From Fidelibacterota bacterium (GTDB lineage: Bacteria; Fidelibacterota; Marinisomatia; Marinisomatales; UBA1611), in contig JABHUQ010000019.1 of NCBI GenBank assembly GCA_018658715.1, forward strand, positions 1 to 46,884: a DNA stretch of 46,884 nucleotides. Reading direction: 5' to 3'. The translations under genes were made by a program, and so were the position numbers. This document shows positions 1 through 46,884 of this stretch, piece by piece. How positions within the stretch are numbered: the first letter of the stretch is position 1; every line of letters starts with the position of its first letter. The notes under the pieces were generated by a model that was not told where the DNA came from, did not search any database, and saw nothing but the letters and a program-made list of their open reading frames with translations.

Positions 1-40
1 CTTTTGATAAGTAATGAATAGTTATGATTAAAGATGAAAC

Positions 41-67
41 AAAAAGCCCCCGATATTTACCGAGGGG
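41..67 (-). terminator. Terminator downstream of tRNA-Lys
   Basis: Read on the minus strand, CCCCTCGG and CGGGGG form a GC-rich stem (one bulge) around an A/T-rich loop, followed by TTTTT. This is a rho-independent terminator placed about 30 bases past the 3' end of the leftward tRNA gene. Confidence 0.75.
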
Positions 68-99
68 TTAATGAGAGAGATGTCTGGTTTCTCTTCGTG

Positions 100-172
100 T
101 GATCCGGGTGAGACTCGAACTCACGGCCAATGGCTTAAAAGGCCACTGCTCTACCAACTGAGCTACCGGATC
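100..172 (-). tRNA. tRNA-Lys (anticodon TTT)
   Basis: The minus strand folds as a full cloverleaf. The 7-bp acceptor stem is GATCCGG/CCGGATC, the D stem is GCTC/GAGC, and the anticodon stem is GTGGC/GCCAT with one G-U pair. The loop is CTTTTAA, so the anticodon is TTT (lysine). The T arm is GTGAG-TTCGAGT-CTCAC, and the discriminator base is A at position 100. CCA is not encoded. It is transcribed leftward, away from the susC gene, and ends at the terminator just downstream. Confidence 0.95.
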
Positions 173-306
173 AAAAATAATTATTGGTAAAACCGGCGGG
201 GAAATTACAATTTATCATTCATGAAAAAAAACAGATAAAAGGTATTTTTATAAAAATAAGAAAACCCTTGCCTGTAGAGTTAGTATTTCGGAAAATAAGG
301 CATGTT

Positions 307-410
307 CTTGGATACTCCATCCCTAATGTTACAAATGTATCCAGGCATATGGATTGTTGTTATAACAATCTTGCAAGAAAAGGTCTTAATAATAAAGTCT
401 TAATAATAAA
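307..410 (+). promoter_or_regulatory. Structured leader of the susC gene: two inverted repeats and a tandem repeat
   Basis: Three elements lie between the tRNA and the GTG start of susC. CTTGGATAC (307-315) can pair with GTATCCAGG (337-345). GATTGTT (352-358) pairs with AACAATC (364-370). The 14-mer GTCTTAATAATAAA is repeated head to tail at 383-396 and 397-410. They could be operators or RNA leader hairpins. A conventional -35/-10 pair is not obvious. The role is inferred from position only. Confidence 0.4.
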
Positions 411-432
411 CATTAAAGAAGGAGATAAGATC

Positions 433-3360
433 GTGATAAAAAAAACATATATACTCAAGTCAATTTTTGTGTTGATGCTTAGCATTAGCATGGGAATGGC
501 TCAAGCAGTCAAGGTATCAGGGACTGTTACCGATGCAGAAACAGGACAATCCTTAACAGGTGCTCAGGTTTTTGTAAAGGGGACATTTAATGGTATAATC
601 ACCAATTTAGCTGGCTATTATAGTTTGGAAGTGCCAAGCGATGCAACATTGATGGTTGCTTATATTGGTTATAAAACCCTAGAAGCGCCATCCAATGGTG
701 GAACGCTAGATTTTAGTTTAGAACCAGATATTCTTAAACAAGACGAAGTGATTGTAACAGGTCTAGTCAGCACTGTAAAGCGAAGAAATGCAGCCAATGC
801 TGTGGCATCTGTCTCTAGCGATAACTTGGTAAATGCTCCAACTCAAACTATTGACCAAGCATTAAGCGGTCAATTTGCAGGAGTTAATATTCGTAGAAAT
901 ACCGGTGCTCCTGGCGGTGGAACGAATGTGAATCTTCGCGGGCAATCAACTCTCACTGGAAGCACACAACCTCTTTACGTTATTGATGGTATCATTGTTA
1001 ACAATGATGCGAATCAATCTGGTATAGATGTTGTAACTGCTGCAACAGGCGCAGGTAGTTCAAGGCCTCAAGGGCAGCCAACTAATCGTATTGGTGATAT
1101 CAACCCCAATGACGTAGAAAGCATTGAAGTCCTTAAGGGAGCAAGTGCTGCAGCTATCTATGGAGCAAAAGCATCTAATGGTGTAATCATTATCAATACA
1201 AAACGCGGTAAAGGCGGAAAAACAAAATTCAATTTTTCAACCCGCACAGGCTCTTCTTCCCTGTTAAGGAAAATGGGTCATCGTAAATTTAATGATTATA
1301 GTGAAGCCAAAGCACAATATGGAGCTGACATTGCCGAGTTAGGATTAACTAATCCAGCAGATACAACAACTTGGGCTGGGAATGATTTTGACTATGAAGA
1401 AATTCTTTATGGTGAAACAGGTATACTAACAGAACACACTTTAAGCGCAGTTGGTGGAGATGAGAGTACTCAATTTTATTTAGGTGGACAATACATGGAT
1501 GAAGATGGAATCATTAAAAATACGGGTTACAAAAAACTGTCCGGTCGTATGAATGTTGATCATCGCTTAAATGAAAAAGCTAAATTTTCAGTTTCAACAA
1601 ATTTAATTCATTCTGAGTCTGATAGGGGTGTTACAGGTAATGATAATACTAACATGACCTATGGGTTTTCCATTGGATTTACTCCAAGTTTCATTGATAT
1701 CAGACAAAAGGATGATGGATCTTTTCCTACACATCCTCTGAACCCATCAAATCCGCTGGAAACAGTTGAATATTTTGTGAATAATGAAGTTACACATCGT
1801 GCCTTGGGTTCTATGACATTCGATTATAATCTATATAGGTCTTCGAATATGAACCTTGGATTTTTGGCAGTTGCAGGAGCTGATTTTTATAATCAGGAAA
1901 ATGAAGTTTTTATTCCGCCTTTTCTACAGATTGAATCACCAAATTCTGAGCCGGGTCAATCAGTTATGACAACCACAGATAACTTAAATACTAATTTATC
2001 TCTGAATGTTGTACATAAAGTGAAGATGCCAAATATAAGTTTAAATACTACAGCAGGTCTGCAGTATGAGACCTATGATTGGAACTCGGTATTTGTTCAC
2101 GCAAAAGGAATGATCCCAACTCAGACGAACGTAGATAATGCAAGCTCACAAGCAGTCTATCATGATCGTAAAAAACGTCAGGACCGTGGACAATTTTTTC
2201 AAGAAGAAATAACTGTTGGTGATAATATATATCTGGCTTTCAGTATGCGTGGTGATGTGTCTAGTACTTTGGGAGATACAGAAACAAAAGAGTGGTACCC
2301 TAAAGCAGCGGGTTCATACCAATTCGGTGAGTTCGCTTTATTTGATAACCTTAAGCTTCGTGGTGCTTTTGGGCAGACAGGAAATATGCCTCAAGCAAAA
2401 GCAAAATATACCACAATGTCTTCAGCAAATATTGGTGGTATTAATGGTCTTGTTGCTTCTTCTACCAGAGGGAACTCTGATATTAAACCAGAACGTACAA
2501 CTGAAATGGAATTTGGTGTAGATTTTTCGATGATGGGCGGAGTAGCAACTGTTGAAGCAACTATGTATCAACAAAATATAGAAGATCTTATTCTACTTGT
2601 TGATTTACCATCTTCATCTGGAGCTTCATATGCTTGGGAAAATGGTGGAAAAATGGAGACCAATGGAATGGAATTATCTCTTGGCTTGAATCCAACAATG
2701 CTTGTTCCAGCGGGTGGATTAGATTGGAATTTTCATATGACCTATTATACAAATGAGTCAAAAGTAACAGAGTTAAACGTTCCAGCTTATAACTTTGGCG
2801 GTTTTGCAACTTTTTTAGGTACCTATAGAATTCAAGAAGGGTATTCACCATCTGCGATCATTGGAAGTGAGGGTGACCCCGATAATCCTGATGTATTAGG
2901 AGATGAAAATCCTGATTACCGGATGTCATTTAGAAATTCTTTTACTTTTGGACCCTTTTCACTTTCATTTCTAATAGATAAGAAAGAAGGTGGTCATGCT
3001 ATTAATCTAGCAAACTTGATCTATGATCTAGGTGGGACCACAGTTGATTATGTAGAAAATGGTGGGACGAGGCTAGAGAATCTAGGAGCTGTAACCGCAC
3101 CTTATGTTGAGTCTACAAGCTATGTAGCATTAAGAGACCTTAGCTTCAACTATACCTTACCTGGTAGTATGACTCAAGGATATGGTGTAAGCTTTCTTCA
3201 AGTAGGCGTATCGGCCAGAAATTGGTTGATGAATTCTGACTATTCAGGCCTAAGCCCTGAGGTCAGTCAGTTTGGAAATGAAGCTGTGGGTGGTTCTGTT
3301 GATACGAGTCCATTCCCACTTTCCAAAAGTTTGTATTTAACTCTATCAATGGGATTCTAA
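433..3360 (+). CDS. SusC/RagA-family TonB-dependent outer membrane receptor
   Basis: Outer membrane beta-barrel that with a SusD lipoprotein imports oligomeric nutrients using TonB energy. The start is set at GTG 433: GGAG lies nine bases upstream and a signal peptide follows at once (IKKTYILKSIFVLMLSISM, then AQA, about residues 1-25). The open frame continues upstream to 184, but that part does not look like protein. After the signal peptide come a carboxypeptidase-regulatory-like domain (about 26-100), a TonB-box-like DEVIVTG (104-110), and a plug domain (about 111-220) with LRGQSTLTGS and PLYVIDGII, typical of SusC. The barrel ends in an aromatic residue (YLTLSMGF). 975 residues is normal for the family. 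The SusD gene follows after 18 bases. The substrate cannot be read from the sequence. Confidence 0.93.
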   Translation: MIKKTYILKSIFVLMLSISMGMAQAVKVSGTVTDAETGQSLTGAQVFVKGTFNGIITNLAGYYSLEVPSDATLMVAYIGYKTLEAPSNGGTLDFSLEPDILKQDEVIVTGLVSTVKRRNAANAVASVSSDNLVNAPTQTIDQALSGQFAGVNIRRNTGAPGGGTNVNLRGQSTLTGSTQPLYVIDGIIVNNDANQSGIDVVTAATGAGSSRPQGQPTNRIGDINPNDVESIEVLKGASAAAIYGAKASNGVIIINTKRGKGGKTKFNFSTRTGSSSLLRKMGHRKFNDYSEAKAQYGADIAELGLTNPADTTTWAGNDFDYEEILYGETGILTEHTLSAVGGDESTQFYLGGQYMDEDGIIKNTGYKKLSGRMNVDHRLNEKAKFSVSTNLIHSESDRGVTGNDNTNMTYGFSIGFTPSFIDIRQKDDGSFPTHPLNPSNPLETVEYFVNNEVTHRALGSMTFDYNLYRSSNMNLGFLAVAGADFYNQENEVFIPPFLQIESPNSEPGQSVMTTTDNLNTNLSLNVVHKVKMPNISLNTTAGLQYETYDWNSVFVHAKGMIPTQTNVDNASSQAVYHDRKKRQDRGQFFQEEITVGDNIYLAFSMRGDVSSTLGDTETKEWYPKAAGSYQFGEFALFDNLKLRGAFGQTGNMPQAKAKYTTMSSANIGGINGLVASSTRGNSDIKPERTTEMEFGVDFSMMGGVATVEATMYQQNIEDLILLVDLPSSSGASYAWENGGKMETNGMELSLGLNPTMLVPAGGLDWNFHMTYYTNESKVTELNVPAYNFGGFATFLGTYRIQEGYSPSAIIGSEGDPDNPDVLGDENPDYRMSFRNSFTFGPFSLSFLIDKKEGGHAINLANLIYDLGGTTVDYVENGGTRLENLGAVTAPYVESTSYVALRDLSFNYTLPGSMTQGYGVSFLQVGVSARNWLMNSDYSGLSPEVSQFGNEAVGGSVDTSPFPLSKSLYLTLSMGF

Positions 3361-3378
3361 TCTAGAAAGGAGATAATA

Positions 3379-4635
3379 ATGAAAATAAATAAAAGAAAAA
3401 CAATAATGAGACTCCTGCCAATGGTACTAGTACTATTTTGGACAGGGTGTGAAGATTTGGATTTTCCAGACCCAAATAATCCAACTGATGACACTGCAAC
3501 TATACAGTCATTGGTAACAGGTGCTGAAGCACAATTACGTTCGGGATATGGGGTTTATATCAGAGATCTATTAGTAGTGGGAAGAGAAGCCTACTACCTA
3601 GAACCAGCTGACCCAAGGTATACGGGTGAGCTTCTAAGAGGCCCTATTGATGCTGGTGGGTTTCTATGCTATACACCATGGGCGGCGAATTACAAGGTTA
3701 TTAAAAATTGTCAAACAATTATTAATAGTGCAGATTCAGATGCGGGAGCGATTGGCTTTGCGCAAACGATTCAGGCATATTGTCTGATGAGAATTTTAAA
3801 CCTTACGGATACTAATGGCGCCAGAACAAATTATGATGGTGTAACAGAAACCCCTGTTGCAACAAAAGCTGAAACTCTTGTAGAAATTGAATCTCTGCTA
3901 GATGCCGGATCTACAAGTCTTTCTTCTGCTGGTAGTGCTTTCTCATTTTCATTATCAGATGGTTTCTCTGGGTTCGATACTCCTCAAACATTTACTCACT
4001 TCAATCGTGGTCTAAGAGCTAGAGTCGCGGTATTGCAAGATGATTGGAGTGCAGCTCAGACAGCATTAACATCTATCGCAGACTGGATGAATGCTGATGC
4101 TAATGTAGGTGTTTATCATGTATTTAGTTCAGGTGCAAATGATGCAGATAACCAAATGTATGAAGCTCCAGATGCAGCAACATTAAAACTGATGGTGCAC
4201 CCTACATTTTTGACAGATGCTGAAGAAGGTGATACAAGAGTAAGTAATAATGTTTTGGTAAGATCAGATACAATTACATATGATGGATTAGAGAGTTATT
4301 TGGCACCTACAAAATATGCAGACTCTTATGATTCTGTTCCAATAATGAGATCTGAAGAATTAAAATTACTACAGGCTGAGGTATATGTAGGTAATAGTGA
4401 TTATTCAGGTGCAGAAGGTATTCTAAATACTATTCGCTCAGCAGCTGGTGTAGCTGATTATACTGGGACAGATGCAAGTAATGCTGTTGATCGTGTTCTT
4501 CATGAAAAGAGGTATTCCTTGTTTTTAGAAGGGCATCGTTTAGCAGATATGCGCCATTACGATAAAACATCTGAGCTCCCGCTTGACCGCGAAGGCGATA
4601 CTGTGGTAACCTTCCCAATACCAGAAGGCGAATAA
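3379..4635 (+). CDS. SusD/RagB-family nutrient-binding lipoprotein
   Basis: Surface lipoprotein expected to act as the lid and ligand-binding partner of the SusC barrel encoded just upstream. AAAGGAG precedes the ATG. The signal peptide ends in the lipobox FWTGC, with Cys24 as the lipidated residue. The SusD fold is indicated by QSLVTGAEAQLRSGYG near the N-terminus, by helical TPR-like segments (YKVIKNCQTIINSAD, EELKLLQAEVYV), and by the usual C-terminal EKRYSLFLEGHRLADMRHY and FPIPEGE. At 418 residues it is on the short side for SusD proteins, which suggests compact ligand-binding loops. A strong terminator follows, so the pair may form a transcription unit on its own. Confidence 0.9.
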   Translation: MKINKRKTIMRLLPMVLVLFWTGCEDLDFPDPNNPTDDTATIQSLVTGAEAQLRSGYGVYIRDLLVVGREAYYLEPADPRYTGELLRGPIDAGGFLCYTPWAANYKVIKNCQTIINSADSDAGAIGFAQTIQAYCLMRILNLTDTNGARTNYDGVTETPVATKAETLVEIESLLDAGSTSLSSAGSAFSFSLSDGFSGFDTPQTFTHFNRGLRARVAVLQDDWSAAQTALTSIADWMNADANVGVYHVFSSGANDADNQMYEAPDAATLKLMVHPTFLTDAEEGDTRVSNNVLVRSDTITYDGLESYLAPTKYADSYDSVPIMRSEELKLLQAEVYVGNSDYSGAEGILNTIRSAAGVADYTGTDASNAVDRVLHEKRYSLFLEGHRLADMRHYDKTSELPLDREGDTVVTFPIPEGE

Positions 4636-4662
4636 ATAAATACATTCACAGCGATTAATAAT

Positions 4663-4690
4663 AAAAAGGCCTCGTTAGAGGCCTTTTTAT
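4663..4690 (+). terminator. Terminator after susD
   Basis: AAAAAGGCCTC, loop GTTA, GAGGCCTTTTT: an 11-bp perfect stem with a T-run. It lies 27 bases after the SusD stop and 20 bases before the next start codon, so the acetamidase gene is either read through or has its own promoter inside or near the hairpin. Confidence 0.9.
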
Positions 4691-4710
4691 TATAAGGTGA
4701 GGAAATAACA

Positions 4711-5688
4711 ATGAAAAAAATAATTATGATGACCTTATTAATCGGGATGTGGTCTTGCACTGAAGATGCAACTATTAAGCCAGATTATATTTTATCTGCA
4801 GATAAGAAACATAATAAATTCAGTAAACTGATTCCTCCAGTATTAAAGGTCTCATCTGGTGCAGTCATAAAAGCGATAACAAATGAAGCATCTGATGGTC
4901 AGCTTCATAAAAAAGCCGAACTAAAAGACCTTATTAATATAGATTTTGGGCCAATTCACCCGCTTACAGGCCCTGTCTATGTAGAAGAGGCAGAAGTCGG
5001 CGATATATTAGCAGTTGATTTAATAGATATTGAGTTACATGATTATGGCTGGCAAGCCATAGTTGGTGGCTTTGGATTTTTAACTGATAGATTCCCTGAG
5101 CCCAAATTAAATATTCATGAGATTGACACAATTAATAAAACAACGATGTTTAATGGTAAAATAACGATTCCACTAAAGCCATTTGCTGGTGTTATGGGAG
5201 TTGCTCCGGATACAGAAGAGATGCTATCGACCATACCTCCTAGGGCGAATGGTGGGAATATGGATGATCCAAGCATTGTTGAAGGGACTACGGTTTATTT
5301 TCCTGTATTTGTCAAAGGTGCTCTCTTTTCAATTGGTGATGCACATGCTGTTCAAGGTTTAGGTGAGGTCTGTGGTACCGCGATAGAAGCTCCCATGACT
5401 TTTGTCTATCGGCTAAGGGTGTTAAAGAATAAACCCGCGATTCAAGAGCCTCAATATGAAACAGAAGACTTTTATGCAGTGACTGGTTTTGGTGAAACGA
5501 TTGATATCGCTACAAAAAAGGCAGTCAATTTTATGGTTGACCACCTATCCGAAAACTATGAGATTAGTGCTGAAGATGCTTATATGCTTTGTTCATTGGT
5601 TGGAGATCTAAAAATAGCTGAAATTGTTGATGTCCCTAATATGCTTGTCACTATGCATTTCCCTAAATCCATCTTAACCCAACTTTAA
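4711..5688 (+). CDS. Acetamidase/formamidase (FmdA/AmdA) family lipoprotein
   Basis: Homologue of FmdA/AmdA enzymes, which hydrolyse formamide or acetamide to the acid and ammonia. Family blocks seen: GPIHPLTGPVYVEEAEVGD (about residues 89-107), GVMGVAPDTEE, PRANGGNMD, GDAHAVQGLGEVCGTAIE (about 210-227) and AYMLCSLVGDLKIAEIVD near the C-terminus. The usual cytosolic enzymes have no export signal. This one starts with MKKIIMMTLLIGMWSC, a lipoprotein signal peptide with Cys16. It should therefore sit on the periplasmic or outer membrane, which is unusual. GGTGAGG provides a ribosome site. It lies 75 bases after susD behind a terminator, so it may process amides handled by that importer. The actual substrate is unknown. 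Confidence 0.85.
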   Translation: MKKIIMMTLLIGMWSCTEDATIKPDYILSADKKHNKFSKLIPPVLKVSSGAVIKAITNEASDGQLHKKAELKDLINIDFGPIHPLTGPVYVEEAEVGDILAVDLIDIELHDYGWQAIVGGFGFLTDRFPEPKLNIHEIDTINKTTMFNGKITIPLKPFAGVMGVAPDTEEMLSTIPPRANGGNMDDPSIVEGTTVYFPVFVKGALFSIGDAHAVQGLGEVCGTAIEAPMTFVYRLRVLKNKPAIQEPQYETEDFYAVTGFGETIDIATKKAVNFMVDHLSENYEISAEDAYMLCSLVGDLKIAEIVDVPNMLVTMHFPKSILTQL

Positions 5689-5700
5689 TAAATAATAAAT

Positions 5701-5726
5701 AAAAAGGGTTTGAACCCTTTTTATTT
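5701..5726. terminator. Bidirectional terminator between convergent genes
   Basis: AAAAAGGGT, loop TTGA, ACCCTTTTT gives a 9-bp stem with A- and T-runs on both sides. It separates the rightward acetamidase-like gene from the leftward queF gene and can serve both. Confidence 0.85.
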
Positions 5727-5747
5727 AATTACAATAATTATTTTTGA

Positions 5748-6167
5748 TTAGCAACCACATCCACCACTAGGAACTTCATAATCAATATCGCCTTCAATAC
5801 AAGTAGTATCAAAACCACCTCGTGTATTATAAATAGTTGTAATTCGAATTCGATTCGTTTCCAATACCTTTGATAAATCTTGATAAATGCGTTTTGTTGC
5901 TTCTTCCTGAAAGATGCCTACATTGCGAAAGCTAATGATATAGTATTTTAATGATTTAAGTTCGATGCATTTTCCACCTTCTGGAAAATATTCGATTTTA
6001 AGATAAGCAAAATCTGGGAGGCCACTAAAGGGGCATACAGCGCTGAATTCTTGTGTTTCAGTTAAAATATATTGATCTAGGCTATCAAATGAAAATGTTT
6101 CTAAGAAACTTTGTTTAATATGATTTTCGTCTAAATAATCAAATGTTTTTCCTTCTGCTTCCGGCAT
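5748..6167 (-). CDS. queF: NADPH-dependent 7-cyano-7-deazaguanine reductase (QueF, type I)
   Basis: Reduces the nitrile preQ0 to the amine preQ1 in the cytosol, a step in making queuosine for tRNA. At 139 residues it is the short unimodular type. [13 protein letters not shown] (41-53) holds the nucleophilic Cys45 and Asp52. The QueF motif [14 protein letters not shown] spans 69-82, followed by NTRGG (114-118). From memory of the family, the position after the conserved Phe is normally His-Glu. Here it reads FQEE (86-89), with Gln in place of His. The protein ends in GGCGC, a Cys-rich tail. AGGAG lies ahead of the ATG. No preQ1 riboswitch was recognised in the 91 bases upstream. Confidence 0.93.
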
Positions 6168-6258
6168 GAGATAATCTCCTTATTAGGTCTAAAATTCGAT
6201 GGAAAAGTTAAGTGAAGATTCTAAGGTTTAAAATTAGATTGATCATAAGAGATTATAA

Positions 6259-6891
6259 TCAAATTTTACGAATAAATTTCCCAGGCTCTTTTTTATCTTC
6301 AATAAAATTCATTATTTTCAAATATTTCTGATGTGCTGAAATGGTACTAAAAGTAATATAAGTATGATATCCATCTCTATTCATTAATTCACGAAATTCA
6401 CGAAAGAAATAGCGAGCTGTTTCATAATCTCGATAGGTAGGCACCTCATAATCTAAATGTATTTTTATAATGCCGTCATTTTCCTTCTCGTAAATAAATA
6501 AACCAACAGGTACCACATTTCTAGTGATAAAAATAGAATCATAATTTTTTAAAAAATCTATATCAATATTCCCAAAATGGTTTTGAATATCATCTAAATA
6601 AAATTCAATAAATCGAGGTAAAAAAATACTCGTTTTCCAAGAAATGGGAATTAAATGAAATCGATCTTTTGTTAAAGACATACGAATTAAATAATAAATG
6701 TTAATAAAAGTAATAAATAGGTTTACAAAAAATACAGGATAAAGATTGAGAATCCAGCCATAGAGTGTGAAAGCTGAAGCTCCCAATAAGTTAATCCATC
6801 TTAATCTTCGTATATTAGCCATGGTTAATGAAACAGCCACTATAATTGAAGCCAAATAGCCTAACCACTCTATCCATTTAAATTCTATCAT
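6259..6891 (-). CDS. YgjV-like inner membrane protein with GNAT-like C-terminal part
   Basis: Three hydrophobic helices fill the N-terminus (about residues 6-25, 31-48 and 50-71), with WIEWLGYLASIIVAVSL and LYGWILNLYPVFFVN resembling the YgjV family of small membrane proteins. The soluble half (about 85-210), including VPVGLFIYEKENDG and the tail HQKYLKIMNF, is reminiscent of acetyltransferase-type (GNAT) strands and the helix before the final strand, but no acetyl-CoA loop is obvious. AGGA stands ahead of the ATG. It is 91 bases upstream of queF on the same strand and could be co-transcribed. The function is not known. Confidence 0.6.
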   Translation of the reverse strand: MIEFKWIEWLGYLASIIVAVSLTMANIRRLRWINLLGASAFTLYGWILNLYPVFFVNLFITFINIYYLIRMSLTKDRFHLIPISWKTSIFLPRFIEFYLDDIQNHFGNIDIDFLKNYDSIFITRNVVPVGLFIYEKENDGIIKIHLDYEVPTYRDYETARYFFREFRELMNRDGYHTYITFSTISAHQKYLKIMNFIEDKKEPGKFIRKI

Positions 6892-7005
6892 TATATCCTG
6901 TATCTATTGTGTTAAAATTTGATATGAAAATTTATCTATAGTTAATATTCAGAAAAAGCTAGAATAAAAAATGGTAAAAAAAGTTTAAAATGGTCACTTT
7001 TCCAG

Positions 7006-7035
7006 TTGCGTAAAATAGGTATGATCCTCTATACT
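7006..7035 (+). promoter_or_regulatory. Possible sigma-70 promoter for a short transcript before ssrA
   Basis: TTGCGT (7006-7011) and TATACT (7030-7035) are separated by 18 bases. A start near 7042 would give an RNA of about 130 bases ending at the terminator at 7139-7176. The match is fair, and AT-rich sequence gives such matches by chance. Confidence 0.35.
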
Positions 7036-7041
7036 TTATTA

Positions 7042-7176
7042 GCCTCTTTTGGCGAAAAATTTTTGACAAAGAAATTTTTTAAAAGGGGCTGACAAATGAA
7101 TCAATATTTGGCTGAAAGAGCCGAATGAATCGTAAGTTAAGGCTTCAGGTTGGCGTTTGAAGCCTTTTCTTTTTAT
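7042..7176 (+). ncRNA. Candidate small RNA or leader with a 10-codon frame, upstream of ssrA
   Basis: This covers most of the 312-base gap between the YgjV-like gene and tmRNA. AGGGG stands seven bases ahead of ATG 7096. The frame reads MNQYLAERAE and stops at 7128. A hairpin (TTTGGCT, loop GAAAG, AGCCGAA, 7107-7125) lies inside that frame. A terminator hairpin follows at once. The layout fits a leader peptide with attenuation, or an independent small RNA. No known RNA family was recognised. Confidence 0.35.
7139..7176 (+). terminator. Terminator hairpin 28 bases before tmRNA
   Basis: AAGGCTTCA (7139-7147) pairs with TGAAGCCTT (7158-7166), followed by TTCTTTTTAT. There is no annotated gene for it to end, other than the candidate short transcript. 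A possible promoter for ssrA, TTTGAA (7156-7161) with TATATT (7180-7185) and an 18-base spacer, overlaps it. Confidence 0.7.
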
Positions 7177-7203
7177 ATGTATATTTTAATGATTTTTGAC
7201 AAT

Positions 7204-7556
7204 GGGGGCGATCGGTTTCGACGGGATATGAGAAATGCTGGATTGCATGCGGAGGATGTCAGTTCCCTCCATAATCATCTGACAAAACACATAAATGCCG
7301 ATTATGGCTACATGGCTGCAGCTTAACTGATGCAACCCGTCCCGAGCTTGATGCGTCTATGGTCTTGCTCAGGGGCGTCACCTACATAGACTAGTTCCAA
7401 AACATGTTTGCGGTTTTGGAATGAAATTTAGCAAGCTGGTTCTTCCTGCTTTTTGTCGCTGATAAATGGAAGAATAAGATTCCAATCGGACGACTAAGCA
7501 TGTAGACGTCTTTCATCCCTCTATTTCGGACGGGAGTTCAATTCTCCCCGCCTCCA
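7204..7556 (+). ncRNA. ssrA: Transfer-messenger RNA (tmRNA)
   Basis: Rescues stalled ribosomes and tags the unfinished peptide for proteolysis. The 5' end GGGGGCGATCGGTTTCGACG is the tmRNA signature. GGGGGCG (7204-7210) pairs with CGCCTCC (7549-7555) as the acceptor stem, and A7556 is the discriminator. The T arm GGGAG-TTCAATT-CTCCC is present. The full CCA is not encoded. The tag frame reads GCC GAT TAT GGC TAC ATG GCT GCA GCT TAA (7297-7326), giving a likely tag of ADYGYMAAA. The ending AAA differs from the common ALAA. The resume codon is inferred from the reading frame. Confidence 0.95.
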
Positions 7557-7565
7557 CATCATATA

Positions 7566-10214
7566 TTAAAAATACATTTTAACAAAAATTGTAGGAGAGA
7601 ACCCAAGCATTTTAACATTTGTCATAGATGGTTTAGATCCAAAAGGATTTACACGTTTATGGCTAATATTTTGCCTATTATATACATTAAAAATAGATAA
7701 ACCAGTATCCATAGAACGCCCAAACATTGATAACGATTTTGTAATACTCAGATCTAGTCTGTGAATAGGTGGAAGACGCTGTGTGTTTTTATCATTATCA
7801 GAAATAAAAATGGTTTCATCGTCAGAAATAGTCATATTTGATAGATCTGTAAATACAGTGCCCGATGAAAAAATCCAATTTAATGTAATATCTAATGATT
7901 TTATTTTTCCCATGGCAACTAGCTTTAATTCTTGTGTATGATCATGATCAGTCAAATAAGATTGCCCCCCATATAGTTCATCAAAAGAATATGTTGATTT
8001 TCCATAATGATAAGTCACCCAACCATGTATGACCCCTTGTCTCTTATGGAATAGAAATTCTATTCCTGAGCTATTACCATTCCCAAAAAATACATCTGAT
8101 GGGTATGATGCCCTTCGAGTTGTTACAAATGGTGCAGGGGAATTCATTTGATAATAATTAACTAATTCTGTGTATAATTTTTTATATATATCCATATGTA
8201 TTTGGTATGCATCAGTTGACCAATGCATCCCAATATTTGAAAATAGTGCTTCACTTGGTTGAAGCTTGTCATCAGAAAGTGTCCATAATTTTTCACTTCC
8301 ACGACTACTTAAATCACTTTGAAATTGATGAATATATTGTACTGCTTTTCCAATAGATGCTTCAATTCTGTATAGGGGTGTAATATGTGTTCGAAAAGAT
8401 ATTCGAGGTTCTATTATGAATGAATCTTGAGCATGGTCTGAATTTAGTCTTAACCCAATTGTGGCCACATTCGTAGGCGATATAGACCATTTATCTTGGA
8501 TGTAGCTTGTTGATATTCCCATAATATTATGTTGATCAACAATATTTATAAAAGCATCATTATTCATTTTTTGAGTTAATAAGGTTGATTTATAAAAATT
8601 ATTTTCAATTCCGAAATTAAGTTGATGTGATTCATTAATAACCCAATGATGATTCATTCGTAATGTTTGATCTAGGAATGAATTACTTTCATAAGACTTT
8701 TGAAGAATAACAGATGAGTGTGGATCGATAGGTACCTGACTAATGCTGAAAATGCTATTATATTGGCTTTGAGATATGCTGAAATCAGACTCAAAGTATG
8801 GATTCCAATGATGTGCCCACTGGATTGATATTCCCTGATTATTCCAATCCGTGGATTCTTCTGTTTTAACTGAATCATAAGTCCATAATTCAGAGAACCC
8901 AATAAAGGATCTAAATTCATCGATTTTATCCTGGCCAATTAAAAATGAAATAGAAATACGATCTGATGATGTAGGTAAAAATGATATTTTATTATTCAAA
9001 TCAAAAAAATCGAACTGAGGTAAATAAGATGTTTTTTTAGTTTCATCACCTTTTACAGATTCACTCAATAAGTTAAAACGATCATCTCCAGTCACAAATG
9101 ATTGAATGGATTGATATAAAGATGATTCAAAATATTTAGAATTAGAATTTCGTGCAGAAATAGCCCAACTCCCATTCCATGGCAATGGGCGTTCATATGA
9201 AAATCCAGAACTTAGAATATTTATAAATACAGATAATTTTTGACGATTTACATTCCCCTTTTTTCCTGACATAGAAATAACACTGGATAGTTTACCTCCA
9301 TATTTAAGAGGTATATGTCCTTTATACACCTGAACATCTTTAATAGCATCTGAATTAACTGCGCTAAAAAATCCAAAAAAATGATCTGGTTTATAAATCG
9401 GAATGCCATCTAATAATATCAAATTTTGATCGGGAGTACCCCCTCGGATGAATAAATCTGCAGTACCTGATGTTCCCATCTGAATGCCAGGCAATAATTG
9501 CAATGATCGAAAAATATCTGTCTCGCCTAAATGGGGGAGAGCAGAAATATGTCGAGGTAAAAAGGCCACTTGACCTTGCCCAGATGATTGATCCATAAAA
9601 TCAAGATTTTCTCCTTGAATCTCCACACGATCTCCGGTTAATACTTTTGGGCGTAAAAGAATAGAAATAGACTTGGTTTCATCTAAAGGAAAAAATAATG
9701 GTTTATATGATGTTTCATATCCAATATATGAAATCTGTAATGTACATACCTTTGTTGGAATATTAACCAGAGTGAATCGTCCATCCTGATTAGTCACATC
9801 CCCCACAAATTTATTTTGTATAAATACATTTGCAAAAGGAACTGATTCTCCTGTGAGCGAATCTGAAATAATGCCATTTATAGAAAATTGAAAATAGCGT
9901 GGTTTATAAATAGTGAATTGTTGTCCAGTTTTTTCCCATGAAAGGAGTGTTCCCCTAAGTATAATATCTAGAGCTTCTTCTGACGTACATTCATTACATT
10001 GAGCTGATATATATGTTGAATCAACTCCCCGATCAGAGAAAATGATAGATAAATTCTCTTCTTGAATCAGCTGAATTAATACATCACGTAGTGATTGCTC
10101 TTTAAAGGAAAAGGAAAAGAAATCTTCTGCCTGTAAAGGAAGCCAACACAGGGCTAAAAGAATTAAAGATGTAAGAGAAGGACGCTTACTGGATGATACA
10201 GGTACGGGATTCAC
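7566..10214 (-). CDS. TonB-dependent receptor with N-terminal STN signalling domain (FecA-type transducer)
   Basis: Outer membrane receptor that both takes up a ligand and reports its presence to a FecR/ECF sigma pair. Order of parts: signal peptide (about 1-29); STN domain (about 30-105), starting FSFSFKEQSLRDVLIQLIQE; a carboxypeptidase-regulatory-like domain (about 110-195, with DGRFTLVNIP and YIGYET); a plug (about 215-320) with SLQLLPGIQMG, LFIRGG and LILLDGIPIY; and a barrel ending in FVKMYF. At 882 residues it is typical. The start is GTG 10214, inside the 3' end of the fecR-like gene (29-base overlap), which suggests translational coupling. No SusD gene follows. The ligand is not known. 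Confidence 0.9.
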   Translation of the reverse strand: MNPVPVSSSKRPSLTSLILLALCWLPLQAEDFFSFSFKEQSLRDVLIQLIQEENLSIIFSDRGVDSTYISAQCNECTSEEALDIILRGTLLSWEKTGQQFTIYKPRYFQFSINGIISDSLTGESVPFANVFIQNKFVGDVTNQDGRFTLVNIPTKVCTLQISYIGYETSYKPLFFPLDETKSISILLRPKVLTGDRVEIQGENLDFMDQSSGQGQVAFLPRHISALPHLGETDIFRSLQLLPGIQMGTSGTADLFIRGGTPDQNLILLDGIPIYKPDHFFGFFSAVNSDAIKDVQVYKGHIPLKYGGKLSSVISMSGKKGNVNRQKLSVFINILSSGFSYERPLPWNGSWAISARNSNSKYFESSLYQSIQSFVTGDDRFNLLSESVKGDETKKTSYLPQFDFFDLNNKISFLPTSSDRISISFLIGQDKIDEFRSFIGFSELWTYDSVKTEESTDWNNQGISIQWAHHWNPYFESDFSISQSQYNSIFSISQVPIDPHSSVILQKSYESNSFLDQTLRMNHHWVINESHQLNFGIENNFYKSTLLTQKMNNDAFINIVDQHNIMGISTSYIQDKWSISPTNVATIGLRLNSDHAQDSFIIEPRISFRTHITPLYRIEASIGKAVQYIHQFQSDLSSRGSEKLWTLSDDKLQPSEALFSNIGMHWSTDAYQIHMDIYKKLYTELVNYYQMNSPAPFVTTRRASYPSDVFFGNGNSSGIEFLFHKRQGVIHGWVTYHYGKSTYSFDELYGGQSYLTDHDHTQELKLVAMGKIKSLDITLNWIFSSGTVFTDLSNMTISDDETIFISDNDKNTQRLPPIHRLDLSITKSLSMFGRSMDTGLSIFNVYNRQNISHKRVNPFGSKPSMTNVKMLGFSPTIFVKMYF

Positions 10215-11064
10215 GATTGAATTTATAATCCCGCTGTGTTAAAAACGAGATTGCACTTAATACAGTTTGTAAATCATTTGTATTAATAACACCCGTAATT
10301 GAAAGGGTGCGCAAACTTGGATCTTCAAATTCAAAAGTTATATCGAATAATCGTTCAATTTCTTCTGTGGCTTCCACTAGATTAGTTTCTTGGAAAATAA
10401 GTTTATTGTTTAACCAAGCTGGAAAATCATTATATGGCAAATTCGTTGGAGTGACTGGAATACTATGTTTATTCAATTTTAAGAATTGCCCAGCCTTGAG
10501 TTTAAATACTTTATTTTTAGATGAGACAGAAACAATCCCTGTTTTTACACCCACTTCAAAATTATCGCCTCTAGATTTCACATTAAAAGACGTTCCTAAA
10601 ACAGATACATGTCCGAATGATGTTTCAATAATAAAGGGGACAGAGCTATTTTCAATAGAGAAAAATGCTTCTCCCTCTAATTGAATTGTTCTATTATCAG
10701 TGTTAAAATCTTTTTGATATGAAATTTTACTATCATTATTTAATTGTATATGGGAACCATCACTTAATTCAATATTTTCTATTTCAGCATTTTGAGTTAA
10801 AACAGATGTTGTATTTAAATATCGAACGGCCATGGGGGTTGATATGATTAAAAAGAGAGCCATTGCACTTGCAAAAACCAATTTTGGTTTTAATAAAGAA
10901 AATTGTAAACCCATTATTTTTTGTTTAGGTTCAATTTCCATGTCTGCAATGGTCATTCTTTGCTCCAATTGATCCCATGCTTCATCTAATGATGGAGGTG
11001 TTGGCAAATCAACTTGAGAACTTAATTTCCAAATTTTCTTTAAATCTTTTTCTTTGATATTCAT
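10186..11064 (-). CDS. FecR-family anti-sigma factor / signal transducer
   Basis: Inner membrane protein that relays the signal from the STN domain of the receptor to the ECF sigma factor. The cytosolic N-terminus (about 1-58) is expected to bind sigma. One membrane helix spans about 61-80 (KLVFASAMALFLIISTPMAV). The periplasmic FecR domain includes IELSDGSHIQLNNDSKISY, IQLEGEAFFSIE and VSVLGTSFNVKSR. The DUF4974-like C-terminal part (LIFQETNLVEATEEIERLF, about 224 on) is the usual STN-like end. It lies between the sigma gene (92-base gap) and the receptor gene, the standard order for this set. Confidence 0.92.
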   Translation of the reverse strand: MNIKEKDLKKIWKLSSQVDLPTPPSLDEAWDQLEQRMTIADMEIEPKQKIMGLQFSLLKPKLVFASAMALFLIISTPMAVRYLNTTSVLTQNAEIENIELSDGSHIQLNNDSKISYQKDFNTDNRTIQLEGEAFFSIENSSVPFIIETSFGHVSVLGTSFNVKSRGDNFEVGVKTGIVSVSSKNKVFKLKAGQFLKLNKHSIPVTPTNLPYNDFPAWLNNKLIFQETNLVEATEEIERLFDITFEFEDPSLRTLSITGVINTNDLQTVLSAISFLTQRDYKFNRESRTCIIQ

Positions 11065-11156
11065 AATGTCTATTTATTATTTAAATAGATGGAGGGACAC
11101 CCAAAGGTGCTTCTTCCCCGCATCTGGTATAAAAACGATAAAAGGTTTCATTTTAC

Positions 11157-11702
11157 TCATAAATATTTCTTTAAATGTTTTCTCAAAATTTTAAGGGCTC
11201 GGTAGATTTGATTTTCAACAGTGCGAACAGATAAATCGAGTATAGCTGCAATTTCTGGATTTGATTTTCCTTCGATTCTGCTCAAGATAAAAATATTTCT
11301 ACATTTATTTGGGAGATAGTTATTAATGACTTCTTGAATTTCTTCCTCAAGGGCTGAAGCATGTGTATTGACTTCTGGGTTATCCAACTCTGAATGCCCA
11401 TGAATTGGAATAAAGTCTTCATGCCGATGTTTTACATTTTCATGTCGAAAATAATCATAGCATAAGTTGGAACTAATACGAGCTATGAGTGAAAAGAATG
11501 ATTTTTTAGGTTGGAGGGATTCACGAGTTTTCCAAACCCGTAAAAAAGTATCTTGAGTTATATCTTCGGCCAAATCATTATCTTTGACTCGATAAAATAC
11601 AAATCGAAATAATGTATCATGGTATAAAGAAAACAAAGTTTTAAAAGCTCCTTTATCAGAGTGTTTTACTTGTTGAAGTAATATGTGTTCTTTTTCAGCC
11701 AT
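11157..11702 (-). CDS. ECF-family RNA polymerase sigma factor
   Basis: Directs RNA polymerase to a small set of promoters when released by its FecR partner. Region 2 spans about residues 24-92, with LAEDITQDTFLRVWK (44-58) as the core-binding and -10 recognition part. Region 4 spans about 122-178, with EGKSNPEIAAILDLSVRTVE forming the helix-turn-helix. The 181 residues match the usual ECF size. It is the first gene of the sigma-fecR-receptor unit and diverges from the surface-protein operon, sharing a 349-base spacer. Control of that operon is therefore plausible but unproven. Confidence 0.95.
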   Translation of the reverse strand: MAEKEHILLQQVKHSDKGAFKTLFSLYHDTLFRFVFYRVKDNDLAEDITQDTFLRVWKTRESLQPKKSFFSLIARISSNLCYDYFRHENVKHRHEDFIPIHGHSELDNPEVNTHASALEEEIQEVINNYLPNKCRNIFILSRIEGKSNPEIAAILDLSVRTVENQIYRALKILRKHLKKYL

Positions 11703-12051
11703 AAAATGAAGTTGTGAATTTAGGACAGATTAAGAATACAATAGAGATGAGAAAAAGAATAAACCCCAAAAATGGAAAAGAAACAAAAGGAGGTAGAAGG
11801 CCTAGGTCTTATTCTCGAGGTTTATTAAAGAATTCGATTACAATTCGTTTAAATAAATGCTAATACTTAAAGTTTTTTAATATTTTTAATAAAAAAATCA
11901 TTCATAATATGAATATGAAAATGCTTGCATCCTTTTTAACAAATCCTAAAGTTTGGCCTGCTAAACTCTGACTTATTTTCCACATACTCGACCTATCGGC
12001 GTTCAGCATTAAAAACGGACAGATACGAGAATCTATTTTCAAATAATTGTT
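11703..12051. promoter_or_regulatory. Divergent promoter region between ECF sigma gene and surface operon
   Basis: 349 bases without a gene. It contains the perfect 13-base palindrome TTCATAATATGAA (11901-11913), a possible rightward promoter TTGCAT (11925-11930) with TAAAGT (11947-11952) and a 16-base spacer, and a near-palindrome AAGGCCTAGGTCTT. Both flanking genes start here on opposite strands, so regulatory sites are expected. The specific elements are unproven. Confidence 0.4.
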
Positions 12052-13047
12052 ATGATTGTTATGATCAAAAAAATAAGAAAAGTTATTATTAATAAAGGGT
12101 TATTGCTTGGGCTTGTTATAGCATCATTTACCCTATCTGGGTGTTCCTTTTCGCTTATGGCGAAATATCCGAGAATTATAACGAATCAAAGAATTCCACT
12201 TGTTTCTATTTCATATGAGTTTGGTGAGATAGAGATGGTGATTCCACTAGAGTATGTTGGTTTAGATCCAGGCAGACTTACATTTGAAGTTTATACAGGT
12301 GATTCTGCATCTCAACAATTATTAGTCTCAGTCACAACAGATCCACCAAATGTAATGCCCTTATTTTTACCTCAGGGTACTTTAGATTTTCAAAATCCAA
12401 ATAATACATTAGTTATAAAAATGTCTAATGAAGATTTTGATCCTTTAACACTTCCATTTACGGGTGTAAAGTTTGGGGAATTAAGGTTGCCACCGATTCT
12501 TATAGAAGAACGACGCCTTATATTTACGGGAAGAGTTCGAGAGAGGTCAGGGGAATCACCCATTCCTGATTTAGATGTATCCATTTTAAACTTTGGTTCT
12601 ATCATAAACACAGTATATACAGATTCTACAGGAAATTATAAATTATCCATTCCAGGTCGATATAAATATGTGGATGATTTATCAATCATCGCTGGTTCGG
12701 ATTACCAATTTGCCCCAGCTAGAAAACGTATTCAGTTACCTCAAACCGAATATATACTTGATATTGGCCCCAGCGCAGAATTAATCTCATTAGGAAATAT
12801 GTATATTATTAAAAAAGATCAGACACATTTCAGATATTTTCCTCACGCAGGCAGTAATAGTTCCATGCTCATTGGAAGAGGGGAAGTTTTAGCTGGACAA
12901 AAAGTAACAGGCGATCGAGTATACGGTTTTATTGAAGCAGAAATAGGGTCAGGAGAATTAATTCTCATCGATGGCTGGGTGGATAAATTGGATTTAAATT
13001 TATTTTTAGATGGTACTTTAAAAGATGCTCATGAAAATAGATATTAA
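12052..13047 (+). CDS. Lipoprotein of unknown function with a transthyretin-like segment and possible SH3-like C-terminus
   Basis: First gene of the five-gene surface operon. The signal peptide ends in TLSGC, with Cys31 (Cys28 if translation begins at the second Met, 12061). No Shine-Dalgarno sequence separates the two starts. The N-terminal half is beta-rich and unrecognised. Residues about 160-235 (FTGRVRERSGESPIPDLDV, then DSTGNYKLSIPG) look like a carboxypeptidase-regulatory/transthyretin-like fold. The C-terminal stretch (about 265-320: RYFPHAGSNSSMLIGRGEVL to GWVDKLDL) has the spacing of bacterial SH3-like domains. Its 3' end overlaps the next gene by 23 bases. A structural or peptidoglycan-contacting role is an inference. 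Confidence 0.7.
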   Translation: MIVMIKKIRKVIINKGLLLGLVIASFTLSGCSFSLMAKYPRIITNQRIPLVSISYEFGEIEMVIPLEYVGLDPGRLTFEVYTGDSASQQLLVSVTTDPPNVMPLFLPQGTLDFQNPNNTLVIKMSNEDFDPLTLPFTGVKFGELRLPPILIEERRLIFTGRVRERSGESPIPDLDVSILNFGSIINTVYTDSTGNYKLSIPGRYKYVDDLSIIAGSDYQFAPARKRIQLPQTEYILDIGPSAELISLGNMYIIKKDQTHFRYFPHAGSNSSMLIGRGEVLAGQKVTGDRVYGFIEAEIGSGELILIDGWVDKLDLNLFLDGTLKDAHENRY

Positions 13048-13513
13048 AAAAATTATTCCATTATTATTAGTTTCCATATTGATAGGACAAGTTCGCCTAT
13101 CTCTCGTGACTATTCCTCGTCCGGCAAATGTATATATAGATGGTGAACAAATTGGACGCACACCTATAGATCAATATAAAATTCGTCCTGGAGAACATCA
13201 AATTCAAATCATTGCAAAAGGATATGCTCCCATTCTATATCCTATGATAATTAATGAATCTAAAGCGGTGAACTTAGAATTTTTCTTAAATCCAGTTTAT
13301 GATATAAAGTTTAAAACAGATCATAAAGATTTAACATTTAAACTCAATAAAGAGCATGAATGGAATAAACAAAAAATAAAACTTCAAATAGAAGCAGGGG
13401 ATCATGAGTTACAGGTGTATAGAAAAGGTGTATTAATTGATACAAGGGGTATAACTGTAGATCAACCGGCAACAATTCGATATCACTTAAATAAAAATCC
13501 AGATGATGATTAA
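13025..13513 (+). CDS. PEGA-domain exported protein
   Basis: Small exported protein. The signal peptide is KKIIPLLLVSILIGQVRLS (about residues 8-26). A PEGA domain follows (about 27-92: VTIPRPANVYIDGEQIGRTP, then RPGEHQIQIIAKGYAP), a beta fold usually found on surface or envelope proteins. The rest (93-162) resembles a second, weaker copy (KIKLQIEAGDHELQVYRKG). Translation starts inside the preceding gene and the stop lies inside the following gene, so the three are almost certainly translated together. The start could be the second Met at 13031. Confidence 0.8.
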   Translation: MLMKIDIKKIIPLLLVSILIGQVRLSLVTIPRPANVYIDGEQIGRTPIDQYKIRPGEHQIQIIAKGYAPILYPMIINESKAVNLEFFLNPVYDIKFKTDHKDLTFKLNKEHEWNKQKIKLQIEAGDHELQVYRKGVLIDTRGITVDQPATIRYHLNKNPDDD

Positions 13514-14414
13514 ATATCGATTAATTAGTTTATTTTTATTATTGCTTTTTTCGTCCACATACGGGAAAAGCAGTTTACTTGTTATTAATTCATTTGGAGA
13601 ATTAGATTCTGCACCAGTTTTTGAAAATGTCCAAGAATCCATTCAAATTAAGTTTGGTTCAAAAATTACTTTTTTCACATCTCAGGTTGAACAAACGATT
13701 ATAGATCTTTTTTCTTCAAATGAAAGTTCTGTAATTGATAAAATGGAAATCATTAGAGAATTAGGGCAAATTCATGAGAGCGATTATATATTGTTTAATA
13801 CATTAAATGAAGAAGGTGATATATCAAAATTAAATGGGCAGCTATATTCTGTGAGATCAGGTGGTATTATACAGGAAAAAAATGTTCAATTTTTACAATA
13901 TAGTGATGGTGTCTTTAATGAACTTCTTCTTTGGGCTGGAGACATTTTCAAAAAAGTTAAAGATGATTTAGTAAGCGCAAGAAAAGAATTATTGTTCCCA
14001 AACCCAGATGAAATTGTTTTAGATAAAACGCCCATGGGAGCCATGATACGTTCTTTTGCGGTTCCTGGTTGGGGTCAATTTTATTCTAAGAATAAACCAT
14101 CAGGAATCATGTGGTCATCTTTTGAAAGTATCCTAATAGCTTCGATATTAGTTAGTTATTCAAATTACAATAAAAGTGTGCAGGATATGAATTTGAGTTT
14201 GGCTCAATATAATGAATCAGAAAATGAAATAGAAATTGCTGAATTAAAAACTCAAGTTGAGAAATACCATTCAGAACATATAAAATTTAATAATTATATA
14301 ATTGGATTTTCTGCAGCAGCAACTTCATCTTGGATGTCAAATGCCATTCATGCTTATTTCACAGGTCCAAGACCCGAATTAAATATTTATGGACCTATTC
14401 TCCCATCTGAATAG
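13503..14414 (+). CDS. Envelope protein with DUF5683-like C-terminal region
   Basis: 303 residues. A signal peptide (LISLFLLLLFSSTYG, about 7-21) is followed by an alpha/beta segment of about 140 residues of unknown fold. Then MIRSFAVPGWGQFYSKNKPS (about 182-201) matches the PGxGQ-Y motif of DUF5683-type membrane proteins. A membrane helix follows (MWSSFESILIASILVSY, about 203-219), then a charged coiled stretch (ESENEIEIAELKTQVEKYH) and a second hydrophobic segment near the C-terminus. It overlaps the PEGA gene by 11 bases and is 12 bases from the next gene. The function is unknown; the context suggests assembly or anchoring of the surface proteins. Confidence 0.7.
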   Translation: MMIKYRLISLFLLLLFSSTYGKSSLLVINSFGELDSAPVFENVQESIQIKFGSKITFFTSQVEQTIIDLFSSNESSVIDKMEIIRELGQIHESDYILFNTLNEEGDISKLNGQLYSVRSGGIIQEKNVQFLQYSDGVFNELLLWAGDIFKKVKDDLVSARKELLFPNPDEIVLDKTPMGAMIRSFAVPGWGQFYSKNKPSGIMWSSFESILIASILVSYSNYNKSVQDMNLSLAQYNESENEIEIAELKTQVEKYHSEHIKFNNYIIGFSAAATSSWMSNAIHAYFTGPRPELNIYGPILPSE

Positions 14415-14426
14415 AGAGCATAAGTA

Positions 14427-14972
14427 GTGGTTAGTATTCAGTTTAGATCGCTTTTTTGGATAGGTGCTCTATTTTTTGTTAGCTGTACAATTTATGAAAT
14501 AGAGCTAGATAACCCAGTTGATTCGGAAGCAGAAAATAATCCTGATCCACCTGCACTTGTTTTTCATCCCAAGGATACTACAGTTTCAGTTAATTCAATA
14601 TTTACATTAAGTGCTCATATTGTTCAGCCGGACACGGGATATGCAGGCGCTCATCTCAATGTGATATATGATTCATCTATCTTGGAGGTAGATACCTTAT
14701 TCCCTGGAATATTTTTTACAGATTCGAGTTCAACAACACCACTATTCGTGTGGGACCAAAACGAAGAATCTGTTGATATATATATTTATTTCTTGGACTC
14801 AAGCATTACATCTTTGAGCGGAACGGGGCATATTGCTGATATACAATTCATTGGAATTTCTGCGGGGAAAACCACTATAGAGTATGACTTAGAATCATGT
14901 GAATTAGTGAGTTCACAAGATGAATCTATGATTATTAATGGGAAGCGAGGTTGTCTCGTTACAGTTCAATGA
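14427..14972 (+). CDS. Cohesin-like domain lipoprotein
   Basis: Small lipoprotein (GTG start, lipobox FFVSC, Cys20) with a single cohesin-type beta-sandwich over about residues 43-180. It shows VSVNSIFTLSAHI, then AGAHLNVIYDSSILEV and GTGHIADIQFIGISAGKTTI, the usual cohesin blocks (G-F/Y-D-P-LEV and G-LA-I-F-a-G). Cohesins bind dockerins, and the next gene carries a dockerin-like segment. Its TGA overlaps the ATG of that gene (ATGA), giving strong coupling. A tether holding the giant protein to the outer membrane is a reasonable inference but untested; many cohesin-like domains outside clostridia have no known partner. Confidence 0.75.
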   Translation: MVSIQFRSLFWIGALFFVSCTIYEIELDNPVDSEAENNPDPPALVFHPKDTTVSVNSIFTLSAHIVQPDTGYAGAHLNVIYDSSILEVDTLFPGIFFTDSSSTTPLFVWDQNEESVDIYIYFLDSSITSLSGTGHIADIQFIGISAGKTTIEYDLESCELVSSQDESMIINGKRGCLVTVQ

Positions 14973-17900
14973 AACACTGGCTTCCAATCCTAATAATCAT
15001 TTCGTCATTTCTTCCATTAAAAGGAGATGTGCTTTTTACAGAATCATTTGATGTAGATGGTGCTTTACCCGCTGAATGGACTACTGATAATGACAATAAT
15101 TGGCAAGTCCAAAGCGGATATGATGGAAATACAACTCCACCAGCACTTTCATTCACATGGTCACCACGAATTTTTGATTATTCAAATGATGTTCAAACAC
15201 CGGATATTGATGTAGGTGATAATGCGGGCGTTTTGATTGAATTTGATTTTGCATTGGATTTTTGGGGTGCATCTGATCATACCAATGGAATGACAATCAG
15301 TTATGACGGGGGAAATGGATGGGTTCCTGTACTTAATTATGAAATTGGTCCCGATGCTGGTTTTGTATCCATTGATAGAAGGACAGAATCATTCACTGCA
15401 GATATCGAATCTGGGAGTGATTTAAAATTAAAGTGGACAGCTTATGGGACAGATTCATATTGGATTGATTCATGGATTATTGACAATGTGAAAATTATTA
15501 CACTTCCACAACTAACCAGTGTTACGATTGAATCCGCAAACGAAGATCCAAGCACAGCTGTAGAAGGAACGAATATTTGGCTTAATTTTATGGCAGATTC
15601 AGATTTGTCTGGAGATCCATATGTTCAAATTAATGGAAATGCCTGTAATATAGATAATTTAGGCGGAACAAATTGGGTAGCATATTATATAGTTCAAGCT
15701 TCTGACCCGGATGGACCCCTCCAATTCACTATTGATTTCACAGATGCAAATGAGGTTGATGGAAGTACGGTAAAACAAACAACCAATGGTTCAAGTGTTG
15801 TAGTTGATAATTCCGAACCCCCATCATTCACAGTTGGCGGAGTAACTGCATTGGGAGGCATTGTTGAAGCTGGGACGTGGGCGAGCACAAATACGGAAGT
15901 CCAATTAGAAGTGAATGTTCCGCAAGATTCTGCAGTTGTGAATTTTGATTATATTGAAGGAAATTCTTTATCATTTGATGGATCCAATGATGAAGTAACT
16001 ATTCCAGCTATTGCTTCATATCAGGTTACAGATGCATTAACCGTTGAAACATGGGTTAAACCAAATTCATGGAGTGACAATGAAGGATTTCTAAATTTTG
16101 CTACAGATAATGGCGGAACAGAAGCTGGGTTTGGATTTGTTTTTTTTGCAACCGGGTGGCGTTTCTATTTAAAAACAACTATCAATTCAATTGATTATGC
16201 GGAGATGGCTGAAACATCCACTCCGGTTGGACAATGGACCCACTTAGCTGCCACGTATGATGGAACTAAAGTTCGCATTTACCGAAATGGGTCGGTGATT
16301 GATTCCACTGATGCTATGGGAAATGTGGAATGGACAGGTGCTCCAGGAAATGTTACTTTAGGTAGTTTTACTAAAGGTGGAACAACGAAATATTTTGATG
16401 GAAATATGGATGATGTTCGATTGTGGAACATTGTTAGATCTGCTGCAGAAATAAAAGCATCAAAGGAAATCACACTTAATGGAGATGAAACAGGATTAGT
16501 GGGATATTGGCAGATTGATGAAACATCTGGCGGAACAACAGTAGATTACACATCAAACAATAATACGGCCACTTTAAATGGAGCATCCTGGGCCAGTGGC
16601 GAATCACCTATTTATTTTCAAGAGCCAGTTTATGATAATACAGTTATTGTTGGATCATTATTTCAAATGCGTACCGAAATTGACGAAAATAGATATGAAG
16701 CTATTGGCCCTCAAATCCCCATTGTGATTGGAGATGTAACATCAGGAACAAAAACCATTACAGCTTCGGCTGTTGATTTCGCAGGCGTCACGGGCTATGC
16801 GCATGGAGGTGTTGGGTCTTTTTCTGCATTATTATTTGATGTAGCTGGAAATTATTCTGAAGGTGATACGAGCGCAACAACCTTAACTATTGATTTAATT
16901 GCAAGTAATCCAAACCCTGTATCTATTTCATCAAATAATACTTTTTCTCATCTGGTATCAGATGGAGATATTATTACCATCACTATGGAATATGATGAAG
17001 ATGTAGAAATTCCGAATGTAACAGTCGAAGGAAATGATAATGCATCAGAAACAGATGAAGGAGGAGAACAATTTTCAGCAACATATATTATAGATGGGTC
17101 AGAATCTGAAGGAAGTATTGATTTTGAAATTACAACTACGGACTATTTAGGGAATCCTGGAACGCATAGCGGCTCAACTAATGGAACATCTGTTAGTTAT
17201 GATCATACAGCGCCTGATGTATCGCCTGTAACAATCATTTCCAATAATCCAGACACACAATGGGCTAAAGTAGGAGATACAGTAAAATTAGATTTCAGTG
17301 GGAATGAAATATTATATGAAACTACGGTTTCCTTAGCCACGTCTTCTATTATTCTTTATGATACATCCGATGTAGCTTATAATGGAGCCAGCGAATGTGT
17401 TGGTGGTGAAATTATTACTGACAATTTAAAACTTTGGCTAGATGCCAATGATGTAGATGGGGATGGAATATCTGAAGGGTTATATGAAGATAATATTGTG
17501 GATGGAGATGTACCACTTTGGGCTGATAAGTCAGGTAATGGTGCAGATGTTATTGAAGAAGCAGGACAAGGAATTCCATCATTAGTGGAAAACCAATTTA
17601 ATGGTCAAGCGGCACTCCGGTTTAATAAAGCAGAAGAAGATATGCTGGTTCACGATTTAGGTGGCAACAAATGGAATGCATCAGAATTTTCCTTATTAAT
17701 TGTATTTCAACAAAATAATACACCTGAAAATTTTGATTCCTTTTTCTCAAATGGAGATATCAATGATAACAATTATTTCCAGATTACGCATAAAACAAAT
17801 GATGGGCATTTTAAGTTTTATAGTGGTGGGGAAATCAATTTTGAACCTTGGGATAATGATTTAAAACTATATGGACTTATTGCGAATACGTCAGGGACAT

Positions 17901-20900
17901 CAACTATTGTTGATGGGAATGTGGCTAATTGGGCTGATATTACAAATGGTCGACAATTCGATAAATATAAAATCAACCGCAATCGATTGAATTTCCAATA
18001 TAATGATTCGTTTATAGCAGAAGTATTATTGTATGACAGAGAATTAACAGAATTGGAATTAACCAAAACATATAAATATTTAGGGAATAAATACGGGCAA
18101 ACATTTACAAATGATACTACGATTGTTCATGGAAATAAAGAAATGGATGCCGATGATCCAGTGGGACCGATTGACATCACTATTCAATATAATGATTGTG
18201 CAGGGAATAGTGGTGTAGAAACAATTGAAACAACAGATGGAAGTTATGTGGTTTTCGACCCAGATCCCCCAGAAGCATTTACTGTTGGCACTGTTGTTTC
18301 GACTGGCGGGAATATAGTTACTAACGCATGGAATTCAACAAATACTGGTTTAGATATTCAAGTTCCTGTTGCGGCGAATGATACTACTTTAAATAATGGA
18401 ACCATCCAGTTATGGGCAAAAGTTGGCACCAACGCTTATGAATTATTTGGAGATCCTGTCACAATTATACCAGATGATTTTGGTACGAATAAAATCATAT
18501 CTCTTTTAGAAACACAAGTAGAAGCTATTACAGGATATGCAGAAGAAGATACTATTTACGTGAAAGCATTTATGACTGATCGGCCGGGGAATGAAACAGA
18601 AAGCACATTAAGCGAAAATACATTAGTTATCGATGAAACAGCACCGACCGTTCTGAGTTCTCATATAGAATCCAATAATGCAGATTCGACCAAAGCTAAA
18701 GTGGATGATGAGATAACACTCACATTTCAAACGAGTGAAATCATCCAATCACCTACGGCAACCATTGCAAGTGGCGATGCAACTATAGCTGATTTGGGGT
18801 CATTCAATTGGTCAGCTGTATATACAATGTTAGAGACAGATGATGAAGGTATTATTGCATTTACAGTAAATGAATTAGTCGATGATCGAGGGAATCCTGC
18901 TGAAGGTTTTGCAGATGCAACGGACGAAAGCGAAGTGGCCTTTGATCGTACAAAACCCAGTATTGATTATGCTCATTTATCAACAAATAATAGTTGGAAT
19001 CAGTCTTGGGCTTTGGAAGGAAATATTGGAAGAATCCAAGCAAATACATCTGAAGATCTTCTTTCTTCTTCATGCACTTTTAATGGGAATGTAACGACTC
19101 TAAATTGGTATAACGCTCAAGAATTTGATGTTGTTTATACGTTCTCAAATTCTGATACTGAAGGGATATTAGTTTTCGAATTGACTTTTATTGATTCTGC
19201 TGGCAATCAAGGAGACACTGTCATCACATCCACAAATAATTCTTATATCATTTTTGATATGACAACGCCTGCTGATTTCACGGTTGGGGATGTAAGCGCT
19301 ACAGGCGGCAATGAGATTGCAACTTTTTGGAATTCTACGAATACAGGAATTGACATACTTGTCCCAATTGATTCCGATTCAACCTTGGATAGTGGTCGTG
19401 TACAAATGTGGGGGAAGGTTGGGAGTAACCCATTTGAATCTATTGGAGATTATGTCTTTATAGAATCAGAAGAAGTGGGAGATATTAAAACCATGTCTCT
19501 TATTGAAGATTCGGTTGAAGCATTGACTGGATATACAGAAGATGATACACTCTTTTTTAAAGCTGTGATTTATGATATTCCCGGAAATGAAACGGAAGGG
19601 TCAACAAGCACCACAATATTATTAATTGATGAAACACCACCTTCATTAATAAGCGCATCCTATGAATCAAATTTTTCTGATTCTTCTCTGGCTACGGTGG
19701 GGCATGTAGTCACTTTGACTTTTGAAACAGATGTAGAAATTCAAACTCCATCTGCAACAATTTCTACACAAAATGCTATCATTTCTGATCTTGGTAGCAA
19801 TCAATGGTCAGCATCATATGAAATGCAAGATAGTGATACCGAAGGTATTATTCCATTCCAAATTGCTACGCTTACAGATTCTAGAGGAAACCCTACGGAA
19901 GGAACCAGTTCCACTACCAATGGGACTATTGTTACTTTTGATAACACAAAACCTACTTTAAGTTCTGTAAATATTGTTTCAAACAATGCCGATACATCAT
20001 GGGCTAAAGTTGGAGACACTATTACAGTGGCATTTAAAGGAAATGAATTATTGATTAACCAAATAGCAACAATTGTTACTCAAACTGCAGCAATCACTTC
20101 TACGGGATTTGCTAATTTTTATGCGCTCAACTTTGATGGGGCGGATGACTATATCACCCTTCCTGATTTTAGTTATTTGGATGATCTATCTTTTAGCGCA
20201 TGGTTTAAGATAGATACTAGGGATACTTGGGAACGGATCTTTGATTTTGGTAGAGGCAGTTCAGGAGATATATTTTTATCAACAAAGGGTAATCGAACTG
20301 GAGGGAATTTAGAGCTAACAATACATCCATTCGGAGAAACCTATACAATCGATCCTGGTGTTACATGCGATGATGATCAATGGCATCATGTAGTATTTAC
20401 CTATGATAAAGGTGGTGTAGGAATGGTATTGTATATAGATGGACAGAATTTGGGGTCAAATGCTTATAATACTTATAGTTTTAGTGATTTTGATAGTGGA
20501 CAGAATTTTCACCTTGGAAAATCAAATTGGAATGATCCATACTACGATGGGGAAATGGATGAAGTGGCAATTTGGGATACAGCCTTATCAGCAGAAGCGA
20601 TTAGTGATCTATATAATGGTCTTAATCCACTAGCTAGTTCTGATAATTATAATGTATCATCTAATTTAATTGGCTATTGGAACTTTAACGAAGGTTCAGG
20701 AAATATGGTTTATGATATATCCGGCAATGGAAACAATGGTACTATCTATGGTGCAGTTTGGACCACCAATCTTCCTCCTAATACAAAGAAATATTATGCT
20801 AAATATCAATTGACAGACACAGATCCAGAAGGAGAAGTCCCTTTTGAAATTGTAGTCACTGATTCAGTAGGCTTAGTCAGTGATCCAGTTATTCAAACAA

Positions 20901-23900
20901 CCGACGAAAGTTTAGTTATTTTTGATCGAACAAAACCATTATTATCCTCAGTTCATTTTGTATCGAATAATGATATGAATGAATCCATTGCCGTTGGTGG
21001 AGATATTGCTACCATGACTTTTGAACCTAATGAACCTATTACTTCTGTGGTACTTACTGTGGCAGAATCAAATGTTCCTGTAATAGAAAATGTAGGAATA
21101 TATACAGGGGAATATACTGTTCTTGGGACAGAACCTTCTGGACCACTTGATTTTTCAATTACCTTTAACGATAGAGCTGGAAATATAGCAGATTCTGTTT
21201 TATCTACAACTGATGGAAGTTTTGTGAGTCACGATGTTGGTCCGCCTGATTTAATTGATGTATCTATTATATCATCCAATACAGATTCGTCTTGGGCAAA
21301 AGTAGGCGATACCATTACTGTTACATTTTCTGGTACAGAAATTTTAGCCAATATTGAATTAACTACTGTTGGAACCATTTCAAGTATAGAAAATCCATCT
21401 GGACTTATTTATTTTGGAACGTACGTGATGCAGGAAACAGATCCGGAAGGTGTCATTTCCTTTTCCATTACATACACAGATTTATCAGGTCAGACCGGAC
21501 CGGATTACAATGCATCTACAAATAACACAGAAGTTCAATTTGATAAAACAGCGCCTGTAGTTACACCAGTAATCCTTGCGTCGGACAATGTATATGGTGA
21601 TTCCTTGGCCGCATTGGGCAGTATTGTAACGTTACAATTTTCTCTCAATGAAGCGATTCGAACCGTTACAACTCATATTGCAAACCAAGATCAAATAGTC
21701 AATTCCAACGGGTTGGATTATGATGCAAGTCATACTTTTTCAGAGTCAGATATGGATGGATGGGTGTCATTTATAATCACTTGCGAGGATTCTGCCGGGA
21801 ATGCACCAGAAAATATTATTTCAACATCAGATGGGTCTGTGGTTCGATTTGACGGAACGCCACCTTTCATGAATAGTGTTACCATATCTTCAAATCATTC
21901 TACTCATGCATCTTTAGCTGGTATAGGAGATGAAATAAAGCTCATCGCAGTTTCAGCAGAATCATTGCGAACTATAACAATTCAAATTGCTGAAAATAAT
22001 CCCGATTCTCAATCGTCTGTAGATTGGACATTAACATCCACTTACACAATACAAGGGACGGAAATCGAAGGGTATATTCCATTTACGATTGATATAATGG
22101 ATTGGGTGGGGAACGAAGGGATTCAAGTTGATTCCACCACAGATGACAGTTATGTCTTTTTTGATATGACGGCTCCAGCCGCTTTTTATTTAGATTCTGT
22201 ATATACAACAGGAGGGACGATATTTTCCGGCTTTTGGAATTCGACAAATTTAGAAATGGTTTTAGATATTCCAATTTCTGAAGATGATGAAACATTAATA
22301 GATGGTTCAGTCCAATCCCAAGTTCGATTTGATAGTGGTAATTTTGTGAATTTGGGCGTATCTAATACAATTGAATCTTTGGGTACGTTACTGGTAAATA
22401 TTTCACGGGAAACTTTTACTTCCATGGATGGCTTTATAGAAAATGGAAATGCTGAATTCACTGCTATCATCCAAGACAAAGCAGGAAATGAAACTACGGG
22501 GACTACTTACAATACGGTTTATCATATTGATGAAACAATTCCAGAACTTTTTGAAGTAACTGTAATATCTAATAATGAACTCAGTTCAAATTGGGCTACA
22601 ATAGGCAATACATTTACCCTTTCTTATACGTCCAGTGAAGGGCTTAATAATCCAACCACACTTATTTTAGAAGATACAATTAATACAACCCAATCTAATA
22701 ATGCAACCATGTGGACGGGGGAACATATACTTTCGGAAATTGATCCTGATGGAATAGTATCGTTTGTTATAACGTACATTGATACAGCTGGAAATAGTGG
22801 GAGTGATATGTCTGAAACAACAGATGGCTCCTTAGTCCAAGTTGATAGAACATCACCCCAAGTATTAAACTTACTTGAAGGGCGCCAAGGCGAAGATATT
22901 ACATATTATAATGAAGGTGATTCATTAACACTCTATTGGGATCAATCCGATGCATCATCTGGAATACAGGAATCTTATTATGCACTGGGCACAGATTCAA
23001 ATTTAACTGATGTTCAAGGATGGACAAATGGGAATACACTTAATTATGGTGGTTGGAATCAATTAAATCTATCCAATGATACTCGATATTTTGGAGGCGC
23101 ATTTGCTCAAGATTCAGCAGGAAATTATTCGGATACCACTTGGGGGAATGGAATTTATATTGATACTCAAATTCCTGACACTGGATTTATTGTTGATGGT
23201 AATTGGATTATGGATGTTGATTATACACCAGATTCATCTCAACTGAGTTATCGATGGGAAAATTTTTCTGATAATGTTGGGCTGGAATATTTCCAATTAG
23301 CCATCGGAATTGATGGGGAACAAGCTAATATTATGCCTTTCACCAATATTGGATTTAGTAACACAGATACCATTACTGGGTTAAGTTTAGGAAGAGATAT
23401 TTTATATACGACCTTTTTAAAGGCAATTGATTCAGCTGGAAATACATCTGAAACTGTAGAAACAGATGGCATTTATTTCGATGATGTTTTTCCAGTGGTA
23501 ACTCAAAAAATGCCTGAAGTGGATTCAAGCCAAGTTGTATCTGTTTTAACGGTTGATACATTAAATATTCAATTTAATAAATTATTGTGGGATTTTAATA
23601 TTTTGGTTACATCCAGTCAGTGGGGAGATGTATCTTATTCCTTAATTCCCACCGATTCATCCATTGTGATTGCATTAGAAGATGTATTACCTAGTTTTGA
23701 TACGATTACTGTAGTTGTGGATTCTGCCATGGCGTATAATTTGTTAACCGTCTCTGATACATTACAATTCTTTAGTGAATTATGGGGCGATTTAAACCAT
23801 GACTTTGCCATTGATGTACAGGATGTAATTGCCTTTAATGACGCTTGGCCTAATGTGGATTTGGCTCCATTTGATGGTACCCCCCCCTATGTTACCCCTA

Positions 23901-24631
23901 GTTTGGATGGTGAAGTGAATTTGAGAGATTTGGCTGCCTTTGGACAAATGTGGAATTGGTACTATCAAGATTATCAACCCGTTCCCGGTGCCATCATGAC
24001 TATGGGAGTACCATTAGAGGCGGTAGCAAGAGTTCAATCGTTAACCATTCAACTCCCGGAAGGAACTACCACTGGACAAATAACATTTTCTGACCCAACA
24101 ATGACAAAAGTAACGATCAAAAATATGAGTGATTTTTCTAATCACATGGTATTAACCCATTATGATTCTACAAAGGGGATTCAATCCACTACATTTTCAC
24201 ATTTACAAAAATCGTCTATAGATTACATTACTTTTTCTTTAGCAGAAGTGGAAGAAGGCATATTCCAAACATCTGTCCTTTATCAATTTTTTGATAGAGA
24301 AGGACAAGCTCTCTCTTCTGGATTTTCAGATTTAGCCTTAAATGTATTGCCGGAGCATTTTGCTGTTCACCCTAACTTCCCAAATCCGTTTAATTCAGAA
24401 ACACGACTAAAAATTGATATTCCTAATAAAGCTATAGGAGATATGAAAATTTATGATATCCTTGGAAGAGAAATATACCATCGTCACTTGGGTGAATTAA
24501 ACGCTGGATTTCATGAAATGAAATGGGATGGAAAAAATACATTTCATGAATCAGTTGGAACAGGAATTTACTTTTTAAAAATCCAAGTGGATCAAGATAT
24601 ATTTATGCAGAAAATGCTTCTATTGAAGTAA
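14969..24631 (+). CDS. Giant T9SS-type surface protein: Ig-like repeats, three LamG-like lectin domains, dockerin-like segment, sorting domain
   Basis: 3220 residues, secreted. The start is taken as ATG 14969 in an ATGA overlap; a TTG 18 bases upstream is in frame but less likely. Order: signal peptide KHWLPILIIISSFLPLKG; a MAM/jelly-roll-like domain (about 20-180); two kinds of Ig-like repeats, twelve of about 103 residues (SNN..SWAKVGDTI..F ... DGS.V.FD.T.P) and four of about 124 (FTVG.V..TGG ... W.STNT); LamG-type lectin domains at about 333-548, 810-1051 and 1718-1938, each inside a repeat; two FN3-like modules (about 2631-2840); a dockerin-like segment (about 2940-3001); and a C-terminal sorting domain (about 3126-3220) starting VHPNFPNPFN and ending YFLKIQVDQDIFMQKMLLLK. 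A glycan-binding adhesin is the likely role. The 3' end overlaps the convergent marC-like gene by 12 bases. Confidence 0.88.
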   Translation: MKHWLPILIIISSFLPLKGDVLFTESFDVDGALPAEWTTDNDNNWQVQSGYDGNTTPPALSFTWSPRIFDYSNDVQTPDIDVGDNAGVLIEFDFALDFWGASDHTNGMTISYDGGNGWVPVLNYEIGPDAGFVSIDRRTESFTADIESGSDLKLKWTAYGTDSYWIDSWIIDNVKIITLPQLTSVTIESANEDPSTAVEGTNIWLNFMADSDLSGDPYVQINGNACNIDNLGGTNWVAYYIVQASDPDGPLQFTIDFTDANEVDGSTVKQTTNGSSVVVDNSEPPSFTVGGVTALGGIVEAGTWASTNTEVQLEVNVPQDSAVVNFDYIEGNSLSFDGSNDEVTIPAIASYQVTDALTVETWVKPNSWSDNEGFLNFATDNGGTEAGFGFVFFATGWRFYLKTTINSIDYAEMAETSTPVGQWTHLAATYDGTKVRIYRNGSVIDSTDAMGNVEWTGAPGNVTLGSFTKGGTTKYFDGNMDDVRLWNIVRSAAEIKASKEITLNGDETGLVGYWQIDETSGGTTVDYTSNNNTATLNGASWASGESPIYFQEPVYDNTVIVGSLFQMRTEIDENRYEAIGPQIPIVIGDVTSGTKTITASAVDFAGVTGYAHGGVGSFSALLFDVAGNYSEGDTSATTLTIDLIASNPNPVSISSNNTFSHLVSDGDIITITMEYDEDVEIPNVTVEGNDNASETDEGGEQFSATYIIDGSESEGSIDFEITTTDYLGNPGTHSGSTNGTSVSYDHTAPDVSPVTIISNNPDTQWAKVGDTVKLDFSGNEILYETTVSLATSSIILYDTSDVAYNGASECVGGEIITDNLKLWLDANDVDGDGISEGLYEDNIVDGDVPLWADKSGNGADVIEEAGQGIPSLVENQFNGQAALRFNKAEEDMLVHDLGGNKWNASEFSLLIVFQQNNTPENFDSFFSNGDINDNNYFQITHKTNDGHFKFYSGGEINFEPWDNDLKLYGLIANTSGTSTIVDGNVANWADITNGRQFDKYKINRNRLNFQYNDSFIAEVLLYDRELTELELTKTYKYLGNKYGQTFTNDTTIVHGNKEMDADDPVGPIDITIQYNDCAGNSGVETIETTDGSYVVFDPDPPEAFTVGTVVSTGGNIVTNAWNSTNTGLDIQVPVAANDTTLNNGTIQLWAKVGTNAYELFGDPVTIIPDDFGTNKIISLLETQVEAITGYAEEDTIYVKAFMTDRPGNETESTLSENTLVIDETAPTVLSSHIESNNADSTKAKVDDEITLTFQTSEIIQSPTATIASGDATIADLGSFNWSAVYTMLETDDEGIIAFTVNELVDDRGNPAEGFADATDESEVAFDRTKPSIDYAHLSTNNSWNQSWALEGNIGRIQANTSEDLLSSSCTFNGNVTTLNWYNAQEFDVVYTFSNSDTEGILVFELTFIDSAGNQGDTVITSTNNSYIIFDMTTPADFTVGDVSATGGNEIATFWNSTNTGIDILVPIDSDSTLDSGRVQMWGKVGSNPFESIGDYVFIESEEVGDIKTMSLIEDSVEALTGYTEDDTLFFKAVIYDIPGNETEGSTSTTILLIDETPPSLISASYESNFSDSSLATVGHVVTLTFETDVEIQTPSATISTQNAIISDLGSNQWSASYEMQDSDTEGIIPFQIATLTDSRGNPTEGTSSTTNGTIVTFDNTKPTLSSVNIVSNNADTSWAKVGDTITVAFKGNELLINQIATIVTQTAAITSTGFANFYALNFDGADDYITLPDFSYLDDLSFSAWFKIDTRDTWERIFDFGRGSSGDIFLSTKGNRTGGNLELTIHPFGETYTIDPGVTCDDDQWHHVVFTYDKGGVGMVLYIDGQNLGSNAYNTYSFSDFDSGQNFHLGKSNWNDPYYDGEMDEVAIWDTALSAEAISDLYNGLNPLASSDNYNVSSNLIGYWNFNEGSGNMVYDISGNGNNGTIYGAVWTTNLPPNTKKYYAKYQLTDTDPEGEVPFEIVVTDSVGLVSDPVIQTTDESLVIFDRTKPLLSSVHFVSNNDMNESIAVGGDIATMTFEPNEPITSVVLTVAESNVPVIENVGIYTGEYTVLGTEPSGPLDFSITFNDRAGNIADSVLSTTDGSFVSHDVGPPDLIDVSIISSNTDSSWAKVGDTITVTFSGTEILANIELTTVGTISSIENPSGLIYFGTYVMQETDPEGVISFSITYTDLSGQTGPDYNASTNNTEVQFDKTAPVVTPVILASDNVYGDSLAALGSIVTLQFSLNEAIRTVTTHIANQDQIVNSNGLDYDASHTFSESDMDGWVSFIITCEDSAGNAPENIISTSDGSVVRFDGTPPFMNSVTISSNHSTHASLAGIGDEIKLIAVSAESLRTITIQIAENNPDSQSSVDWTLTSTYTIQGTEIEGYIPFTIDIMDWVGNEGIQVDSTTDDSYVFFDMTAPAAFYLDSVYTTGGTIFSGFWNSTNLEMVLDIPISEDDETLIDGSVQSQVRFDSGNFVNLGVSNTIESLGTLLVNISRETFTSMDGFIENGNAEFTAIIQDKAGNETTGTTYNTVYHIDETIPELFEVTVISNNELSSNWATIGNTFTLSYTSSEGLNNPTTLILEDTINTTQSNNATMWTGEHILSEIDPDGIVSFVITYIDTAGNSGSDMSETTDGSLVQVDRTSPQVLNLLEGRQGEDITYYNEGDSLTLYWDQSDASSGIQESYYALGTDSNLTDVQGWTNGNTLNYGGWNQLNLSNDTRYFGGAFAQDSAGNYSDTTWGNGIYIDTQIPDTGFIVDGNWIMDVDYTPDSSQLSYRWENFSDNVGLEYFQLAIGIDGEQANIMPFTNIGFSNTDTITGLSLGRDILYTTFLKAIDSAGNTSETVETDGIYFDDVFPVVTQKMPEVDSSQVVSVLTVDTLNIQFNKLLWDFNILVTSSQWGDVSYSLIPTDSSIVIALEDVLPSFDTITVVVDSAMAYNLLTVSDTLQFFSELWGDLNHDFAIDVQDVIAFNDAWPNVDLAPFDGTPPYVTPSLDGEVNLRDLAAFGQMWNWYYQDYQPVPGAIMTMGVPLEAVARVQSLTIQLPEGTTTGQITFSDPTMTKVTIKNMSDFSNHMVLTHYDSTKGIQSTTFSHLQKSSIDYITFSLAEVEEGIFQTSVLYQFFDREGQALSSGFSDLALNVLPEHFAVHPNFPNPFNSETRLKIDIPNKAIGDMKIYDILGREIYHRHLGELNAGFHEMKWDGKNTFHESVGTGIYFLKIQVDQDIFMQKMLLLK
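15966..16612 (+). other. LamG-like domain 1, inserted in a type B repeat
   Basis: It begins SLSFDGSNDEVTIPAIASY and includes VETWVKPNSW, GQWTHLAATYDGTKVRIYRN, MDDVRLWNIVRSAAEI and GLVGYWQIDETSGG, the standard LamG blocks. The type B repeat resumes after it at DNTVIVGSLFQMRTEI. Confidence 0.85.
17395..18121 (+). other. Concanavalin A-like domain 2, inserted in a type A repeat
   Basis: It includes LKLWLDANDVDGDGIS, PLWADKSGNGADV, QAALRFNKAEED and FIAEVLLYDRELTELELTKT, blocks of LamG/ConA-like lectins. The host repeat opens with SNNPDTQWAKVGDTVKLDF and closes after the domain with TTDGSYVVFDPDPP. Confidence 0.8.
20120..20780 (+). other. LamG-like domain 3, inserted in a type A repeat
   Basis: It begins YALNFDGADDYITLPDFSYL and includes DDQWHHVVFTYDKGG, GEMDEVAIWDTALSAE and LIGYWNFNEGSGN. 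The repeat opening is SNNADTSWAKVGDTITVAF before it and the repeat ending resumes at KYYAKYQLTDTDPEGEVPFE. Confidence 0.85.
23786..23972 (+). other. Dockerin-like segment of the giant protein
   Basis: The first half GDLNHDFAIDVQDVIAFNDA has Asp, Asn, Asp and Asp at the calcium-loop positions 1, 3, 5 and 12. The second half PSLDGEVNLRDLAAFGQMW keeps Asp-Gly at 5-6 and Asp at 12 but lacks Asp at 1, so it is the weaker site. Two such halves about 40 residues apart make a type I-like dockerin. Confidence 0.75.
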
Positions 24632-25270
24632 TTGCTTTAAGACGGTTCCAATACCATTAATTTCAAATTGAACTGCAATAACCATGAGAATGAGCCCCAT
24701 GATTCGTTGAACAATGCGCATCCCTGTATAGCCCATTCTCTTTATAATTAAATCACCATTTCTCAATATGAGATAAACAATAGATAAAACTAAAATAATG
24801 GAAAAAATCAATGTGCCATAACTATAAAATTGAGGTGTTTGACTGGATAATAACATAGATGCGGTAATGGCGCCAGGTCCTGCAATGAGTGGAATGCCAA
24901 TAGGGCTAATGGCAATATCATCATGATTTTCTGATTCATCTTGTTCTATTTGTGTTGTTCTAGATCGACCCACTTTTGCTTCTAACATTCGAAGTCCACT
25001 CCGAAAAAAAATAATTCCACCCATAATTTGAAATGCTTCAATAGTAATGCCAAAAAAATTAAATATAAGAGAACCTAATACTGCAAAAATAAATAAGGTC
25101 ATTCCGGCCGTTAAAGATCCCTTCCAAGCAATAACTTTTTTTTGTTCCGGGGAAAACCGCTCCGTCATAACCAATAATATAGGAGAAATCCCTAATGGAT
25201 TGATTAGAGTAAAAAGGGTCGTAATGCAGAGTAAGAAAAATTCTAATTCAGAATGGATAAAATCAATCAT
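24620..25270 (-). CDS. MarC/UPF0056-family integral membrane protein
   Basis: Inner membrane protein of 216 residues with about six hydrophobic segments. LFTLINPLGISPILLVMTERF near the N-terminus and IGIPLIAGPGAITASMLLSS in the middle are the two MarC-family signatures, each a loop with Pro-Gly. Some relatives (SnatA) move small amino acids; for most the function is unknown, and MarC itself is not a drug pump. It starts one base after the argS stop, so it is the last gene of the long leftward operon. Its 3' end overlaps the giant surface gene by 12 bases. Confidence 0.92.
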   Translation of the reverse strand: MIDFIHSELEFFLLCITTLFTLINPLGISPILLVMTERFSPEQKKVIAWKGSLTAGMTLFIFAVLGSLIFNFFGITIEAFQIMGGIIFFRSGLRMLEAKVGRSRTTQIEQDESENHDDIAISPIGIPLIAGPGAITASMLLSSQTPQFYSYGTLIFSIILVLSIVYLILRNGDLIIKRMGYTGMRIVQRIMGLILMVIAVQFEINGIGTVLKQLLQ

Positions 25271-25271
25271 A

Positions 25272-26912
25272 CTACATACGGTCTGGAGCTGATAAACCTA
25301 AAATGCTTAAACCATTCCCAAGCGTAATTTTTGCACATGTAATAAGGGCAAGACGAGTTTGTGTTAAGGCAGAATCATCTGTAATTACTTTACATTTTCC
25401 ATAAAATTTATGGAAATGGGCTGCCAACTCTTGAAGATAAGTGGCAAGCATCTGGGGCTCTAATGATTCATATAATTGTTCACTCAATTCCGGAAAACGC
25501 ATTAAATGTTTAATAAGAGTGAATTCTTCTTTTTCAGAAATAAGTGATGAGTCAAAATCATGAGAAAAGGAATGACCAAGTGATTCGCCATGTTTCATTA
25601 TATTGGCAATACGTGCATGTGCATATTGTAAATAGAATACAGGATTTTTATCAGATTGATCTGCTGCTAAATTTAAATCAAAATCCAAATGACTTGTCAT
25701 ACTTCTCATAATAAAAAAATACCGAACCACATCTTTTCCTACTTCTTTTACTAAATCTTCTAATGTAACAAAATTGGCTTTTCGTGTGGACATTTTTACT
25801 TTTTCACCATCACGTAATAAAGTCACAAATTGATGAATCAAAACTCGAATATGATCCACCGGAATTTCTAATGCATCTAAGGCAGCTAAAACGTCCGGAT
25901 AAGTGTCTGCATGATCTGCACCAAAAATATCTATTATTTCATCAAAATTTCGCTCAACTTTATCCCGGTGATACGCAGTATCTGGGAGACGATATGTCGG
26001 TTCTCCAGAACTTTTGATATAAACACGATCTTGATCTTTTCCTAAAGCAGACGTTTTTAACCATGTGGCTCCTTCTGATTCATAAATCAATTCTTTCGCT
26101 TTTAGATCAGTTAATAATTGGTCAATAGCCCCATTATCATAAAATGTTTTTTCATTTGAAAATTGATCATGAATAATACCTAATTCGGACAGAGTATTTT
26201 TTATATCAGAAAAAATAGCATTCTCAGCTGTTTCTCTAAATTGGTCATGGTCTCGTTCTAAGTCAGAGCCATGATGGTGAAGGATGGATTTAGCAATATT
26301 AATAATATAATTTCCTTGATATCCATCTTCAGGGAATTCAAATGGTTTGCCCAAAGCTTCAAAATAGCGTGCTTCAACTGATTGACCAAGAATACGCATT
26401 TGACGACCTGCATCATTATAATAATATTCCCGCGTTACATCGAAACCATTCCATTCTAATAAACTGGCAACCGTATCACCCAATACAGCTTGCCTTCCAT
26501 GTCCAACTGTTAAAGGTCCAGTAGGATTTGCACTTACAAATTCAACATTTGCTTTTTTCCCATGTCCAATAGATGAGCGGCCAAATTCATCACCTGTATC
26601 CAAAATATATTTCAGATTAGATTGATAAAAAGAAGCGGAAAGAGTGAAATTGATAAATCCAGGCTGTGTGACAGAAATAGAATCAATATGATTTAATTGA
26701 AGTGTCTCTAATTGACCTTTAATATCTTCCGCAATTTGAATAGGAGATTTATCTAATTCTTTTGTAAGCAATAAGGCTACATTTGTAGATAAATCTCCAA
26801 AATCAGGATTTTTAGAAGGACTTATAGTAAAAGGTTTATCCGGGAAAGCAAGTGTATTTAATGCTTCCCGAATGCCATCATTCAGGTGTTGTTTCAGGTG
26901 CTTCATCTTCAA
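25272..26912 (-). CDS. argS: Arginyl-tRNA synthetase
   Basis: Charges tRNA-Arg with arginine. Class I features: HIGH-type motif VGHGR (136-140) within SANPTGPLTVGHGRQAVLGD, KMSTR near residue 371, the N-terminal Add-1 domain (about 1-90) and a C-terminal anticodon-binding DALR domain (QYAHARIANIMK ... LGLSAPDRM). 546 residues is normal. The start overlaps the end of rsfS by 35 bases. A second Met two codons later is possible. Confidence 0.97.
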   Translation of the reverse strand: MKMKHLKQHLNDGIREALNTLAFPDKPFTISPSKNPDFGDLSTNVALLLTKELDKSPIQIAEDIKGQLETLQLNHIDSISVTQPGFINFTLSASFYQSNLKYILDTGDEFGRSSIGHGKKANVEFVSANPTGPLTVGHGRQAVLGDTVASLLEWNGFDVTREYYYNDAGRQMRILGQSVEARYFEALGKPFEFPEDGYQGNYIINIAKSILHHHGSDLERDHDQFRETAENAIFSDIKNTLSELGIIHDQFSNEKTFYDNGAIDQLLTDLKAKELIYESEGATWLKTSALGKDQDRVYIKSSGEPTYRLPDTAYHRDKVERNFDEIIDIFGADHADTYPDVLAALDALEIPVDHIRVLIHQFVTLLRDGEKVKMSTRKANFVTLEDLVKEVGKDVVRYFFIMRSMTSHLDFDLNLAADQSDKNPVFYLQYAHARIANIMKHGESLGHSFSHDFDSSLISEKEEFTLIKHLMRFPELSEQLYESLEPQMLATYLQELAAHFHKFYGKCKVITDDSALTQTRLALITCAKITLGNGLSILGLSAPDRM

Positions 26913-27261
26913 AGGGGATTAAGGGCGCATCTGCCCAAAGTTTTTCTAATCCGTAATATTCGCGTTCTTCTGTTTTGAAAACATGAACAACTACATCAAT
27001 ATAATCTAAAAGCACCCAAGCAGAATTTTCATAACCTTCCAAATGCCAAGGTTTATGTGGTGTGCCACGACGAATACTATCAACAATAGCTTTAATTTGT
27101 GGCTCAGTATCTGCAGAACAAATTAAAAAATAGTCAGCAATGGATGTTAATCCACGAACGTCAATACCAACGACGGTTTCAGCCTTTTTGGCAAGAGCTA
27201 ATTCGGCAATTTGCCCCAATGATTCCGGGTAAATTCCGGGTGATTCTATAGTGTGAGGCAT
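26878..27261 (-). CDS. rsfS: Ribosomal silencing factor RsfS (Iojap family)
   Basis: Binds ribosomal protein uL14 and blocks joining of the subunits when nutrients are low. The 127 residues hold the whole domain: VVGIDVRGLTSIADYFLICS, QIKAIVDSIR, WHLEGYENSAWVLLDYIDVV and FKTEEREYYGLEKLWADAP. An acidic tail follows, a little longer than in many homologues. It sits four bases after the LytR_C gene and overlaps argS, an operon position common for this factor near envelope and tRNA genes. Confidence 0.96.
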   Translation of the reverse strand: MPHTIESPGIYPESLGQIAELALAKKAETVVGIDVRGLTSIADYFLICSADTEPQIKAIVDSIRRGTPHKPWHLEGYENSAWVLLDYIDVVVHVFKTEEREYYGLEKLWADAPLIPFEDEAPETTPE

Positions 27262-27265
27262 CGGA

Positions 27266-27829
27266 TTAATTTAAATTAAGAAAATCTGATATAGACGAAA
27301 ATGATTTAATATCTTTTCCTAGAATAATCGTTACATCTACACCTGTTGATTCGTCTGGTTCAACATGAATTCTACCCGAATCTTTATAATTAATTCCAAA
27401 TGCGTCTGCAACTTTTTTCAAACTTTTCAGATTTTCATTTCGTTGAATAATGAGCGTATTTGGATAATTATGATGCTCTGCATTATCTGCTTTTAATACA
27501 TCTACATTATTTCTTCTTAGATAAATAGCTAATTTATTTGCGATTCCTTTTTCACCCATTCCATTGAGTATTTCAACTTTTATATCTTCAATAGGATTTT
27601 GTTCATATACTTCAACTGCCAGTATAGGTTGTTTGGGCATATCTGGGAATTCAACTTCAATAGGAATACCTTTCTTTGACACATTTTGTGTAAAGGAGAA
27701 AATAAAAGCGACGAGTAGAAGTCCTACAACTCCAATAGCAGAGTTAAGGATTGCCCCTTGTGGATTTGATCGTTTAGTAGACTTTTTTCCGCTACTGAAA
27801 AAAGGTCTCTTTTTCTTTCGTTTGGCCAC
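27266..27829 (-). CDS. Membrane-anchored LytR_C-domain protein
   Basis: A basic N-terminus (KRKKKRPFFSSGKKSTKR) precedes one membrane helix (about 27-47, ILNSAIGVVGLLLVAFIFSF). The periplasmic part carries a LytR_C domain (about 80-175: VEILNGMGEKGIANKLAIYL, then VDVTIILGKD). The domain usually follows an LCP phosphotransferase; here it stands alone. GTG start, three bases after the preceding gene. It sits ahead of rsfS, a frequent arrangement for this kind of protein. A cell-envelope role is inferred. Confidence 0.8.
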   Translation of the reverse strand: MAKRKKKRPFFSSGKKSTKRSNPQGAILNSAIGVVGLLLVAFIFSFTQNVSKKGIPIEVEFPDMPKQPILAVEVYEQNPIEDIKVEILNGMGEKGIANKLAIYLRRNNVDVLKADNAEHHNYPNTLIIQRNENLKSLKKVADAFGINYKDSGRIHVEPDESTGVDVTIILGKDIKSFSSISDFLNLN

Positions 27830-27832
27830 GTC

Positions 27833-28303
27833 TTAACGAAGCCCTGGGGTGAAGAGTGATTGATTCATAGGCCTTTGGTATGTTGGATAGTTCTGAAAAT
27901 TAAGTGAAAAATGTGAATTGTCAGAAAATTTATAATCCAAGCTTGCTCCAAACCCGACTTGGGCATTTTGTAAACTTGAATTCATTTGGTTCAATTGTGG
28001 AAGGGTAGATTGCATCAATGAAATATTGGCTGTCAATTTTAAATTATCTTTAGCCCAATAAGAAACCTGATTTGTATATGCAGCCATGCTCATATTATGT
28101 CCGCCGACATTAAACATTGAAACTGAAAAACCATGATTCATATCAAAACGATTAGAATTTAAAAGCCCAATGGATGTTTGGTCCAACTCACCGTTCAAAT
28201 TTGTAGGTAATGTTTGAGCTGGGAGATGAGAAATAAATTGGCCAAAAGCAAGCGAACCCAAAAGGGCTGATATTCCAATAATATATTTTATGCGTTGCTT
28301 CAT
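27833..28303 (-). CDS. Small exported protein, possibly outer-membrane, unknown function
   Basis: 156 residues with a clear signal peptide (RIKYIIGISALLGSLAFGQ). The mature part is rich in alternating polar/hydrophobic stretches (FSVSMFNVGGHNMSMAAYT, LKLTANISLMQSTL, VGFGASLDYKFSDNSHFSLN), which suggests an outer-membrane beta structure of about eight strands or half a barrel. Not recognised as a named family. The start overlaps the stop of the GlmU-like gene (ATGA), and the stop is three bases before the LytR_C gene, so it is a regular operon member. Confidence 0.65.
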   Translation of the reverse strand: MKQRIKYIIGISALLGSLAFGQFISHLPAQTLPTNLNGELDQTSIGLLNSNRFDMNHGFSVSMFNVGGHNMSMAAYTNQVSYWAKDNLKLTANISLMQSTLPQLNQMNSSLQNAQVGFGASLDYKFSDNSHFSLNFQNYPTYQRPMNQSLFTPGLR

Positions 28304-29055
28304 TTTTTCCGCTGTTTGTAAATCCTATTTATTTCTTCTAATTGTTCAACAGTGTTGATACCCATAATTTCGGTTGAATCGGTCATCAATTGCAATGCAA
28401 CAATTTCACCAAATGTAATAAAGTGTGGTAACACATCTGGTAAATAATATTCATTTTGACTATTGTCATTTTTAATCATTCGTAATGATTTAAACAATAA
28501 TTGGGCATCGAATAAATAAATGCCTGCATTGATTTCATTCACATTTAATTCTTCTTCGATACAATCTTTATGTTCTACAATTTTCGCAAAATGATTTGAC
28601 TCATTTCTAATGATACGGCCATAGCCAGTTGGGTCATCCATAGATGCTGTTAATAGTGCTGCACCAGCATTTTCTTTCTCATACATGTCCAACAATAATT
28701 GAATAGATGATTTTCGAAGTAAAGGGACATCCCCAGATAATACTAAAATTGTACCATCAAAAGAACCTAATAGATGTTCAGACTGCATAACCGCATGTCC
28801 GGTTCCTAGTTGGTCTTCTTGTACAACACAATTAAGATTGAATTCTTGCATAGATTTTTCTACTCGTTCGTGTTGATATCCAATAATAGGTACAATTTTT
28901 TTGGATCCAATGGATTCAGCTAATTGAATCACATGATGTAACATAGGTTTACCATCTACAGGATGTAATACTTTAGGTAAATCGGACTCCATTCGTGTCC
29001 CCTTTCCTGCAGCGAGTATGAGTGTATATAATGGTTTTGACATGTGTTTATTCAT
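28300..29055 (-). CDS. UDP-N-acetylglucosamine pyrophosphorylase-type nucleotidyltransferase (GlmU N-terminal half only)
   Basis: Expected to join a sugar 1-phosphate, most likely GlcNAc-1-P, to UTP. The start is set at ATG 29055 with AAGGA just ahead; an in-frame TTG lies 15 bases upstream. Seen: LILAAGKGTRMESDLPKVLH, QEDQLGTGHAVMQSE, LVLSGDVPLL, GYGRII, EINAGIYLF and EYYLPDVL, all GlmU-type. GlmU is normally about 450 residues with a left-handed beta-helix acetyltransferase. This protein stops at about 251, at the end of the nucleotidyltransferase domain. The acetyltransferase must be elsewhere, or the substrate differs. It overlaps mnmA by eight bases. Confidence 0.85.
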   Translation of the reverse strand: MNKHMSKPLYTLILAAGKGTRMESDLPKVLHPVDGKPMLHHVIQLAESIGSKKIVPIIGYQHERVEKSMQEFNLNCVVQEDQLGTGHAVMQSEHLLGSFDGTILVLSGDVPLLRKSSIQLLLDMYEKENAGAALLTASMDDPTGYGRIIRNESNHFAKIVEHKDCIEEELNVNEINAGIYLFDAQLLFKSLRMIKNDNSQNEYYLPDVLPHFITFGEIVALQLMTDSTEIMGINTVEQLEEINRIYKQRKK

Positions 29056-30124
29056 GGTTCCTTGTATCAATTATGCCACCGCCTAAACACTGTGTTCCAT
29101 CATAAAATACTACGGATTGGCCTGGCGCAATAGCAAATTGGGGTTGATTAAATGTCACTTTTACTTCTGTTTTGGACAGTTGTTCCATATGGCAATGTGC
29201 ATCAGCAGATCGATACCGGATTTTTGCACTAATAGTATGCTCGTTTTTCGGTGGATTCCCAGAAATCCAATTTATTTGAGATGCTGTTAAAGATGTATGG
29301 TATAAGTCAGGGTGATTTTTTCCTTGAACAGCAATTAATTCATTTTTTCCCATAGATTTATCAGATACATACCAAGGTTCGTTCAAATCGCCGTGGCCTC
29401 CGCCAATTCCCAAACCCTGTCTTTGGCCTAGTGTATAATACATTAAACCATCATGCTTCCCAATAATAGTGCCATCAGTTTTTACTATAGATCCTGAATT
29501 TGCTGGAAGATATGTTTTTAGAAATGTTTTAAAATCACGTTCACCAATAAAACAAATACCGGTGCTATCTTTTTTATTATACACAGAAAGTTTTTGATCT
29601 TTTGCTATGGCGCGAATTTCAGATTTCTCAAGCGATGCTAATGGGAAAACACTTTTTGAAAGAGTATTTTGATTTAAGGTATATAAAAAGTAACTCTGAT
29701 CTTTCTTTCCATCATCACCTTTATGTAATTCGAATCCTTCAGATGATTCAATAATTTTGGCATAATGCCCTGTGGCAACTTGGTCAGCACCCAAGTCTAA
29801 ACAATAATCAAGGAATGCTTTGAATTTAATTTCTTTATTACATAAAACATCAGGATTAGGTGTTCGACCGATGGAATATTCATCTAAAAATATTTTAAAT
29901 ACATTATCCCAATATTCTTTTGCAAAATTAACTGAATGAAGGGGAATCTCAATCGTTTCAGCCACCATTAACGCATCTTTATAATCTTCTTCTGCTGGGC
30001 AATCATCATCTTTATTCCAATTTTTCATGAAAATGGCTTCCACATCATATCCTGCTTCTTTTAACAAGAAGGCAGCCACAGCACTATCTACACCACCACT
30101 TAAACCAACAATTATTTTTTTCAT
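29048..30124 (-). CDS. mnmA: tRNA-specific 2-thiouridylase MnmA
   Basis: Adds sulfur to U34 of Lys, Glu and Gln tRNAs; the tRNA-Lys (TTT) at the left end of the window would be a substrate. PP-loop SGGVDS at 9-14, catalytic Cys95 in NPDVLCNKEIKF, Cys191 in DSTGICFIGERDF, and the family stretch GLGIGGG. 358 residues is standard. Its ATG overlaps the stop of the cysteine desulfurase gene (ATGA), which fits that enzyme supplying the sulfur. Confidence 0.97.
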   Translation of the reverse strand: MKKIIVGLSGGVDSAVAAFLLKEAGYDVEAIFMKNWNKDDDCPAEEDYKDALMVAETIEIPLHSVNFAKEYWDNVFKIFLDEYSIGRTPNPDVLCNKEIKFKAFLDYCLDLGADQVATGHYAKIIESSEGFELHKGDDGKKDQSYFLYTLNQNTLSKSVFPLASLEKSEIRAIAKDQKLSVYNKKDSTGICFIGERDFKTFLKTYLPANSGSIVKTDGTIIGKHDGLMYYTLGQRQGLGIGGGHGDLNEPWYVSDKSMGKNELIAVQGKNHPDLYHTSLTASQINWISGNPPKNEHTISAKIRYRSADAHCHMEQLSKTEVKVTFNQPQFAIAPGQSVVFYDGTQCLGGGIIDTRNHE

Positions 30125-31251
30125 AACTGAAGAATGGTTTTAAGTGTATCAAGAAAATATTGTACTTGTTCTAGAGTATTGTCTTTACCAAAACTTATTC
30201 TAATAGTAGACAAATTGGTTTCTTCATCGACACCAAGAGCAATTAATACTTCTGATGGTGTTGAAATTCCTGAATGGCATGCTGAACCAGAAGATGCATA
30301 AATATGCGCTTGGTCTAATTGGGTTAAAAGTTTTTGATTATCTATCCCAGGAATAGCAAAACTGATTAAACCGGGAATATGCGAATCCATATTTCCATGA
30401 ATTATTACATCTGGGATAAAATCTTTTAAACCGGCGATGCATAAAGATTCTAAATCAGTTAATAGTATGGATCTCTCATCTAAAGATTGAATCGCTTTTT
30501 CTGCAGCTAATGACATGGCTCCGATACCAACAATATTTTCAGTTCCACCTCGTAAATTGGATTCTTGACCGCCGCCCACAATAAATGGATTTAATTTTAC
30601 CGATTCCTTTTTTATTAAAAAGCCAACACCTTTTGGGCCATAAAATTTATGAGAAGAAAAGCTGATTAAATCACAATGATTCACAAGAGTTTGAATTCGA
30701 ATTTTTCCTAAAGCTTGTACTCCATCTGAATGAAATAGAATATGGTTATTTTTCGCAATATGGCTAATTGTTTCAATGGGCTGAACCGTTCCAACTTCAT
30801 TATTAGCTGCCATTATACTGATTAATCCAGTATCAGATTGAATCGCTTTTTCAATATCCTTTGGATCGACAGCCCCATATTGATCTACAGGGATAATGGT
30901 AAATGTGATGCCAAATGGCTTGAGATGATTGAGCGTTTTTAATATAGCCGGATGTTCGATAGAAGATGTTATAATATGTTTTTTCTTTTGAGATGCAACA
31001 TGGTGTAATACAAGATTGTTGGCTTCTGTGCCACTTCCTGTAAAGATGATTTCCTTTGGGGAGCATCCAAGTGATTCTGCCAATTGGAACCGGGCGCTTT
31101 CAAGGATATGTTTTCCTTTTCGCCCAATGGCATGAGAACTGGAAGGATTACCAAATACAGTAGATTGAGTTTGGTTCATCCATTCAATAACAGCTAAATC
31201 AACAGGTGTTGTGGCGCTATGGTCAAAGTAACAATTCATGGGTTTTTCCAT
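30121..31251 (-). CDS. Cysteine desulfurase (NifS/IscS family)
   Basis: PLP enzyme that takes sulfur from cysteine. FDHSATTPVD at the start, HSDGVQALGK, the PLP lysine Lys202 in SFSSHKFYGPKGVG, RGGTEN, and the persulfide Cys325 in SSGSACHSG are all present. The short loop around Cys325 is of the class I (IscS/NifS) type. Translation may begin at Met1 or at the fifth residue (31239), which has GGAA ahead. No iscU or iron-sulfur scaffold gene is near. Coupling to mnmA suggests a main role in tRNA thiolation. Confidence 0.94.
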   Translation of the reverse strand: MEKPMNCYFDHSATTPVDLAVIEWMNQTQSTVFGNPSSSHAIGRKGKHILESARFQLAESLGCSPKEIIFTGSGTEANNLVLHHVASQKKKHIITSSIEHPAILKTLNHLKPFGITFTIIPVDQYGAVDPKDIEKAIQSDTGLISIMAANNEVGTVQPIETISHIAKNNHILFHSDGVQALGKIRIQTLVNHCDLISFSSHKFYGPKGVGFLIKKESVKLNPFIVGGGQESNLRGGTENIVGIGAMSLAAEKAIQSLDERSILLTDLESLCIAGLKDFIPDVIIHGNMDSHIPGLISFAIPGIDNQKLLTQLDQAHIYASSGSACHSGISTPSEVLIALGVDEETNLSTIRISFGKDNTLEQVQYFLDTLKTILQL

Positions 31252-31288
31252 AAGGGAAAATTACGCAGATTGATGTTAGATTATAAAA

Positions 31289-32062
31289 TTAGTTGTCGTT
31301 ACGAATTTCTGCGAATGTGATAGTATTGATCAAATTATGGTGGAAAGGTGGCTTTAATTCTTCAAGTTTTTCAATTGTGCGATTAATATCATATTCATAA
31401 CGAACCACTTCCCATTGAACAGACTCATTGATGGTTAAAAAGGCCACAGATCCATGTGTATCTTTATCGAATGACAGTCCTGTTGCACCTTGACATAAAA
31501 TAGTTAAATTTTCATTTCTTTCCTCCCGAGGAGAATGAATATGTCCATGAACAAATACAAGTCGTTCAATTTCAGGATGGCTATCTACCACGTGGTTACG
31601 CCAATTAAGAGCTTCTGCCATTGAGGGTGGTTTATCATCTCTTTGATACCATGCATGCGTAAATTCTACTAAAGTGGTTCCTATAATATCTCGACAGGCT
31701 ATTTTCATTTGTCGAACAAAATCAACTCCTTCGTCTCCCAGTTGTTCAGCAGTCCATTTTTCATTTTGAACAATGGCTTGGCAAACGGGATCATATGGAT
31801 CCATCCCTTCAAGAGATGGTTGCTCTTCTTCCCATAGACGTTCTAATAAATAACGATCATGATTCCCTCGAATAAAAATACCCCCTTCAATCGATTTTAA
31901 AAGGGAAAGTGTTTCTTTGGGTTCTGGGCCTAAAGAAAAACAATCGCCTAGACAGACTATTTGGTCAACATTATCTCGGTCATTTAAAATGGATAATGCT
32001 TTTTCCAATGATGCTGCATTAGAATGAATATCTGTAATGATAGCAAAAGTTTTTTCAGTCAT
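31289..32062 (-). CDS. Calcineurin-like metallophosphoesterase
   Basis: Cytosolic phosphoesterase with two metal ions. Motifs in order: DIHSNAAS (11-18 counting from ATG 32062), CLGDCFSLGPEP, GNHDRY and VHGHIHSPRE. An in-frame TTG 36 bases upstream would give a longer N-terminus without homology, so ATG is preferred. It is 37 bases ahead of the desulfurase gene on the same strand and may head that operon. It resembles the YfcE/diadenosine-polyphosphatase-like group, but the substrate cannot be named. Confidence 0.88.
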   Translation of the reverse strand: MTEKTFAIITDIHSNAASLEKALSILNDRDNVDQIVCLGDCFSLGPEPKETLSLLKSIEGGIFIRGNHDRYLLERLWEEEQPSLEGMDPYDPVCQAIVQNEKWTAEQLGDEGVDFVRQMKIACRDIIGTTLVEFTHAWYQRDDKPPSMAEALNWRNHVVDSHPEIERLVFVHGHIHSPREERNENLTILCQGATGLSFDKDTHGSVAFLTINESVQWEVVRYEYDINRTIEKLEELKPPFHHNLINTITFAEIRNDN

Positions 32063-32141
32063 TGGCAGAAAGTTACCCTGCACAATTAAAGTTGGCAAGA
32101 AATTACATTGGTTTAATCATGTGAATAAAAGATAACTCATC

Positions 32142-32171
32142 TTGTCCGCAAAGTGAGAATACATGTAAAAT
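32142..32171 (+). promoter_or_regulatory. Possible promoter of the PfkB kinase gene
   Basis: TTGTCC (32142-32147) and TAAAAT (32166-32171) are spaced by 18 bases within the 173-base divergent gap, 65 bases ahead of the start codon. The -10 is fair and the -35 weak. Confidence 0.3.
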
Positions 32172-32235
32172 CAGTCTCAATCAAAAAACATAATTTTTTG
32201 AATTCTTTAACTCTTTTTTAACAGAAAAGGTCCAA

Positions 32236-33225
32236 ATGTTGCAAACCCCTAAAATATATGGGATTGGTAATCCTTTGATCGATATTGTCATTTCCGTTCA
32301 AGATGATGATTTAACTCAGCTCGGGATTGATAAAGGAATAATGCACCTTGTGGATGAAAATCGCCAAGATGAAATATTATCATATTTGAAAAATTCTAAA
32401 TCCATTTATCACCCAGGAGGCTCTGCTCCTAATACGATGTTAGCATGTGCAGGATTAGGCATCCCTTCATTAATAGCAGGGAAAATTGGCCAAGATAATT
32501 TTAGTGATATTTATATAAAACAAGCAGATGAGTATGGGGTGATTTCTGGATTAGTTCGTGGAGATGGGCCTACTGGGTCGAGTATTATTTTAGTGACTCC
32601 AGATGGGGAAAGAACCATGAATACTCATTTGGGAATGTGTAGAGAATATTCTGCTACCGATGTGGATCAAGATCTGTTATCCAAATCTAAATATTTATAT
32701 TTCACAGGTTATATGTGGGATACAGATGCGCAAAAAGGAGCTGTAACATTAGCTATGGATATTGCTAAAGAAAATGGAATTACCATTGTTTTTGATGTAG
32801 CAGATCCATTTGCTGTGGATAGAAATAAAGATGAATTTTTAGCAATGATTGGAAATGATGTTAATGTGGTTTTTGCTAATCAATCCGAATGTGCCATTTT
32901 ATTTGAAACGGATGATTATAATGCATCAACAAATCAATTATTACCTATGATTAATCAAGCAGGAATAAAATTAGGAAAGAAGGGATCTGTTGTATTGGAC
33001 CGTGGAGAAAAATCGATGATTCCTTCAAGTCCCATTCTTGCCACGGATTCAACAGGAGCAGGGGATATGTATGCTGCAGGATTTTTAGCAAGTATTTCAA
33101 ATGGATATCCTATTATTAAAGCTGGTGAAATCGCCGGATTTTTAGCAGAAGAAATTATCCAAATTCCTGGCGCACAATTTGATGTAGAGAAAATTCAATC
33201 ATTTAAGACAAAATATTTCTCATAA
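32236..33225 (+). CDS. PfkB-family carbohydrate kinase, adenosine kinase-like
   Basis: Phosphorylates a nucleoside or sugar with ATP. IYGIGNPLIDIVISV at the N-terminus and HPGGSAPNTMLACAGLG are substrate-binding parts. DSTGAGDMYAAGF (about 271-283) holds the catalytic Asp and anion hole. The overall pattern, including GPTGSSIILVTPDGERTMNT and the N-x-x-E stretch FANQSECAILF, is close to adenosine kinase/ribokinase-type members. 329 residues fits. AAAAGG precedes the ATG. The purine nucleoside phosphorylase gene 4.4 kb away would serve the same salvage route. Confidence 0.9.
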   Translation: MLQTPKIYGIGNPLIDIVISVQDDDLTQLGIDKGIMHLVDENRQDEILSYLKNSKSIYHPGGSAPNTMLACAGLGIPSLIAGKIGQDNFSDIYIKQADEYGVISGLVRGDGPTGSSIILVTPDGERTMNTHLGMCREYSATDVDQDLLSKSKYLYFTGYMWDTDAQKGAVTLAMDIAKENGITIVFDVADPFAVDRNKDEFLAMIGNDVNVVFANQSECAILFETDDYNASTNQLLPMINQAGIKLGKKGSVVLDRGEKSMIPSSPILATDSTGAGDMYAAGFLASISNGYPIIKAGEIAGFLAEEIIQIPGAQFDVEKIQSFKTKYFS

Positions 33226-33319
33226 TACCTAAAAAATATTCACATCGAACATCGCTTGAAAAATCAACCTTTGTCCATTTAACTTCCCGGGCTAATTATT
33301 TAAAGAATCTGAGGAAAAC

Positions 33320-34435
33320 ATGTTAAATCCAAAAAGAATATTCCCATTATTATTACTTGCACTTGCATTAGGCATTATTGGATGCTCAAGTCAAGAATAT
33401 ACAACAGCTAAATTGGCTATCCAGCAATCTGACTGGGTTAAAGCTGCCGAATGGCTACCAAAAGCAATGGCTGTAGAACCGGACAATCCAGAGATACCTA
33501 TTATTCTAGGAATTGAAATATATGCTCAAAATAAAGAATGGGATAAAATGAATGAAATGTTCGATAATGCTATGAGCATTAATTCGGATAAAATAGTTGA
33601 AGTCCGAAATACATTTTTGCCCGTAAAGGAAGTAGTAAAAAATTATAGAGAGCATTTTTGGGCGGAATCATTTAATGCGGGTGTGGAACATTATAGAAAG
33701 ATTCAAGATGATCCAGATAATCGTGTTACACATCTTGAAAGAGCTATTAGTGAATTTAAAAATGCAGTTTTAATTAATCCTAAAGATGTACAATCACATG
33801 TCACACTTGCGAAAAGTTATTTTGAAGCAGGTGATAAAGAAACAGCTATCACGTCTGTTAAAGAAGCTGTTATCATGAATCCAGAAAGTTACGAAGCCAA
33901 TATTGCGGCTGGACAAATAATCGCACGAACAGGTGGATCCAATTTTGAAGTACTTCCTTTTATTGAAAAAGCAGTAGAAATAAATCCTTCTTCCAGTGAT
34001 GCGCTAAGAGAACTGGCGGGACTGTATTATGATTTAGATCGAAAAGATGAATCCGTCAGCGTATTTGAAAATGCAATTGCTAATGAATCAGATGATGAAG
34101 TAAAAGCTGATTTATACTTTAACTTAGGCGTCATTCATAACCAAATGGCTAATTATGAAGAAGCTGAAAAATCATTTGATGAAGCATTTTACTTAAATGA
34201 TCAAGATCATGAAGCAGCGCTTGGAATGGCGAGTTCCTACGAAGGTTTAGGCGATAAATATTTAAATGGATCTGATGGTTTTGAAAAAGATCCCGGTAAA
34301 GCTTCTCGTTGGTATCGCAAAGCTGAATCTAAATTAAAAGATGTAATTGAGATTGATTATGATAATAAGAATCAATATGAACGTCAGTTAAAATTAATTC
34401 GCTACAAAAGAGACGTAGCAGAAGGAAACAACTAA
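33320..34435 (+). CDS. TPR-repeat lipoprotein
   Basis: Envelope lipoprotein: signal peptide with lipobox GIIGC, Cys22. Tetratricopeptide repeats fill the rest: DWVKAAEWLPKAMAVEPDNP, HLERAISEFKNAVLINPKD, VQSHVTLAKSYFEAGDKETA, SSDALRELAGLYYDLDRKDE, LYFNLGVIHNQMANYEEAEK and later units, about seven to eight in all. TPRs bind other proteins; the partner is unknown. GAGGAAAA stands ahead of the ATG. A hairpin follows the stop. Confidence 0.88.
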   Translation: MLNPKRIFPLLLLALALGIIGCSSQEYTTAKLAIQQSDWVKAAEWLPKAMAVEPDNPEIPIILGIEIYAQNKEWDKMNEMFDNAMSINSDKIVEVRNTFLPVKEVVKNYREHFWAESFNAGVEHYRKIQDDPDNRVTHLERAISEFKNAVLINPKDVQSHVTLAKSYFEAGDKETAITSVKEAVIMNPESYEANIAAGQIIARTGGSNFEVLPFIEKAVEINPSSSDALRELAGLYYDLDRKDESVSVFENAIANESDDEVKADLYFNLGVIHNQMANYEEAEKSFDEAFYLNDQDHEAALGMASSYEGLGDKYLNGSDGFEKDPGKASRWYRKAESKLKDVIEIDYDNKNQYERQLKLIRYKRDVAEGNN

Positions 34436-34444
34436 ATTTTATAT

Positions 34445-34478
34445 TATATGCTGAAGGAAAGCTTGCCTTCAACATATA
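34445..34478. terminator. Hairpin between convergent TPR and DUF58 genes
   Basis: TATATG-C-TGAAGG, an 8-base loop and CCTTCA-A-CATATA form two 6-bp stems separated by one mismatch, almost symmetric on both strands. A T-run is lacking, so it may be a bidirectional terminator of weaker type or an RNA 3'-end stabiliser. Confidence 0.5.
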
Positions 34479-34483
34479 TCTAA

Positions 34484-35377
34484 TTACCCTAATTTTTTTC
34501 TTTTTCTTATATATTCGGTCAAAGCTGTATCCAAACTTTGATCTGTAAAAAGTGGAACATAATCCACTAAATGTTCCCGACATTTTTTCTGGTAATCATC
34601 TTGGATATTTTTTATGGATTTTGCATACGCTTTACGAATATGCCATGGTTCAGTTGTGATTTCTTCACCACTTTCCATATCTTTAAAACGAGTACGATTA
34701 TTAAAGTTAAACTCCATTTCTTGTCGATCTAAAATATGGAAAACAATGACTTCTTGTTTATTGTGTCTAAAATGTTTCAACCCAGTTAATATATTTTCCG
34801 GATTATCAAATAAATCCGAAATTAGAATAACCAATCCTCGTTTTTTAATTCGTTCTGCCATTTCATGAAGGACGGGCTCAATCTTTGTGTCAAGACCTGA
34901 CTTTACTGTCCCAAGCTGTGTTAATAATGTATTAAGATGACTCGGGTTCGAACGTGGAGGAATGAATTGATTTATTTTTTCATCAAACAACACGAGGCCT
35001 ACACCATCTTGTTGATTCATCATTAAATAAGCTAAAGCTGCCATGAGTGTACTTGAATATTCCAGCTTTGAAATTTTTCCGCTAGAATACATCATGGATC
35101 GACTTGTATCCAATATTAAATGGGCACGAAGATTTGTTTCTTCTTCATATCGTTTTACATAATACCGATTTGTTTTCCCGTATAATTTCCAATCAATATG
35201 ACGGATTTCATCTCCAGGGCCATAAGCTCGGTGTTCAGCAAATTCAACACTGAATCCATGATAAGGACTTTTATGCTGCCCAATAATATATCCTTCAACC
35301 ACGAGACGAGCTCGTAATGCCATATTATTGAGCATGGCAGCCATTTCTGGCTGAAGGTATTTCCGTTTATCATCCAT
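34484..35377 (-). CDS. DUF58-domain protein (MoxR partner)
   Basis: 297 residues. YGPGDEIRHIDWKLYGKTNRYYVKRYEEET (about 52-81, in pieces GPGDEIRHIDWK and YVKRYEEE) is the DUF58 signature. The following LILDTSRSMM (about 88-97) is a von Willebrand A-type metal site (DxSxS), and VILISDLFDNPE is a second VWA strand. No membrane helix is seen, unlike many longer DUF58 proteins. It lies nine bases downstream of moxR in the same direction, the usual pair. Such pairs are thought to act as chaperone systems for metal or protein complexes; the target is unknown here. Confidence 0.92.
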   Translation of the reverse strand: MDDKRKYLQPEMAAMLNNMALRARLVVEGYIIGQHKSPYHGFSVEFAEHRAYGPGDEIRHIDWKLYGKTNRYYVKRYEEETNLRAHLILDTSRSMMYSSGKISKLEYSSTLMAALAYLMMNQQDGVGLVLFDEKINQFIPPRSNPSHLNTLLTQLGTVKSGLDTKIEPVLHEMAERIKKRGLVILISDLFDNPENILTGLKHFRHNKQEVIVFHILDRQEMEFNFNNRTRFKDMESGEEITTEPWHIRKAYAKSIKNIQDDYQKKCREHLVDYVPLFTDQSLDTALTEYIRKRKKLG

Positions 35378-35386
35378 TGGAGGAGT

Positions 35387-36370
35387 TTACATAGGTACCG
35401 TTTCTAGAAGTTGATTTAAAATATCATCAATTTTCATGCCTTCAGCTTCTGCATTAAAATTTGGAAGAACACGATGCCTTAATACAGGTAGAGCTAAAGA
35501 TTGAACATCTTTTATATCGGGCGAAGGTCTTCCTTCTAAAACAGCTTTTGCTTTAGCTCCCAAAATAAGATATTGTGATGCTCTAGGTCCGGCACCCCAA
35601 TCAATCCAATTGTTAATAAAATCAGGAGATTTATCAGAATTGGGTCGAGTAGATGTTGTAAGATTTACTGCATAAGAAACCACATTCTCAGCTACGGGAA
35701 CACGATGAACGAGCGATTGATATTGCTGAATTTCTTTCCCTGAAATAACTTTACTCAGAGTTGTATCATAATCACCTGTTGTATTTTGTACGATTTGTAT
35801 TTCTTCATCTGTTGATGGATAATCCATTTTAAGATTAAACATAAATCTGTCTAACTGTGCTTCCGGTAATGGATAGGTTCCTTCTTGTTCAATAGGGTTT
35901 TGAGTCGCAAGAACAAAAAAAGGTTCTTCCAATGGATACGTATGCCCACCGGCAGTGACTTTATGTTCCTGCATAGCTTCTAAAAGAGCCGCTTGCGTTT
36001 TTGGAGGTGTCCGATTTATTTCATCCGCTAAAATAATATTCCCAAAAATGGGTCCTTTATAAAAACGAAATGCTCTTTTGCCCGTGGATGGATCTTCGTC
36101 AATCAATTCTGTTCCAGTAATGTCACTTGGCATTAAGTCTGGTGTAAATTGTATTCGTTTAAAAGATAAATCCAAAATATCTGACACGGATTGGATGAGA
36201 AGTGTTTTGGCTAAACCAGGTACTCCCACGATTAAGGAATGTCCACGAGACAATAATGCAATTAACATATGGTCTATTGTTTGTGTTTGCCCAATGATGA
36301 CTTTTGCAATTTCATCCAAGAATTTTTGACGAGATTGGCTTAACGCGTTTAATAATTCATTATCATTCAT
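35387..36370 (-). CDS. MoxR-family AAA+ ATPase
   Basis: ATPase chaperone paired with the DUF58/VWA protein downstream. Walker A GVPGLAKT, Walker B ILADEINR with RTPPKTQAALLEAMQE, sensor 1 LATQNPIEQEGTYPLPEAQLD, and arginine-containing LDRFMF, all standard MoxR motifs. The start is set at ATG 36370 (327 residues). A TTG at 36436 would add 22 residues of no homology that overlap the divergent rlmN frame. No Shine-Dalgarno sequence is seen. Confidence 0.93.
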   Translation of the reverse strand: MNDNELLNALSQSRQKFLDEIAKVIIGQTQTIDHMLIALLSRGHSLIVGVPGLAKTLLIQSVSDILDLSFKRIQFTPDLMPSDITGTELIDEDPSTGKRAFRFYKGPIFGNIILADEINRTPPKTQAALLEAMQEHKVTAGGHTYPLEEPFFVLATQNPIEQEGTYPLPEAQLDRFMFNLKMDYPSTDEEIQIVQNTTGDYDTTLSKVISGKEIQQYQSLVHRVPVAENVVSYAVNLTTSTRPNSDKSPDFINNWIDWGAGPRASQYLILGAKAKAVLEGRPSPDIKDVQSLALPVLRHRVLPNFNAEAEGMKIDDILNQLLETVPM

Positions 36371-36483
36371 AATTAATTTGTTTTTCTTTCTTAATAAATA
36401 GGACGAAAACTTACTTTCTGAAATATCATTATCCAATGGGAGATCACTTGCAGGTGCATCTTAAGAATGAGAAATTCATCCCT

Positions 36484-37530
36484 ATGAAAAATGCACAAAA
36501 GATAGAAAAAGTTCCACTCGTTGGGCAATCTCTTGAAAAAATTATACTTAATGTTCAAGAAATGGGATTTCCCAAATTTAGAGGGAAACAAATATTCCAA
36601 TGGTTATATCAACATCGAGTAAATGATTTTAGTGATATGAAGAATGTTCCTAATGCTATTCGAGAAAAATGTGGAGAATCTTTCAATATTCATCCCCTTG
36701 AATTAAAGTTACACACACAATCTAATCAAGAGCCCACAGAAAAATTTCTTTTTACACTTAAAAGAGGTGAAAATATAGAATCTGTTCTTATGAAGGATCG
36801 TAAACGAAATACTATTTGTATATCTACTCAAGTAGGTTGTGCAGTTGATTGTGATTTTTGTGCTACGGCTAAGATGGGATTTCAAAAAAACTTAACGGTA
36901 GGCGAAATTGTAGATCAATTTATTCAGGTCCAAAATCTGGCTACTATACCCATTACTAATATTGTTTTTATGGGAATGGGTGAACCATTTTTAAATTATA
37001 AAAATGTGATTTCAGCTGCAGATTTATTGAATCATCCAGAAGGTACACAAATGGGGGCTCGGCGTATTACAATTTCAACAGCGGGTGTTGTTTCAAAAAT
37101 CAAACAATTTGCTGAAGAAAAACATAAATATAAATTGGCTATTAGCCTAAATGCATCGAATGAATCAGTAAGAAAAGAAATTATGCCCATTACAAAAACA
37201 CATGGATTAAATGCATTAATGGAAGCGGCAGATATTTATTACCAATCTTCAGGTCGGTTTCCAACATTTGAATATGTACTTATGGAAGGTATCAATGATT
37301 CCTTACGAGATGCACATGACCTTACCCGATTAATAGGGAGGCAACCTTGTAAATTAAATGTGATTCCTTACAATGAAATTGGGGGTTATTATAAAAGACC
37401 GTCTGATGATAAAATAAAGTCATTTCTTAGCCAGTTAAAAAATGTTCCTTTTCAAGTGACCGTTCGATGGAGTCGTGGTACAGATATTAAAGCTGGATGT
37501 GGGCAATTGGCTGCGAGTAGCGATTCATAG
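36484..37530 (+). CDS. rlmN: Dual-specificity RNA methyltransferase RlmN
   Basis: Radical-SAM enzyme that methylates C2 of adenine 2503 in 23S rRNA and adenine 37 in some tRNAs. The iron-sulfur motif CAVDCDFC (119-126 from ATG 36484) has Cys119, Cys123 and Cys126. GMGEPFLNY, RRITISTAGVV, LAISLNAS and the C-terminal RWSRGTDIKAGCGQL with the catalytic Cys are all present. An upstream in-frame ATG at 36436 is possible; the shorter start matches the usual 348-residue length. First gene of a rightward set with the phosphorylase, M20 and MORN genes. Confidence 0.96.
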   Translation: MKNAQKIEKVPLVGQSLEKIILNVQEMGFPKFRGKQIFQWLYQHRVNDFSDMKNVPNAIREKCGESFNIHPLELKLHTQSNQEPTEKFLFTLKRGENIESVLMKDRKRNTICISTQVGCAVDCDFCATAKMGFQKNLTVGEIVDQFIQVQNLATIPITNIVFMGMGEPFLNYKNVISAADLLNHPEGTQMGARRITISTAGVVSKIKQFAEEKHKYKLAISLNASNESVRKEIMPITKTHGLNALMEAADIYYQSSGRFPTFEYVLMEGINDSLRDAHDLTRLIGRQPCKLNVIPYNEIGGYYKRPSDDKIKSFLSQLKNVPFQVTVRWSRGTDIKAGCGQLAASSDS

Positions 37531-37599
37531 ATTCAACAAGAATCAATCATAATTTTCATGTATCTTCTAGGTCGATGACTAAAATAAAAAAACTATAAA

Positions 37600-38385
37600 A
37601 TGAAGCAAGCAATAGAATATGTGAAAAATCAAATAGGACAGAAACCCGATGTGGCTGTTGTCTTAGGTTCAGGGCTTGGATCATTTGGAGATCAATTATT
37701 GGATAAAGTCATTATTCCGTATGAAGATATCCCTGGTTATCCACAAACAACAGTAGTGGGCCATTCAGGGCAACTATCCTTTGGTACAATTGGTGGGAAA
37801 ATAGTTCTCTCAGCGCAGGGGCGGTTTCATTATTATGAAGGTCATGATATGGAAACCATTGTAAAACCTATCAAATTATTCAATGGACTCAGTGTTTCAC
37901 ATTTAATAATTACTAATTCAGCGGGCTCCCTAATAGATGCCTATCCACCGGGAACAATCATGGGTTTAAATGGACATATGGATTGCACATATAGGGCCAA
38001 TGAAATAGATCCAATTATCGTAAATGATTCAAAGTATCACGATGAATCCTTTTTGAATATATTTGCCCAAGTAGCTAAAACATTAAATATATCAGTTGAA
38101 CAAGGGTGTTATTGCTGGACGATGGGTCCAGCTTATGAAACACCAGCAGAAGTACAACATTGTAAAACGCTTGGAGGTCAAGCCGTGGGAATGAGTACAG
38201 TTCCCGAAATACAAGCAGCCGCAAAACTAGGGATTTCCACTCTTGCTATATCATTATTAACAAATTATGCTGCTGGAATATCCAAAACTGAATTAACACA
38301 TGATGAAGTGATTGAAACAGCCAATCAAACTGAGAATACATTTGTCAAATTACTTACTGGTATTATACAGGGTTTAAAAAATTAA
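37600..38385 (+). CDS. Purine nucleoside phosphorylase (trimeric PNP type)
   Basis: Splits inosine/guanosine with phosphate to the base and ribose 1-phosphate. Motifs: VVLGSGLGSFGDQL (phosphate site), GHSGQLSFG, GRFHYYEGHDM, LIITNSAGSL, GPAYETPAEV and GMSTVPEIQAA, then LLTNYAAGIS. 261 residues matches the low-molecular-weight trimeric class. It starts 69 bases after rlmN and ends two bases before the M20 gene. With the PfkB kinase it would make a purine salvage route. Confidence 0.94.
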   Translation: MKQAIEYVKNQIGQKPDVAVVLGSGLGSFGDQLLDKVIIPYEDIPGYPQTTVVGHSGQLSFGTIGGKIVLSAQGRFHYYEGHDMETIVKPIKLFNGLSVSHLIITNSAGSLIDAYPPGTIMGLNGHMDCTYRANEIDPIIVNDSKYHDESFLNIFAQVAKTLNISVEQGCYCWTMGPAYETPAEVQHCKTLGGQAVGMSTVPEIQAAAKLGISTLAISLLTNYAAGISKTELTHDEVIETANQTENTFVKLLTGIIQGLKN

Positions 38386-38387
38386 TA

Positions 38388-39557
38388 ATGGCTCATATTC
38401 GTCCAGAAATTGAAGCAATAAAGGAAGAAATCATTGAATTTCGGCGAGATTTTCATATGCATCCTGAATTGGGTTTTGAAGTCCATCGAACAGCTAAAAT
38501 TGTGGCTGATTATCTTTCATCATTAGGATTAGAAGTAAAAACTGGAATTGGTAAAACAGGTGTTGTTGGAGAACTAAGTGGTGCAAATCCAGGTCCCACA
38601 ATTGCATTACGAGCCGATATGGATGCACTTCCGATCCAGGAAACAGGTAATATTTCTTTTAAATCAAAAAAAGATGGAATTATGCATGCTTGTGGCCATG
38701 ATGGACATACTGCGATACTTCTTGGTGCGGCAAAAGTATTAGTTTCGATGAAAGAGAAATTGCATGGAAACGTAAGATTTATTTTTCAACCTGCAGAAGA
38801 AGGGGATGGTGGTGCTCAATATATGATTGAGGATGGATGCCTTGATCATGTTGATGAAATCTATGGATTACATTTATGGAATTATCAACCTTATGGACAG
38901 ATAGGTGTTCAGTCCGGCCCAGTAATGGCAGCGGCAGATGGGTTTCATATTCATATAAAAGGGAAGGGTGGACATGGTGCTGCTCCGCAAGGTACTGTAG
39001 ATGCGATTGCTATTTCTGGACACGTAATAACAGCTCTCCAAACGATTGTAAGTCGAAATACCAACCCATTAGAAAATACGGTTATTACTATTGGAAAAAT
39101 AAATGGTGGTTACAATTTTAATATTATTGCTGATACAGTAACAATGGAAGGGACCGCACGATCTTATACAGAAGAAAACAGGCAAATGATTAAAACAAGA
39201 ATCAAAGATATCCTTGATGGCCTAGGGCAATCGTTCGGCGCATCTATTACTCTAGATTATTGGGATGGGTACCCACCAACTGTAAATCATGAAATTCCGA
39301 CCGAAAAGGTGAAACGAGCTATTTATGAGATTACAGATAATGAAGGATGTAAACCTTATTTAAGTATGGGAGGAGAAGATTTTTCTTATTATTTACAGAA
39401 AATCCCGGGAAGCTTCTTTTTTCTTGGGTCATCGCCATTAGATCGTGAACCTATGAGTGTTCCCCATCATTGTTCCCATTTTGACTTTGATGAACGAGCT
39501 TTATTTGTTGGTTCATCTATTTTTATTCAAATTATTGAGGATGCGTTGGTAAAATGA
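38388..39557 (+). CDS. M20-family amidohydrolase (N-acyl amino acid / hippurate hydrolase-like)
   Basis: Dinuclear-metal hydrolase that removes an acyl group or cleaves small amide bonds. HACGHDGHTAILLG (100-113) and QPAEEGDGG (about 134-142) give the metal ligands and catalytic Glu. GGHGAAPQGTVDAI starts the dimerisation domain. GGEDFSYYLQKIPGSFFFLG near the C-terminus carries the last metal region. No signal peptide, so cytosolic. It lies two bases after the phosphorylase gene and overlaps the next gene by four bases (ATGA). Confidence 0.94.
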   Translation: MAHIRPEIEAIKEEIIEFRRDFHMHPELGFEVHRTAKIVADYLSSLGLEVKTGIGKTGVVGELSGANPGPTIALRADMDALPIQETGNISFKSKKDGIMHACGHDGHTAILLGAAKVLVSMKEKLHGNVRFIFQPAEEGDGGAQYMIEDGCLDHVDEIYGLHLWNYQPYGQIGVQSGPVMAAADGFHIHIKGKGGHGAAPQGTVDAIAISGHVITALQTIVSRNTNPLENTVITIGKINGGYNFNIIADTVTMEGTARSYTEENRQMIKTRIKDILDGLGQSFGASITLDYWDGYPPTVNHEIPTEKVKRAIYEITDNEGCKPYLSMGGEDFSYYLQKIPGSFFFLGSSPLDREPMSVPHHCSHFDFDERALFVGSSIFIQIIEDALVK

Positions 39558-40462
39558 AACTCCTAAAATTATTGATCATTACCCTTTTACTAAAAACAAT
39601 CAGCCTAGGACAAATACGCATTACTGAATTGGTTGATAGGCAAGATTTAGACGGAACATCACGTAAATATTTACCCAATGAAATGTCACCTTATTCTGGT
39701 GAAGTATTTTATAAATATAATAATGGGCAGCTAGAATTTACTGGCTCACTATTAGATGGACTCCAAGATGGGCATTGGATATGGTATTTTGAGAATGGTC
39801 AAAAAGATCAAGAAGGTTCTTTTAATAATGTTGCACAAGATGGGTTGTGGCATTGGTGGTATTCCAATGGGAATATTAAACAGGAAGGTGAATACATAAA
39901 TGGTGTAAAACATGGGACATGGTCATTATGGCACCCTAATGGAGTCGTTTCATCAGCCGAACCTTACCGAAATGGGAAGTTGGAAGGGAAACTAATACTT
40001 TGGTTTGAAACCGGCCAAAAAGAAGGGGAAGCATTATTTATTCAAGGAATAAAACATGGCTATGACCGAGGATGGTTTTCAAATGGAAATCCCAGATGGG
40101 AATATGAGTGGCTTAAAGGAGTAGAAGATGGCCCCCAAAGAATGTGGTTTGAATCTGGTCAACAAAAAGTAGAGCATCATTTCCAAAATGGGAAATTACA
40201 TGGGCCTGTACAAGAATGGTATTATGATGGCAAAAAACGATTAGATGGTGTATCTGATTCAGGATTAATGCAAGGAGCATGGACATGGTGGTACTCAAAT
40301 GGCAATGTAGCCATGTCGGGTGAATATATTGCTGGCACACCAACAGGCATATGGACCTATGAATCACCTATAGGAAATGGAGACATTGAAATAAATGAAT
40401 TACCTACACAATTATGGGTAAATAAAAAATTAGAAACATGGCAAAAATTTCATAATCAATAA
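39554..40462 (+). CDS. Exported MORN-type repeat protein (YwqK-like)
   Basis: Signal peptide LKLLIITLLLKTISLG, then about ten repeats of 22-23 residues with the pattern W.....G.....GE...G...G.W. Examples are GHWIWYFENGQKDQEGSFNN, GLWHWWYSNGNIKQEGEYIN and GAWTWWYSNGNVAMSGEYIA. These MORN-like repeats are often labelled YwqK antitoxin, but there is no toxin gene beside it, so that label should not be used here. Envelope location, function unknown. Co-translated with the M20 gene through an ATGA overlap. Confidence 0.85.
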   Translation: MKLLKLLIITLLLKTISLGQIRITELVDRQDLDGTSRKYLPNEMSPYSGEVFYKYNNGQLEFTGSLLDGLQDGHWIWYFENGQKDQEGSFNNVAQDGLWHWWYSNGNIKQEGEYINGVKHGTWSLWHPNGVVSSAEPYRNGKLEGKLILWFETGQKEGEALFIQGIKHGYDRGWFSNGNPRWEYEWLKGVEDGPQRMWFESGQQKVEHHFQNGKLHGPVQEWYYDGKKRLDGVSDSGLMQGAWTWWYSNGNVAMSGEYIAGTPTGIWTYESPIGNGDIEINELPTQLWVNKKLETWQKFHNQ

Positions 40463-40614
40463 TGATTTATCAATTATCCAAAAAGTTAGCATCTTTGGTC
40501 TTTGTCCTTGGGAAAGTTTAGAAGGAAGCACTAGCAGATAAAATGCTCATTATTGAACATTTATTTAAAGAATTGGATGCGGCTAAAATTCTCGGGGTTT
40601 CTATTCTAAGATAA
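40462..40614 (+). pseudogene. Short frame broken by a TAG, possible gene remnant
   Basis: The frame begins in a TAATG overlap with the MORN gene stop and reads MIYQLSKKLASLVFVLGKV, then TAG (40519-40521). In the same frame it continues KEALADKMLIIEHLFKELD to AAKILGVSILR and TAA. The piece AAKILGVS is like the turn of a DNA-binding helix-turn-helix. Fifty codons with a single stop may be chance in this AT-rich gap or the remnant of a small gene. No upstream ribosome site is seen. Confidence 0.3.
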
Positions 40615-40640
40615 TTTATTGGGGGAAGTGAATTTAATTA

Positions 40641-42329
40641 TTAATAGCCTACAGCTGCTGTTTCTCCACGAGAATCTGCGCCACCATAAAAACCATCATC
40701 ATCAATTGTAATTCCGTTTGCTTCGCCAATATATCCCCAACGATAAGGCACAATAACATGCCCCATATTTTCTAAATTATTATTGACATCTTTGGAAATT
40801 CCACGTGGTTCGGTCATAATGACATCTGGGAGCCATTGAGAATGAACACGTGGTGCGCTAACAGCTTCCTGAATATCCATTTCATGTACAATCACATTCA
40901 ATATAGTTTGGAGAGTTGTTGTAATAATGGTTGAACCGCCTGGGGACCCAATAACCATAAATGGTTTTTGATCCTTCAATACAATTGTGGGGGTCATGGA
41001 ACTCAAAGGTCGTTTCCCGGGAGCCACTGCATTAGCTTCTTTCCCAACCAAGCCATAGATGTTTGGGATACCCGGTTTGGCAGAAAAATCATCCATTTCG
41101 TTATTCAAGAAAAATCCGGCCCCTTGTACCAAAACACCACAGCCGTAACTGGTATTGAGCGTGGTTGTAACACTCACCGCATTTCCATCTTTATCCACGA
41201 CAGAATAATGGGTTGTTTCATTACTTTCATAGGGCCAGGGATGTCCTGCATATACGTCTGAACTCAAAGATGCTTTTTGTGGTTGAATTGTTTTTATACG
41301 TTCGGATGCATAAGCTGTATCTGTTAAAAAACGTACCGGAACTTGCCAATAATCTGGATCACCCATATGTTCGGCTCTATCTGCATAAGCGCGTCGTTCA
41401 ACTTCTGTCAAATAATGAATATATTGAGAAGAATTCCACCCCATAGTATCCAAAGCAAAATGAGATAATTGATTAAACATATTAACTAATAAAGCACCTC
41501 CAGAGCTAGGAGGTCCCATCGAAATAACATTATACTTACTATAGGATCCTGTTACAGGATTACGATATTTTGATTCATAATCTTCTAAATCTTGAAGAGA
41601 TATAAGTCCATTCCCACGTTTCATTTCATCAACAATATAGGACGCAACAGGGCCATCATAAAATCCATCTCGACCATATTTAGAAATTCGTTTTAATGTT
41701 CTTGCTAAATCTTTTTGGACAAATTTATTCCCGTGTTTCCAAGGGTGTTGTCCTTTTTTAATAAATATATCTTTTGCACCGTCATTATGTTCAAAAAATG
41801 GTTTGAATTGATTCAGTTGATCTGCTTCATTTTTGGATAAGGTGAATCCTTTTTCCGCTAAGCGAATGGCTGGTGCCATAACTTGCCTGATAGTTATGTT
41901 TCCAGATCCATGATCATTTAATGCTTTTAAAAGTCCATCCACCGAGCCTGGAACACCGGCAGCAGCACGCGAATAAAGAGACATGCCTTTAATAACATTT
42001 CCACTATCATTTAAAAACATATCTCTGTGTCCAGATGCTGGTGCTTTTTCTCGATAGTCCAACGTAAAAAATTGTCCGCTCTCTGTGGCTGAGACCATAA
42101 AACCACCCCCACCAATATTCCCATTTGATGGAGATGTTACCGCTAAGGCAAATCCAACTGCTACTGCAGCATCTACAGCATTACCTCCTTTTTTTAATAT
42201 TTCAATACCTGCTTCAGATGCTTGTAAACTAGTAGATACGACCATTCCTTTATCTGAATAAACAGGATCATTATTTGCAGAAAAAGCATATGTAAAGAAG
42301 AGAATGACAATTGTAATTATATTTTTCAT
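40641..42329 (-). CDS. ggt: Gamma-glutamyltransferase / glutathione hydrolase
   Basis: Periplasmic enzyme that cuts gamma-glutamyl bonds, as in glutathione. A signal peptide (IITIVILFFTYAFSA) is followed by GMVVSTSLQASEAGIEILKK and GGNAVDAAVAVGFALAVTSP. The self-cleavage site is ETTHYSVVD with Thr373 as nucleophile, so the small subunit would be about 190 residues. GSPGGSTIITT is the oxyanion region, and the end GGADSRGETAAVGY is typical. 562 residues is the usual length. The ATG overlaps the CoA-transferase stop by one base (TAATG); it is the last gene of its unit. Confidence 0.95.
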   Translation of the reverse strand: MKNIITIVILFFTYAFSANNDPVYSDKGMVVSTSLQASEAGIEILKKGGNAVDAAVAVGFALAVTSPSNGNIGGGGFMVSATESGQFFTLDYREKAPASGHRDMFLNDSGNVIKGMSLYSRAAAGVPGSVDGLLKALNDHGSGNITIRQVMAPAIRLAEKGFTLSKNEADQLNQFKPFFEHNDGAKDIFIKKGQHPWKHGNKFVQKDLARTLKRISKYGRDGFYDGPVASYIVDEMKRGNGLISLQDLEDYESKYRNPVTGSYSKYNVISMGPPSSGGALLVNMFNQLSHFALDTMGWNSSQYIHYLTEVERRAYADRAEHMGDPDYWQVPVRFLTDTAYASERIKTIQPQKASLSSDVYAGHPWPYESNETTHYSVVDKDGNAVSVTTTLNTSYGCGVLVQGAGFFLNNEMDDFSAKPGIPNIYGLVGKEANAVAPGKRPLSSMTPTIVLKDQKPFMVIGSPGGSTIITTTLQTILNVIVHEMDIQEAVSAPRVHSQWLPDVIMTEPRGISKDVNNNLENMGHVIVPYRWGYIGEANGITIDDDGFYGGADSRGETAAVGY

Positions 42330-43552
42330 TATTTTTTGTGTGTTTGTATGGTTTTAGTATTTTCAAATTCTATAATTTCACTTTCTGAATAATGTAGTAT
42401 TTCTTTTAAAATTTCTTGGGTATGCTCCCCCAATTCTGGTGCTGGATTTGTTTCAATCTCTGGAGCATCAGATAACATTACTGGCCCTCTGGCAAATTGA
42501 TAAGAGCCAACATCCGGATCAATGATATTCACCAAAGCTTTCCTTTTCTGAATCTGATTAGAATCAAAAACATCTTTTGCTGTATAAACAGATCCAACTG
42601 GAACTCCATTCCCATTTAATTCTTTTTCAGCCTCAGCGCGAGTTCTTTGCGATAACCACTCCTCAATGATGGGTCCAAGAAATTTTGCATTTGCTGCACG
42701 GTCATTTCCTGTTTTGCTGCGCTTATCTTCGACCAAATCTTCTCTTTCAATAGAAGTACAAAGTCGTGCCCAAACCATATCGTCTGGAATATTCATGGCT
42801 AAATATCCATCTTTACATTTAAAGGCTCCACGGGGATAAAGATGCGTTAATCGACCCCGATGTGGTTCATTCCCTGTAATAGAATACAGCATTGCCATTC
42901 GTTCATTTAAGGAAAGCATATTGTCTAACATGGCGCTATCTACAAATTGGCCTTTACCTGTTCTTTCTCGCATAAATAATGCCTGCATAATGGCAAAAGA
43001 TGTACATAAGCCAGAATAAACATCTGCCAGTCCATAAATTGTCCATGAAGGAGGTTTATCTTCAAAGCCGACCAAATGCATAATTCCACTCATAGCTTCA
43101 GCTACAATATCAAACGCTGGGCGATTAGAATCTGGCCCTTCATATCCTTCCATACGCCCAAACCCGGAAATAGCTGCATAAATTAATTTTGGGTTAATTT
43201 CTTTTAGGTCATTATATCCAACACCCATTTTATCTGTAGAACCGGGACGTAAATTTTCAACAACAATATCAGCCGATTTAATCAAATCTTTGTAGATTTG
43301 TTTTCCTTCATCTGAACGCATATTAAGGGCAAAACTTTTTTTATTTCTATTATAAGCCATAAAACCACCAGCTTTTTTTTCTCCATTTTCACCTTTCGCG
43401 AATGGAGGTATAGATCGTCGGGGATCCCCTGTTCCAGGACGTTCAATTTTGATGACTTCTGCACCTGCATCCGCAAGTAGCATCGAGCAATAAGGTGCAG
43501 CCATATATTGTTCCAAGGCAATGACGCGGATTCCAGTTAATGGTCTCTCCAT
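42329..43552 (-). CDS. CaiB/BaiF-family (class III) CoA-transferase
   Basis: Moves CoA between carboxylic acids, or epimerises 2-methylacyl-CoA in the racemase branch. GIRVIALEQYMAAPYCSMLLADAGAEVIKIERP in the N-terminus (pieces of it are the family signature), VENLRPGSTDKMGVGY, and RPAFDIVAEAMSGIM with the catalytic Asp148. GERTGKGQ-like RERTGKGQFVDSAMLDNM follows. 407 residues is typical. It begins at the base after the thiolase stop and overlaps the GGT gene by one base. The exact substrate cannot be told. Confidence 0.92.
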   Translation of the reverse strand: MERPLTGIRVIALEQYMAAPYCSMLLADAGAEVIKIERPGTGDPRRSIPPFAKGENGEKKAGGFMAYNRNKKSFALNMRSDEGKQIYKDLIKSADIVVENLRPGSTDKMGVGYNDLKEINPKLIYAAISGFGRMEGYEGPDSNRPAFDIVAEAMSGIMHLVGFEDKPPSWTIYGLADVYSGLCTSFAIMQALFMRERTGKGQFVDSAMLDNMLSLNERMAMLYSITGNEPHRGRLTHLYPRGAFKCKDGYLAMNIPDDMVWARLCTSIEREDLVEDKRSKTGNDRAANAKFLGPIIEEWLSQRTRAEAEKELNGNGVPVGSVYTAKDVFDSNQIQKRKALVNIIDPDVGSYQFARGPVMLSDAPEIETNPAPELGEHTQEILKEILHYSESEIIEFENTKTIQTHKK

Positions 43553-44782
43553 TTAAATTCTTTCAACTAATGTAGATACACCTTGCCCAACACCTACGCA
43601 TAAGGTGGCTAATCCATATTTGGATTTTCGACGATTCATTTCATGTACTAGCGTTGTTAAAATACGGGCACCGGAGCATCCTAATGGATGACCTAGGGCA
43701 ATGGCACCGCCATTTACATTTACTTTCTTTGGATCAAGATTTAACTTTTTTATTACACCAATGGCTTGTGCAGCAAAAGCTTCATTTAATTCTATCAAAT
43801 CGATTCCTTCTAACGGAATGTTGAATCTTGATAATAATTTTTGAGTAGAAGGAACCGGCCCATACCCCATGACGCCAGGATCCACACCTGCGATTGCTGA
43901 GCCCACCCAGCGTGCCAATGGTTTTAGTCCTAACTCATCTGCTTTTTCACGACTCATGAGCAAAACAGCTGCAGCACCATCATTAATACCACTAGAATTT
44001 CCCGCAGTAACCGTTCCATTATTCCTAAAAACAGGTTTAAGTGATAACAGCTTTTCTAATGTTAAATTTATTTTATATTTGCCATCTTGTTTAATATATC
44101 TTGGATGCTCATCCGTATTTACCAAAATGGGATCACCTTTTCTTTGGGGAATGGATATGGGCCAAATTTCATTCTTGAATTTTCCATCATTAATTCCGTT
44201 GATGGCTTTTTGTTGGCTCTCAATTGAAAATTGATCCTGCTCTTCCCGAGAAATATTACATTCTTCTGCAATATTTTCTGCAGTTTCTCCTAGACTTACG
44301 ATGGGATATATTTTATTCATTTTTGGATTTTCAAATCGCCAACCAACCGTTGAATCAAAAACAGTTCTATGTCCTAATTTTCCAACAGTTGAAGGTCGTG
44401 GTACAATTAAGGGTGCGCGACTCATACTTTCAACACCACTTCCAATAAATATATCACCTTCGCCAGCGATAATAGCTTTGGCGGCTTGATTCACTGCTTC
44501 GAGTCCGGAAGAACAATTTCGATTCACCGTAACACCGCCAACTTCTAATGGAAAGCCTGCTAATAGAACTGCCATTCGTGCAACATCGCGATTATCTTCC
44601 CCAGATTGATTTCCACACCCCGCATATACATCTTCTACTAAGGATGGATCAATATCTGTCCGTTCAATGAGTCCTTTTAATACTTCAGCTAATAAATCAT
44701 CAGGACGAATCGATGATAATGCTCCACCCACACGTCCAATGGGGGATCTCACTGCATCAATAATTACAACTTCTTTCATCAT
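43553..44782 (-). CDS. Thiolase (acetyl-CoA C-acyltransferase)
   Basis: Cleaves or forms beta-ketoacyl-CoA. Cys90 in [13 protein letters not shown] is the nucleophile. [12 protein letters not shown] carries the catalytic Asn-Glu-Ala-Phe region, [16 protein letters not shown] the His, and LCVGVGQG the second Cys. 409 residues with no membrane or signal part. Its ATG-ATG follows the aminotransferase stop directly (TAGATGATG), so there is no space between them. Degradative (FadA-like) or biosynthetic (AtoB-like) use cannot be told from the sequence. Confidence 0.94.
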
Positions 44783-46060
44783 CTACTCATTTAGGAGAGC
44801 CATAAATTGACTCATTTTTTCCAAAAATAGAGCAGTTCTAGGGTGATGGTTTTCGATAAAATTATCAAAATCATCTGAATAGGCATCAATGATATTTTTG
44901 GCTTGTTCATCTGTTTCCATATCTAAGAAACTGGTAGACAATCTTAAACAAAAATTATTAAGATCACTACCAAAAGCACTACCGGGTAATGTAGCAATTC
45001 CAAAATCATCCAACAAATATTCAGATAAATTTTGGCAGGAAAAAATATTCATTTTTTCTAATTTATCTTTCCATTTTTTAAAAGATGGGTAAAGGTAAAA
45101 TGCGCCTGAAGGTGAAGGGCTATCAAGTCCAATTTCTTTGAGTTTACGATGAACATAGTTAGTTCGTAATTCGTGGATATGGGTACACATTTTTATATAG
45201 GCATCAATATCTTGATTTCCACTATAAGCTAAAATTGCGGTATATTGAATGGGCCCAGGTACACAGGACCAAATACTACCAGCAATAGATTGAAATGATT
45301 TTGATAAATAATTTCCATGTTCATTATTTGGAAGAATAGCCATTCCAAACCGCCACCCACCTAAGGATAAATGTTTACTGAGTCCCCCAAAAATAATTGT
45401 TTTTTCAGGATAATACTTTGCAATGGTTTTATGAGAAAATCCTTCGTGAGTGACTAAGCTATAAATTTCATCACTAAGAATAAAAATATTTTTATCTTGA
45501 GCCCAATTGGCCACTGATTTCATTTCATCATCTGATGAAACATTTCCAACGGGATTACTGGGTGTATTCAGAACCAGCATTGTAGGATTTCCACCATCTG
45601 AAATAAAATCTTGATATGCTTTATCTAAGGCTTGAATATTTAAGGAATAATCATTTTTATCATCTAATAAAAAACGATGAATTGTTTTACCTGTCAAATG
45701 TGCAATGGAACTATAAGAAACCCAGGATGGTTTTGGTAATAATAAATCACCTTCGATGGATTGAATCATGGCGTATAGTAAGGATTTACTTCCAACCCCA
45801 ACGATGATTTGTTTATCTATAAAATTTATTCCCAATTTTTCAGAATAATATTTTGCAATTGTATCTCTTAATTCTGGAACCCCTAAAGATGAGAGATAGC
45901 TTCTTTGGGATGCATTTTCTTGAAACATTTGTGACAAAGCTGGATGAACAGGGAATCGTGATTCTCCAAACCCTAAATGGAGTACATCTTTTCCATCGGC
46001 CCACATAGCGTTTACTTTTTCGTTCATCACAAGTGTGGGTGATGCTTTCGGTGATTTCAT
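44783..46060 (-). CDS. PLP-dependent aminotransferase, class I/II
   Basis: Transfers an amino group from an amino acid to a 2-oxo acid. LNTPSNPVGNVSSDDEM (164-180), LSDEIYSLVTHEG with Asp197 and Tyr200, Lys229 in GGLSKHLSLGGWRFGM as the PLP lysine, and Arg237 make the active site. Fold type I, aspartate-aminotransferase superfamily; the substrate is open. The 425-residue chain has a C-terminal extension of about 35 residues. TTGCAT and TTAAAT on the minus strand (46125-46120 and 46101-46096, 18 apart) could form its promoter. First of the four-gene unit ending in ggt. Confidence 0.92.
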   Translation of the reverse strand: MKSPKASPTLVMNEKVNAMWADGKDVLHLGFGESRFPVHPALSQMFQENASQRSYLSSLGVPELRDTIAKYYSEKLGINFIDKQIIVGVGSKSLLYAMIQSIEGDLLLPKPSWVSYSSIAHLTGKTIHRFLLDDKNDYSLNIQALDKAYQDFISDGGNPTMLVLNTPSNPVGNVSSDDEMKSVANWAQDKNIFILSDEIYSLVTHEGFSHKTIAKYYPEKTIIFGGLSKHLSLGGWRFGMAILPNNEHGNYLSKSFQSIAGSIWSCVPGPIQYTAILAYSGNQDIDAYIKMCTHIHELRTNYVHRKLKEIGLDSPSPSGAFYLYPSFKKWKDKLEKMNIFSCQNLSEYLLDDFGIATLPGSAFGSDLNNFCLRLSTSFLDMETDEQAKNIIDAYSDDFDNFIENHHPRTALFLEKMSQFMALLNE

Positions 46061-46126
46061 ATTTGACTCTTTTAACCCAAAATTTTGATTGGCGAATTTA
46101 AAAATAAGTTTAAACTAGAATGCAAT

Positions 46127-46159
46127 AAAAAAGCCCCAGCGATTGCTAGGGCTTTTTTT
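46127..46159. terminator. Terminator after the TonB receptor gene
   Basis: AAAAAAGCCC-C-AGC, loop GATT, GCT-A-GGGCTTTTTT forms a 10+3-bp stem with one mismatch. On the minus strand it ends in TTTTTT and stands 21 bases past the receptor stop, so it ends that gene ahead of the aminotransferase unit. Confidence 0.85.
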
Positions 46160-46179
46160 ATTTTCATTGAATGAATGGA

Positions 46180-46884
46180 CTAGAAATTATAAGATAATTT
46201 CATGTAGTCATAACGACCATTCATACCGTATGGAGCAAAGTTTGGATAAACAAAGGCACCATCATTATTGGAACCAGTCCATTTGTCAGGCATTTCATCT
46301 GTAAAGTTTTTAGACCCAATACCAACTGACACAGCACCGAAGTTGTAACTTCCTTCTAAATCAATAATAGATTTAGCTCCGAAAATTAACCCTTCAGTTC
46401 TACGGCTTTCAAATTCACCCACTTTATTAAAGCGGAATGAACCTGCCCAGTTTCCATTAGAATATTTGGTTGAGAAAACCATATTATCTTTTGGAGTTAC
46501 TGTTGTCATAGTACGTACTTCACTGTCGTCAAAGATGCTTCCACCGTAATTAGCAAGCTCATCTGGTGTTTTAATCTCCCCAACGATTTCAGTTGCATTT
46601 TGATTATATGCAAGCGTGAAGTCCAATGCGCCCATAGATCCTAAATCCACGTTATAAGCAGCTGACACATCAAAACCAGATGTTTTTGTATCAACAGCAT
46701 TTGCAAAGAAACGTCCACCGCCACCATAATCAGCACCTTCAATGCCAGCAGCAACTAATAAATCATAAACATGTGCGCCTAATGAACCTTCATCGTCATT
46801 ATGAGACACAACTTGGCCATTTTCTTGAGTACCACCACCTGTTGTAAAATTACCTGTCATTACAACACGATCTTCGATATTCAC
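46180..46884 (-). CDS. TonB-dependent receptor, C-terminal part (5' end outside the window)
   Basis: Partial: the frame runs off the right edge, and the first codon in view (GTG) is not a start. The 234 residues are barrel strands such as KTSGFDVSAAYNVDLGSMGA, LDFTLAYNQNATEIVG and NWAGSFRFNKVGEFESR, ending in YDYMKLSYNF with a C-terminal aromatic. NIEDRVVMTGNF and FFANAVDTKTSGFDV are typical of the late barrel of TonB-dependent siderophore or vitamin receptors rather than of SusC. The plug and N-terminus are not visible, so the ligand is open. Confidence 0.85.
   Translation of the reverse strand: MNIEDRVVMTGNFTTGGGTQENGQVVSHNDDEGSLGAHVYDLLVAAGIEGADYGGGGRFFANAVDTKTSGFDVSAAYNVDLGSMGALDFTLAYNQNATEIVGEIKTPDELANYGGSIFDDSEVRTMTTVTPKDNMVFSTKYSNGNWAGSFRFNKVGEFESRRTEGLIFGAKSIIDLEGSYNFGAVSVGIGSKNFTDEMPDKWTGSNNDGAFVYPNFAPYGMNGRYDYMKLSYNF

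Follow-up and report, generated by a model that had tools for sequence, protein, structure and literature searches.

The locus described here raises the question of whether a small lipid-anchored protein resembling a cohesin and the giant surface protein encoded directly after it, which carries a dockerin-like segment, constitute a matched pair in which the former tethers the latter to the cell, as the initial annotation of this DNA had suggested. The window—the whole stretch of 46,884 nucleotides that was analyzed—is contig C68 of a 2.46-Mb genome, and the genomes with the same operon bear the names Candidatus Neomarinimicrobiota or Marinimicrobia. The Neomarinimicrobiota (SAR406) occur widely, and little is known of their surface biology.

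Organization and conservation of the operon

The five genes, here designated A through E, span positions 12052–24631 on the + strand and overlap or touch one another: A (12052–13047) overlaps B (13025–13513), which in turn overlaps C (13503–14414); a gap of 12 bases separates C from D (14427–14972); and an ATGA at 14969–14972 is common to the end of D and the start of E (14969–24631). As the start codon of E we took the ATG inside that ATGA, at 14969; the listing of open reading frames extends the frame to a TTG at 14951. Upstream of the operon and divergent from it, at 7566–11702 of the window, are encoded an ECF sigma factor, a FecR-type anti-sigma factor, and a TonB-dependent receptor with an STN domain.

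The five-gene order proved to be conserved in relatives: the full sequence A-B-C-D-E is kept in orthologues, while the C-D-E portion recurs in paralogues such as that on contig C93 of the same genome and in distant families of the phylum Neomarinimicrobiota, a short overlap of the D and E reading frames being frequent. Relatives with the same operon were retrieved from genome contigs with an alignment of closer sequences, the single window protein as query having given no match. A chimeric assembly is unlikely, because many independently assembled genomes contain the first part of the operon, genes A to D, among them one (L138) with the single-cell-style isolate name AG-404-J18. A phage origin of the cassette was likewise dropped, because no relative of D was found in viral contigs.

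The product of gene A is a lipoprotein with the lipobox LSGC, of which G30 and C31 are invariant in 12 orthologues, and it matches CarboxypepD_reg weakly; the SH3-like label previously attached to that gene gained no support from profile searches, the tail having been seen by eye only. The PEGA assignment of gene B, by contrast, held, the product being a secreted PEGA-domain protein (PF08308, 53.6 bits). Gene C, described earlier as DUF5683-like, encodes an N-terminal LpoB/CsgG-like domain followed by a DUF5683 membrane domain, which falls just under the cut-off in the window protein and is present in 19 of 19 relatives; an LpoB/CsgG match was found in three of these, and a profile search of C against the PDB gave LpoB at an E of 0.017. 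B and C are fused in L053/L139, and PEGA-like stretches occur inside C in several distant lineages. At L078:1870-6009 a 1379-aa ORF, which a similarity search matched to E, has a whole C protein as its C-terminal part and is followed directly by D.

The cohesin lipoprotein

Gene D encodes a single lipid-anchored cohesin, as the earlier description of a lipid-anchored cohesin-like protein had anticipated. The window protein scores 22.8 bits against PF00963 (Cohesin; cut-off 24.1) and 25 bits with its neighbours in frame, and 28 of 39 D relatives match that family, the best at 7e-11. The AF2 model of D (pLDDT 85.8, from 39 aligned sequences) has the nine-stranded jelly-roll of the cohesins, and a Foldseek search with that model against the PDB returned cohesins in all 47 best matches (best E 4.7e-11, TMt up to 0.78). 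The family profile, too, retrieved cohesins from the PDB, at 1.2e-8 or, with a broader alignment, at 3.2e-15. The lipobox Cys20 is invariant in the 39 sequences, and the protein is often longer in distant families of the phylum.

The giant protein and its C-terminal modules

Gene E encodes a surface giant of 3220 aa, composed of LamG_3 and Ig-like repeats, a dockerin-like module (hereafter Edoc), a further module that we call X, and a type IX secretion system (T9SS) tail, all in the + strand. The LamG content noted at the outset was confirmed as two stretches of LamG_3 (PF13385; whole-protein E 2.6e-55), the best of which lies at 20135–20605, corresponding to aa 1729–1885 of the TTG-start ORF. 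The initial annotation had missed the tail, a T9SS type A C-terminal sorting domain at 24374–24628 that scores 39.9 bits against TIGR04183 (cut-off 23) and also matches PF18962 and FlgD_ig. The genome moreover encodes the translocon, with SprA at 733 bits and ten PorV-family proteins over the cut-off, so that E, having the sorting domain in a genome with the export machinery, is a T9SS type A cargo. T9SS-tail matches occur in 82 places of this genome, and only two of its proteins carry Edoc.

The complete E proteins of our first alignment all share an Ig-like stretch, an Edoc of about 62 residues, the X beta-sandwich, and the tail. Whereas this Edoc-X-tail portion is constant, the payload upstream differs between cassettes (LamG, fn3, PKD, BNR), as would be expected of an anchoring or sorting unit. 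No enzyme or catalytic domain was found on E in the profile search of the window protein, and a Foldseek search with the whole C-terminus of E was uninformative, giving long, mixed alignments.

Edoc, at about 23780–23965, is a duplicated F-hand of some 62 residues upstream of the T9SS tail; its model contains two helices, and it presents the two tandem F-hands of a type I dockerin. In an alignment of 38 sequences each half closes with D-[LIV]-x-x-[FL]-x-x-x-W, the second as MWxW and with G often at its position 13. The first calcium loop is complete (D1 in 37/38, N/D3 in 33/38, D5 in 32/38, and D12 in 38/38), whereas the second keeps D5, D/N9, and D12 and lacks the acidic positions 1 and 3, so that in these 38 sequences the two 12-residue loops are not both complete. 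Against the Pfam dockerin family PF00404, none of the 38 reaches the cut-off (best E 0.024), the window Edoc scoring 12.6 bits against a cut-off of 22.9. The 38-member profile, run against the whole PDB, nevertheless matches mainly dockerins (best E 5.6e-4), and hhalign aligns Edoc with the canonical dockerins of the same genome at a probability of 91. Since the scores stay below the Pfam cut-off while the profile and hhalign point to dockerins, we call Edoc, as judged from its sequence, a divergent dockerin-like family and not a member of PF00404. The dockerin-like segment recognized initially thus stood as dockerin-like, in view of its conserved repeats and of the PDB matches of its family, though not as a canonical dockerin.

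The X module (23975–24373), a beta-sandwich according to DSSP of the model, comes immediately after Edoc in all complete E proteins inspected. In the window protein X matched 0 Pfam families, and hhalign with D gave a probability of 13; a reading of X as a clear cohesin was not supported in that protein. Several relatives provide weak matches: in L155, X was hit by the D model (6e-7) and by PF00963 (1.1e-4), and in L168 by PF00963 (1e-4). X is therefore probably, to go by these relatives, a divergent cohesin-like domain.

Apart from the operon, nine canonical dockerin matches are found elsewhere in the genome, whose cohesin matches number three, all weak and each a single cohesin. One polypeptide on contig C14 of this genome, G000 (L015:6778-10365), carries one after another a canonical dockerin, a stretch with a weak score for the cohesin family PF00963 (19.1 bits), and a T9SS tail. 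Six other proteins of the genome, on contigs C38, C63, C106, C71, C61, and C51 (L004–L007, L011, L012), end at a canonical dockerin or at most about 15 residues from it, with no T9SS tail after.

Distribution of the cohesin and the dockerin-like module

That a cohesin gene and a dockerin-like gene are paired in one operon, as had been proposed from the window, could be verified at two levels. In this genome there are two D matches and two Edoc matches, with a D gene directly preceding the gene of each Edoc protein (C68 and C93); throughout the phylum the C-D-E trio recurs. Reading through 62 D loci, we found an Edoc protein downstream in about 37, while about 18 reach the contig end and about 7 (L080, L085, L122–L124, L126, and L127) have no Edoc protein in the stretch fetched; at L080, D is followed by a T9SS-tail protein in which no Edoc was detected. 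C lies directly upstream of D in 58 of the 62 loci.

Among 220 genomes of the phylum, 97 have both D and Edoc, 18 D only, 25 Edoc only, and 80 neither, a co-occurrence with a Fisher p of 2e-20, uncorrected for phylogeny. Genomes with Edoc and no D numbered 31 at the first count and, with a better D model and a threshold of E<=1e-5, 25, one of those hidden initially being G043, whose divergent D is located two genes before E; in the near-complete G076 (95%, 2 contigs), Edoc is present and D was not detected. The D-Edoc gene pair is a real unit. Edoc proteins outnumber D in L077 and G098. At L077, two tandem Edoc giants (6558-12566 and 12598-18018) stand behind one D gene, so that one cohesin may serve several cargoes. 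L084 (G056) and other f15 genomes, of 0.7–1.0 Mb, retain a D-Edoc pair, frequently also encoding a further Edoc protein that lacks its own D. In three other genomes an Edoc protein is directly followed by a gene for PorX, the T9SS response regulator (L160:4642-6201, L168:4967-6526, and L172:4057-5613; NF052313 over 600 bits, cut-off 300); this Edoc subgroup was not seen beside D.

The distance matrices of D and Edoc correlate with a Mantel r of 0.79 and those of D and C with an r of 0.84; since the former is no higher than the latter, co-inheritance suffices to explain the correlation, and we rejected the mirror-tree comparison as evidence that D binds Edoc. Given C, the partial correlation is 0.36 for D-Edoc and 0.62 for D-X.

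Proposed mechanism and alternatives

The reading that we favour, and consider reasonably probable from these sequences, is that the cassette builds and tethers a single giant, with the lipoprotein D as a socket holding the T9SS-exported E by its Edoc. The signal peptide of E would take it across the inner membrane, and its C-terminal tail would direct it across the outer membrane via the type IX system. There D, presumably anchored on the outside of that membrane, would capture it with its single cohesin by the Edoc just ahead of the tail. Because this capture would take place near the C-terminus of E, that end would be held at the membrane, and the variable repeats—LamG and Ig here; fn3, PKD, and BNR in relatives—would point outward. 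C, the PEGA protein B, and the lipoprotein A might act as envelope assembly factors. That E would serve as an adhesin is plausible. The cohesin character of D, the dockerin matches of Edoc, the exact pairing of their genes in this genome, their co-occurrence across the phylum, the constant Edoc-X-tail portion, and the T9SS of this genome favour the socket. Against it count the genomes with Edoc and no detected D, G076 among them, those with more Edoc proteins than D, the T9SS-tail protein with no detected Edoc that follows D at L080, the low Pfam score and incomplete second calcium loop of the window Edoc, distance correlations no greater than co-inheritance gives, and the chance that Edoc has X as its partner.

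Three other readings have to be weighed against this socket. A pairing in cis is a live rival because E carries the weakly cohesin-like X beside its Edoc: the two might pair within one chain or between neighbouring E molecules, forming a fibre or a coat that D would cap, nucleate, or anchor via X or another site. The invariable position of X directly after Edoc, the weak cohesin likeness in L155 and L168, the same order of dockerin, weak cohesin match, and T9SS tail in the C14 protein with its canonical dockerin, and the higher partial correlation of D with X than with Edoc all suit such a pairing; yet the X of the window matches no Pfam family and aligns with D at a probability of 13, and it is D that is the clearest cohesin and whose gene overlaps E, for which reasons we hold the Edoc-X pairing to be unlikely.

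D might otherwise reside in the periplasm, where, together with C and the PEGA protein B, it would hold E or pilot it ahead of its export by the T9SS. C and D being the tightest gene pair, C having an LpoB/CsgG-like domain, and the sequence not telling the membrane side of D, this location has some appeal, but cohesin-dockerin contacts are usually very tight (PMC9705933), which property suits anchoring better than transient piloting, and we rate a periplasmic role as slightly more doubtful than the pairing in cis. Least probable of all, in our estimation, is a co-expressed envelope programme without direct contact between D and E, in which D would have another ligand: a glycan, LPS, or dockerins encoded elsewhere in the genome. 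The distance correlations that do not exceed co-inheritance, the nine canonical dockerins with few cohesins to bind, and the 25 genomes in which Edoc occurs without a detected D would agree with that programme; the exact two-for-two pairing among 82 T9SS-tail matches in this genome and the phylum-wide adjacency of D and Edoc proteins speak against it.

The original surface-tether interpretation is retained as regards the paired genes, the idea of a tether, and the conservation of the operon, two of the outcomes that were to overturn it, a lack of profile matches and a separation of the two genes in relatives, being excluded; it must be tempered in that the dockerin is divergent, the giant is a T9SS cargo, and the cis rival is live. 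Extended to the Neomarinimicrobiota at large, the socket reading would imply dedicated giant T9SS cargoes with exchangeable payload, held non-covalently through a new dockerin family and a socket formed by the cohesin lipoprotein, whether alongside sortase-made LPS attachment or instead of it; this generalization we advance tentatively. Roughly half of the phylum genomes that were searched, some of 0.7–1.0 Mb among them, keep the cassette, which points to a core surface structure. The cassette predicts a specific protein pair, suggests a non-covalent anchoring of T9SS cargo, and offers candidate orthogonal cohesin-dockerin pairs, while Edoc represents a divergent dockerin-like family that escapes current models.

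Comparison with known systems

In our literature search we did not find cohesin, dockerin, and Marinimicrobia mentioned together. With the clostridial and ruminococcal cellulosomes (types I–III) the cassette shares the cohesin fold and profile, the dockerin-like duplication, and, as proposed here, surface attachment; it differs in that each D has a single cohesin, E yielded no catalytic domain in the profile search, and the anchor is a lipid in a Gram-negative envelope. As no multi-cohesin scaffoldin was found in this genome, only the three single-cohesin matches, and no enzyme on E, the cassette is not a cellulosome.

In the Cloacimonadota, a multi-cohesin scaffoldin of 'Ca. Stygibacter' bears a T9SS-type C-terminal domain and the enzymes bear dockerins (PMC8542988). 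There, as here, cohesins and dockerins are joined with a T9SS-type surface attachment in a non-clostridial phylum, but the arrangement is the opposite, since here dockerin and sorting tail are both on the cargo, and a small lipoprotein provides the cohesin. In the T9SS of the Bacteroidota, type B CTD proteins are reported to be held by PorP-like proteins (PMC9143113). In purpose the two systems resemble each other, a partner protein keeping a T9SS cargo at the surface, as D would do here; they differ in that the proposed partner of E is a lipoprotein with a cohesin and the tail of E matches the sorting model of type A.

In Archaeoglobus fulgidus a cohesin and a dockerin bind each other, and this pair has served as a tether on the surface of E. 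coli (PMC9705933). That cohesin, like D, is stand-alone and non-cellulosomal, and its structure, 2xdh, aligns with D at a TMt of 0.78; the archaeal system has neither a lipoprotein nor a T9SS, and the Edoc described here is divergent, with one complete calcium loop. In A. fulgidus, too, a cohesin gene is the neighbour of a gene coding for both modules. By analogy, we infer that D and Edoc might work in the manner of non-cellulosomal pairs such as that of A. fulgidus.
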